This document shows, piece after piece, positions 1 to 64,000 of a stretch of 64,000 bases of DNA. The translations under genes and the position numbers were made by a program. Positions within the stretch are counted from its first letter, which is position 1. Each line of letters begins with the position of its first letter. The stretch comes from Gymnopus androsaceus JB14 (Eukaryota; Basidiomycota; Agaricomycetes; Agaricales; Omphalotaceae), in assembly GCA_009733575.1 (NCBI GenBank), contig ML769590.1, positions 1 through 64,000 of the forward strand, read 5' to 3'. The notes below the pieces were generated by a model. The model saw only the letters and a list, made by a program, of their open reading frames with translations, was not told the DNA's origin and did no database searches.

Positions 1-510
1 GTCTTGCAGAAGCTCACAAACCTTTCCAGAAATTGAGTGCAATTGAGAAACAGGAAATGCGGGATTGGCTTAAAGGGCTTGATGATTTTGGCATTTATGT
101 CACTCATAAAATCATTATTGCCTGTGCAAATGACATCCTTGCAGAAAGAGGGAGTGATGAGACTGTTGGGAAGACATGGATTTGGAAATACATGAGCCAG
201 GCATGGATGTGGCAGAGGTAGACCCTATGGTACTGGAGGGGGCACTCAAGGTTGGGGCTGGGGTCAGGGTAGGGGTGGTAACAGAAATGTTGCTTTGATC
301 AAGGGTTCAGATGGTGAGGAGAGTGTAACAAGTCTCTCTAGGGATGTTATTGACTCATTTGATGGTGAGCCTCCAGAGATTTTAGATGAAGAAGAAGAAG
401 AAGGTGAGAGTACAAGGGAGGAGGAGGAAGAGATAGAAAATAATGTACAGAAGCACTACAATTTGCCCCCAGTGTATAATACACATTTTGCCAAGTATCA
501 GAGAACATAG
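1..510 (+). pseudogene. pogo/Tigger-type transposase remnant (CENP-B-like HTH)
   Basis: The first 60 or so codons (about 33-221) resemble the Tc5/CENP-B helix-turn-helix found in the DNA-binding half of pogo-superfamily transposases. The string EMRDWLKGLDDFGIYVTHK followed by VGKTWIWKYMSQ matches the usual spacing of an acidic linker, a glycine-phenylalanine turn and a recognition helix. The reading frame then ends at a stop codon. A second open stretch (295-510) is acidic, with a run of Glu near residues 30-46, and could be the tail of the same protein. No DDE catalytic core is visible between them, so the copy is internally deleted or the core lies left of the window. No ATG supports a real start. 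The family call is moderately safe; the link between the two pieces is inference. Confidence 0.45.
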
Positions 511-632
511 GGGATAGAAATACTCGCCCATAGAGCTCCTTAAATGTGCTATGTTTCCCTATTCTTTTTAAATTGTTTTCATAATTTTTGTTCTTTTATT
601 TTATCTATTGGGTGCATAATGTAGTGTACATA

Positions 633-715
633 CAGAGACAAACCCCCAGGCAAAAAATTGATTCTACAGCAACTTTTAGCAGGTTTCAGACCTCCGTTTT
701 TTAAATATAATACCT
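633..715. repeat. Terminal-repeat-like sequence, left member of a distant inverted pair
   Basis: The segment starts CAGAGACAAACCCCCAGG directly after a TA dinucleotide. The reverse complement of the same word ends at 7,833 directly before a TA. Similarity extends inward for roughly 85-90 bp on both sides. TA flanks and a CAG start are typical of Tc1/mariner/pogo-type ends. It abuts the truncated RNase H end of the copia element, which suggests it cut that element. Bases 511-632 show no gene. Confidence 0.5.
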
Positions 716-775
716 ACAATGAGTCCAGGACACAATTCCCTTGGTCAGTTCAATGAGAATATATACAGTTTGGGA

Positions 776-2356
776 TCAACATGTATCTGGATCTGATGCA
801 TGATCAGAATCTGAATTGGCATAGAAGCCTTCTCCAGAGCTCCCATCATAGATGAGAAAATATTCAGCGGTACCTATAAGGTAGCGAATAATATAATAAG
901 CCTTGTTCAGATGATCCTGAGAAGGATTTGCTGAATATTGTGACATTTTTGCCACATGGTAGGCTATGTTGGCTCTTGTTTCAAGTAACAGATATAATAA
1001 GGAGCCAATCACTTGTTGGTACTCCTGGTTTATAATCTTTTAAAAATATTCTGACTGATCTAAGGTCAAACACTACTTAAATCTGTCATGCAGAATGCAC
1101 ATGCCTAAGAAATCCTGTGCTGTACCCAAGTTGCGGCACTCCCAACATTGCATAAATTTGCTCTTCTTGCACATGACAAGTTCTTTGTCATTTCCCATGA
1201 ACAATACATCATCAATATAGATGATTGCAATTACGGTCTTATTGTTTTCTTTGTAAACATATACACTGGCATCTGAAGCGCAATGTTTGAAGCCTAGATC
1301 CTGGGTCATCGACTTTGTACAAGTAGGGTTTGGAGATACAATTCATTAAACTGCAAATAAATCATAAATTGCATTGCATTGTACTGCAAAATGTATCACT
1401 AGAGCTTGTACTGATACACAATTTAAATCAATACAGGTTTACAGTTTATTCACAATCCAAAAATTCCTTAAACTGCTTAGAATCAGTTTAAATCAGTACA
1501 TATTTACACACAGTGGAACCTGTACAAGCCCTTCATTATATCTATATAAGAAGCTGAAAGAGTACTTTTCTTACTTGAATCTTGATCAAGATGCATTTTC
1601 ATTAGTATGTAGGCATTATTAGTACTTCCTATAACATGATTACTGTAAGACATTACTTATCTAGCATTGAAATAGTGTATAAATGATTAGTTCATATCAG
1701 TTTATACTGATATAAACCAATTTGAATCTGAACTGATTTAAAATACATAAATTGTATTGTACTGCACTGGTTGTATCAGTACAATCAGTACAGATACACA
1801 GTTTAACCAATTTTCAAGAAATCTTGTACTGATGCAATTCATAATTTATTGGATTTGGGCCAAATAAATTGAATTGAATTGTATCTCAAAACCCTATGTA
1901 CAAGCATGCCACCAGGACAAACCAGCTTGCTTCAGGCCATAAAGAGATTGGCGTAATCTCCAAACCTTGCTGCTATCCTTGACAAAGCCTTCAGGTTGTT
2001 CCATATAGATCTCCTTGTCTAATTTGCCATATAGAACGGCAGTTTATGTCCAGTGCCTCTAGTTCTCAATCTTCTAGGGCAGCTAGTGCAAGTAAGACTC
2101 GCACTGTTTCATAACAGACAATGGGAGAGAACAATTCGTCATAATCCACTCCTTCTACTTGAGAATATCCCCCAGCAACAAGTCTAGATTGTTTCCAAAC
2201 ATCTGACTTGATATCAAAGACCCATCTGTTCTTTATGACATTTCTATTTTTGGGTTGATCAACTATTTCAAATACCTTTCGCTTGACTAGACATTCAATC
2301 TCTTCTTTGCATTTGTCAAGCCATGGTTGCCGGTCCTTTACAGGAAGGTGCATCAA
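776..2356 (-). pseudogene. copia reverse transcriptase and RNase H, interrupted
   Basis: The reverse transcriptase N-terminal part is at 2,066-2,356 and includes VFDIKSDVWKQSRLVAGG and a YDELFSPI motif. The part with the catalytic YxDD box, read here as YIDDVLFMGND, is at 1,073-1,309. RNase H sequence with the typical DPDT word is at 776-1,012. Between the two RT parts sits the hAT MITE at 1,324-1,896. The RNase H half stops right after DPDT at an in-frame TGA, followed by recognisable but broken sequence to about 715. The YxDD aspartates are kept, but the gene cannot be translated as one protein. Confidence 0.85.
1324..1896. mobile_element. hAT-type MITE, 573 bp, with perfect 8-bp target duplication
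   Basis: The ends read TAGGGTTTGGAGATACAATT on the left and the inverted TAGGGTTTTGAGATACAATT on the right, one mismatch in 20. They are flanked by identical 8-bp words TGTACAAG (1,316-1,323 and 1,897-1,904). An 8-bp duplication and a TAGGG terminus are hallmarks of the hAT superfamily. The interior is AT-rich and noncoding, with many short copies of ATCAGTACA and TGATACA in both orientations, like the subterminal transposase-binding repeats of hAT elements. It interrupts the copia reverse transcriptase, so it is younger than that insertion. Confidence 0.88.
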
Positions 2357-3368
2357 ATCACGAAACTGCCAGTTTCAAACTGTTTCCTTATTTTTAGGAG
2401 TCTGAGAAAGCAAATAGTCCAGAAAAGCTACTCCCCATTCATGAGCCAACTGGGGAATATAATCAATACTTCCGCGTCCATTCATACCTTCTCCCAAGGT
2501 GGGTCAAGAACAGGATTATTTGCTCTAGGCTGTTGCCAAGCAGGTTGCCTTTGCTGGGAAGGTCCAGCTTCAGGTTGATCACCATAAATCTGATGATTCC
2601 ATCTGATATCAGAACCAATATTACGAGATCAACCAGCATTTTGTCAATCTTGGCAGGAGGTGTATCACCATAAATATTTCCAGGTCTCTGGGTAGGTACT
2701 CATGCTCTTTCAGAGTGTCTTACTGTTGGTGCTGGTTCAGGTTCCATTCCAGGATTGAATGGATTTGGAGGTGGTTGCATAGCACCAGCTCCCCCTTGAT
2801 CCACACCATGTTGATCAGGTACCTCTTCCCCTCCTCTTACTTCCTCATCTCCTTCTCCATTTATATCATTATTTTGTGGTTCTATTGGAGCAGGAGGATT
2901 AGGCGGAGGAGGAAACTCAGGGTCATTGTCCTCAACATTATCAGAGTGGTCCCGGATGGTTTGGAATCCTCTTCAAAAACATTATTGTTAATGTCAACTG
3001 TGGGTTTTGATGTTGAGCAGCGTGGAAACCAGCACTCATCAAATATGGCATTGGAAGAAGTTGCAATTGAATTATTATGTGTGTGCATGAAACGATAAGC
3101 ATTCATTCTCTGTGTATTGCCAATAAAAATCATTACTTCTGATCTTGGAGCTTGCTTGTTTGGGCGAGTCTCCTTTGGATGATACACATATGCAGCACAT
3201 GCGAAAGTCTGAAATTTGGACACATTGGGCTTCCCATATCTGATTTCATAAGGTGTTTTCCAATTTCTATTTTTATCCCATCAGCGGTGCATAGGTGTCC
3301 TGTTATAGACAACATATGCAGTTTGAACACTAATTCCCACCAGGAAGGTGGTAAGCAGGCCATGTGCT

Positions 3369-4380
3369 TCATGGCTTTTGATTTCTCATGGATTGTACAG
3401 TTGAATCTTTTGATTCTCCCATTCTGCTGGTGTTCATATGGAGCCGATGTTCCTGTATGATCCCTTTATCATGGCAAAATTGTCCGAAATCCTTAGTGAC
3501 AAATTCGTTATCAACTCTTATTTGTTTTATTTTGATAGCGTCTTGGAGGTCCACAAGATTATAGAATTCCTTGAATGCTTTGAATATGTAAGATTTGGCA
3601 GCTAGGAGGTATCCTGCACCATATGATGAATGATCATCAAGGATATTCAGTACATATTTATGCTTATGGTACAAAACAGTGGGAAACTCTATAATGTCCA
3701 TATGGATTAAATCAAAGAGTTTTTCTGCACATTTCTCACTATTGGGATAAGTGCGCTGGGTTATTTTACCCTTAGCGCAACCAGGACATACTTCTTTGTC
3801 CTCATTTGAGATATTTACTTTAGAAAAACCATCTGTTGCCTCAGACACATGTCGTAAAACATCTTTAGAAGGATGTCCAAGGCAATGATGCCATATATCA
3901 TAGTCAATAGTTTTATGAGCAATAAGATTTTTTGGAATTCTGATGTTTTTGGGAATAAAATCCTTAAAAAGGTCAATCTTGCTTTTGACTACTTTGGGTT
4001 TTTAGCCAATGTAGAGCATCTGACAAGTTCATGGGGTAACATGTCATGAAGACCTTATGATTGCTTTTAAACCTAAGTGACATTTTCCTCTCATCAGCAT
4101 AGGCATAATAGCCACAGCGCAAGATGCTGCCTTGTGAGAGAAGACAATATGGTGAATGTGGTTGGTAAAATACTGGTTCCAATTTGGTAATTTGGGTGAC
4201 ATTATTTTCATTGGTATGTTTGATGAGAACAACTCCAGCATGTGTAATATAAGTCTTTGACTGCTTATCAGCAGTCTGGATTTCTATTGGTTTTTCTAAT
4301 TGTTTTAATTCTGTGAAATCCGACTTATATGGCATGGTATGTATTAATGCACCTGAATTTAAGATCCAGATATCTTCTTT
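3369..4380 (-). pseudogene. copia protease and integrase region
   Basis: The protease active-site region reads WILNSGALIHTM near 4,340-4,370; the copia consensus has Asp where this copy has Asn, so the catalytic residue is lost. Downstream, the GAG-pre-integrase and integrase zinc region shows CPGCAKGK, followed by a catalytic-core stretch with HMDIIEF and IRVDNEF in place of the usual two Asp motifs. The third acidic motif lies past a frameshift near 3,380. Further minus-strand open frames at 2,882-3,372 hold the integrase C-terminal part, with a recognisable KPxVxHLR-like context replaced by decayed sequence. Identity is safe and activity is excluded. Confidence 0.85.
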
Positions 4381-4644
4381 ATACTTTGCACTTAAAGCGG
4401 CAATCTCATCTTTGACATCAGCAAACAGAATATTTTTATTAAAAATACAAGCGGCGGTAGAAATAAGTCTGAATGGCCATTTTGGCTTTGTGTGATCTGT
4501 GCTATCAAATTATTCTGTTGCAATTTTAATGAGTCAGGAGATTTTAGTAAAGAAGAATTAACTTGCCACTGCATGAAGGGGTCCTTGTATTCAAACTCCA
4601 AAGCTTCCATGGTCTCAAAGGGTTCAGCTTCCATCTTGAAGTCA

Positions 4645-5520
4645 TTAGGGCAACAGAAGCTTGAGCAACTTCAACTGACTCAAAAGCCTTCTTCTTCCCT
4701 TTGTACTTCTTACCTCCTCGGGATCCACACTTCTTTCCATTATTGGCTGAGAAGAAGAACCAAATTGCTGGTCCTGCTGCTGCTGGCCTTTGCCGTGCTG
4801 CTTCTTCTGTTTCTTCCAATTGGGATTGAAGCAGTGGCGTTTAACGCCACTAATCCAAGATTGAAGGGAGATTTTCTGCCTGGTGCTGCGACAATTCCAT
4901 TCATTTTTGATCAAAGTCAAAATGATTGAAACATTCCAGTTATTGCCAGTACAAGAGGTGAGAACCGAAGTCTTGAACCCTTCCCATGAACTAGGAAGAG
5001 CTGCAAGATAAAGTAGAACCTGCAAATTACCATCAAGTTTGATGTTTGATTCAGTCAAACACTGAATGATTGAAGTCAGGTTCCCAAGGGCTGGAACTGG
5101 ATTTTCCCCTTCCTCGACATGGAAGTGGATGGCAGAAAGGAACTCCAAATAAACACCTGCAATACCTGTTTCACCAAATTGAGCTTTGATAGCTTCCCAA
5201 AGTTCCTTGGAATTCCTATCATCACCATTTGCTTTAGTCACTAGGTGATGGTATTGATAGGGAATTTTCATGAGGATGATGCCAATGGCTTGCTCATCTG
5301 CTTCATTCCAGGCATCAAATTTGGTTTAGTAGTTGGGGTCATCGGATTCATCTGCCGGAGCCACAGGCTTGGTTTTTGTCCCATCAACATAGGGCCAAAG
5401 TTTAGCAAACCAGAGATAGGCTTTCATACCAGCAGCCCAAACAGTCTGGTTACTACCATCATGCATGGGAACACTGTTGAGACCAGATGTGTTGTTAAGG
5501 GTGGAAGATGTGGAATACAT
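4645..5520 (-). pseudogene. copia gag polyprotein, frameshifted
   Basis: The N-terminal part (5,326-5,520) contains the DUF4219/UBN2-like gag start with VWAAGMKAYLWFAKLWPYVDG. The longer open part (4,645-5,271) has the UBN2 signature ELWEAIKAQFGETG and further downstream EEGENPVPALGNLTSIIQ. A Gln-rich tail follows, where a zinc knuckle would be expected. A stop after DDPNY separates the halves. The gag would coat the RNA genome in virus-like particles. The ATG at 5,518-5,520 is the natural start. Confidence 0.85.
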
Positions 5521-6250
5521 TTTGAAAATTGGGTTGATCTGTAAAAAACAACTGATCAGTAGCTGTTATTATTAGACAGCTATGAAACCCAAATCACACT
5601 CATGCCACATGTCACCTGTACACATGGTAACCAATGATTGATTTTCCATCATTAGATCTCAGTCATTCCATCTGAGCATCTGATGTATCTAAGATCTATC
5701 TGTCAGGCCTTGGCTCATTTCCAGACACTCCCTGCATCCGCTATCCGCCCGCTGATGTTTCCCACACTTCCTGACCATCCGCGGATACTTCCCGCACTCA
5801 TTACCTAAAGCACAGGTGCTTTCCATGCTTATTTACCATTTATCCTGCCTGCCGGGCACTTTCTACATGTGATTACCAGTTATCCTGTCTCCCAGGTGCC
5901 TCCCACACCTGATAACCATCCATCAGGCCTCCCAAAGACTTACACAGCCACCCTACAGTATATAAGTAGACACCCCAAGTCCTTGTACCCTAGTCTGTTA
6001 TTACCATTGTTACCAAATCAATCCCATTCGCTTCTGTCTCTGTCTCTGTCTCTCTGTTTCTGTCTGTTCTAACCAGTTGTGCCTTCCAAGCTCTGTTCAA
6101 AGGCTCACTGTCATCTGTATTAACTGCAAGGCTCCGTCCGTAGATACAAAATCTACGTCTGGAGCTCACTGTCTTCTATCTCTGTTTCCAACTTTATGAC
6201 CAAAGCTCTCCAGGAGCTTCCTATTTGGGTTTTGCTACCTCTAGAACCTC
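5521..6250. repeat. Candidate copia LTR/leader region, borders unresolved
   Basis: This lies immediately upstream (right) of the copia gag start and is noncoding. It contains a TATATA box near 5,959 in a palindromic context, a pyrimidine-rich TCTG tract near 6,030-6,065, and short hairpins such as GTAGATACAAAATCTAC near 6,140. These fit a 5' LTR and leader. Because the matching 3' LTR has been lost, length and ends cannot be set from this window. Confidence 0.35.
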
Positions 6251-6254
6251 TGGC

Positions 6255-6445
6255 ACCATCCGCTTTCACTCAATTCCGTCCGCTCCCACACTATTTCCAT
6301 CCGCTCTCACCCTATTCCGTCCGCTCCCACCCTATTCCCATCCGCTTTCACTCTATTCCATCCACTCCCATGCTATTTCCATCCGCTTTTGCACTATTGC
6401 ATCCGCTCCCACGCTATTTCCGTCCGCATTTGCTGTATTCCACCC
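6255..6445. repeat. Imperfect tandem repeat of about 19-20 bp
   Basis: About nine or ten units of a pattern close to TCCGCTCCCACTCTATTTCC follow one another with small changes between units. All reading frames across it are low complexity (rich in His, Pro, Ser, Phe), so the open frames here are not evidence for a gene. Confidence 0.75.
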
Positions 6446-7694
6446 GCATTATCCATATTTGGACTTATTACACCTTTTTAGACCACCCCTTCATCCATAT
6501 TCCATCCACTTCCACTCATTTCTGGTCATTGGACCACAATACCACCTGCTTCCTCCTGGTTACATCATCGGGTGACCTGTACACTGTTCCTTGCACCTCT
6601 GAGGCTTGTACTGTTCCATACAACACTCATACTACTGTCCAGACCCACCTTACAGCACGGTTACCCCGGGTGGTCACATTTGGTCTCCACCTACATCTAG
6701 GTGCAAGACATTCGGGATACATTGGTTCAAGATCTGTTTCGTGCACCAGGTCTCACACTATCTAAAAAATCCTGTATGGCAGATTGAAAGATTTCATGAT
6801 GAGCAGCAACAATTAAGTACACATCAATCATTTGATTGTTTAAGGGACTTAAGCCATCAGGGGGGGATGTATATGTAGATCTATCTAAAAAAGATGTATC
6901 ATGATAAAAATTTGTATTGTATTCAATGTGCCAAATGGTTCACATCAATAAGGGAGCTGTGAAGCTTTTATACCCTTCTTCAGCATACTGGTGGGAGCAA
7001 TGTAAGGCTCGGCCTGGTACCTGGGCTCATGAAAGAAAAGAAGGTATTGTACGTAAATTTTGGGGCTTGAATTCATGCTACAGCCCAACATCATGACCAT
7101 CCTACAGCAATCACCAACCACACTCAAAGGCTAGGGACAGCCCTCAGGGTGTACATGAACAGGGCCAAAGGCAACCTGATCATTGTGAAGCACAATGACA
7201 AGAGGGACTCGAGGCCCATAACCTGTTGCACAGCATATAAGCTAGGAGGTGCAGTGACTAGCACTCACCAAGTGGTTAAGCTTGTAGAGCAGATAGAGAG
7301 AGGTAAAAGACTAGTAGAAGTTGTTATCATTAGCAGTACTACTGGAGTCCTTATATACTGTAGTACTGTATTCTTTACATATATAGTAGTATCCTTCTAG
7401 TATGTTCTATGTGCACAACCTATGATGTCATCCATAAAGCTACTTACTAAGATACTACTGAGGCTGAGTAAGATGACCTTGGCAATGACTGATAGCGTCA
7501 TATGACCAAGATGATGAGTGATATCATCATACATTCAACAAGCAGTAATAACTTTATTTACATGTTAGATATGCTCAAATAAATCTGAAAGAATTTGGGC
7601 ATAATGCTACAATGCACACAGCTTGGCTGCAAAAAATATTTACCTAAATTGATCGCTGGCCTAAGTTGTTGCCAAATTTCTCCAAAAGCTTTTG
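6446..7694. other. Intergenic repeat-derived sequence without a recognisable gene
   Basis: No coding region is supported. A run of seven G followed by ATGT at about 6,859-6,869 resembles a retrotransposon polypurine tract and LTR start, but no RNase H or integrase reading frame precedes it on the plus strand. Confidence 0.4.
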
Positions 7695-7833
7695 CCTGGG
7701 GGTTTGCTTCTGTATCTTCAGCATATTACAGCCTTAACGTAAACATAATTTAGATATTATATTAAAAAATGGAAGTCTGAAACAGGCTCAAAATCACTGT
7801 AAAATGATTATGCTGCCTGGGGGTTTGTCTCTG
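7695..7833. repeat. Two tandem terminal-repeat words facing the 633-715 copy
   Basis: CCTGGGGGTTTGCTTCTG (7,695-7,712) and CCTGGGGGTTTGTCTCTG (7,816-7,833) lie about 120 bp apart, and both are followed by TA. The second is a perfect inverse of 633-650. They look like right-hand ends of the same transposon family, the second perhaps pairing with the left copy. Confidence 0.5.
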
Positions 7834-8119
7834 TACCTAATACTATTGTATAGTTTCAAATTCAAGTTCACTAGATGTTACATGTTATGCCTTGGACATA
7901 TTCAGTTCATAGTTTAGCCACCATTGATATGCCATTTGGCTAAGGCTAGAACTGCGCACAACTAATAATCCTATGTTCTGTTTGTAACAAAACATGGTCA
8001 ATAAGAGAACTGTAGTGAGCCCAAGCTGATAGTTAAAATCCACCAAGGACCTATTGTACCCAAGAGGTTACAGAGTAATGATATGTGTAAGGCTGTATAC
8101 GCTACAGTGAGTAGCCCCA

Positions 8120-8389
8120 CATCGTAACTAACCAAGTATTGATTGACCGGCTTGTTTTGGCTTGTTTTGGCTTGTTCAACCCAAACAAGCAGGTCAATTG
8201 ACAAGCCGCAATTTATCTCACTTTTCTTTGCAACCTGGTTACCACGTACATTATATACAGTAAAAGACTATATATGTACATAAAACACTGTATAAACATT
8301 ATGAATTTTGTAGTACATACAGTAACTTACTTGTGGACAACCTGGCAAGCCGGTCAAGCCAGTCAATCAATACTTGGTTAGTTATGATG
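8120..8389. mobile_element. Small inverted-repeat element (MITE-like), about 270 bp
   Basis: The left arm (8,125-8,154) begins TAACTAACCAAGTATTGATT. The right arm (8,355-8,384) is its inverse, with one mismatch in 30 positions. The outer CATC/GATG bases also pair. The inside is AT-rich and noncoding, with tandem TTGGCTTGTT units near the left arm. I found no convincing target duplication, so the exact ends and superfamily are open. Confidence 0.65.
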
Positions 8390-9097
8390 CATTACTGGTG
8401 CATCACTGGTACATCAATAAGTAGTACTTTTGATGTAACTTCAAAGGGATTTACTTTGCTCACCCGCTATGCATTACATGGAGCCATGGGCTTGTCATGC
8501 AAAATTCATATTGTACCTGATATATCTTGCATGCGCACAATGCTACTTACTTGGTCCTAAGACTCCTAATTCTTCAAGTGTTCTGCCTAAGGGTGCATCA
8601 GCAAAACCTGGGTGTGCTGCACAGAACTGGACAGTTCTGTGCAGCACTCATAGCAGCCATAGCAGCCAAAGCAAGCTACCCATCTGTCCAGAACTATGGA
8701 TTGCTATGGAATGCTATGGGTTGCTATGGAATGCACCGGTTTCGAGGCATTTGATCGTGGAATGGCTCTATTCAATAAAAATATATTAATCTTTTGAATT
8801 GCTTCGTTGCACTTCGCGAGACCAAAAATGGATGAAAATAATCATAAAATCATATTATATTGCTGTAGTCATAGCGAAACTAGTAGAACTACTAATATAA
8901 CTACATATCTGTAATAAAACTAGTATACTATATCATTAGGTGGTGACGAGACATTGCTTGAATGCAACTACATACCATAGTCCAAACCAAAGTGGCTCAG
9001 GACTGACTTGGGGGGAAAGAAACAGAGCTTGTCGAAGTCCCAGTTACGACGATGCATTATATAGTGTTGGTGGGAGAAACTGACAGCTAGTGTTGCG
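8390..9097. other. Noncoding sequence with a strong 16-bp hairpin
   Basis: Nothing resembling a gene is visible. At 8,614-8,647 a perfect 16-bp inverted repeat (GTGCTGCACAGAACTG) is separated by only two bases. Nearby, short TAGCAGCCA and TTGCTATGGAATGC units repeat in tandem (8,650-8,735). Confidence 0.5.
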
Positions 9098-9329
9098 AAG
9101 GCATGACATCGGATGACGGCATGCCTAAAGCCGAGTCATCCAAAGCCGAGCCATATGCCGGTATCCAATGTCAGAACTAATTTGGCATGGCCCGGCGCCG
9201 TGTGACCTCATGCCATGGCGCGTGGCTATATTGGGTAACGTCAACAACGTTGTTCAACAACCGCCATCGTTCTTCAACAACCGCGCAGGTTCCTCCCGTT
9301 CCTTCCTCAATCCTTCTCTCCTCTGCTCT

Positions 9330-10640
9330 CCTACTCCCTCCTTCAAATCTTGCACCACATGCGTCTCCGTTGATGCAAACAATGAGGAGACTGGCCGAGT
9401 TTTGACTGTACTTCCTTCCTTTGCTCTATTATTTCTCTTGTTAAGGCATTTTCATAGGCATTGGTGACGGGTATGGGTCTAAAGTCCAGGGTATGGCTCA
9501 CTCAAGCAATTGACATTCCCCATCTGACCTTTTTTTTTCGCTTTAGTCAAAGATTCCAACAATGTTGCTGTTTCCATCTTCGGTAACGATTATCTCATCA
9601 AGGAGGGCGACACGGTCAGGCGAAATGGTCAAATTGTCAATGTGTCCGTTGGCCCTGGTCTTCTCGGTCATGTTGTTGACGCTCTCGGTGACCCCATTGA
9701 CGGAAAGGGCCTTATCGATGCAGCCGAGCGTTGCCATGCTTCCCTCAAGGCACCCAGTATTCTCCTCGTTGTTCAGTCAACCAGGCCATGATGACTGGTC
9801 TCAAGCCCATCGACGCCATGGTGCCTATTGGTCGTGGTCAATGTGAGCTGATTATTGGTGATCATCAAACCGGAAAGACTGCTGTCACTATTGACACCAT
9901 TCTTAACCAGAAGAGGTGGAACGACAGTAAAGACGAGAACAAGAAGCTTTACTGTGTGTACATCGCTGTTGGACAGAAGTGATCCACTGTAGCTCAGCTC
10001 GTCAGAACTCTTGAGGAGAATGATGCCATGAAGTACACCATCATCATCGCTGCTACCATCTCCGAGGCTGCTCCTCTGCAGTACCTTGCTCCCTTCTCTG
10101 GTTGTGCTATGGGTGAATGGTTCCGTGACAACGGCAAACACGGTATGTCAGTCTGAATCACTCTGTTTGGTTTTTTTTCTGAATTGCTTGCAGCTTTGAT
10201 CATCTACGATGACTTGTCCAAGCAGGCTGTCACTTACCGTCAAATGTCCCTCCTACTCCTCCGTTGTCCTCCTGGTCGTGAGCCTTACCCCGGTGATGTC
10301 TTGTACCTCCACTCTCGTTTGCTTGAGCGTGCTGCCAAGATGAGCGACAAGTTTGGCGGAGGTTCTCTGACTGTTCTTCCCATCATTGAGACCCAAGGTG
10401 GTGATGTGTCTGCCTACATTCTCAACGTTGGTACTTTTAATCCCTTGTTTCTTCTTTTCTATTGCTAATATTTCTCTGCCATAGGTCATTTCCATCACTC
10501 ATGGTCAGATCTTGGAGGCCGAGCTCTTCTTCTGTGGTGTCCGTCCCGCTATCACTGCCGGTCTCTCTGTCTCTCGTGTCGGTTCAGCTGTGCTTCATGA
10601 TTCGGAACTTCAAAATGATGTCATAAATCGCTCAACTGCT
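9330..10640 (+). pseudogene. ATP1: Mitochondrial F1-ATPase alpha subunit gene fragment
   Basis: The intact family member is the nucleus-encoded alpha subunit of the F1 part of ATP synthase in the mitochondrial matrix. Here EETGRVLTV (about 9,380) and then a nearly continuous middle are readable: [30 protein letters not shown], a Walker A-like GDHQTGKT, then [36 protein letters not shown] and SVSRVGSA. Two typical introns are kept (about 10,144-10,193 and 10,430-10,484), so the copy arose at DNA level and not from mRNA. It has a frameshift near 9,760, an in-frame TGA at 9,980 in place of an Arg codon, and no sequence past [10 protein letters not shown], so the C-terminal domain is absent. Several conserved Arg are now Cys, His or stop. 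It is non-functional; the real gene must be elsewhere. Confidence 0.92.
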
Positions 10641-11211
10641 TCGCGTTTTCAAGTGAATTTGACGCAGATGTAGAGGTTTGAGCTGAGCATGTCAGCTTTG
10701 TACCTGTTTTTTTTTCGTTTGCGCTAATGCACTACCTAGTAGAATTCAAGTACTTACTACAGTTAATCGCTATTCCTGCACTTGTAAAATTGAACTACAC
10801 TACAATTTTATGCGTTCAACCATGTTACCTCAAGTTGTTTAAGTGTTCCTGGACCTGGACCTGGCATGTTTCAGTGCTCCGAGAAAACTCTCGCCACTTC
10901 CCTGGTCACCTAAAGCACCCGAATGGTCAAGTTCTTGCATACTTGTGTGTTTTTTTAAAACTTGCATTCTTACGCTCTTAAGCGAAAGCTATGACTGAAT
11001 TGTGAACAGCAGCCTGATGTTAGACCCTGGCCCCCATCTTACTTCGTTGCTATCCAAGCCTCAGGAAAAAGCTCTGGTATGTTGTTTTTGCACGTTTCAT
11101 ATTGCCAGTCTCATTCATTGCTACTTTTTTTAGTGCATTTTTTTTTTACCGACTGTACATTCCGCCGTGCATTCCGCTGCACCAGATATGAAGCGCTCAT
11201 CTCTGGAAGGC
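10641..11211. other. Spacer between ATP1 fragment and hAT gene
   Basis: No coding region is supported here. Homopolymer T and A runs occur (10,708-10,716, 11,126-11,149). The sequence just before the hAT gene turns GC-richer toward the putative promoter. Confidence 0.4.
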
Positions 11212-11219
11212 TATATAAG
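11212..11219 (+). promoter_or_regulatory. TATA box of the hAT transposase gene
   Basis: TATATAAG lies 37-44 bases upstream of the ATG at 11,256, a suitable place for a core promoter with a short 5' leader. No other TATA element is close. Confidence 0.5.
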
Positions 11220-11255
11220 AGCTGACAGACCACCGATTTGCTCCTGTCTTCCAAA

Positions 11256-14200
11256 ATGCCTCCTCGTCGTCGTCAAAATACAACTACTCAGAGTACAGTT
11301 ACTCAACTTCCGAACGGTGCACTTCAAACCACATTCCAAGTTCAGCCACAGCCGCAGCCTGAACCTCGAGCTCCACAACGAAGGACACCTGAAACTGACA
11401 ACAGTACAGCTGTTGCTGCCAATGGTAAGCATGAATCCATTTATCTTTTAGTATCTCTTTCTTATAACAATAGGCTTCCCTCCTCTGAACCCTATCGATC
11501 TAGATACTGACACCGGAAGAGGTCGAGGTCAAGGTCGAGGTCGTGGTCGTGGCCGTGGCACAGCACAGAGTCAAACCCGCCGCGGTCGCAGTGCACCGAG
11601 TCGAACACTACATGTTCCCACCGATGGTCAGTCTTCTTCCATTACCATTGCTCTGCCGTATACTTAATCTATTCTCTCAGCTGCTTATACCAATGCTACA
11701 AACATGCCTGCCGCCAACAGTGAAGATACTACATCACAGTCAACTCCCGCAGCTGACCCCAGCACACCTCCAAGGGCACGGCATGGTATCACAGTTCACT
11801 TTGATACTGGAAGCCCGGGTGAAAACTTTGACTTCTCTGGGCTCTCGCCAGGTGGTTCTCACTTGCACACTACACCTCTACCTCGAACACCTCGTCGAAA
11901 CCCACAAACTCCACAAGCTGCCTTTTCACCGCGGACTCCTGGATCTTTGAGACGTACACCCGTTAATCGCCCTACGACAATCGGCCGCTCCACATTTCAT
12001 CGTGCCCCACCACGTGCACGCCCAAGAGCTGGTGCGCGGGGAGGGCGCCGGGCTGCCAATGTCTGGACATTTTTCAACGAGGAAGACAAACGTTGCACTT
12101 TTTGCGAGTGAGTACTTGTATTCATCTATCACTGATTCTCCAGTTAATGTTATCTTCATCTAGGAAATTGATGGAGGCGGGAAAACCTGTACCATTCCAT
12201 GAGTATTCCAATGCTGTAGGCACGGACGGTCTCCGACAACATCTTAAATGCAACCATCTGAAGGAATGGGTTGAAGGCTGTGCTGCGCTCAACATTCCGT
12301 TGACGACCGACGCTGGAAAAGCTGCTGGTCAGGAATATACTGACCGTTATGGCACAACAAGTGGTATCAAGTTCACTTCCCCTACGGAAGATGGTGCTCA
12401 AATACCATTCACCAAAGATAACTTTGTGGACGCTTTGATGATTTGGATTGTAGCCGATGATCAGGTAAGGGTGGTACTTCAACATCTACTTTTCTATCTA
12501 ATCGTGATTTACCTCTAGTCAATCAATGTTGTTGAAAGTCCTTATTTGTGCAACTTGATTAAGGTTTTACGAAATGAGCTCAAGGATTCCGATATACCCC
12601 ACAAGGATACACTTCGCGCATGGATACTGGAGAGTGTCGATGAATACTGGGAGGAACTGTCAGCTGAAATGAAGGTATGTATTTTGCTGTTGATGTTTCC
12701 GTATAAGCTAATTCTGGCCAGGCCGCAGAAGGTGATGTATCATTCACAGAAGATATATGGACCGACAAACAGAAGCGGTCTTTTCTCGCAATCACCGGCC
12801 ACTGGATCCAAGCAAAGCTTGTTCAGACAGATACGGGTACCAGACGGGAACTTGTCATGCGGTCCGCTCTCGTTGGTTTTGTACGTCTGCCTGGAAGCCA
12901 TACCGGTGAGCACATAGCAGAGGCATTTGTGTCTGTGATGGACAAAATGGGTATCTTGCACAAGGTAAAACTTATATCAGTCTATGAGTTCAGCTACTGA
13001 CAATTTCGTTTAGGCTAGTTATGTCACATCCGATAACGCTCAGAACAATGACACATTCATGGCCGCATTTGCGAGAATTCTCCGTTCTCGTGGTGTACAT
13101 GCAGAGTGGGATCCTCATGAGCATCGTATACGGTAAGCTGGCGCTGATCTCTTCTTATTGAACCGACAAGTCTTACGCATCTGTTTGACTAAGATGTTTT
13201 GCACACATTGTCAATCTTGCATGTAAAGCCATGCTTTCTGAACTGGAAATCCTCGGGAATGGTGTTATTGCCCGGCTTCGTTCCCTCGTGAAGATGGTGA
13301 GTATTGTATTGTCCAATATATGACTTTCTGTTACATTTGTGTTAGATACGGGGGTCTGAACTTCGACGTACTCATTTCATGAAGTGTGCTAAAAATGCGG
13401 TTAAGAAAGATCTCCAGCTTATTCTTGATGTTGATATCCGCTGGTCATCAACATATGCAATGGTCGATCGGGCGTCCTTTTTAAAATTGGTAAGGCAGGC
13501 TTGTCTATACTCTTTCCCATGCTGATACTTTTTTTTTGCATAGGCGATTTCAAGTTTTTTCACATCAGATGATTTCCGTGAAATGGCGCCAACATACTTG
13601 CCGACGGACAATGATTGGGAACTTCTTGAAGAGGTGAAAGCTGCATTAGATGTATGAATATGTTTGAGTCTTGACAATTCACTACTCAGTTTCTAACATC
13701 CTCTTCAGGTCCCTCATCTCTTTCAACAGCGCCTATCTGCAGAGAAGACACCGACTCTATGTGATGCCATCCCTGCATTTGAAGCCATGTTCGGAAAATG
13801 GGAGGCCCTGCATCAGGAATATCCACGCATCAGAACTGCTATATCGGCTGGAATGGACAAGCTTGCGGACTATATGAATGTTATCCGGGGAATTCCTGCA
13901 TACACTTTGGCAATGGGTTAGTTCTCAGTTCTCGAAGCGATAATACCTAATCACATCTCGCAGCTGTCAACCCAAAGATGAAGCTAGAATTTTATCAGCG
14001 ATTTCGCCAAGAGGAGTATGTTTCAGCAAAGAATTGCTTTGTGCAAGCGGTAAATATCTGATTTAAATTTTTTATGCATTGACTCCTGACCATGTTCAAT
14101 GGCGTAGGTGAATAAATACACGAACAATGTTGACCTTGATGATAGCGCTGATGATGAGGAGCCGGAGTCGTTGATATTGTGGGCCAATTGAATGCTTCAA

Positions 14201-14690
14201 GGCTCATCAGGAACCTCTCGCTCCAACAACAAGTGTACTGCGGAACAACAAGTGGACCAGTATCTTGCTGAGAGCTCCTTGGCCCCTTCGAGCTTGGCCT
14301 ACTGGCAGGTAAGTAAGGCGCATCTATGATTAATTGATATTGACATAAATAATCCAGGAAAACAATACTCGCTATCCTGCTATTTACAGATTGGCGATGG
14401 ATATTCTTCCAATCCAAGGCACTTCTGTGCCATCTGAACGTATTTTCTCTTCCGCTGGAGAGACTAACACCGATCGACGTAGTCAACTCAGCGCCGAGAT
14501 GATGCAAGCCTTGCAAGTCCTCAAATTTGGTATCAAATCAAAGGGAACACTGAGTTTTTCACGAGGACTGACTCAAGCAGAGCAGCTTGAGTACCTTGAG
14601 TCCCTAACCAATGATATGTTTGCAGTACCCACCGATATGAGGGCCTACGTCGAAAGTTTGCAGAGTTTCAAAACCTTTGTCACATATTAA
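11256..14690 (+). pseudogene. hAT transposase gene, near-intact with one premature stop
   Basis: A hAT transposase cuts and pastes its own element. The gene can be followed through about twelve exons with short GT-AG introns. It starts at ATG 11,256, then an Arg-Gly-rich stretch (RGRGQGRGRGRGRG) and a Ser/Pro/Arg-rich linker. A BED-type zinc finger follows (WTFFNEEDKRCTFCE, spliced to KLMEAGKPVPF, with GLRQHLKCNH supplying the two His-side ligands), then the RNase H-like core including SFTEDIWTDKQKRSF, YVTSDNAQNND and CFAHIVNLACK. The C-terminal hATC dimerisation domain is at 14,391-14,690 (GTSVPSERIFSSAGE). All exons join in phase except for a TGA at 14,189-14,191, explicable as a single TGG to TGA change. 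The reading frame ends naturally at TAA 14,688. It is therefore recently inactivated, or an unusual intron removes the stop. Confidence 0.85.
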
Positions 14691-14828
14691 TATATCAATA
14701 TACCTAATATAGTACAATGTCACCGCATGCCGCAGCCGTGCCATGCTGGTTACCTATTTTAGTATGTCATGTCATTTATGTGCCGAAGTCAATTGCGAGT
14801 CACGTCATTTTGTGCCGTGTCATGCCTT

Positions 14829-17800
14829 AGAAACATTACTTTGTAATAGATTATGTATTGTGCTAAATTGGGCCTAGACGATAAATCATCTTTGGCATAT
14901 GTAAAAGGTATTCGAGGATAACCTCTTTCTCGCCAAGTTTCATCCCCGAAAATTACAAGGTCATTCAATGTCTTTAGCCCTTGAACTAAAATGGGAATCC
15001 CGCCCGACAACAAGCACCAATTGCGGATGAGAAATGATGCACAATTAAATGTCTTTTCCGGCTGATTTCACCCCCGGATCAAAACATCTTTCTCCGGTGC
15101 CAAACGGGACGAAATCCTTGTTCTTTCGCCTCCGCAATTAGTTCCATTTTCCGGGCCAGAAAAGCAACGGGCGACGTGCACGCACGCGCTCAGCAGGCAC
15201 TGTGAGCGACTCTGCTTAGATGTCCCTGGAGTATCTGACATTGCCAGTGTGGCAGTGAGAGGAAGGGGGAACCAAGTTGTTCCCTCTACTATACTTGAAC
15301 AATTTCATTATATTGATATTCTCTACATACTATGCTTTATCTGTTGCTCATCTCAGACCTCAGTACGATATCATTTTCTGTCCCCTCAACTTTCTACGCT
15401 CCATTGACAGCTAGTAGCCTCATACTCTGCCTCAAGTCCTGCCAATAGTAGCTGCCCATCACCTGTTGCATCTGCGACGACTCAGTACACTTGTATTTCA
15501 GCTAGCTGAAGCAGAATTTGTCAAGTCGGGTGAATTATCTGCTTTTCTCGCTGCGACTTCATCCCCAGCCCCACCCACTTTGACTTCGTTGCCAAAATTC
15601 AAGGACATCTTCACTTTCTACCTTGGGTGGGCGGACCCATAATCCCATTAGGTAGAAGCAGCCTCAGGCCAGATGCAAAACTGGGACTAAACTCACCTTG
15701 ACTATTAGCCTTGCGTAAACAAATGTTTAAGCCCGAGTATAGCAACAAAGATTATGTTTATTGTTCTTCTCAACTACGTATAGGCTCCAAGAAGCATTAG
15801 GAGTCACATTTTCTCATTGATCGATACTCCCGGCACTCCCGCTGCATTGTCCTCCAACTAAACTAGGCCCGAATGGTTATCTGCATTCCTTTCTTGCATA
15901 TACTCCCACACCCCGTCGTCGTCCCAAAGTAAGTGTGTCGCTTCGCCTTGTTGGTCTCGATTACGTGGGAATGAACAGAAATCTAAAACAGAAGATAGCT
16001 ACCTGTATAGCAAAGCGAGCCAGATACGTCGTCATTATGGAAGCTTTCTGGAAGCAGTGCATATCCGTACCCGCGGTGGTGCTCGAGCAGACGGAGGGAT
16101 AAGAGAAAAGCTACGTGATGCGGCGTAAGAGCAACGATATTTGGGCATATCGTATGATAGACCTTTTGACTGCTGAGGCTGCTGTTCCGTATGTTCTTTG
16201 TCAAGTGCAACCATAATTACTTCTCCTCCGTTTTCTCTGTCTCTGGGTAACATGTCTGCTGCAGCCTTAGACAACGAAGGGTAACCTAGAGAGGGTTTAG
16301 AAGGCAAAAGAGAGCGAGGAGATGACCTCAAAGTCTCCAATGGCTTCCCAATTCGCAGTCCCAGAAACCATTTGTAGCGGGAGCCTAGGCTGTAACAGTG
16401 CCCAAAGAGGAGAAAGGAAGATCCGCTGCTGCTGCTCGTCCTAAAGCAACGCTCATCGAAATTTAAATCCAGCGCCAGCATTGATCCGGGTCGTCAAGTT
16501 CTGCAAGCCTAAGATCGTTGCAGTCGAGCAAACAAGTGAACAAATGCTTATCGAGAAATGTTGCTGTTCTTGTCGCAGCTGGATGAAGGACAGCCAAAGA
16601 GTCATGGTGGTTGAGAGCAAGATCAGATTGTCGCTAGAGCCAGCGCTAGATCAGCGCCTATTATCTTAGTCGATCGGAAACAACCTTAACGTTAGTAACC
16701 TAATACACTATACTTTTGAGCTCATGTACGCTTAGGAATGGGAAAAAAAATTCCAACAAGATCCAAAAAATCCTGCGCGCTCCTACAGGGTTCTAGAATC
16801 TATGTTAAAAAGTGTTAAAAAGTCACCCTCATCACTTCAGCGCTGCAGAGTTTCGCCTTTGATATCCTTCTTCGGTCACAAAACCCCTCAAAATTTTTGG
16901 TTCGTGCCGGCGCGCCGTGAAGTACGCTATAATAGGACAGGGAAGCAGACTAAAATACGCTATAGCAGGAAAATTGCCAAAGTCGCGATCTAAGATACGC
17001 GATTCCGGAAAAATTTTCGGGCGAGTTTCCGAGGTCTTCTTTCATCGCTCACCGCCGATGATCCATCCACTCAAATTCTCATTTAGGCCTGTCAAAGTTT
17101 AATGCTTCAACACTCCGAAATCTGGGTTGGAATCATGCAATCATGCCAAGAACACCGAAAAGTCATTGACATGGAAGTATAGATAGATACAGTCACTGAA
17201 CCATTGCTGCTCAATTGCTGCTGGCTCAACATCATGAGATCTCTCTTCATTTGCTCTCAATCATCATCAAGAATTATCGTCACTGCGACAAGCTCATTTT
17301 TCTCACTTCATTTTCTAAATCCTCGTCCCCACTGTGCCAGAATGACATCTTTGAACGGAGCATTCTTCTCGCATGCGTCTCAATTCATTATACGAGATTT
17401 CGAATTTTTAAGCGAAGCCAATCATCACTACCATGGTTCTGGAGGTGTAATGGAAGCTACTCCCGGAAATGAGGTGCTTCAACCTAGTTGCTCTCGCTAT
17501 TCGCCCATGCTAACAAATGTTAAACTTGTTGCACTCTAGTTTCGCTCTATTCTGGCTGGCGATGCGCTTATCCTACGAGGCAGAAGCGGAGGCACATACC
17601 GAGGTCGTGGGTCCAATCTCGAGGGCAAGGCTATCAGCTGCTATCAGGCCGTGTAAAAGTAGTACGTTCAGTCAGCACTGTACAAATCATAGGGTACCCT
17701 ACCAAATTCACTGCTTTGGGATATGAGGGGCCTGAAGCGCAACAGGTGTGCGTTCGCATCTAATCTCGGAATATTGCTGAATATACTACTGTACAGGCGT

Positions 17801-19969
17801 TCATGAATGATCTTCTTCGATACTCACAGACAAGTGATAATTCCCTTGTAAAGACATCCTCGGCGTTGTTCATCTCTTGTCCAGTCATCACAATATAGCT
17901 CAACTGCTCGGAGTGACTCGCAGCAACCCACCTGAGTTGATTTTATACGGTCAGCATATTCGTTACTCTGAAATAACACTTCGATCTCAAAATATGCCTA
18001 TAGATTAATTCCTTTTGGTCCTTTTTATTGGCAGTCCTCTCCTATTGCACGCCGTTATCTGATCCATCGATCTCTGAGGGTCTCATCATTGTTCAATCCT
18101 ATGTGCTCAACCCCAGTAAGAACATTGATAGGGGCAATGCCGAGAAATACTCCAGGTCTGGAATTATGTCAAACAGTCACTGAATCCAGCCAGCATCGGG
18201 GTTTATTTGTATCGGGACCTCATTTGCGTGAGTCCATGCATGTGGGAATGTACCCCATAAGGGACTCCCCGTTCGGACGATTCCATAGCACCTTGTGCGG
18301 AATTTCGGCGGAGGGTTTTTTTTCTTTTTTTTTTTTCATTCAAATTTTGGCTTCGCTGTCATACTTCGCGCATACGCTCGAGCCCAATCACGTCCCAATT
18401 TCATTGGGAAGTGTCTATCAATCACTACTAAGACGAGTTATGGCATGAATCCAATCCCAGCATGAACTGCAATACTCAAACAGTGGATCGAAGATACGGA
18501 CGAATGGCAATCTAGCTGCGCTACTGGTATCCAATGGAAGGGTTTGGTGAGTAGAATCATCTCAGTCATGAGCTTGATGACGACTGATGCATTGATTCAA
18601 AATCAGTGTCGGAATCAGCGTCGAAACCAGAGTCTCTGATTTTGACACTCTTAAACTGAACTGCGAAATAAAGCTGGCATCCAACTCACTTCAACGCTTT
18701 CGCATTGCTTGGTTTGCACAAGCTAATTATATATACCCAGGCATCAATCACGGGCGGAGTAATTATGGTAAATTGAGTAAGTAGTTCGTTCTTGTCCACG
18801 CAGTGTAAGGCTAAATCCAGCTTGGATCTAGTTCCGTGTGAAGAGCTTAACTATTACATTTATGTTCTTGACGTTGAGAAGCTCTTCAAACCTGTATAAC
18901 TCTCATTTACCAACTGCTACTGTTATCTGTTTGTGGAGCGTTTGAAGACCACCAAAATTCGATCAGTACCTCATTTCTCATTTCACAATCCGCCCTTCTT
19001 TTGGTCTTTGGATCAAGCGGGTTCGGTGAAAAGAAAGGAGGAGACGCGTATTATGCTGGGTCTTCCCTCATTCAGGGCAGAGGTTAGCACGGCTCCGTTT
19101 GATTGGCTGCCTAATCACTACCAAGCGGCACTTGACTTTCTAAAACTCGAAGGATTTGGCCCTTTGACACTTGATTACGCCCGTAAACACAAGCCTCCCC
19201 TCTTCAAAGTTATGCCAGATGAAGTTGAATGTGCGTGGAGATAGATGTCACGATTACGCCGCTGAAATTCATTGTCGTGCCTAGAACTCGGATACAGCTT
19301 CAACTACAGACTCGGATCCATGGTGAACAACTCCAACAGGAGTCGAAGGGAGGAGGTGCTGGATGAGGCAACTGCGGGGGTCTCAAATCCTCAGCAATGG
19401 ATGTCAACACTAGCAACAATTTACCAGATGGATGGGGTCGTCAGGTCACCGAGCAAGTAGGCTGCTAAGGCTCGCTTTGGCCTCCCTTTTCGGAAAAACA
19501 CATATAATTTCACGTGGGGTTATTCTTGGTTTATGGTGCTTGTGCAGTCGAAGTTTGTTCTGTGAGTTAATCCTATGGAACAAGTGCCTCTCGGTCAATC
19601 GGGCTTATGGAGTGACGATGAGTAGAGCGAATGACAATTCCACAAAATTATCTCACCGCATGAGTCTTTTCCATGTCTTTTCTTGCTATATTAGAGGTAT
19701 TTTGTGGGGAAGGTTCTCCGTACAGTATAATAATTATCCACCTAATTGAATATTGAGCGATCCCTGGTAGAAGGAATGCTTGGGCTATGTAGCATGGCAA
19801 CAACTAGAACTGTCAATATTTTATACTTGCAATGTGTTCTGCGCAAGCAGTTCAACCTTCAGTGAGTGAATTCTCACTCACGCCAAAAGCTTGGGATCCC
19901 TTGTTCACTTTCCCCTCGATGATTTCTTGTACTCTTGCTTGTACTTCAAGATAATGTTCACTGCGACAA
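14829..19969. other. Long gene-poor stretch with two weak open frames
   Basis: I see no recognisable protein, rRNA or tRNA here. A 148-residue minus-strand frame (16,035-16,481) is Ser/Leu/Arg-rich with no known motif. A 103-residue plus-strand frame (18,933-19,244) contains FDWLPNHYQAALDFLKLEGF and begins at ATG 18,933, but I do not recognise it. Either may be an exon of an unknown gene. A T-rich run at 18,317-18,337 and scattered AT-rich blocks suggest noncoding sequence. Confidence 0.35.
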
Positions 19970-20876
19970 TTATATTTGTGGCAAAGGTGAGTCTTCATGC
20001 TTTCTAAATATCATAGCCCTAAAGTTGACTTTTGCTCGACGTATCACTGGCAGAGCAATCCCATCTACTTACTTGTCTAGGCACTTGGAACGGTTAGACA
20101 AGAAATTTGGGTAGTTCACTTCGAGCGAGATATCGATGCTTTCCCTGGCAGTCTGGGTACAAGTGGTGAAGAATCGCAGCTTTAGAAAGACGGATAATGT
20201 TCAACGGTAGGTGCTTGAAAGTGAGGGATATTTGCATTCAGGAAAAGAAACGGAGAAAAGAAGACTCACCCACAGACAATTTTTGGGGTCGGGATTTCGA
20301 TGGATCATTCGATTCTGATAAGCGAGTGGTGTCAATACTACCTTTGCAATGGACAGTGCAAAAGGGCCAGCGTATTTGAAGGACGAGAAATCGTCAGAGT
20401 AGCTAGGCAGTAAATCAAAAGTGAAAATTGACTTTTCGTCCAGAGCCAGAGCCCTAGTACAAACATGTTAGCTCAAGCTTCAACGATTGTGGCTGCATCT
20501 GTGAATGGGGATTCAAAACGTACCTTACTCGCCAATCCTCCCTTAATCCGCATCCGTTCGGCTTATCAATCATGATCTTGTTCGCGTTACTGGCAACATA
20601 ATCGGGAGAAGGGACTGCATGAAGACAGATGAAGTGTGCGAATGAAGTGAAAAGAAATCAACGAAACCTCGAACGAGCGCGAAGATCCTGAGGTAAGCTG
20701 GGGTGTGGTGTCTCGTTGACGTTTATCCTTGGGCGAAGCATTGAAGAATGGTCTATCAAATCGAGATAAAACGTTAAAAATATTACATCAGTTCAAGTTT
20801 CCTACCTATCTCCTTGCTTACATCTTTGATTTGGCATTGGGGAACAGTTAGAATGCTTCTCAATCTGCTCGGGGTC
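19970..20876 (-). CDS. Unrecognised intron-rich gene, 3' exons well defined
   Basis: Five consecutive minus-strand exons join in phase with canonical GT-AG borders: 20,524-20,614, 20,342-20,453, 20,270-20,314, 20,073-20,179 and 19,970-20,018, ending in TAA. The peptide pieces include DYVASNANKIMIDKPNGCG, TFDLLPSYSDDFSSFKYAG, NRMIHRNPDPKNCLW, LRFFTTCTQTARESIDISLE and a short charged tail. This phase agreement over four introns is hard to get by chance, so I think the gene is real. Two more likely exons lie at about 20,668-20,752 and 20,825-20,876, but the phase into exon 20,614 does not close cleanly, so the 5' end is unsettled or damaged. I do not recognise a family. A hydrophobic MAASLSSLRALATVIAAAIV frame at about 21,070-21,148 could be an N-terminal signal or anchor, but it runs into a stop. 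Confidence 0.55.
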
Positions 20877-21399
20877 TACTGAAAGAGTCAATCAATTAAA
20901 TCGATGAGGAATGCCGGAAGAAGAGACAACAGCACGCCGATGCACCGAAGCTCAAACCATTTTTGAACACTTATTGCTCGCGCTTTTCTGAATCACAAAA
21001 AAACCGAAATTTGGGTCACTTCGGAAGAAAGAATAGCATCCCTGATGGATGAGGATAGGATGTAAAAGCTCATTATTCAGCTAGGTTTGAGCCAGTAGAC
21101 AATGGCGGCTGCAATGACGGTTGCGAGTGCTCGCAGTGAAGATAATGAAGCAGCCATTGACGTATAATTGCATTAAGACGACGAACGAACGCAGCATACG
21201 GTGTGATAGGGCCGATCGTCCGTTTCTACTCAAAATGCACCCACATACACATCCTACCTTCCACACCGATAGCATATTCAAGCCCCGTGCGGCATTAGGT
21301 TGTGCCCCAAGTCCACATGCTTCTCACAGTGCACTACCCAAACCTTGTGGATTCGAAATTGACGGCTCGAGAGTGGTGCATAACCACTCGTAAGTTTTA

Positions 21400-22237
21400 G
21401 CGTTCCATTAGGAGAGCGTTGCGGTTTGGATGGTCGTCGTGGGCGCTCGAACGGCGGTCAATGCGCGTATATGACGACAATGAATTATGCAGTGAAGGGA
21501 GGACATATAGAGAGCTGGAGTGGAATTATCAGTACGGTTGAGAGGCGAGATGAGGTCGCGGTAGCTGCATCAAGTACGACAAGAATGGAGAATAGACGAA
21601 AAAAAGAGAGGGAACATCGCATCCACCAAGTGAGAATCCAGGAAATCGTTAAAAAAGAAACCAGGGTAGTACAAAACCAAACAAAGACTGAGAAGCTCAC
21701 CTGAATATCCATCCTTCAATGCATCCGCATTTCCTGCTCGCACAGTCGGGGTCGTACTTCCGTCCCGCCCAGCTTCGCATCTCCGGATCTGAATGACACG
21801 CTCTGAATCTCGAATGGAATACATAGCTTTTTCTACAAAGGAGAAATGAGCCTCGAAAGGTCCAGAAAAAAGAGTCATAAACGAGAAAGGCGTACCGCAC
21901 GACATTGAATCCCAGAGCTGGAATCATTACCCCGACGGAGTGAACGGCCACGACCTCGATGAGAGAAGAGAACGGAGCAGGAGGATGTGAGGCTGGAATG
22001 GTTTACTGTCAGGATAACCAACGCTGATAGCTAAGGCTGAGCATCAAGGTAACAGATAGTGAGCTTGGTATTTCTGCTGGTGAAGTCGGTTGTTAATAAG
22101 TGATTCCGGTTCAGAGCAAAGAATAAAGGGTTATGAGATGTAGAGTCCCATGAAGGATCCCGATAGCGAGCCAGAAGATGGGCGCTCGAACGAAGGAAAG
22201 AAAAAGAGAAGACTGGAACACACTTAAATCCATCCAT
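21400..22237 (-). other. Possible minus-strand exons of unknown gene
   Basis: Two open pieces can be joined by a standard intron: one around 21,905-21,962 (EVVAVHSVGVMIPALGFNVV) and one at about 21,704-21,840 that is Cys-rich (RACHSDPEMRSWAGRKYD then CASRKCGCIEGWIF). An ATG followed by a GT donor-like site lies at 22,237. They may belong to the gene at 19,970-20,876 or to a separate gene. No family is recognised. Confidence 0.25.
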
Positions 22238-22598
22238 GATTCCTATCGTTCCAAGTCGTTATCCTAGCCATCTGCGCCGTCCAAGTGTCGGAATTTGGGT
22301 AAGTTGCTGGCCATAAATAAGAATTAAACGAGGAACATTCAGCTTCAAAGGAAGCCATTGGAGCCACCGTTCAAGTTTTGTTTGGAAGGATCTGACAATG
22401 TGTGTGTCAAGTAGGCGAATGTATGAGGGTCTGCAGCAGGTCTGCAGTTAAAAGACCAATACAGGTCGGGTTTCACGGAAAGATTAATAAGGTAATGGAA
22501 GTTACGAAGAAAGACTCGGTTGGTCGCCGCTATTTCCGGACCTTACTGTATAACTTAGCCGTCTAATTCTCTCCTTCATCTCTTTTAACTTGCGTGCT

Positions 22599-23263
22599 AC
22601 CTTCGACCATTGAATAAGGCCACACTGTCACACCTTCAAGCTTCCTCCAAACCGGTATATGACCCTATATCAATCTCCAGCTTCAACGCAACAACATCAT
22701 CCTCTGCCGCAACTCATCAGACGTCGGTGGCCTCTTCCAGTGCATCAACTTCCCATCCGGAATCTTCAACAGATTTAGGAAATGATCCAGAGGTTTGAAC
22801 ATTATACTGGGATTATCACCGTACGGCCTGTTCTCAACCCATGGTAAGGAGTTGGCTGATACTTGTAAGTAATCTGATGTCCAACGACTCGCTCTCCAAT
22901 CTACTTATTCACCAGCATCGGAAGGAGTATAAGTGCAACCTTTGTTGTAGGATTCGATCAGAGTTTCCAACGCCTACACCATCTTCATCAACGTTAGGCT
23001 AGTTATCAACACAGTAAGCACATTCTATCTCGCTTGGGTACATAAGAGACCATTTGTCGATCCCGGAGCTTCGTTTCTTGCCTCCACAATGATTTATCTT
23101 CTGCGAGTCACCAACCTCAGCAGTATTCAGTGGTATTATCGCCTCCTTCTCTTAGTGGACCTGGTAACTCCTCAGGTTCGGAGTTTCGGCCATTGAAGCC
23201 CTCTTGTCTGCATTTGCGTCTGAGCCACCAGCTGAAGACAGACTGTGAGTGTCTAGCGCCGGA
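22599..23263 (+). other. Possible small plus-strand gene of unknown function
   Basis: A Ser/Thr/Ala-rich open frame (22,610-22,798) is followed, across sequence with intron-like borders, by an open segment ending FGVSAIEALLSAFASEPPAED and a stop at about 23,249. The second piece has an amphipathic, protein-like composition. Exon joining is not certain and I recognise no domain. It is convergent with the KRE6/SKN1-like gene to its right. Confidence 0.25.
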
Positions 23264-23549
23264 CTCCATTGTTGAATTAATGCTTACAACCAACCGAAAG
23301 ACGAAACAAAACCATGGCAGGAAAGCAGCGTAAGGCTAGCATGACGTTAAACGTACACATGTAGTAGATGGTAAAATGTAAAAGGTAACACAAGAAATAG
23401 GGTAGTAGGGTACTACTATGGGACTGTAACGTACAATAGCAGAAACGGTAGCAACCGTACAAGCACAAAACCCAAAGATCAGATTGAGAGCATCCAGCAG
23501 TGCACAGCACTCGATCAAGTTGCTGTCTACATAGCAACAGACAAAACAT

Positions 23550-26500
23550 CTAGCAAGATCCCTCCACAAACGAATTCTTCGGCCACGACTGCTTGAAATC
23601 ATCCACCCACGTTGTATAGTTTGGATTTGTGTAAGCATCTATGTAACTGTGAAAATCGAGGAGCGTCAGTAGCGGTATGAACGAAAGAGTGAAGGAAGCG
23701 ATGGTGAACGAAACAGCCAAGCAACACAGGAGGGACAGACTCACGTATTAATGTAATCTGCTGTCGGAAAATCCTCCGGATCGCACCCAATATTGATGTT
23801 ATTCGGGTCCTGATACACGCGTACATAGTCTACACGGAGGTGATTGGGGAATGTGAGGTGTTCAAAGTCAATGGTGGAAAAGCTTTCAGACATTCCTAGG
23901 TTGATGATTAGGTACTGTGATGAGAAAGAGAGGAGAACGGCAGAGATAAAGGGAAAAGGAAAGGAAGGAGGAGTAAGAAATCAGTCAGCAACATGTCCTA
24001 TTGCATTTAAAAAAACAAGAGCGTACCATGGGTTCCTGTGGGACTGGGCGCGCAGAAATCTCCGTAACAGTGTCGGCACCCATACCGGCAACGTTGAGTG
24101 TCCATGCCTCTTGGCCATTGGCTATCCAAGTTATGTACTGGTGCGCGAACGACAGTAAAATTAGTCCAGGTTCCATTAATATCGTGGATAAGAGGATGAA
24201 TCACCGCATCATCAAAGCCGGGCAGATACTACGACGAAGGAAGTCAAGCGTAAGGACGAAATACGAAGGGACAAAGTAGACATACCTCAAACCCATACGT
24301 AGCATAACACGGATTGTCAGAAAGCTCATAACAATCTTGATTGATATCTGTAACCACTGATGAAGCCTGTTGCGTGTCTCCACCGATGTAGGAATTGAGC
24401 GCAGAGATGGAGGTGTTGGTAATGATCAGGTTGGCGGAAGTGTTGAGCCAGATGTATTTGTCATTGAAGGGCTGCAGAAAGCATCCAGTGAGTACATAGA
24501 CCAAGCAACGCAGTAGACATGACTTACTGCCCTATTAAAGGAAAGATTGTTAGTACTGAAACTCAATCGAATGAAAACTCAAAGGGATAAAACGTACCAC
24601 TGAGCTGACTGGGAGACTTGCCCTGTCTCGTCGCTGATCTACGGGTAAGCAAACGAGTTAGTACTGTATCTGCAATCGCTCTGCAAAAAGAAAAAGGTAA
24701 AGAAACACCACCGCTTGAACACACGAACGTCAAACCACCCACCCAGCTCCAAAGAAAGGAACCAGTAATGATGAGAGGAAGAAACAGGGAAACCCCACCT
24801 GAGCCTCAAACATATCGATCTCCGGTGCACTACGTCCGACGTAACTTCCGTCGGAGTGAATAGGTCCTGGGTGGCTTTCGCCTGCGCATGTGCATCTGCA
24901 GATAGAGAGCAGGTGTCAGTCATTATCAAGACTACAATGGAAATAGACGGGAAAAATAAGAAAAAAAACGTCATTCACCCAAAAACTCATCTGGGGGTAA
25001 AGCGTAACAGTAGAGGCACAAACAAGCATAAAAAATTTCATCACCTTGAGAGCCTCTGTCCCGGCAAATACGACAATGCAAAATCTGCACTCGAGTCCCC
25101 GTCTACCGTTGCAGCTTCGGGTAATCCATTGTGCGTTTGATTGGGCGCAGTACCGACGTCGCAAGAGTCGTATGTGTAGGGCCACTGCGGGAGTCATGGA
25201 GACATTAGCGGACATCATTTAGGAGGAAGGAAGACTCACGAGCCCGTCTAAAGTCGCACCATACCCAGCTCTTCCCAAGTTCCCGAGGGTCCATACAGCC
25301 GGCCACATTCCCGCGACCTAAGTAGGCGAGCATGAGGAGAGGAAGGAGTTGTAGGGAAGGATGAAGCGAGAGCAAAGAAATATAAAAAGTCAGTGAACAG
25401 ACGGGAAACAATTTTGAGAAGTTGGAAGCGACGTACATTGTTGATCCCAGGAAGCATAACCGAAGCTTCAAAGTATCCTCCGGTGAAGCAAAATTTGTTC
25501 CTATACATAGAGTGACAAGTTAGCAATTTCTACGATGACCGTGGGGATAAATACGATGCAGAGCAAAAGGATGGAGAAGGCGACGAGGAGCATGAAGCGG
25601 ATTAAAGATAGTAAGGACGGATGAATGGAAAAATTGGACAAAATCATATCGTATATGAAGCATGACTACAAGGATGAAAGAATTCAAATGCAAGAGGGCA
25701 AGTAGCATGAGATAGAGGAGCTACGGAATGGGAACTATTGAGCTCAAAGATGGTAAAGGGTAGAAAAGAGAAGTTTTGAATGCAGAAATGCAAGAGACTA
25801 ACATACCACGAACTCATCATCCCACCCTGGTAGCTCAAATTATGCGTGGTGAGTTCTGAGAATGTGATGACCAACGACCCATTTGCGGTGGTTATTGCTG
25901 AGGGATCGTACCATTCCAGATCTTCGGTTTCCTATGGATAGGTTCAGAGGATTGAAAATCGGGGGGAAAGAAGAAGACTTACCCAGTAATTCAAGTTGAC
26001 TGCCTATCAAAACGAACGAAACATGAGTACTATGATAACGGTATCGACACAGGACCTCTTTAACAGGGGCCGGGGACAACACTGACCTCCCAATACGGAT
26101 CATCCCCAGGATAAAACGTCCTTCCATCTATATTAAACTCGTCCGAATACACCAAGGTCCATTGGGATCCGTCTTTCCAGGACGTAGTCGTGTAGGCTTC
26201 ATTTGGGGTGTCTTGGTCGATCAGGCCGAAGGTCATTGCGGGGACCTAGAGAAACGGAAGGCAAAGGGAGGGGTGGGGAGGAGATTAGGTGAGAAAATGG
26301 TAGTTGGCGAAAAGAGAGTATTAGAATGCAGTCGCACACCTGTCCAGTACCATTGACTCTCGCATTCAACGCAGTAGCCCCATTGAACCCTCCATTTTGG
26401 ACGAACGTTAGGACGGGGAAACCAATGCTACAAGATAAAAATTTGGCGCCGATTATGATTAGTGAATGAATTATGAATTCAAAAGAAATTCAACAAACAA

Positions 26501-27060
26501 TAAAGCCAATAGCGCAGCAAGAAGGAACACCAAACAGCCCACATTCGCCAATCCCCTTGTTGTCAGCAAAGTCCCTGAGCCGGGTTCGCGATACTTCAAG
26601 TTGCCCTTTCTAGCATCAGAATGAAGGGCGTCATCGGATTCGGGGATATTAGGGTACAAGTTGGAGCCCCAGGTTGCGGGGTCTGCGGAGAGGGAGTACT
26701 GCGATCGTCGATCAAAGGTTTAGCGTTCGAAGTTCAAACGGTTAAAGCTGGTCTTGAATGCTAACCTTATCACTGACAGTATTGACAGTATGGCGATTCG
26801 AAGGATATGGGCCCTGTGCAAGCCACAATGCAAAAGTAATGAGCAAAGACATTCATTCAATAGAAGAGACTCGAATGTACAAAAAGCCAAGAGCTAGGGC
26901 GATGCCAGATCTCGGAATCTCCAAACAAATACGCGAAACAACGTTCGATTAAACGCACCAAACTTGAAAGATCGTCCTTGAGTAAAGACACAGTTGAGCT
27001 ATCCGCTGTGTATCGGTTCTTGCGGCCTGAGCCTGGTATTTTTAGGGCAGACGGTTGCAT
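23550..27060 (-). CDS. KRE6: KRE6/SKN1-type beta-1,6-glucan synthesis protein (GH16)
   Basis: Members of this family are type II membrane proteins of the secretory pathway, needed for beta-1,6-glucan of the fungal cell wall. The gene starts at ATG 27,058-27,060 and spreads over about a dozen exons with 50-90-bp introns. The order is a short cytosolic tail, DPATWGSNLYPNIPESDDAL, a membrane anchor (GCLVFLLAALLAL, continued after an intron by FIGFPVLTFV), and then the SKN1 lumenal domain. That domain includes WTLVYSDEFNIDGRTFYPGD, EDLEWYDPSAITTANGSLVI, NKFCFTGGYFEASVMLPG and YGATLDGL. The GH16 catalytic word SAPEIDMFEAQ (Glu-Ile-Asp-x-x-Glu) is at about 24,799-24,831. The end is DYVRVYQDPNNINIGCDP, then YIDAYTNPNYTTWVDDF, and a stop at 23,550. 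No break is visible and I estimate about 600-650 residues, close to family length. Which of the two yeast paralogues it corresponds to cannot be said. Confidence 0.92.
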
Positions 27061-27487
27061 TTCTTCGTCGATTCTGGTTCAGTTGCGCAGTCGGAAGTTG
27101 GACAAAACAAAGATGAAGCGGAGAAGTGGGGAAATGTGGCGTTTTGGCGGAGAAGCAAGCGTCAAGCGGTGCGTAGTTGGAAAAGGACAGTGGTGGTAAG
27201 AGAGAACGGAAAATGAGAAAGGCAACGACGGCGATTGAGAAGGGTTGTATAATTTAAAAATAGACTTTTGCTCATTGATGGGCACGATGGAGACGCTGAT
27301 GGGTCCTTTGAACGCTTCGACCAAGACCGACGATCGCTGCGATCGTCGGGAATTGATAAAACCTCTTACGCTCAAAATTTTCTATCTCATCTTGTTGAAG
27401 GTAGCAATAGCCTCAGAGTTCATCGCACTAAAAAAGCCTGCACGGTTTGAAACGCCTTGTATTGAGTAATGCGAAGTTTCGTAATTA
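27061..27487. other. Upstream region of the KRE6-like gene
   Basis: No gene is visible. This should hold the KRE6 promoter, reading leftward; the first 100 bases upstream of its ATG are purine/pyrimidine mixed and have no clear TATA box. A short palindrome CGACGATCGCTGCGATCGTC lies at about 27,328-27,347. Confidence 0.4.
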
Positions 27488-27581
27488 GCCTACTATTGCC
27501 GTTTTACTCGGAAGGAAAACCTTACCACTGGCAGTTCATGTTCATTGCTCAGAAGCATGAAAACATATGGTGTCGGTTTTC
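27488..27581. repeat. Empty insertion site (94-bp flank also at 38,828-38,921)
   Basis: These 94 bp are repeated exactly at 38,828-38,921. They end in TCGGTTTTC (27,573-27,581). Here the word is present once and runs straight into the 4-kb flank block. At the other copy the MULE-like element follows, and the word is found again at its far end. This is therefore the unoccupied form of the target. Confidence 0.9.
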
Positions 27582-28562
27582 ACGAGAATTTTACTTGTAG
27601 GAAGATACGTCCCTTTCCAGACTCGGAGGAGCTTCTACATACAGTATCTTCGACCCGACTGTCTAACGTCTTGAACGGAAGCGCAGTCCTGGTGGCACAT
27701 CTACTATTAACGGACACTATGACTACATGATGGGAAGTCTGCCGTCCATTCTTCACTCATACAGTATATGTAACTCTGAGGAAGAATATTAGTATCCATT
27801 TCCGCTCCCATTCCCCGCCAACGCAAGGCACTTCTGCAGTTAAGTCATAGAATGATCTTAGTGTGGGATAGGAAGGAAAGGTGAACGGCGCACTTCTGCG
27901 AGTTTTATAAGGTAGCGGAGGGCGAAGTAAAGTGCGGGGAAGTCAAAGGCCAAAATAAATCCAATTCCTCATCTGTTTATATCAGGACTGAAATATCTCC
28001 CAACTCACCATGTCAAACTGAACGTTTCAACGAGGTCGGTGAGTATGAGTATGATCTACAAGCTCAGAGAGCAAAGGCTGTAATCTATTGAACTACCACA
28101 GTAAGTAACGATACATACGTACAGTCAATACTTCGAAGTTTTAGCGCTGCAGCATCATAGAACAGGGTAGAGGTAGAACCAATTGTGTGCAGTACAGACC
28201 TTGGGCACGAAATAACAATATTTCAAAGCTCCTCCTTTAACGATTAGTCCACGTCCAGCGTTGTCTCTGACTCCCCATTCTCTTCCCAGTCACCGCCGTG
28301 CATGAGAGGCTTCACCGCTTCACGGGAGCTAATGCAAACGACAGTAGCACGGCACTAGCATTCACTGAATGGTGTCGAGTCTATATTGGCGGGATCGTCG
28401 TCGATCATTTAGAGGCAGAACCTCTGATAGCTAAACTGTAGTCTAACCAGGGACCGGCACTGGTAGCGGGATATATCCATATATATATCTAATAAGGAGA
28501 GCGCACGCGACTGTTAGCATATAACCTCCCAATCACAACACAATGGACGAGAAACAAAAAAC

Positions 28563-29759
28563 TCACCCTCTCTCCCAAACAGGCACCGCCCACCTCCTAT
28601 GACACCAAGCCATAAGATCGTCCCAAGTCACATCGTCCCGAATTGACGAAAGGTATTTCCCTCCCCAGTCGATAATGTTAACGTCGATAATTGTGGTTCC
28701 GTCAGCGATGACCATTACGTTGGGGATTATATTGTCGCTACATACCAATGAAGTGGGTTAGTTGTTCTGCTAGCAAAGAAAAGGAAAGAAGAAAACAAAT
28801 TCTCACCGATGAACAAACCCATACTCCAACGCCATCTCCCCAACCTTATCACACATCATCATCAGCGAATCGCTCATCATCTGTCTCTTGTTCTCCATAT
28901 CCTTCGCCGCGATGAATCCCGGGGTCGAGGTGAGCGCTTGGCCAGGCATTTTGAGCATAACAATCATGGGCTTGATCTCGTACATCGATTCGTCATCCTC
29001 CATTTGCACCCTCATCCTCCCCGATGCAACAAACTGCCCCACAATTTTTAGCGCTTTAACTTCGGCAATCACATCATCGTCTACGTCTTTAAGGACCTTA
29101 ACGAGGAGACGGCTGGGGTCCGGGTTCAAAGAGGCGATGCTGCGGGGGAAGTAGTTTTGCGCGAAGGAAGGTGTGAAGGAGGCGACGGAGTATATGCCGG
29201 CGTTGTTGTTTCCTAGGGGAGAATGTTTTGAGGCGAGGGTTATTCCTTCGATCATGGTTTCTGGGGAAAGATTAGGTTTTGCTGCGATGAGGTAGATGAG
29301 AATAATGCACCGAAAACATTAACCCTATCTTCGTCCTTCAGCGACAAAGGATACGGAGCGATGACCCATTCCTAACAGAAACTCAGTCGGTCTTACAGCT
29401 CTGCATGGGTAGTTAAAAGAAGTACTCACTGGTAGCTTGAAGTTCTTCGGATACGTGTCAATGGATAGTGGCGAGGGCGTCGCGCTTGGTGGAGTTATCG
29501 GAGACCCTGGAGAAGATACAGGCTTTATAGATGTTTCCGGCGAAGGCGTACTAGGAGGCAAAGGCACGGTAAACGCTACTAGCGAGGGTTCCATTATCAG
29601 AATCTGTCCTGCTCCGCCATCATAAACTAAAGCCTGTTCCTCAAGCTCAAAATCCGTCTCCCTTGCAAGAGGAATACCGGGCAAAGAGATAGTAAAGACA
29701 ATGTTCCATAAAGCCAGTCCTGCTGTGAGTAGGGTAATCCGAAGATGCATTGACATCAT
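28563..29759 (-). CDS. Predicted secreted kinase-like protein, copy 1 (open)
   Basis: The N-terminal exon (ATG 29,757-29,759) encodes a signal-peptide-like start (HLRITLLTAGLALWNIVFTI) and a Pro/Ser/Thr-rich linker. The next large exon, about 28,807 to at least 29,255, carries a protein-kinase-like N-lobe: LLVKVLKD (candidate ATP-binding Lys), an EVKALKIV helix, and a hinge-like KPMIVMLKMPGQAL. It joins in phase to the last exon (28,563-28,737), giving HRDNIIPNVMV, which fits the HRDxxxxN catalytic loop, then IIDW, the metal-binding Asp motif in the style of phosphotransferase-like kinases. It ends WERG-stop. The joint between the first and second coding parts is not resolved. The substrate is unknown. 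Kinase-like fold and secretion are inference from motifs. Two further copies exist in this window. Confidence 0.6.
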
Positions 29760-30989
29760 TCAAGCGGGTGTTTGTAACTCGTTCAACGATGTTACCGTCG
29801 TGAAAAGACCGCTAATCAGGCGCCGAATGGTAAGTGAAAAAAGAGTTTCGCTACCAGGCGATTACAAGCAAGTTCCCCGCTGAAAAGAGAAAAAAAACTT
29901 GGGCTGGACCAGCAATTTCGATGGCAGAGAAAGAGAACCGAAAGCATCATAAATAGACCCAGGGTTTTTTTTTAGATGGCACTGCCGATGAAGAAAACAA
30001 AACTATTTATAGCGTCGTTGTCGCTCGGCGTGTGTTGATGAGCGGAGTAAGCCTGGACGTTCTCGATTATTCGGCCCAGGGAGAGTTCCTTCAATTGTAA
30101 CGCGTCGGGGAGCGTCCGTCAGGGTCATACACTACCGACAAGTCCAACGCGAGGAAGAGCGATCTTCAACGAGCACATGACCATGCAACACGACAGTCTA
30201 GATACAGTATCAATCACAAATTTACTATGGGTAGACCAAAAATAACCGCAAAGATATGTGGATTTTAAGTACTTATCACCGACCATGACAGAGAACGTGT
30301 CGCGAATACTATGTATCTGAATACGAGTTATGTTCGAAATACTGAGTCGAGTCTATGAGACCAGCCAAATCGATCAAGCGTATAGACATACTTCCACTAC
30401 AATCGTACCCATAGACATATTCAACGCTCTTTGACACAGTACATAAGCTATATCGTTTCAGTCGCAGATAACGACGTTCATGAACGATGTGTCTATTATG
30501 TCGCATTTCGTTTAGTATAGTATACTGTATCGTAGTGAAAAGTCAATATGTAGTCCAAGAAATGCAGGAGCGTAACTAGGCTCGGAAACTATAAAGTAGG
30601 TATGTATGCAGTACGCAAGAAAGAAAGGATATACTGCAAGAACAGTGAATAAAGCAAGAAAAGAAAAAATGTCAATGTCAATTAAAAAGATACGATACGA
30701 AGGATGAATGCAATACAAGAATCCGCAGAACAAACAATCGACGATGAAAGAAGAGAGCGGAGCGATGAATACTGTTCGAGATTGAAGGTCATTAGCGTTA
30801 GTGCGTATTCGAATGATTCGTAGGTCGTGTGGCACGTCGTATCACATCACACCGGTACTGGACCTGGACACCATGCCCGCGCCCAAGTGGTTCCTGCTCG
30901 ACCCGTCTACCCTTTGTCCATCTTCACCGCAAGCTTGACGCAACGTATCCCTTCCCAACAAGCCCACCCCTTCTCCGAAACTTGCGACT
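29760..30989. other. Intergenic region between kinase-like and CFEM genes, copy 1
   Basis: No gene is supported. A homopolymer T run near 29,967-29,975 and AT-rich sequence follow. A 107-residue hydrophobic minus-strand frame (30,512-30,835) is discussed among the rejected items. The same region is repeated at 49,266-50,496 with very few differences. Confidence 0.5.
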
Positions 30990-31519
30990 CTAACCAACCA
31001 GTACGGCTCCCGCAACAACACCCATTAGCGCAACTCCCACTCCCATTCCCATCGATCCCATCGACGCTACTGAAGAAAAGGATCCCATCCTTGAAGCAGC
31101 GTTAGACGCACTACTCGTCCCCGTCGACGATGTCTCGCTACCGGAAGCAGACGTCCCACTCCCACTTCCAGACGTAGACGCAGAAGTAGTCCCGCTCGAA
31201 GAAGATGCAGAAGTAAACGAAGTTATGGAGAATGACACAGATGTCGTCCCATTAGTAGCAAGTGCACAAAACTTCTGCGTCAAGTCTTCAGCAGTAGGGA
31301 GCTCCGAGGCGCAGGAGGATTGGATACAGAATATTAGGGAGGAGGTGTAGTTTAAGCTGTGGCAGGACAGCGGCGAGGGGAGGGAAGAGGAAGAGAAGAA
31401 AATTTAGCTATTCAGCTCGCTCCAACGTCATCGAAAGACGCACCTATTACAATAACAACTCTCCGGGACGAAATTGGAGCATCCGGCTTCTGCGATGGCG
31501 GTTTCGACACAGGTGACAA
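30990..31519 (-). pseudogene. CFEM-domain GPI-anchored protein, copy 1, first exon missing
   Basis: Exons 3 (30,990-31,356) and 2 (31,444-31,519) match the complete copy at 50,497-51,885 at a constant offset of 19,507 bp. They carry the CFEM cysteines and the Ser/Thr-rich tail with the hydrophobic C-terminus. The first exon with the signal peptide is absent, because the homologous block stops at 31,584 and is replaced by MULE-element sequence. This looks like a break in the assembly or a recombination joint, not decay of the gene itself. Confidence 0.75.
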
Positions 31520-31969
31520 CTACGAAGAGAGGAACGTAAATATTCATGCAGCGAAAAAACAGATAGGCAGGAGAACAAGACAACGGTGTTCTGGTGGTTG
31601 CGATAAGGTACGCAGCTTCAAGGCGCATTTGGATCATTTGCAAGAGGGTTCTTGCGCGGCGTTTGGTGATTGAGGCTCTGGGTGTCCTCCTGAGCCCAAC
31701 GATGGAAGTGCAGATCTGATCTATTGATGATGTCAATGAAGAGTAGATGGATTGTTGAATATTCCCTTTGTTATACACTCAGTTCGTTGCTTTTTGTCAG
31801 TGTTTTTATCTAGTATGTTCAATTATATGTTTCGTGGTTCTTTTTTTGACAGATTTATCTGCTTCAAATTGCTATAGCACTGTTCTGTACAAGTAGCGTA
31901 AAATTGTGGGTTTTTACTTTATAATATCCCCAAATATATCATATCCATATTTTGCAGCACCGTGAATCC

Positions 31970-33055
<1,086 letters not shown>

Positions 33056-33539
33056 CTCAGGCCCTTTTCCTATCGTTCCCTATCGTTTTCCTATTGGTTA
33101 GGCCACGCAAGCTCTAGTATGCCCGGTACGTGCTACGCTCAACTTGCCCTTTTTCTATTTCATTTAGGGGGCTACCGGCAGCTCAAGGCTTAGAGGCGTA
33201 GCTAACCTCTCACTGGAGCAGGTAGCGCTCGAAGTGCTAGAAGCCGCCAGCCCTTACGCATCGCTATTCTTTTGCCCTTGCCCTTCACCCTGCTGCTCGT
33301 GTCACGCATTTTGCTTGCTCAGTTCTGAATTTGTATAAATCATAGTTTGAACCGACTACGACAATGGTCCAAAATTTCATTCATTTACTGCGCTGGTACA
33401 CAAGCATTACCTTTCCTGGATCCTGTTCCACCTAAGGCTTCCCCGACCTTGCCTGTATACGTATGCTTCCGCTACCTTCTCTCTTGAGCCCTTGCTTTCT
33501 CGTTTTGCAGCATTGCACTTTGGAGGGCCGCATGTAGTT

Positions 33540-36500
33540 CGAGGAGTTTGAGGGATGGGTGAAGACGCTCAAAGTGTTCCGTTAACGGTTGTGTGCTTTA
33601 CCCATTTCTGATGGGCGCCAGGATTTTCAGGTTATGAGCCTCAATCTGCTGTCTTCCCGGAACAAGTTTTTCTCCTGGAGTAAGCTTAATGGTGCGGTCA
33701 AAGTTCAATTCGGAGGAAGCAAATTAAACTCGAGCTTTCATTTACGCTTGGCATTTTTCATAGCATTTTCGTATGGATGCTTGCTTCTTGTAAGACTTCT
33801 GATGCCAAAGTCCTCCCGGTTCTACAACATGAATGTTTCCATGATATTGTAAAATTCGTTGCAGGAAAGCTACCACAGAAACGCTGTTTCATAATGTCGT
33901 AATGCTCCCTTGACCAACCGACCAGTGTTACATTTTTTTGCCCTCATATTTACGTTTGCATGTCAACTTCAACGAATTAGATTCCGCAAACGCGCTTTTC
34001 CAAATTCGAGTTGGAATAAACTTTTTTGCCAACACATTCCTGCAAAGGCAAACTTTGAGCTTTCCTTATCTGAACCCAGTCTAAATGATAATTGCAATGG
34101 TTTAGCATCTATTTGACTGGTCGGATGGAATACATACTTTTTTCCTTCTTCACCTCCATCTGATGAACTCAGTGTCTGCTCCCAGTTATTATGCGTGATG
34201 CAGATCGGGCTTCCCATCGCATTCTTGACTCCTCAGAAACTGAGCGGTTGCGTATTTTCGATAAAGATGTGTTGTACTGAGTGTCAAAAAACGCCGTAAA
34301 TGTCGTATGCGTCAAGGGTCTTGAATAACGTCCCCTGTTCATGGTAATCAAGTTTCTGGGTATACTTCTTGCAAGGTCTGAAGTGAAGTCATTCCTTGAA
34401 GTATTGTTAGGCACTAAAGTCTTTTTAAGTCAGGCTACTACTTGCCTTTCGTTGGCCACTGTGCTGATCTACCACCCAATTCAAGACAAGTCCTTCGCAG
34501 TCATTGACATGATTGGCTGTGACATGCCGGAAACGGAGACCCTCCCGGCATCAGCAATAAGTATTTTATGGATCTGTTCAAGACTATGTTGATGGCCTCG
34601 GCGGTTTGGCGTGTGAGGTAGACTCGGCAGAAAGTGAACCTACATACACATACGGATTATTGGAATAACTCTTGAGAGAACGCGAAGATACGCACTGGTA
34701 TTAGAATGGCGATCTAGCGATGCATTCAAATTCGTAAAAAACCACAATTTGTTTTGAACCCTATTCGCTTTGGAAGTATTGAGTCTCTATTAGCCGTTTA
34801 CTCGCTGCGGAGTCTGCAGTTTGCAATCCGCAATGGGTTTTTCCTTTCGAGGCAAGAGCCTAGATCTTCTGGGAACGTCGTCTCGTCACATCGACTTTCG
34901 CATCGGGACTCTCAAGCATAACACGAAGGTATTGTCCATCGGGTTCAACAGTTCGTTCCTTTGAGCTTTTGATATACAGGAGCCCTGCAACTTACTCGTT
35001 AGTACAATTTGAAGCGGAAGTCCTGCATCTAGTTGATACCTTGCCATCCAGTTCCTTCCGGGAAATGGCTTTTTCTTTGCCATGGTCATTACACCTTGAG
35101 GTGACTGCGGTTTGAAAGGAAGTGGTGAAGTCGCTTATCACAGGATTCCGGAAACATAGGAGTAACGTGTTGATTAAGTACGACTGGATAATAGGTGTCG
35201 ATAAACTCCTGGCCGTGTCATGTCTGCTTTTAGATCGACTCAGTTGCCTGACATTTCTCCAGCTAACTTTGACAAGGTCTTGGGGTTTTTTTCGGGGGAT
35301 GAGGGATGGGTGTGAGTGACTCCTTTGCTCTGGATAGGATGTATGGACAAAAAGCGGTACTCCTCCCAAGGGACATATTCACGGACTACTCCAATGACTT
35401 CCAGGGAGATGATAGCGGTTGCTTCAAAGTACCTCCGATACATCTCGATGAGTCGGAAGCTGAATTGAAAACCATGTAAGTATATGAGTTGTTACGCGAA
35501 GTAGCCAAACCCACGGCAACTATGTCTTTTGAGAGAATTATTCAATGCTGTGTGTGGCACATGGTTTTAGGGACCAAAACCCCTCGAGCTGAGCTTCCGA
35601 TCTATGCGTTCAATCTCCATCTTTGGTCGGCGGTCAATACTGCCTCAAATATCTCGAGGTTAAATCGCCCTTCCCGATAGTGTTGTCAAAGAAATGATCG
35701 CGTTCAGCCTGGAATGGTGTTCACATCTCGAAAAACAAGACTGAGATGAGGATGAAGCAACGATCGTACAAAGCCCTACTGTGATTATGGATTTCCTTCG
35801 AAGTCTAATCGAAAAAGTAGACGGCGGTGCAGCGATTTGGCTTTTCTGGGTAACCTCGCTCAACGTCATTCTCGCTTCATGAGCTGGAGGCGATACTCAT
35901 CGTTTGCTTGTTGGACTTTGAAGTACAGCACACGTATAAGTGCAGTTAAGATATGCGGATGTCTTTTCAAAACATCCACGACGCGGTATGCAAATCAGTC
36001 TGTTGCTCCTTGCTATATGCATAGCGTTCGGGAGGTTGATCTCGTGTCGCGAAGAGTGGTGCCATTGTTCTTCATCGATCTCATAGAAAGGGCTCTCTTG
36101 ATGCTTGGCCTTACATTTCAAGGTCAAATCTTGTAAAGATAAAATTTATTGTGCTAGATACGTACAGGTTGAGTGCTTGACTTTACAAGGAACATATCCC
36201 CAGTGCGAGAATCTAATGAGTAGCGGGCAGGTGGAAATATGTTTATCGTGCCCCGTGGTTCCCCTCTAGGTTGCAAAATCCATCGCCGATATCCACATAT
36301 CTGGAGTCATTTCAACAGATGCCCAACCATTCATCTGCAGTGTTACCGCTATCCGGAATTCTAGTAGCATTTCGGAGGCATTACTCGTTAAACTCGTGAA
36401 AGCATGGTTTTGGCGGTTCATTATATTCGTATGGGGGGGGAACCGCTGGGAGTTGTCGTTTACTTGGCGATGCTCGCCCGTCTGATCCCACTTGCTCATT

Positions 36501-36800
36501 TGGAAAGGGGTTGAGAAGGCAGAGGTAGATTGAATGTGGACCTGGGACCCAGGTTGCAACCATTGAGGGGCACAGATATTTGGATAGGTGGCATGGTACG
36601 AGTGTGTGGTGAGCAAGTCATGATCGCTAGGTGGAGCGCGGACATGAGTAATGGCGGGGAAGAAATGGATAATAGACATACTTGCAATCTCCGTCACTGC
36701 CAAAACAGCCTCGCGGGTCTCAGTGGTTCTCTGCTACTTGCCCCTGGTCGAATCGTTTGGATATGGATCCCTTCTGAGTCTCGACTTCGATTTGGTTTGG
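33540..36800 (-). pseudogene. MULE-like transposase, noisy copy
   Basis: This parallels 43,139-46,700. Words such as ICITHNNWEQTL, SKFAFAGMCWQKSLFQLE and EYVPWEEYRFL are readable but split over all three minus frames by single-base indels. See the entry at 43,139 for the family. Confidence 0.75.
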
Positions 36801-37190
36801 CTTGGACTTACTAGTATTTCTGGGCCCTTCAAGATCCATTAGATCACAGACCTAGTAGTAGTCCCATAGAAATGGTTTGATCGAAGGAAACATCTCAGAA
36901 TGTGTACGCTTGCCAGGAAAAGAGAAGCCAAACACATTTACACAAGTCGCGTGAAGAACGAAGAACTCGGGTGAAAAAGTATTCAAGAGCGCATGGGTCA
37001 CAGATTTGTCACAGATTAACACCGTGACATGCAGGTGATCTGGGTTTGCCGAATATTCTGATGCTATCCCGGCGGAACGTGTGGTCGAACGGGAGTGAGT
37101 TCGGATGCTTCCCTCCTGACGTCCGTTGCAGCCGCAGAATCCGCGTTCTTCGCTTCCTGGTCCTGGATCGGTTTATCCATCGAAGTCCCC

Positions 37191-38819
37191 TCGGTTTTCC
37201 AGGAATTTTACTTTTAGGAAGATACGTCCTTTCCAGACTCGGAGGAGCTTCTACATACAGTATCTTCGACCCGACTGTCTAACGTCTTGAACGGAAGCGC
37301 AGTTCCTGGTGACAATCTACTATTAAACGGACACTATGACTACATGATGGGAAGTCTGCCGTCCATTCTTCACTCATACAGTTATATGTAACTCTGGGAG
37401 GAAGAATATTAGTATCCATTTCCGCTCCATTCCCCGCAACGCAGGCACTTCTGCAGTTAAGTCATAGAATGATCTTGTGTGGGATAGGAAGGAAAGGTGA
37501 ACGGCGGCACTTCTGCGAGTTTTATAAGGTAGCGGAGGCGAATTAAGTAGCGGGGAAGTCAAAGGCCAAAATAAATCCATTCCTCATCTGTTTATATCAG
37601 GACTGAAATATCTCCCAACTCACCATGTCAAACTGAACGTTTCAACGAGGTCGGTGAGTATGAGTATGATCTACAAGCTCAGAGAGCAAAGGCTGTAATC
37701 TATTGAATACCACGTAAGTAACGATACATTCGTACAGTCAATACTTCGAAGTTTTAGCGCTGCAGCATCATAGAACAGGGTAGAGGTAGACCAATTGTGT
37801 GCAGTACAGACCTTGGGCACGAAAATAACAATATTTCAAAGTCCTCCTTTAACGATTAGTCCACGTCCAGCGTTGTCTCTGACTCCCCATTCTCTTCCCA
37901 GCAACGTCGTGCATGAGAGGCTTCACCGCTTCACGGGCTAATGCAAACGACAGTAGCACGGCACTAGCATTCACTGAATGGTGTCGAGTCTATATTTGCG
38001 GGATCGTCGTCGATCATTTAGAGGCAGAACCTCTGATAGCTAAACTGTAGTCTAACCAGGGACCGGCACTGGTAGCGGGATATATCCATATATATATCTA
38101 ATAAGGAGAGCGCACGCGACCCGTTAGCATATAACCTCCAATCACAACACAATGGACGAGAAACAAAAAACTACCCTCTCTCCCAAACAGGCACCCGCCA
38201 CCTCCTATGACACCAAGCCATAAGATCGTCCCAATCACATCGTCCCGAATTGACGAAAGGTATTTCCCTCCCCAGTCGATAATGTTAACGTCGATAATTG
38301 TGGTTCCGTCAGCGAATGACCATTACGTTGGGGATTATATTGTCGCTACATACCAATGAAGTGGGTTAGTTGTTCTGCTGCAAAGAAAAGGAAAGAAGAA
38401 AACAAATTCTCACCGATGAAAAAACCCATACTCCAACGCATTCTCCCAACCTTATACACATCATCATCAGCGAATCGCTATCATCTGTCTCTGTTCTCAA
38501 TATCCTCGCCGCGATGAATCCCGGGTCGAGGTGGCGCTTGGCCAGGCATTCTTGGCATACAATCATGGGCTTGATCTCGTACATCGATTCCCGTCATCCT
38601 CCATTTGCACCCCATCCTCCCCGATGCAACAAACTGCCCCAATTTTTAGCGCTTTAACTTCGGGCAAATCACATCATCGTCTACGTCTTTAAGGACCTTA
38701 ACGAGGAGACGGCTGGGGTCCGGGTTCAAAGAGGCGATTGTTGCGGGGAAGTAGTTTTGCGCGAAGGAAGGTGTGAAGGAGGCGACGGAGTATATGCCGG
38801 CGTTGTTGTTTCCTAGGGG
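37191..38819. repeat. Partial third copy of the 4-kb flank block with kinase-like gene
   Basis: The block begins after a second TCGGTTTTC and matches the start of the blocks at 27,582 and 47,077. It includes the last exons of the kinase-like gene (about 38,160-38,819, minus), broken by frameshifts, and stops abruptly near 38,819 after CCTAGGGGG. At sites where the other two blocks differ it agrees about equally often with each (by eye roughly six sites each way). Confidence 0.8.
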
Positions 38820-38827
38820 GATTTTTT

Positions 38828-38921
38828 GCCTACTATTGCCGTTTTACTCGGAAGGAAAACCTTACCACTGGCAGTTCATGTTCATTGCTCAGAAGCATGA
38901 AAACATATGGTGTCGGTTTTC
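38828..38921. repeat. Left flank of the filled insertion site
   Basis: This is an exact copy of 27,488-27,581 ending in the 9-bp word TCGGTTTTC (38,913-38,921). The MULE-like element starts at the next base. The sequence left of 38,828 is unrelated to the sequence left of 27,488. Confidence 0.9.
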
Positions 38922-39603
38922 GAGTACACAGTTGATGGGTATAACTCGATCCCATCAAAAAGGCCCAGAAGGTACGTACAGGTACCAGAAGGCTTCTAGC
39001 GGAACAACGGAGCAATATGAGGTCGTAATTCTTGTCCCAAATTGTAGAGAAAATCGATAAAAAAATTTTCGCTCTAAAACGCATGACTTGTATGAGCAAG
39101 CACCGTTACTTCCTAGTAGGTAAGCGTTACTTGGGCGTCTTCACGGGCGTCATCTCCAGGCAGCCTTATCTTCCGAAGCTTTCGCGCGTTCTGTGCTGAC
39201 AGCCCTCAAGTCCTCGGTACACCCTGCAAAATTGTAGGAGAAATTCACGGCGTCGTGACAGCCCTTGAAGTCCTCGGTACACCCTGGAAGAGCACGACTC
39301 AATGATTTGGTGAGTGTCCTTCCATCGTAGGAGAGATTCTTGAAATTCTTATTGTAGTCTCCGGCGTAGGTATAGCCTTGGGCGGCATTACATGCTTCGA
39401 GACCTCACTATGCTCAATTGAACGACAGTCCTACATGTGTTCTTCTTAGAGATAGGAAGACTTCATGTTGATTCTAGATCGGAACTGTGTTCAATTTCGG
39501 CCTTGTTTGACTTGGGATTTTGGGAATTTCGATGGTCTTGCAGTACCTCATAGGCAGTATAAAGACCCTTCCAAGCCTTAATGCTTCGAACTGACAGCCC
39601 AGC

Positions 39604-41486
39604 ATGTCGGACTATTACCATCCCTATGCACGTCGCACTCGTCCATCCAACGCCTCCAGTACTGGGTCAAACATTCCTAAACTCAAAAGAATTCCACGTC
39701 GATACAACATCCACCTGCCGATTCACGATGAATTGTACAGCACAGATCCTCGCCCCGAGGCGTGTGATCTCTATGTTCAACAGGCCCACAAGTTGTGGGA
39801 AACTAAACAGCTGGCAACTTTCGATAGAGCTAGCGAGACTTATGTATGCTGGCGCTGGTAAGTTTACGCTGTTCTGTCTTTTGAATGTTACTTATGTTGC
39901 GTTTCACAGCAGTTACCTTGGTATCAACAAACTCAATATTGCTCTCAAGACCGGCAAGCATGTTGAACCCGCCTACTGTCACCATATTATGAACGGTCAA
40001 CGAGATGCATCGTGGTGCAAGCTAGCAGTGGTTTTTCGCCACCCAGATGATCCTAACCTGGAGGTGGTGGGCTACCTGACGCCCCAAACCCATGTTTGTC
40101 TCGCACGTTAGTCTACTTGTGTTTTTTATGAACTATACACTTAATTATCTTCAACCTATAGATCCCATATATTCACCTCATCTCCGTCGACAAGGCCATC
40201 AGCCTCTCGTAGCAGAGTACATCGATGATGAGGAAGATGAGGATGAGCTGGACTTGGAGCTGGAAAAAAGCTACAGTGCTATGCTCCGTCCTCGTCCCAG
40301 GCCTTTGACCAGTAACGTACAATCGGATGGGGAAGTTGATGCGGAGACTCATCGTGCTTTGCTCATGAGTCTCAATCCAGACCTCGTCTTGGGTTCGTAG
40401 CCTTTCTTTTTTTTGTTGTTGCCTTGCTGATCTATGTCCAAAGCCAACAACAATGCAACATTCGCGACTGATCAATTTGTGTATGAACACTTCGATGTGA
40501 ATCATTTGACCGAGGATATCCACGCCGAGTTTGGCTACTCCCCGAGCTCTATCTTCAACACTCAGAGGTGTACTTGGGCACAAATGTCCTCCTCTTCTGC
40601 TCCTCTGACGCCAACGAAAAGAAAGTCTATCTATACTCAGAAGATGGCTGAGGCTCGCAAGCTGACAGGTACGTCGAGGCTGTACTTCCTACCAACAAGA
40701 ATGTTTACTGACTATTCTGCTAGATCCTGCCCTAACGAAATCCATCCTTGACGCGGCTAAAGATGGCCATTACCACGAAAATCCAACCACTCACCCTTCA
40801 TTCGATGTCCAACAACCTGAAACAACTCCTTCCCACTTTCAGGCTTTCCATAATACCGGTGCTGTCAATTTGGCCTACTTCCGATCAGACTATCTTCAAG
40901 ATAGTCCCATCGGAATTGCTATCCGTCAGCTCAACAGCCTTGTTGGTATCTCACTGTTTGAATTTTGCGAATTACGCAAGCGCACGGTGAAATGTTTGTC
41001 GTGTCTCTGTTATTTTTCACTGGATGGATATCAATGTCACGTTGAATTCGCGATGATTTGTCAGAACACCCCTGCTTTGGAACCTGGTACGCTGTCTTAT
41101 CTCATGGCTCTCTTTAACCACTTTCTGATTGTATCCGTTTAGCACCCGATCTCTCGCACATTTTCAACTTGACTCCCTTCAAGGTTGAAGAACGGCTTCC
41201 TTTTGGAATGATGCGCGTCCATGAGCCTTCAGCTACCAACCCAATCGGTCTAGCCTGGGTTACGTGGAACTCACAGGCGGGCGTTACTCACGACATCTGG
41301 GTTCAGTTAATTACTGCTTGGCGAAGGTGTTCTGGTGGTTGCGATAAGGTACGCAGCTTCAAGGCGCATTTGGATCATTTGCAAGAGGGTTCTTGCGCGG
41401 CGTTTGGTGATGAGGCTCTGGGTGTACCTCCTGAGCCCAACGATGGAAGTGCAGATCCTGATCATGATGATGTCAATGAAGAGTAG
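39604..41486 (+). CDS. Unknown intron-containing gene carried by the MULE-like element
   Basis: About six exons with short introns read from ATG 39,604 to TAG at 41,484-41,486, roughly 530-550 residues. The N-terminus is basic (MSDYYHPYARRTRPSNAS). A middle part has a strongly acidic run (YIDDEEDEDELDLELEKSY). A Cys-containing stretch (RTVKCLSCLCYFSLDGYQCH) could bind zinc. The C-terminal part contains LAWVTWNSQAGVTHDIWVQL and a His/Cys-bearing tail. Exon 1 is 39,604-39,857 and exon 2 about 39,910-40,106; one internal splice joint (near 40,396) is uncertain. I do not recognise the family. As it lies between the element's ends, it may be an accessory transposition protein or captured cargo. 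Its last 160 bp recur at 31,585. Confidence 0.6.
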
Positions 41487-41972
41487 ATGGATTTGTGAAT
41501 ATTCCCTTTGTTATACACTCAGTTCGTTGCTTTTTGTCAGTGTTTTTATCTAGTATGTTCCATTATATGTTTCGTGTTCTTTTTTTGACAGATTTATCTG
41601 CGTCACAAATTGCTATAGCACTGTTCTAGTACAAGTAGCGTAAAATTGTGGGTTTTTACTTATAATATCCCCAAAATATATCATATCCATATTCTTGCCA
41701 GCACCGTGAATCCTTGAATTGATCGACTCATTGAGCAATGAATACGGTTTTATGACCTCCAAAGCTAGATAACTCTTTTATTTCCGACGGTTGATTGTTC
41801 AGGCCGTTTCCGAGGCTTTGTTTGTTCAGGCATCTGGGATCGGGGGAGCGATCCCAGATGCTTGAACAAACACCGGCAGCTCGGACTGGCATGTGACACG
41901 GCTTGATGCGACTGTGCGTTCGCGTTTGTTGTCAGTTGATTCAAACCAACTCAACCACCACAACAGTGGGTT

Positions 41973-42747
<775 letters not shown>

Positions 42748-43138
42748 CTACCCTTTCAACCTAGGATCCGCCATCGCTCAGCTCGCTGGATCTCGCTACC
42801 TGGCACCATCTCAGGCCCTTTTCCTATCGTTCCCTATCGTTTCCTATTGGTTAGGCCACGCAAGCTCTAGTATGCCCGGTACGTGCTACGCTCAACTTGC
42901 CCTTTTTCTATTTCATTTAGGGGGCTACCGGCAGCTCAAGGCTTAGAGGCGTAGCTAACTCTCTCACTGGAGCAGGTAGCGCCTCGAAGTGCTAGAAGCG
43001 CCAGCCCTTACGCATCGCTATTCTTTTGCCCTTGCCCTTCACCCTGCTGCTCGTGCTCACGCATTTTGCTTGCTCAGTTCTGAATTTGTATAAATCATAG
43101 TTTGAACCGACTACGACAATGTCCAAAATTTCATTCAT

Positions 43139-46100
43139 TTACTGCGCTGGTAACACAAGCATTACCTTTCCTGATCCTGTTCCACCTAAGGCTTCCCCGA
43201 CCTTGACCTGTATACGATATGCTTCCCGTACCTTCTCCTCTTGAGCCCTTGCTTTCTCGTATGCAGCAATTGCACTTTGAGAGGGCATGTAGTTCGAGGA
43301 GCTTGAGGATGGGTGAAGACGCTCAAAGTGTTCCGTTAACCGGTTGTGTGCTTTCACCCATTTCTGATGGAGCGCCAGGATTTTCAGGTTATGAGCCTCA
43401 ATCTTGCTGTCTTCCCGGAACAAGTTTCTTCTCCTGGAGTAAGCTTAATGGTGCGGTCAAAGTTCAATTCGAGGAAGCAAATTAAACTCGAGCTTACATT
43501 TACGCTTGGCATTTTTCATAGCATTTTCGTATGGATGCTTGCTCTTGTAAGACTCTCTGATGCCAAAGTCCTCCCGGTTCTACAACATGAATGTTTCCCA
43601 TGAGTATTGTAAAATTCGCTTGCAGGAAAGAACATACCACCAAGAAACGCTGTTTCATAATGTCGTAATGCCTCCCCTTGTACCAACCACCGACCAGTGT
43701 ACATTTTTTGCCCTCCATATTTACGTTTGCATGTACAACTTCAACGACATTAGATTCCCGCAAACGCGCTTTCCAAATTTCGAGTGGAATAAAACTTTTT
43801 TGCCAACACATTCCTGCAAAGGCAAACTTTGAGCTTTCCTTATCTAGAACCCAGTCTAAATGATAATTGCAATGGTTTAGGCATCTATTTGACTGGTCGG
43901 ATGGAATACACATACTTTTTCCTTCTTCACCCTCCATCTGGATGAACTCCAGTGTCTGCTCCCAGTTATTATGCGTGATGCAGATCAGGCTTCGCATCGC
44001 ATTCTTCACCTCCTCAGAAACTGAGCGGTTGCGTATATTTCGATAAAGATGTGTTGTACAGAGTGTCAAAAAACGACGTAAATGATCGTATGCGTCAAGG
44101 TCTTGAATAAACCGTCCCTGTTCATGGTAATCAAGTTTCTGCGGTATACTTCTTGCAAGGTCTTGAACGTAAAGTCCAATTCCTTGAAGATATTGTTAGA
44201 GCCACTAAAAGTCTTTTTAAGTCAGAGCTACTACTTGCCTTTCGCTTGGCCACGGTGCTGATCTACCACCCAATTCAAGACAAGTCCTTCGCAGTCATTG
44301 ACATGATTGCTGTGAACATGCCGGAAACGGAGACCCCTCCCCGCATCAGCAATAAGTATTTTATGGATCTCGTTCAAGACTATGTGATGGGCCTCGGCGG
44401 TTTGGCGTGTGAGGTAGACTCGGCAGAAAGTGAAACCTACATACACATACGGATTATTGGAATAACTCTTGAGAGAACGCGAAGATACGCACTGGTATTA
44501 GAATGGCGATCTAGCGATGCAATCTCAAATTCGTAAAAACCCACAATTCGTTTGAACCCTATATCGCTTTGGAGGTATTGAGTCTCTATTAGCCGTTTAC
44601 TCGCTGCAGGAGTCATGCAGATTGCAATCCGCAATGGTTTTCCTTTCGAGACAAGAGCCTGATCTTCTGGAACGTCGTCTTCGTCATCATCGACTTCAGC
44701 ATCGGGAATCTCAAGCATAACACGAAGGTATTGATCCATCGGTTCCAACAGTTCGTCCTGTTGAGCTTTGATATACAGGAGCCCTGCAACTTAACTCGTT
44801 AGTACAATTGAAAGCGAGTCCTGCATCTAGTTATACCTTGCCATCCAGTTCCTTCCGGGAAATGCATTTTCTTTGCATGGTCAATGTACACCTTGAGGTG
44901 ACTGCGGTTTGAAAGAGAGATGTGAAGATCGCTTATCACAGGATTCCGAAACATAGGATAACGTGTTGATAAGTACGACTGGATAATAGGATGTCGCATA
45001 AACTTCCTGGGTGTCATGTCTGCTAGATCGACCTCAAGTTGCCTGAACAATTTCTCCAGCTCAACTTTGACAAGTCTTGGGGTTTTTTCGGGGAGAGGGA
45101 TTGGGTGTGAGTGGACTCCTTTGCTTGTGATTAGGATGTATGGACAAAAAGGTCGGTACTCCTCCCAAGGGACATATTCACGGAAGACGCAATGACATTC
45201 CAGTGAGATGAGTAGCGGTTGCTTCAAAGTACCATCCGATACATCTCGATGAGTCGAAGCTGAATTGAAAACCATGTAAGTATATGAGTTGTTACGCGAA
45301 AGTAGCCAAACCCACGGCAACTATGTCTTTGAGCAGAATTATTCAATGCTGTGTGGCACATGGTTTTAGGACCAAAACCCTCGAGCTGAGCTTCCGATTC
45401 TATGCGTTCAATCTCATCTTGGTCGGCGGTCAATACTGCCTCCAAATATTCGAGGTTAAATCGCCCATTCCCGATAGTGTTGTCAAAGAAATGATCGCGA
45501 TTCAGCCTGGAATGGTGTTCACATCTCGAAAAACAAGACTGAGATGAGATGAAGCAAGATCGTACAAAGCACCTACTGGATATATGGATTTCCTTCGAAG
45601 TCTAATCGAAAAAGTAGACGGCCGGTGCAGCGATTTGGCTTTTCTGGGTAACCTCGCCTCAAAGTCATTCTCGCTTCCAGAACTGCAGCTGGAGGCGAAT
45701 ACTCATCGTTTGACTTGTTGGACTCTGAAGTACAGCCAACACGTATAAGTGCAGTAAGATATGCGGATGTCTTTTCAAAAACATCACGACGCGGTGATGC
45801 AAATTCAGTCTGTTGCTCCTTGCTATAATGCATACGCGTTCGGAGTTGATCTCGTGTCGCAGAAGAGTGGTGCCATTGTTCTTCATCGATCTCATAGAAA
45901 GGGCATATCTTGATGCCTTGGCCTTACATTTTCAGAGTCAAATCTTTGTAAAGATAAAATTTTATTGTGCTATATACGTACAGGTTGAGTGCTTGACTTT
46001 ACAAGGAACCATATCCCCAGTGCGAGAATCTATGAGTAGCGGGCAGGTGGAAATATGTTTATCGTGCCCCCGTGGTTCCCCTCTAGAGTATGCAAAATCC

Positions 46101-46704
46101 ATCGCCGGACTATCCCACATATCTGGAGTCATTTCAAACAGATGCCCAACCAATTCATCTGCAGTGTTACCGCTATCCGGATATTCTAGAATAGCATTCG
46201 GAGGATACTCGTAAACTCGTGAAAGCATGGTTTGGCGGTTCAACTTATAATTCGTATGGAGGAGGGAACGCTGGAGTGAGTCGTTTACTGGCCGATGCTC
46301 TGCACGTTGATCTCCCACTTGCTCATTTGGAAGGGGATTGAGAAGCGCAGAGATAGAGATGGATGATGTGGACCTGCGGACAGGTTGAAAACCATTGAGG
46401 AGCACAGATATTGGAATAGATGGCATGGTACGAGTTGGTGCTGGATTGAGAAGCTCATGAATCGCTAGTGAGCGCGACATGAGTATGGCGGGGAAGAAAT
46501 GGAATAATAGAACCATACCTTTGCAATCTCCCGCTCAGACTGACACAAAACAGCCTCCGCGGTCTCAAGCTGGTATCTCCTGCTACTTGCCGTCGAAATA
46601 CCGTTTGGATTAATGGTATCCCTTCTGTGTCTCGACTTCGATTTGGGATTTGGCTGGAACTTACTAGTATTTCTGCGCCCTTCAAAGATACCATTAGGAT
46701 CCAC
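43139..46704 (-). CDS. Transposase-like protein of a MULE-like element
   Basis: The gene has many short introns. Its conserved parts in order are: EYPPNAILEYPDSG and MDFAYSRGEPRG near the N-terminus, a Cys/His stretch (CPLLIDSRTGDMVPC), ILITSKGVHSHPIPLPEKTP, NRSHLKVYIDHAKK, DIGFKRIVGFYEFEIASLDR, CRVYLTRQTAEAHHI, VVDQHRGQAKG, LCTTHLYRNIRNRSV, FAFAGMCWQKSFIPLEIW, HANVNMEGKKCTLVGGW and a C-terminal coiled region ending ALGGTGSGKVMLVLP. I know this set as a large, mostly unnamed family repeated in Agaricomycete genomes. The order acidic residue, DxH-Q-R-G-like loop, then C..HL..N is similar in style to MULE transposases. The stop is at 43,139; no secure ATG was found near 46,700, so the 5' exon is unsettled. 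Full-length or nearly so. Activity cannot be judged. Confidence 0.65.
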
Positions 46705-48069
46705 AGAACTAGTAGTAGTCCCATAGAAAGTGGATTTGACATCGAAGAAAACATCTCAGAAGTGTACGCGGAAGAAAAGAGAAGCAAAACACGTTATACC
46801 AAGTCGCCGTGAAAGAACGAAGAAATCGGGTGAAAAGTATTCAAGAGCGCTGGGTCACAGAATAGTCACAGAATATAACACCAGTGACCATGCAGGTGAT
46901 CTGGAGAGTTTTGCGAATATTCTGATTGCTCATCCCGGCGGAACGATGTGGTACGAACGGAGGGAAGTTCGGAAGCTTCCCTCCTGACAGTCCGTGACAG
47001 TCCGCAAGAATCCCGCGTTCCTTGCTTCTGGTACCTGGATCGAGTTATACCAGTCGAAGTTCCCCTCTCGGTTTTCACGGGAATTTTACTTGTAGGAAGA
47101 TACGTCCCTTTCCAGACTCGGAGGAGCTTCTACATACAGTATCTTCGACCCGACTGTCTAACGTCTTGAACGGAAGCGCAGGAAGCGCAGTCCTGGTGAC
47201 ACATCTACTATTAACGGACACTATGACTACATGATGGGAAGTCTGCCGTCCATTCTTCACTCATACAGTATATGTAACTCTGAGGAAGAATATTAGTATC
47301 CATTTCCGCTCCCATTCCCCGCCAACGCAAGGCACTTCTGCAGTTAAGTCATAGAATGATCTTAGTGTGGGATAGGAAGGAAAGGTGAACGGCGCACTTG
47401 TGCGAGTTTTATAAGGTAGCGGAGGGCGAAGTAAAGTGCGGGGAAGTCAAAGGCCAAAATAAATCCAATTCCTCATCTGTTTATATCAGGACTGAAATCT
47501 CTCCCAACTCACCATGTCAAACTGAACGTTTCAACGAGGTCGGTGAGTATGAGTATGATCTACAAGCTCAGAGAGCAAAGGCTGTAATCTATTGAACTAC
47601 CACAGTAAGTAACGATACATACGTACAGTCAATACTTCGAAGTTTTAGCGCTGCAGCATCATAGAACAGGGTAGAGGTAGAACCAATTGTGTGCAGTACA
47701 GACCTTGGGCACGAAATAACAATATTTCAAAGCTCCTCCTTTAACGATTAGTCCACGTCCAGCGTTGTCTCTGACTCCCCATTCTCTTCCCAGTCACCGT
47801 CGTGCATGAGAGGCTTCACCGCTTCACGGGAGCTAATGCAAACGACAGTAGCGCCACGGCACTAGCATTCACTGAATGGTGTCGAGTCTATATTGGCGGG
47901 ATCGTCGTCGATCATTTAGAGGCAGAACCTCTGATAGCTAAACTGTAGTCTAACCAGGGACCGGCACTGGTAGCGGGATATATCCATATATATATCTAAT
48001 AAGGAGAGCGCACGCGACCGTTAGCATATAACCTCCCAATCACAACACAATGGACGAGAAACAAAAAAC

Positions 48070-49265
48070 TCACCCTCTCTCCCAAACAGGCACCGCCCAC
48101 CTCCTATGACACCAAGCCATAAGATCGTCCCAAGTCACATCGTCCCGAATTGACGAAAGGTATTTCCCTCCCCAGTCGATAATGTTAACGTCGATAATTG
48201 TGGTTCCGTCAGCGATGACCATTACGTTGGGGATTATATTGTCGCTACATACCAATGAAGTGGGTTAGTTGTTCTGCTAGCAAAGAAAAGGAAAGAAGAA
48301 AACAAATTCTCACCGATGAACAAACCCATACTCCAACGCCATCTCCCCAACCTTATCACACATCATCATCAGCGAATCGCTCATCATCTGTCTCTTGGTC
48401 TCCATATCCTTCGCCGCGATGAATCCCGGGTCGAGGTGAGCGCTTGGCCAGGCATTTTGAGCATAACAATCATGGGCTTGATCTCGTACATCGATTCGTC
48501 ATCCTCCATTTGCACCCTCATCCTCCCCGACGCAACAAACTGCCCCACAATTTTTAGCGCTTTAACTTCGGCAATCACATCATCGTCTACGTCTTTAAGG
48601 ACCTTAACGAGGAGACGGCTGGGGTCCGGGTTCAAAGAGGCGATGTTGCGGGGGAAGTAGTTTTGCGCGAAGGAAGGTGTGAAGGAGGCGACGGAGTATA
48701 TGCCGGCGTTGTTGTTTCCTAGGGGAGAATATTTTGAGGCGAGGGTTATTCCTTCGATCATGGTTTCTGGGGAAAGATTAGGTTTTGCTGCGATGAGGTA
48801 GATGAGAACAATGCACCGAAAACATTAACCCTATCTTCGTCCTTCAGCGACAAAGGATACGGAGCGATGACCCATTCCTAACAGAAACTCAGTCGGTCTT
48901 ACAGCTCTGCATGGGTAGTTAAAAGAAGTACTCACTGGTAGCTTGAAGCTCTTCGGATACGTGTCAATGGATAGTGGCGAGGGCGTCGCGCTTGGTGGAG
49001 TTATCGGAGACCCTGGAGAAGATACAGGCTTTATAGATGTTTCCGGCGAAGGCGTACTAGGAGGCAAAGGCACGGTAAACGCTACTAGCGAGGGTTCCAT
49101 TATCAGAATCTGTCCTGCTCCGCCGTCATAAACTAAAGCCTGTTCCTCAAGCTCAAAATCCGTCTCCCTTGCAAGAGGAATACCGGGCAAAGAGATAGTA
49201 AAGACAATGTTCCATAAAGCCAGTCCTGCTGTGAGTAGGGTAATCCGAAGATGCATTGACATCAT
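48070..49265 (-). pseudogene. Predicted secreted kinase-like protein, copy 3 (frameshifted)
   Basis: This is near-identical to 28,563-29,759, with the same signal-peptide start (ATG 49,263-49,265) and the same HRDNIIPNVMV and IIDW motifs in the last exon (48,070-48,244). It differs by a missing G in a run of G (CCCGGG at 48,425-48,430 against CCCGGGG in copy 1), which turns the frame after MPGQALTST into a stop. The partial middle copy also has three G. Either this allele is truly broken, or the run length is a sequencing error. Confidence 0.6.
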
Positions 49266-50496
49266 TCAAGCGGGTGTTTGTAACTCGTTCAACGATGTTA
49301 CCGTCGTGAAAAGACCGCTAATCAGGCGCCGAATGGTAAGTGAAAAAAGAGTTTCGCTACCAGGCGATTACAAGCAAGTTCCCCGCTGAAAAGAGAAAAA
49401 AAACTTGGGCTGGACCAGCAATTTCGATGGCAGAGAAAGAGAACCGAAAGCATCATAAATAGACCCAGGGTTTTTTTTTAGATGGCACTGCCGATGAAGA
49501 AAACAAAACTATTTATAGCGTCGTTGTCGCTCGGCGTGTGTTGATGAGCGGAGTAAGCCTGGACGTTCTCGATTATTCGGCCCAGGGAGAGTTCCTTCAA
49601 TTGTAACGCGTCGGGGAGCGTCCGTCAGGGTCATACACTACCGACAAGTCCAACGCGAGGAAGAGCGATCTTCAACGAGCACATGACCATGCAACACGAC
49701 AGTCTAGATACAGTATCAATCACAAATTTACTATGGGTAGACCAAAAATAACCGCAAAGATATGTGGATTTTAAGTACTTATCACCGACCATGACAGAAA
49801 ACGTGTCGCGAATACTATGTATCTGAATACGAGTTATGTTCGAAATACTGAGTCGAGTCTATGAGACCAGCCAAATCGATCAAGCGTATAGACATACTTC
49901 CACTACAATTGTACCCATAGACATATTCAACGCTCTTTGACACAGTACATAAGCTATATCGTTTCAGTCGCAGATAACGACGTTCATGAACGATGTGTCT
50001 ATTATGTCGCATTTCGTTTAGTATAGTATACTGTATCGTAGTGAAAAGTCAATATGTAGTCCAAGAAATGCAGGAGCGTAACTAGGCTCGGAAACTATAA
50101 AGTAGGTATGTATGCAGTACGCAAGAAAGAAAGGATATACTGCAAGAACAGTGAATAAAGCAAGAAAAGAAAAAATGTCAATGTCAATTAAAAAGATACG
50201 ATACGAAGGATGAATGCAATACAAGAATCCGCAGAACAAACAATCGACGATGAAAGAAGAGAGCGGAGCGATGAATACTGTTCGAGATTGAAGGTCATTA
50301 GCGTTAGTGCGTATTCGAATGATTCGTAGGTCGTGTGGCACGTCGTATCACATCACACCGGTACTGGACCTGGACACCATGCCCGCGCCCAAGTGGTTCC
50401 TGCTCGACCCGTCTACCCTTTGTCCATCTTCACCGCAAGCTTGACGCAACGTATCCCTTCCCAACAAGCCCCACCCCTTCTCCGAAACTTGCGACT
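49266..50496. other. Intergenic region between kinase-like and CFEM genes, copy 3
   Basis: This is the same as 29,760-30,989 with only a few base changes. No gene is recognised. Confidence 0.5.
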
Positions 50497-51885
50497 CTAA
50501 CCAACCAGTACGGCTCCCGCAACAACACCCATTAGCGCAACTCCCACTCCCATTCCCATCGATCCCATCGACGCTACTGAAGAAAAGGATCCCATCCTTG
50601 AAGCAGCGTTAGACGCACTACTCGTCCCCGTCGACGATGTCTCGCTACCGGAAGCAGACGTCCCACTCCCACTTCCAGACGTAGACGCAGAAGTAGTCCC
50701 GCTCGAAGAAGATGCAGAAGTAAACGAAGTTATGGAGAATGACACAGATGTCGTCCCATTAGTAGCAAGTGCACAAAACTTCTGCGTCAAGTCTTCAGCA
50801 GTAGGGAGCTCCGAGGCGCAGGAGGATTGGATACAGAATATTAGGGAGGAGGTGTAGTTTAAGCTGTGGCAGGACAGCGGCGAGGGGAGGGAAGAGGAAG
50901 AGAAGAAAATTTAGCTATTCAGCTCGCTCCAACGTCATCGAAAGACGCACCTATTACAATAACAACTCTCCGGGACGAAATTGGAGCATCCGGCTTCTGC
51001 GATGGCGGTTTCGACACAGGTGACAACTACGAAGAGAGGAACGTAAATATTCATGCAGCGAAAAAACAGATAGGCAGGAGAACAAGACAACGAGAGATAG
51101 GTAGAAACAAAGAAATGTGGCCAGCCTTCGCCGAACGAGAAATCAAAGTGACTCGGGAATAGCTCTGAGAAACGCCCAACGCTCAACCAACTATCAACCT
51201 CTTGAACTACCTGATACCAACGCTCAGACGCCGTAGGTGACGTTACGAACTAAACTTGGTCCATATTTCAACGCTCAACAAGCAAGCAAACAATCAGGAC
51301 CTCCGTTCTCCAAAAGTCAACGCCCAACCAATCTTTTCCCAGACATCCGTCAAAACATACCGCCAGCCCGGCAAGCACGAGCTCTGAAGGAAATCCTAGC
51401 AACCTTCAAGCCAGCAGCCCTAAACGCCGAAGCCGCAGCCTACAATATTCCTCCTCTTCCTGCTCCTAAACCCGCACACATCCTACGTGTACTGCGTCCT
51501 CCGCCCCAGGACCCAAACCAACCAATCTGCTAACGTTGGCCCATAAGTTCCTGCTCTCGAACCATCAACAGAAAGCATCAAAACCAAAATTGCAAAACCT
51601 CCAAACAAAAGAAAAAAGTAATTCAGGAAAGAAGTAATACTCGCCACAACCACTATACGCGCTCAAGGAAGGCAAGTTTGCGGTATTCGTGCTGCTAGCA
51701 CTAACGCTTGTACTCCCAGTCCCAGATGTACTCGTTCCGTTAGCACTGGTGGTAGCAGAGCCGGAGCCAGTGGATGAGCTGGCGGATGAGGAAGAGGATA
51801 GGGAGCTAGCGGAGATTGTGGAGGATTGCGCTTGTACGCCTAGTGAAGCAGCAAGGAGGAGGAACAGCGAGAGTCGTCCAAACAT
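50497..51885 (-). CDS. CFEM-domain GPI-anchored cell-surface protein
   Basis: CFEM proteins are fungal, eight-cysteine, usually GPI-anchored wall or membrane proteins, some of which bind haem. Three exons join in phase: 51,645-51,885, 50,951-51,026 and 50,497-50,863, giving 227 residues. Exon 1 encodes a signal peptide (MFGRLSLFLLLAASLGVQAQ) and a Ser/Thr-rich spacer. The CFEM part then reads GCVVTCVETAIAEAGC, SNFVPESCYCNSLNY, SLIFCIQSSCASELP and LTQKFCA, with all eight Cys in family spacing (CxxxC first, CxC later). A second Ser/Thr/Gly-rich region and a hydrophobic end (GVGVALMGVVAGAVLVG) fit GPI attachment. Oddly, intron 1 is about 618 bp, ten times the local norm, and begins GC instead of GT. 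The usual Asp before the CxC is replaced by Glu. Function is inferred from the domain only. Confidence 0.82.
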
Positions 51886-52152
51886 CGTAATTCTATCGTT
51901 ATCTAGCGTTTGCTGCGAATTCCCCTTGGCTTTCTCTAACATAACCTCTTGGTCGTACTCTGGTGTTGGACGGATGAAAGGAGGCGCAAACGGCAGCAGC
52001 GGAGAAGAACAAGGACGGAACTGTGACTCTAGCGTCACGATAGCTCGTCATTCGAGAACGTGGCATGCCGCCGGCATGAAAAATGTTGATGGCCGTCGCC
52101 GAAAGCCGTTGGATTTTCAAGAAAGTATGGCGCCATTTTATGTAAGCAGATA

Positions 52153-53623
52153 CAATGACGGCCAGATCAAATACACACCCCCGGATTTGGAAACCGGTTA
52201 TGTCGCCGGCGCTTAAGTCCTTTTCCTCCGCGATGACCATACGAAAAAAGCCTACAGGGCTCCCTCCCGTTAAAATGACACCTACAAAGCGTCGGGCCAT
52301 CCTTATGTACCATGATGAGCAGAATAAAAGCTTTAATTGGATTGCCAACAATGCTCCCCTGTTTAAGGACACTGCTGCAGACCATACTACAATTTCTGAC
52401 AACTATTGGAAAGCTTGTCTTCATGGATGCTACTACAAAGCACATCGCCCTGGCCAACGTCCTCGAATATTGGCAGCCAAAGCACAGGAAGGAGTTGCAG
52501 ACATTGAGGCAGGGCATGCAACTGATGGAGCAGACCTTCAGTGAAAGCATTTTCCAACTGTTCCCAAGCGAACAATTCATTGACTCCTTCAGCAACATGA
52601 TTTTCTAGGCTTTGTATGGTGCAAAAAAGTCATCCTTTTGCAACTCAATTTTGCACAACGCTTTGTATTTGCACGAACTTGGAGTGATTGGGCTACACTT
52701 GAGGGTTGGTTGCGATACTGGGTCATCTTCTCCGATGAATCCAAGTTTGTTTTGAACGGAGGTTCAGATGGGCTTTGGTGGTGTCGTCAAAGGAAAGGGG
52801 AGGATCCATTCATGGACAATGTTGTGAATCAGTGCGACCAAAGAGGATTGGGTATGGGCTCTCTAATGGTTTGGGGGTGCATCACTCGGAATGGTGTTGG
52901 GCAACTGTATCAAATTGAAGGCATAATGGATCAGTTCAAGTAAATGCAAGTGCTAGAGGTGCATTGCCTTTTGATATAACCCTCACTATAAACTCATTTT
53001 TGCTTTCAGGAAGCTCTACTACCAAGTGTTCGAGAATGCAGATATGAAAACCATCGGTGGATTTTCCAACAAGACAATGACCCAAAGCACACTGCTCGAG
53101 ACACCCAGAACTGGCTCAAGGACCACGGCATTTATGTCCTCAAGTGGCCATCAAAGTCTCTGGATGTTAGTCCCATTGAGAATGCTTGGGCGGAGCTGGA
53201 ACGGCGAGTCAAAACATGCAATCCTCAGCTGAAAACATTGAACAAGCTTTGGGCAGCTCTTCAAGAAGTTTGGTATAGTGATGATTTCGGACACTATACT
53301 AGACACCTCTACAGCTCATTCCCTCACCGTATGCAAGGCTTGCTTCGAAATCATGGACATTGGTTGAAGTACTAGTCTCACTGTTGTAATCCAAACATTT
53401 TTCATTGTTTTCATCTATTTTACACTTTTTCTGCTGATTTTTGGACTCCAGTAGATTACTACAGCCTGTTGCATACACTACATCTACTTATATACACTTC
53501 ATTGCATACAAAGAGCCCATTTTGAACACTTTGGTGACAGCGGCATTGGGGAGAACAACTTAAGCGCCGGTGACATAACCGGTTTCTGAATCCGGGGGTG
53601 TGGATTTGATCTGGCCGTCACTG
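52153..53623 (+). mobile_element. Tc1/mariner-type element 1, 1,471 bp, TA duplication
   Basis: The ends are inverted repeats of about 65 bp: the left begins CAATGACGGCCAGATCAAAT and the right is the inverse CAGTGACGGCCAGATCAAAT. Each is flanked by TA (52,151-52,152 and 53,624-53,625). One broken transposase gene fills the middle. The size, TA duplication and terminal repeats place it in Tc1/mariner. Confidence 0.88.
52233..53375 (+). pseudogene. Tc1-type transposase, frameshifted
   Basis: The frame starts at ATG 52,233 (MTIRKKPTGLPPVK) and shows an N-terminal helix-turn-helix (TPTKRRAILMYHDEQNKSFN), then a frameshifted linker. The catalytic core includes YWVIFSDESKFVLNGGSDG (first Asp), SLMVWGCITRNGVGQL, WIFQQDNDPKHTA (second Asp) and VSPIENAWAELERRV (final Glu). 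Sequence at 52,940-53,010 has intron-like borders (GTAAATG to TTTCAG). At least three frame breaks are present, so it is dead. All three acidic residues are still readable. Confidence 0.85.
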
Positions 53624-53697
53624 TAAGTGAGTGCTAAATTATAGATAACGCTATTTACATAAAACGGCGCTCATACATACACTATGACCTATGACCT

Positions 53698-53763
53698 GAT
53701 TACACATGAGCGGCAGTGGTATGGAGCCCTGGGTTCGATTCTCAATGTGATCTGTTTTTTTTT
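53698..53763 (+). other. Short tRNA-like unit with B box and T-run (SINE-like)
   Basis: GATTACA (53,698-53,704) can pair with TGTGATC (53,746-53,752) as a seven-base acceptor-like stem with one G-T pair. Next to it lies a good T-arm with the B-box word GGTTCGATTC, and upstream an A-box-like GCGGCAGTGG. A run of nine T (53,755-53,763) follows, as in RNA polymerase III terminators. The anticodon arm is missing, so this is not a normal tRNA. Confidence 0.4.
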
Positions 53764-54128
53764 AGATGGTATTTTGTACTACAGCAAGATTTTTTAAGCA
53801 ATGCTTTCGGTGAACCCTAACAAGTAGGGCTTACCACCGTACTGTAAACGGTCACGGCCATGTTTTTAACGGTGGTGCCGTGACCGTACCGTGTCAAAGA
53901 GGTTTTAACAGCCCTCACGGGACGGTCACTGTGCCTCCGTTACCTTGCTGTTTACAGTGGCACAGTGACCAATACAGTGAGAAACTATCAACCATGTTGA
54001 CGGCACAGTTTGACATGGTGTTTACCATGCTGTGACTGTCCCATTGATGTTCACTTGAAATTGGCAACACGGGACAGGCACTGTACCGTCTTACGGATAC
54101 CATGAACTGTGGGGACACAGACACGGTG

Positions 54129-54336
54129 TGTAATGCCCCCAATCCCTGATCGGCAGGACCTCAGTCTCTACAGGTGGCGGCGCATTCCTGCGCCTGCCAA
54201 TATTCTATATTATAATAATTATATTGTAGACTAACCTTAGCTTTATACCATCACCTCGCGAGTAACCTCTGAATAAATCCAGTGGTACTTGTTGGCGTGA
54301 TATTAAGGCTCTAGGCTCCACTTAGGAGCCTTTACA
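54129..54336. repeat. Left LTR, 208 bp
   Basis: Starts TGTAATGCC and ends GCCTTTACA. It contains an AT-rich block (TATTATAATAATTATATT) usable as a TATA region, an AATAAA poly(A)-like word at 54,272-54,277, and a terminal hairpin GGCTCCACTTAGGAGCC. Confidence 0.9.
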
Positions 54337-55896
54337 CTTTTTTGAGTACCTGTGTACTCTTCAGCAATCCCCGCGAGATGCCGAGTCGTTACGATGACTC
54401 AGGTTACGGTGACGATGGTAAACATTGCCAATAACCATTATTGGAATTGCTACGGCAATTCCAGCAACAACAATGTTTTTAACATTGTCAACTGTTCAAA
54501 AAAGATTCACAGCAGTGAATCTTACAACAGTGACCATTTTTGCGTCACTGGTGCCAGCACATGCGTGGGCACAAATAATTTTAAGCCCGACTCACGTTGG
54601 GCTGGAAATAATAATGTTCAGTTTGAACATTTAAATGTGGCCTCAACCACACTTGAATCACCGATTGGGTCATCCCAATCCGGTGATTTCTTTCAATTAT
54701 GTGCAACAGCACAGTCCATGAGCCAAAGGCTTTCCGCGAAATTTCGAAGCTCAGGGAAATGTTAGCAAACGCTAACATAACATGATCCACTCCTCCGGGA
54801 GACGTTCCATACCGGAACGTTAGAGATATTGATGGCAATTGGCAGCCCAGCTACGGCTGGACAGGCACAAAGCCTTGCAGTCATCCCCGCACACCTGAGG
54901 GTGAATATTCACCTCCAGGTGACTCTCTGACACCTCTGGTGTTCTCATCTCCCACTCCCGCTCCTCTTCCTCACCTCCCTTCATCTCCCACACCTTCCCC
55001 TTGTGTCCAAGAAATTGGAAATACCCAATTCCCTGACCAGGGGATTAAAAATTGGGCTGGAAACAATGTCAATGTTTATAACATTGTCAAACTGAGTCAT
55101 TTTCATGACTTGGTGCCCCAGAATGCATCCCATATCATACCCCAGCTTGACTCTAGTCAAGCTGAATGTCCATACATTTATTCCGAACATTTTGGCGCAG
55201 CTCCCGTTGCACCTTATTCCCAAATTGGATTTTAAATCCAATTTGGGAAGACACCGAGTCATTTTACGACTTGGTGCCCCATAATGCATCTTGCATTGAG
55301 GAAAACACACCCCAGCTTGACTGCAGTTGAGCTGACACTCAAAACGTTCATGCTGAACATGTTTTGGCGTGACTCCGGTTACGCCTAATTCCCAAATTGG
55401 ATTAAAGCCCCAATTTGGGAATTCTTCTCAATCGTGTGCTTCTGCACATGAAATGAGCCTTCATGATGTGAGGAACATCATGAAGAGCTTGTCCCAGCTC
55501 AACAGGAGTCAAGCTGAACATCCTCATGTTCCCCTGGAACGTTCTAGCGTGGTTCTAGCCCCGGCAAATTCCCGGATTGGAGTAAAAACCCAATTTAGGA
55601 ATTTTTCTTGATCATGTGGTTCTGCACACAATTTGAGCCCCCATGATGTACCCCGCATCATGAAAAGCTCACCCCAGCTCGATCCTAGTTGAGCTGATTG
55701 TTGATATGTTCAAATTGAACATTTTGGTGCAGCTCCAGCTACACCAAATTCCCAAATTGGGTCAAATACTCAATTTGGGAAGTCACCAAGTTGTGAAAAC
55801 GATTTGGTGACCAACAATGCTCCCCGCATTGTGCAAAACCCAGTTCAGCTTGACTATAGCCAAGCTGGACCCTTCTATGTTCTTACGGAACATGTA

Positions 55897-57522
55897 CAGT
55901 GGGTCAAAAAATTGTCCACATATTTGACACTTTTGGAAAGATCCAGGATTTGCAAGATAAATATTGGATATATCAAAAAGTGATTAGTGTGGACTAGAAA
56001 GCCCTAAATCCTGGCTCCATGTACGTATCTGGTTTGTCTTGTTTGGATCAAATCTCATTGAGATATAAGCAATTCAAATCAGTGACTCATGTGGACAATT
56101 TTTTGAGTTTGTATTGTAATAGCTTTGCTCCACAATTGTGAGCCCTCATTGATGACATCATGACTCAGAATATATGGTGATGTCATATAGACATCATAAT
56201 GATATCACACAAGCTTTCTGACATATATATAAGCATATCTTACTGATTTGTGGTTCTAACAAAATTATGAGACCTCTCACATCCTCTCAGAAAGACAATG
56301 TCCTCTCTCTGCTCCACACTGGAGCTTCTACCAGGGAAATCTCTGCTCAGACAGGGGTATCCAAGTCAAAGATTGCTTCTTTGGCAAAAGAAGCACTCCC
56401 AGACAAGGAGAGCCATCCAGCAGGCCACCCTAGAAAGCTCTCTACTACTGATGAAAATGCTGTCATCTAAACAAATCTCCACTGGCAGAGCCAAGAATGC
56501 AGCACAGGTGGCCAAAAACAGTAATCCACTCCTCTCCCATCCAGTCTCAACTCAGACCATCAGAAATACCCTTCACAAAGCCAATGTACAGCTTCACAAA
56601 AAGCAGAAAAACTCCAAGCTCACCCCTGGTCACAGGAAAGCTCGTTTGGCATTTGCTCAGAAGTATCTGGAATGGACTGTAGATGATTGGAAGAGGGTTG
56701 TTTGGTCAGATGAGACCAAAATCAATAGATTTGGGTCAGATGGGCAGCAGTATGTATGGGGAAGAAAGGGGGAGTCAGTAGGAGACAGAGGCATTGAGGA
56801 AACTGTAAAGTTTGGGGAGGAAATATCATGGTGTGGGGATGTATGGGATGGGAAGGGGTGGGGAATTTGGTGGAGGTTGAGGGGAGGATGAATGGGGAGC
56901 AGTATGTTAACATTTTGGATGGCAATCTCTTGGAAAGCATGGAAAATTTGCTTCTTGATCCAGAGATAGCCATCTTTCAGCAGGATAATGACCCTAAACA
57001 CACCTCCAAAGTTGCTGCTAAGTGGTTTGATGACCATGAAATCAACTGTATGGATTGGCCTGCACAGTCCCCTGACCTCAATCCCATTGAACATCTATGG
57101 ACAACCCTCAAAAACAAACTCAATGAATATGACAAGCCACCCTCTGGAGCTTGGGAGTTGTGGGACAGAGTGGCAGAAAAATTGGGAAAAATTACAGAGG
57201 AAGACTGTCAGAGGTTAATTAGGAGCATGCCAAGAAGGCTCAAAGCAGTTGTGAGTGCACATGGAGGTCATACCAAGTATTAAACTACCTTTTCTGCATT
57301 TCACTGTGCATGTCAAAAAATTGTTCACATGGATCATTAAATTAAATTGCTTATATCTCAATGAGTTTTGGTCCAAACAAGACAAACCAGATATGTACAT
57401 GGAGCCAGGATCTAGGGCTTTTTAGTCCACACTAATTACTTTTTGATATATCCAATATTTATCTTGCAAATCCTGGATCTTTCCAAAAGTGTCAAACATG
57501 TGGACAATTTTTTGACCCACTG
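55897..57522 (+). mobile_element. Tc1/mariner-type element 2, 1,626 bp, long terminal repeats
   Basis: The element is bounded by CAGTGGGTCAAAAAATTGTC and its inverse, flanked by TA (55,895-55,896 and 57,523-57,524). The terminal inverted repeats are about 210 bp. It lies in the LTR element's interior, inside one of that element's hairpins (ATGTTCTTACGGAACAT). Its own transposase gene occupies 56,267-57,283. Confidence 0.92.
56267..57283 (+). pseudogene. Tc1-type (DD34E-like) transposase with two frameshifts
   Basis: Begins at ATG 56,267 (MRPLTSSQKDNVLSLLHTGA) with a helix-turn-helix TREISAQTGVSKSKIASLAK. The frame shifts near 56,466 and returns near 56,818, where one G appears lost from GGGGAGG. 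The core reads RVVWSDETKINRFGSDG, IMVWGCMGWEGVG, AIFQQDNDPKHTSKVAAKWF and SPDLNPIEHLWTTLKNKL, so all three acidic catalytic residues are present. It ends GGHTKY-stop at 57,283. About 338 residues if the two single-base changes are disregarded, normal for Tc1. It is inactive as written. Confidence 0.9.
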
Positions 57523-57527
57523 TAGGT

Positions 57528-58175
57528 GTGGCTCTGGCTGCACCCAATTCCCAAATTGGACTAATACCTCAATTTGGGAATTCTAGTGCCAGTGTACACG
57601 CTGGCACAAACGAGCTGCGACCCAATTTACATTGGGCTAATGGCAATGCTATTCGCATTGCCAAACCAAGCAACTCGGCACTTGAATCACCAATTGGGTC
57701 ATCCCAATTCAATGATTTCTTTGAAGCATGTGCAAAAGCACAGGCTGCGAGCCAAAAGGCTCTCCGTGAACTTTCAGAGTTCACAGAAAATTTTCAGCTC
57801 GACCCACATCGGGCCAATGGCAATATTTGTTACATTGCCAAACTGAGTCGTTTTCACGACTTGGTGTTTAATAAGGCCAAGGACACTGTCCCAGGCATGG
57901 TTCAGCTTGACTCTGGTCAGGCTGAACATCATAGTGCTCCATGCAAACATCCTAGCATGGCTAATGCCATGCTCACGCACAGTTTTCAGCTTGACTCTGG
58001 TCAAGCTGAGTATCCAAATGTTCTACCTGAACGTTTTAGTGTGGCTAATGCCACACTCAAATCACCGTTTGGGTTACCCCAAAACGTGTTTCCTGACCAA
58101 GTCCATCCTAGGATTGGACTCGGGAGGACAAACTCATCAAGGAGAGGACCCACGCGGGAACGTCAGAGATACTGA
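57528..58175 (+). other. 215-codon open frame across the hairpin array
   Basis: An open frame runs through this part of the LTR element. Its product repeats words such as QLDSGQAE that result directly from CAGCTTGACTCTGGTCAAGCTG-type palindromes. A related frame lies at 54,352-54,765. The protein resembles nothing I know. Because the repeating unit is a DNA palindrome, I think the open frame is a by-product, though translation cannot be excluded. Confidence 0.25.
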
Positions 58176-58820
58176 CAGAGACTGATGGGCTGACATTGCT
58201 CAGACAGGCCTAAGGCCTTCCTGTCATCCCCGCTCATCTGATGGTGAAATTTCACTGCCAGATGTCTCTCTGACACTTCCCGTGTCCTCATCTCCCCCTC
58301 CCACCCCGGTTCCTCCCCCTTGCGTCGATCCGCATCCCGAATCAAATCAAGAGGAGAGGTTCACCCCTTGGAAGGCCATGCCTTCCAAATTGACGGTGGT
58401 ACATGGTACCACTGTAAATCCACATTTTGGCACAACCAGGCCCTTGAAAAGGGATTGGATGGACCGAGTCACTGTCCAGCGACTCCATGACTGAGATCTC
58501 CAAGAAATTGGAGATTCACAATTCCTGACCAGGGAATTCTTTTCAATATTGATGGGTACCCCGTTGATAGACTCCTGGACAGTGGGAAAGACCCACCATC
58601 CAGAAATTGTGGAAGGCAAATCCATTGTAAACTACGACAGATTTCTGAAACTCACAGAGCAAGCTCAAAATGTGTACAACGTTCACAAGCAAGCTTCTTT
58701 TCTCTTTGAGAGGGGGAGGGCCAGTGTCAAAATACACTAGCTCACTCTACATCTCAAGTATGTGGGATTAAAAATCTCTCAAAACACAATTCGCCAGAGG
58801 ATTGGGTACGGTACATCCAG

Positions 58821-59258
58821 ATGTACCCCAACCAATGTCCTACTGGCATAAAGCATAAACACAATGATCATACTCTCACCCGTAATGTACGTGGATGGTT
58901 ACTAGTAAGTAACCATGCCCCAGTTATAGCAGCAGGGACTTCCAAGGTGAAGCAGCATTGCTTCACCTTACAAACAGCAGAGTTGTTCACAACTCCAGGA
59001 CTTTACGCATCCATTACCGGATGTGATGAGACAAATATTGTCTCAAATATATCAACATCACCATATACAGGTGACATTGATAATGCTACGTTGTATGATG
59101 TAGCCTTGTTTTACACCTCCCAAGGCATTACCATTGAAATGGGAAAAGACATAACTGTCTTTGCCCTTCAGTGGTTGACTATGTTCCATACAACGGACCC
59201 TAGTCTTGGATGCAAGTTACATGCAACACGTGACCATGTTCTTCACTCCCGTTTCTGA
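58821..59258 (+). other. 145-codon open frame near the right LTR
   Basis: A frame without repeats at protein level (for example GLYASITGCDETNIVSNIST) lies between 58,821 and 59,258, but the DNA still contains hairpins such as GGTGAAGCAGCATTGCTTCA with its closing C's. The start is an alternative codon or an internal ATG. No family is recognised. Confidence 0.2.
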
Positions 59259-59451
59259 ATACATGGCACGCTACCATGCATTCAAAATCCCAGGACATAT
59301 TCATGACACGCTATAGTGAATATGTTCCCAACTTCAACTATCAAGTTGAAGTTCTCACAAATATGCTCCAGCTGGGTTGACACGCTATCAAACCAGTTGG
59401 GGGCCCCTTTCCTTTTCAATTGAACTGTAGGCTCAATCTGGCTGGGGAGGG

Positions 59452-59659
59452 TGTAGCACCCCCGATCCCTCATCAGCAGGACCTCAGTCTCTACAGGTGG
59501 CGGCACGTTCCCGCCCCTGCCAATATTCTATATTACAATAATTATATTGTAGACTAACCTTAGCTTTATACCATCACCTCGCGAGTAACCTCTGAATAAA
59601 TCCAGTAGTACTCATTGGCGTGATATTAAGGCTCTAGGCTCCACTTAGGAGCCTTTACA
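59452..59659. repeat. Right LTR, 208 bp
   Basis: Starts TGTAGCACC and ends GCCTTTACA; same length as the left LTR and about 93 percent identical by eye. It is followed by CAGTG, the second copy of the target duplication, which forms part of the hAT MITE end. Confidence 0.9.
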
Positions 59660-59756
59660 CAGTGGTAAGCCCTACTAACAAGAGTGAGTCCCCAGCATTG
59701 CCAAAACTTGGAGAATCAATGGTTAGGGTCCGGGGTTCCTGTATGGAGTCGATCTT

Positions 59757-60152
59757 CATCAGAAAAAACTGTTTTGGGCCCAGGAGGATCTAAGGTCACC
59801 TAGTCCTCTTAGGCAACCTGAGGCATCCTACTTGGCCCAGGAAAAAGGGTAAAACTTTGGACACCTCAGGTATCCTAGTCATCCTAGGTGTCCTGGGATA
59901 TCCTGGGACATCCTGGGGCATCCTGAGGTATCCTGGGATAGAAATTTTATCCTAGGATGCCCCAGGATACCCCAGGATACCCTCAGGATGCCCCAGGACA
60001 TCCCAGGATATCCCAGGACACCTAGGATGACTAGGATACCTGAGGTGTCCAAAGTTTTACCCTTTTTCCTGGGCCAACTAGGATGCCTCAGGTTGCCTAA
60101 GAGGACTAGGTGACCTTAGATCCTCCTGGGTCCAAAACAGTTTTTGCTGATG
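59757..60152. repeat. 396-bp foldback (near-perfect inverted repeat)
   Basis: The two arms, each about 185 bp, start CATCAG and meet around 59,940-59,950 at AGAAATTTT. Pairing is almost complete, for example GGACACCTCAGGTATCCTAG on the left and its inverse on the right. The arms are themselves made of CCTGGG, CATCCT and TATCCT words. No coding capacity and no clear target duplication. Confidence 0.88.
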
Positions 60153-61460
60153 TTGCAGAAGAGAGACCAAAGGGCATGTATGATCTTTGGAATGCTTCCT
60201 CTTTTGTCTCTATTTGGAAGCTTGGAGGTGCTGTGATGTTCAGGACTGTTTACAAGGAGGGCACAATTGCAGTTGAGGCTCTACATCTGGAAAAATTCCC
60301 TAGTGCCCAGGGACATATAGGTTGCACTGAGGTACCCACAGGGTGACTAGGACACCCAGGATGTCTAGGCACCACAGGCACCCTAAAGAAACCCCCCAAA
60401 TCCTGTGCATCCTGAGGATAGAAAAGTATCTCTGAGGTGTCTCTGAATATTCCTGGGGTGTCCCTGAATATCCCTGGGGTGTCCCTGGGGTGCCCTGGGA
60501 ATCCATAGAGAAAATATTTAAATAATATATTTTTTACCATCTTAGCCTCTTACACTCATATTTACCTTCTTTGTTTACTTATTCATTATTCAAGTCTCGG
60601 TACTTAATACACTTATTATAGATGGTTGTTGTGCTTATTGCTCACTGCTTATTATTGTCTTATTCATTTGGTGTTTCAGCGCTTAAATTCAAGTGACTCA
60701 TAATAAACTTAAAGATTGACACCTCACAGGTTTGAACTCTCAGCCTCGCAGTCAACTGTATTATATAAGCAATAACGCGAGAGCTCAAAACCACTGAACT
60801 ATCTTGATGTAAGATATGCTAGAAACTTTGTGCACTATATACACTAACTAGTGGGGTCAGCATCACCTATAAGAAAATTGGTGAGCACTTGGTCATAAGT
60901 GCACATGAACCCATTCTCCCACCATGGTCTACCAAGACTATCTCCAATGTTACCAGTAATTATTCTTAGGTAAAAAGGGCTTGAAATACAAAAACTAGAC
61001 TCAATGTTTTGTCTTTTGGTTAATTTAATTTTATTGTGAATATAATGTAGTTTTTAATCAAGACATAAAGTATGCAGGCCAAAACGTCGGATGGGCGCTT
61101 AAATCACGTGCTCGTAAGCACGAGCACATGATCCCTCTCCCAGGGTGTCCCAGGGCTTCCCACAGCTGTCCCAGGGCTTCCTAGAGCTTCCCAGGATCCC
61201 CAGGAATTTGCCCATTTCCCAGGCAGCCCAAGTAACCTGAGCAGCCTAGGGCTTTAGCCAAATCCTGAAGCCCTTTGGGCTTGCTTGAGGCTAATTTCTG
61301 ATTAACTTCAGAGATACTCAAGGATCCCTAGAATTTGGCCAAAATCCTGGGCTACCTGGGGTGCTTGTGTTGCCTAGTGTTGCCTAGGAATTAGCCAAAT
61401 TCCTGGGCATCCCTGAGAGTGACCAGGCATACCTGGACTTGCCTGGGCTTTAGGTAGTTT
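60153..61460. repeat. CCTGG/CCAGG-rich repeat zone
   Basis: Words built on CCTGGG or CCCAGG are very frequent at 60,330-60,500 and 61,130-61,450. A tandem unit of about 20 bp, CTGAATATTCCTGGGGTGTC, occurs twice and then in part near 60,442-60,495. The middle (60,510-61,080) is AT-rich and contains a degenerate tRNA-like segment and an 8-bp hairpin at about 61,109-61,128. No gene is supported. Confidence 0.55.
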
Positions 61461-62972
61461 TCCAGATGCTAGAGTATAACTCTAATTTAGGGATCCACAC
61501 TGTACTGTATACAGTTATGGCCGTATAAAAACAGCTATAAAATTTGCAAAATTTCTTCTGTATGGTATAGTATATGGTACGGATTCATCATCATTCTGGC
61601 ACCCGTATACTGTAGAAATATGGTATACAGCACATTAGATCTCAAGTTACAGAGTCCCGGCTGATATCAATTATGCAAAAACCATTAATTTGAGTATTTT
61701 GGGACCCACTGACATATAGCTGCTTGCCAAATTCTTGCTGTACAGGGTACCCATATAGCAACTGTATAAATATGGCTGTAAAAAGTGTCCAAGCATACCC
61801 TTTATGGTATGGTTATAGGTACCTGTATAAACATACCGTACATCAGCAGTTTCGCAAAAGTATGAGCGCTATGGGAAGTATAGTGTGTATTGAACTTATA
61901 CATCCATAATTATCCATACTTAGCCATATCATGTTCTATTGGATTCTTCCATACATGCAGAAATGTATGGAAAATGTATAAAACTTGTAACATGAATACA
62001 CTGTTCCAGACAACTACAACATGACAAAAATTGTATTTACTGATGGTTCTGGCGGATATTTTCAAGTGCAGTCTGTAACTTCCCAATCTCTGCCTCTTTC
62101 AACACTAACCACTCTTCCAGCAACCTTATTACACTCCTCAGTCTCTGATTTTCCCTATAGACCACAGGAACCACTTCGTGAATTAATGCTGATCGGTGAA
62201 CGAGCTTGAGCCGCAAGAGCAGCCACTTCAAGTCATCTTGATTGAGTCATGCTGACAACATTTTTTGAATTGGTTAATGTCAATTTGCAGTAATAAATAA
62301 TTGTAAACGTATGTGATACACTCGAATTAGGCTCCAGGGCCTTTTTCATTTCTCTATGGCAGCTGTCCTCCATAACAAGGGTTGCATCAAGATCAATTGA
62401 ATCCTCTTTCCTCCCAGTTTGAATTGTGATTGTATCCAGATTATCAACAATGACTCCGGCATTCTTTTTAGCAGACTCGGTACTGTGGTACTCCAAGTCA
62501 TTGCTAACACTGATAAATTCAATGTTACTCAAGTTGTATAAGTAAAAGCACATACTTTTGGAGTGGCTTGTGGGGACTAGTAAGCTTTTGGGGTGGCTCA
62601 TGTAGAGCCAAATTTTTGTTCTCTGTTTTGTACTTCAGAGATTCAGAATCAGTCATGATGGGATGAAGTGACTTGAAAAATTTGGAACTTCCAATACCCG
62701 GGATAACTCAGGATCCAGGGCGGGCCATTAGCCCTAACCCTAAATGGTAAGAACTCTTGACATGGCAGTTGAGAATTCTTACCACTGGCACCTTTTAAAT
62801 GGCGAGCAAATAATTACTGTCAGTCAAACTAGGATTTCATTTGCATGATAATTGGCATAATGGTTGACATAAAAAGCTTTAAATAAGTCTAATGAGTCAT
62901 AAAATTTCAACAAACGAGGTATTGGGGAAAGTCCATAAACCAGGATGAGATGAGCACCTCATAGAAGAGCAT
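61461..62972. other. No recognisable gene; two unidentified minus-strand open frames
   Basis: 61,500-61,980 is AT-rich with many GTATGG and CCATAC words. Minus-strand open frames at 62,037-62,231 (contains LRSVIRLLEEWLVLKEAEIG, possibly coiled coil) and 62,233-62,601 have no family I recognise, although they may be 3' parts of the transposon whose fragment follows to the right. Confidence 0.3.
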
Positions 62973-64000
62973 CTACATGCATAACTGCCAGGTGAGGATG
63001 ATGCTGATGGGTATTGAGGTAGGATGGCCGTACAACCCACATTCTAGTCTTGATATCCTGTGAGCGACTGTACACATTGAACCAATGAACAAGTGCGCAG
63101 GGATAAATTTCACCCTGATATTAAACTGAGAAAAACAAACAAACTCAGGCAGCACTCATTCCCTTGAAGCCTGGTTTGTCCTCATCTGTTATGACCAGAA
63201 CTGTGTTGTAGCGTGGATTACCATACCAAGATGGTGTGCAATGTATCTACTCTCAATGTATACCACAGATCCCAGAATTGTTGCTGGGTGCATAGAACAT
63301 TGCAACCGCAGAGCGGAATATGTCAACTTTAGAGGTGATCTTGGGACAGGAGTCTAGGTCAACTGTATCAGATGAGCACCTGTGCAGCTGCTCATAAAGA
63401 AACTGTTGAGTTAGCTTGAAAAGATCAGGCTCTCCTAGGAACTTTGCCAAAAGATCCATGTAGCAGGGATGATTGCACACTATAAACAATATACATTATT
63501 AAAAGGTCTGTTAATTAAAAAAAATCTGACCTTGAGTCTTTGCCAGTTCAAATTTGGCAAGAAAGTGGTCCCATCCATAGCACTCTCATCCTCTTTCTCT
63601 GTGTCAAATAGATCAGATGGAGGAGCTTGAAGTGGAGGCATGAGTCCACTATTGAGCCAGTTTGGAGCAAAGGGCTGCAAGCTTATCATTCCGCTGGTTC
63701 GTGAGAAGCATCTGACTGAGGGCATTGTAACAATTTGAGTGTCTCCAGGGCTTTTTTACAGTAGTAATATGACAGGACTCGTTAATTGATGAGCAGACAC
63801 TGTTAGGAGCTCCAAATTCGAGGATGAGATATGGATAGTGGGGCATTGAGTGCATGTAAGGGATTGAGAAGTGCTCTTGCACTCCTGAGGGGATGAAAAT
63901 TTGGCAAAAATGATTAAATTGGTGGATTTCTGATTGAATCTCGGTGATTGTGTCTTCAGTAAAATCTGTACCGCGGACCAGGTGACAGAAACACAGAAAG
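62973..64000 (-). pseudogene. Plavaka-like transposase C-terminal part, runs off the right edge
   Basis: Plavaka elements are CACTA-related transposons of Basidiomycota. Minus-strand pieces in order are: FGAPNSVCSSINESCHITTV, KKPWRHSNCYNALSQML, LTNQRNDKLAALCSKLA, then VAMFYAPSNNSGICGIHWE, TPSWYGNPRYNTVLVITDED, KPGFKGMSAA, and YPCALVHWFNVY, MWVVRPSY. This set is the C-terminal region I associate with Plavaka-type transposases. An in-frame stop after GMSAA and another in the next segment break it. The catalytic core would lie right of 64,000. The family call is from memory of the motif set; the orientation and broken state are seen directly. Confidence 0.65.

What the first reader, a model, noticed from the sequence alone, without database searches (positions are those of the whole stretch)
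54337..59451. LTR-flanked element whose interior is a continuous chain of distinct hairpins
Once the Tc1 insertion is removed, about 3.5 kb between two 208-bp LTRs is largely short inverted repeats placed end to end. Examples: GGAATTGC pairing at 54,443-54,462, ATGTTAGC at 54,759-54,778, ACGTTCC at 54,802-54,820, CAGCTTGAC at 55,143-55,164, and a 16-bp perfect stem TTCCCAAATTGGATTT at 55,217-55,249. Stems differ from unit to unit, so this is not one repeat amplified. A transcript would be almost wholly structured. It could be a packaging or dimerisation scaffold, a source of small RNAs, or the product of repeated fold-back template switching during reverse transcription.
Basis: partly seen in the sequence, partly recalled or inferred. 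Interest (0 to 1): 0.88.

Follow-up and report, generated by a model that had tools for sequence, protein, structure and literature searches.

The report
Mushroom retrotransposon coding hairpin chain
A mobile element in a mushroom genome carries one long gene whose message also folds, nearly end to end, into dozens of small distinct hairpins, and much of the folding is kept in a distant relative, so the RNA shape itself seems to be under selection.

Summary
Perfect stems of at least 7 bp cover 23.5% and 17.5% of the two interior halves, against 1.4% and 1.3% in dinucleotide shuffles. Shuffling synonymous codons, with protein and codon usage kept, destroys the hairpins (22.6% to 3.0% cover, z -21). 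Folding excess over shuffles is 56%; a paper gives 15% for SARS-CoV-2. The element is a pol-less LTR retrotransposon, very probably of Gymnopus androsaceus. It shares its 3' end, stem-loops with loop CACGCTA and a C-terminal domain (43% identity) with a larger family that very probably has its own reverse transcriptase. In that domain two of three second-family sequences tested share 40-43 base pairs with it at homologous codons; 0 of 300 synonymous shuffles reached this. Best reading: RNA folding kept by selection, perhaps for packaging or compaction; that role is inferred. Against it: recent copies show mainly neutral decay, one second-family sequence shares few pairs, and strand tests are mixed.

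The parts
53825..59674 (.). hAT-type miniature element into whose right end the LTR element inserted; terminal repeats TAGGGCTTACCACCGT, 8-bp duplication CTAACAAG at 53817-53824 and 59675-59682
   Evidence: read by eye; the hAT label is recalled from the 8-bp duplication and terminal repeat
54129..54336 (+). 5' LTR, TGTA...TACA
   Evidence: flank CGGTG, against CAGTG after the 3' LTR (one mismatch)
54378..55889 (+). 5' part of the hairpin-chain coding region (decayed; begins MPSRYDD as gene models of the family do)
   Evidence: stem coverage
55139..55889 (+). tandem units spaced 170-182 nt (about 56-60 codons), each a run of about five or six hairpins
55890..57529 (+). Tc1-type transposon inserted in the element; HTH_Tnp_Tc3_2 and DDE_3 matches in two frames
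57530..59258 (+). 3' part of the hairpin-chain coding region
58860..59318 (+). C-terminal domain shared with the second LTR family (match in this copy runs through 2 stops)
59262..59278 (+). 3' stem-loop, stem CATGG/CCATG, loop CACGCTA
59302..59318 (+). 3' stem-loop, loop CACGCTA, stem decayed in this copy (perfect 10-12 bp in 5 of the 20 sister loci L061-L080)
59377..59391 (+). 3' stem-loop, stem TTGA/TCAA, loop CACGCTA
59444..59451 (+). polypurine tract GGGGAGGG
59452..59659 (+). 3' LTR

Best explanation
The feature is a decayed copy of a non-autonomous LTR retrotransposon whose single long ORF is written so that its sense RNA is predicted to fold into a near-continuous chain of short hairpins. 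Shown here: element anatomy, the long ORF in sister copies, and the dependence of the hairpins on synonymous codon choice. Supported but not proven: the folding is kept by selection on the sense RNA, since many hairpins sit at the same codons in a second family with only 52-54% nucleotide identity. Inferred: the fold compacts or marks the genomic RNA for packaging into particles made with proteins of the larger relative that very probably has its own reverse transcriptase, with the repeated CACGCTA stem-loops before the polypurine tract as the likeliest specific recognition site. My probabilities: element identity 0.95; dual coding 0.9; selection on sense RNA 0.7; packaging or compaction role 0.4.
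For: Stem density against shuffles; fold energy z -16.2 and -17.4; stop-to-stop frames of 896 codons in L080, 705 in L064, 697 in L079, and a 979-aa gene model. Synonymous shuffles: cover 22.6/19.9/24.5% against 3.0/2.7/2.9% (100 shuffles), z -21/-14/-22 (12 shuffles) in 3 of 3 ORFs tested; three segments of the L080 ORF, in and outside the tandem units, z -8.5/-18.0/-12.1. Protein constraint: dN/dS 0.35-0.71 in 10 of 10 unit pairs of L080. Tandem units: 1712 of 2210 cells (77%) at 58 pairs are Watson-Crick against 17-30% when slid; 17 pairs carry two Watson-Crick types differing on both sides against 2-6. Cross-family: L081 and L083 share 40-43 pairs with L065 and L077, 0 of 300 synonymous shuffles of either partner as high, 5-7 pairs changed on both sides. 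Third-base identity is higher at codons paired in both families in 8 of 8 comparisons, significant in 2 of 8. Stems change more slowly between element classes in the 5' half. CACGCTA stem-loop: 84 sites with up to 2 mismatches against 4 for the reversed pattern. RT matches 3.5-4.4 kb upstream of the shared domain on the same strand at C87, C164, C32, C17, C645, C49 and C546, and 7.6 kb at C238.
Against: Among close copies, variants making A.C in stems are at least as common as those making G.U (shared by two or more copies: 62 against 56, and 50 against 37), and at majority states A.C outnumbers G.U (15 against 10, 21 against 9): no sense-strand preference there. I ascribe this to CpG decay after insertion, which is plausible but not proven. 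The unit alignment gives only 185 G.T against 150 A.C. Antisense folding is also extreme, exceeds the sense z in the window's 3' half (-19.7 against -17.4), and also shares pairs between families (22-38 for L081 and L083; 0 to 3 of 300 shuffles reach that); L082 shares more pairs antisense (21) than sense (14-15). L082's 14-15 sense pairs are reached by 3 of 300 shuffles of one partner and 33 of 300 of the other. Folding is weak in two second-family sequences, L085 and L084 (z -1.6, -1.1). Most shared pairs (29 of 40, 37 of 43) are the same bases, so inheritance contributes. Close-copy double changes in the 3' part barely exceed the slid controls (39 against 3-31). No RNA data; no known domain; no structure match.
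Confidence: 0.6

Rival explanations
1. Mutational ratchet: fold-back template switching during reverse transcription repeatedly copies one arm onto the other, so hairpins become and stay perfect without selection; the ORF survives in spite of it.
For: Both strands fold extremely well; wobble pairs show no sense-strand preference in recent copies; compensatory changes between units are what arm-to-arm copying would also give.
Against: Stems change more slowly than the rest between element classes (16/525 against 58/858; not significant in the 3' half); third bases are more conserved where paired in both families (8 of 8 comparisons, 2 significant); sense z exceeds antisense z in 9 of 10 stretches, which are not independent; seven control ORF pieces of Copia, Tc1, mariner and other ORFs in the window give synonymous-shuffle z from 0.2 to -3.0.
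Confidence: 0.15
2. Shield against host RNA surveillance: short stems leave no long duplex and little open single strand, so RNA interference or nucleases act poorly. The fold rather than any one hairpin matters.
For: No perfect stem over 14 bp in five sister copies (the window has one of 15-16 bp); passages of PMC7642675 associate genome-scale RNA structure with host persistence, possibly by shielding, and say that folding rather than particular structures drives it.
Against: Hairpin positions are conserved between families, more than a position-free shield needs; no small-RNA data; imperfect inverted matches between units reach 34-37 nt.
Confidence: 0.2
3. Hairpins are a by-product of the protein sequence and codon usage of a repetitive protein.
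For: The protein is repetitive, and hairpin classes repeat with it.
Against: Same protein and same codons in shuffled order lose the hairpins; parts outside the tandem units also fold far better than synonymous shuffles.
Confidence: 0.02
4. The interior is non-coding structural RNA (TRIM- or retrozyme-like) and the long frame is accidental.
For: The window copy's longest listed sense frame in the interior is 219 codons; Pfam gives no domain; variants among close copies show no codon-position bias.
Against: 896-, 705- and 697-codon frames in sister copies; domain 43% identical over 129 aa to a different family; dN/dS below 1 between units; no Rfam family at its gathering score.
Confidence: 0.03

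Closest known systems
[quoted passage not shown]
   Same: Coding RNA folds far better than shuffles, through many consecutive stem-loops spread along genes
   Different: Mean folding excess 56% (dinucleotide) or 44% (synonymous) over the L080 ORF against genome means of 15% for SARS-CoV-2 and 23.4% as the highest recorded in vertebrate RNA viruses (PMC7642675, passages; that paper also notes a local peak above 50% in one gene). Shuffle and window differ slightly, and the paper's normalisation was not compared in detail. Here in an LTR retrotransposon, with part of the pairs kept in position between families, whereas that paper calls GORS poorly conserved in position.
Non-autonomous LTR retrotransposons (LARD, TRIM; definitions recalled)
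   Same: LTRs, target duplication, polypurine tract, no pol found, relatives that do carry RT
   Different: Keeps a long ORF and an extreme predicted fold
Retrozymes (PMC4918200, search listing and start of abstract only)
   Same: Non-autonomous retroelement whose RNA structure matters
   Different: No Rfam ribozyme reaches its gathering score here; protein-coding
Dispersed packaging signals of ssRNA viruses such as MS2 and STNV (PMC6281560, PMC4836477, search listing and abstract starts only)
   Same: Many stem-loops in coding RNA; there, some share a loop motif
   Different: No binding data here; most loops differ, and only the 3' set shares CACGCTA

Membership tests
LTR retrotransposon | paired LTRs beginning TG and ending CA | tested here: met
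   TGTAAC..GTTACA in 12 of 16 copies with both LTRs; TGTAAT..TTTACA in the window; L066 start not placed
LTR retrotransposon | short target-site duplication | tested here: met
   perfect 5 bp in 12 of 16 copies with both LTRs; window one mismatch, L065 not readable (N), L077 and L066 none
LTR retrotransposon | polypurine tract before the 3' LTR | tested here: met
   GGGGAGGG or one-base variants in the 16 copies
LTR retrotransposon | primer-binding site complementary to a tRNA | tested here: inconclusive
   CTTTTTTGAGTACC follows the LTR in 13 of 16 copies; judged by eye only, no TGG start; self-priming not tested
Autonomous LTR retrotransposon | reverse transcriptase and integrase in the element | tested here: not met
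   no Pfam pol domain in five window interior ORFs, in the L080 and L064 ORFs, or in P0005
GORS | native folding energy well below that of shuffles along the coding region | tested here: met
GORS | folding in the cell | not testable with these tools
   no probing data
Retrozyme | hammerhead ribozyme in the LTRs | tested here: not met
   no Rfam family reaches its gathering score in 53800-59700
Dispersed packaging signals | stem-loops bind the particle protein | not testable with these tools
   only the conserved loop CACGCTA as a lead

The most novel reading that the evidence does not exclude
A eukaryotic retrotransposon uses its protein-coding RNA as a chain of dozens of hairpins, many kept in position between families, possibly the most strongly folded natural coding sequence I know of, working as a distributed packaging or compaction code that a parasite element keeps in order to be carried by its larger relative.
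Probability: 0.35. Interest if true: 0.88.

Novelty: new variant of a known kind. Interest (0 to 1): 0.7.

Why it matters
Selection for overall RNA folding in coding sequence is known to me mainly from RNA viruses. An LTR retrotransposon gene with a mean folding excess more than twice the highest viral genome value in the paper I read would be an extreme, tractable case of one sequence serving as protein code and as RNA shape. It has many genomic copies and a probably autonomous relative with a milder version (19% at its 3' end), so the question why genomic RNAs fold becomes testable outside viruses. It also shows that gene finders and readers can each miss half of such a feature.

Tried and rejected
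Rejected: chance; by-product of protein and codon usage; one amplified repeat (segments outside the tandem units also fold far better than shuffles); ribozyme or other known RNA; known protein domain or structure (the AlphaFold model of the C-terminal domain has mean pLDDT 57, too weak to use). The window's 219-aa ORF found no relative; a scan of viral contigs for the domain found none. Isolated-mismatch wobble counts were too few to decide. Variants by position modulo 3 among close copies showed no codon signal, as expected if most differences arose after insertion, but this does not support coding either. Literature: searches listed no paper on this element or on hairpin-chain coding in LTR elements, judged by titles and abstract starts; only those terms and that library were searched. 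An integrase search showed no clear partner (150 of 289 candidates scored); the RT search did (150 of 285 scored). Correction made on recounting: 70, not 71, of 83 hairpins have loops of 3-5 nt (my note has the wrong number).
Full report
WHAT WAS CHECKED. Perfect Watson-Crick stems of at least 7 bp with loops of 3-16 nt cover 23.5% of 54338-55889 and 17.5% of 57530-59450; 100 dinucleotide shuffles of each gave means of 1.4% and 1.3% and maxima of 5.7% and 4.6%. The Tc1-type insert (2.8% against 1.7%) and the 328 bp left of the 5' LTR (4.3% against 2.3%) are near background in this measure, and window 1-53800 gives 1.5%. Local folding energy with pair span up to 60 is z -16.2 and -17.4 for the sense strand, -12.6 and -19.7 for the antisense strand, against 20 shuffles. 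Of 83 predicted hairpins with at least 5 bp, 40 have loops of 4 nt and 70 loops of 3-5 nt.

THE ELEMENT. LTRs 54129-54336 and 59452-59659 begin TGTA and end TACA; a polypurine tract GGGGAGGG precedes the 3' LTR. The two window LTRs differ at 14 of 208 sites and the flanks are CGGTG and CAGTG. In 12 of 16 copies with both LTRs a perfect 5-bp duplication is present; LTR pairs differ at 3 to 16 sites, the highest being L066, whose LTR ends are poorly placed. The element sits in the right end of a hAT-type miniature element (terminal repeats and 8-bp duplication CTAACAAG read by eye). A Tc1-type transposon with HTH and DDE matches lies inside it. The whole genome is held: 83.3 Mb in 934 contigs. 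Five proteins of this family are named from Gymnopus androsaceus JB14, and the contig lengths given for four of them equal those of contigs C673, C242, C362 and C52 of the held genome, so the window is very probably from that mushroom. Two further relatives come from JGI records without a species name.

THE HAIRPINS ARE CODING. In the window the longest listed sense frame in the interior is 219 codons, but sister copies carry stop-to-stop frames of 896 (L080), 705 (L064), 697 (L079) and 597 (L069) codons. A 979-aa gene model of the family (P0005) begins with the same residues as the window's ATG at 54378, 41 bases after the LTR. The protein has tandem units of about 56-60 residues. Unit pairs of L080 give dN/dS 0.35-0.71 (Nei-Gojobori) in 10 of 10 pairs, and third codon positions change more (208 against 146 and 141). 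Shuffling codons among synonymous places, which keeps protein and codon usage, lowers stem coverage from 22.6, 19.9 and 24.5% to means of 3.0, 2.7 and 2.9% (100 shuffles each, maxima 6.6, 6.2 and 9.4%), with local folding z of -21, -14 and -22 (12 shuffles each) in L080, L064 and L079. Three segments of L080, before, in and after the tandem units, give -8.5, -18.0 and -12.1 (30 shuffles). Seven control ORF pieces in the window give z from 0.2 to -3.0, Copia-like pieces being lowest; in two of the seven (a Copia piece and 40666-41142) stem cover exceeds all 50 shuffles, at 8.1 and 6.3%.

HOW EXTREME. With windows of 375 bases and dinucleotide shuffles the mean folding excess is 56% for the L080 ORF, 54% and 37% for the two window halves, 19% for the second family's 3' end, 11% for the window's Copia stretch and -4.5% and -0.1% for two other stretches; with synonymous shuffles L080 gives 44%. 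PMC7642675 (passages read) reports means of 15% for SARS-CoV-2, 7-9% for HCV and 23.4% as the highest among vertebrate RNA viruses, with 350-base fragments and a dinucleotide-keeping shuffle; it also mentions a local peak above 50% in one SARS-CoV-2 gene. The methods are close but not identical, so the comparison is approximate.

EVOLUTION OF THE STEMS. Among close copies, double changes that keep a pair are more frequent than when partners are slid (5' half: 159 cells against 5-25; 3' part: 39 against 3-31, which is weak), but many are CG to TA at CpG sites, and A.C mismatches are at least as frequent as G.U. Most recent variation therefore looks like neutral decay after insertion; the two copies with least CpG loss have the highest stem coverage (0.25 in L077, 0.26 in L065) and the two with most CpG loss nearly the lowest (0.19 in L067, 0.20 in L068) among 13. 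Older differences are more telling. Between two element classes, fixed differences hit 16 of 525 stem sites against 58 of 858 others in the 5' half (p 0.003), 3 of 393 against 10 of 859 in the 3' half (p 0.76), pooled p 0.011; three stem pairs changed on both sides and stayed paired, against none in four slid controls. Among 39 tandem units the 58 stem pairs are Watson-Crick in 1712 of 2210 cells (17-30% when slid), and 17 pairs carry two Watson-Crick types differing on both sides (2-6 when slid); G.T 185, A.C 150. RNAalifold on the same alignment finds 28 pairs, 10 with changes on both sides.

A SECOND FAMILY. The polypurine tract and LTR start recur with one base changed at 13 exact sites elsewhere. 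One such 3' end, L081, encodes a domain 43% identical over 129 aa to the C-terminus of the hairpin family's protein; 91 matches of that domain are listed in the genome, at loci of both families (all 104 candidates scored). Reverse-transcriptase matches lie 3.5-4.4 kb upstream on the same strand at C87, C164, C32, C17, C645, C49 and C546, and 7.6 kb at C238, that is at 8 of some 25 second-family domain loci, in a search that scored 150 of 285 candidates. LTR matches bracket about 10.6 kb at C164, C17, C133 and C510. So the second family is very probably autonomous, with the domain in an ORF between pol and the 3' LTR, and the hairpin family is a pol-less relative that shares the 3' end; the order is inferred from positions, since I could not read the middle. 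The first 600 residues of the L080 protein gave 115 listed matches, none at a second-family locus that I recognised (73 of 211 candidates scored), and within L081 only the domain matches clearly.

SHARED HAIRPINS. In the shared domain, at 52-54% nucleotide identity, L081 and L083 share 40 and 43 base pairs with L065 at homologous codon columns (40 and 40 with L077); shuffling either partner synonymously gives means of 8.5-15.6, and 0 of 300 reach the observed value; 5-7 of these pairs changed on both sides. L082 shares only 14-15, reached by 3 of 300 shuffles of one partner and 33 of 300 of the other. The antisense strand gives shared pairs too (22-38 for L081 and L083, 21 for L082), as complementary stems must. 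Sense z exceeds antisense z for five of five domain sequences and three of three segments of L080, but in the window only for the 5' half. Third bases of identical amino acids are conserved more often where paired in both families in 8 of 8 comparisons, significantly in two, both with L083. L085 and L084 of the second family have weak folding (z -1.6 and -1.1).

A CONSERVED LOOP. Upstream of the polypurine tract both families carry stem-loops with loop CACGCTA. The 17-mer with stem CACGA/TCGTG has 84 sites with up to 2 mismatches in the genome against 4 for the reversed control. In 21 fetched loci, 32 of 44 sense occurrences of the loop word have stems of at least 4 bp, with different stems at different places (CATGG, TTGA, ATTCACGA, CACGA), against 0 of 5 antisense occurrences. 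A constant loop on varying stems is what a specific RNA-binding site would look like; the binder is unknown.

INTERPRETATION. A pol-less LTR retrotransposon must get its RNA into particles made by a relative (established knowledge of such elements, recalled). I think the chain of hairpins is kept because the folded sense RNA is compacted or recognised in that step, with the CACGCTA stem-loops as the specific part. The shield reading against host RNA surveillance is close behind. Arm-to-arm copying during reverse transcription may have created some hairpins, but does not readily explain slower change in stems or conservation across families. Dual coding is shown by computation; selection on sense RNA is supported with mixed strand evidence; the function is inference.

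Noticed in passing
59776-60135: Imperfect fold-back with arms of about 120 bp rich in CCTGGG/CCCAGG decamers, read by eye just right of the element, with tandem repeats at 59891-60022; another well-folding stretch at 61000-62000 (z -6.0 and -7.2 by strand).
   Followed up: partly
28803-31403 and 48384-50910: Apparent segmental duplication about 19.5 kb apart, seen as matching ORFs.
   Followed up: no
31900-33100 and 42000-46000: Broken helicase-like ORFs in more than one copy and orientation (helicase label recalled, not searched).
   Followed up: no
2066-5325 (-): Broken Copia-like element (gag_pre-integrs; rve below its cut-off) whose RNA is mildly over-folded: 11% excess, synonymous z -1.4 to -3.0 in three ORF pieces. 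Moderate folding may be common in LTR elements of this genome.
   Followed up: partly
54337-54359: The base run after the 5' LTR (CTTTTTTGAGTACC) has no tRNA-like start; seven bases (TGAGTAC) are complementary to a stretch of the window's 3' LTR (GTACTCA), as self-priming would need. Seen by eye, not tested.
   Followed up: no
G000 C78:203256-208400, C141:125256-130660: A possible third family with a similar polypurine tract (TCTGGTTGGGGAGGATGTAAC) and an RT match about 4.7-5 kb upstream.
   Followed up: no
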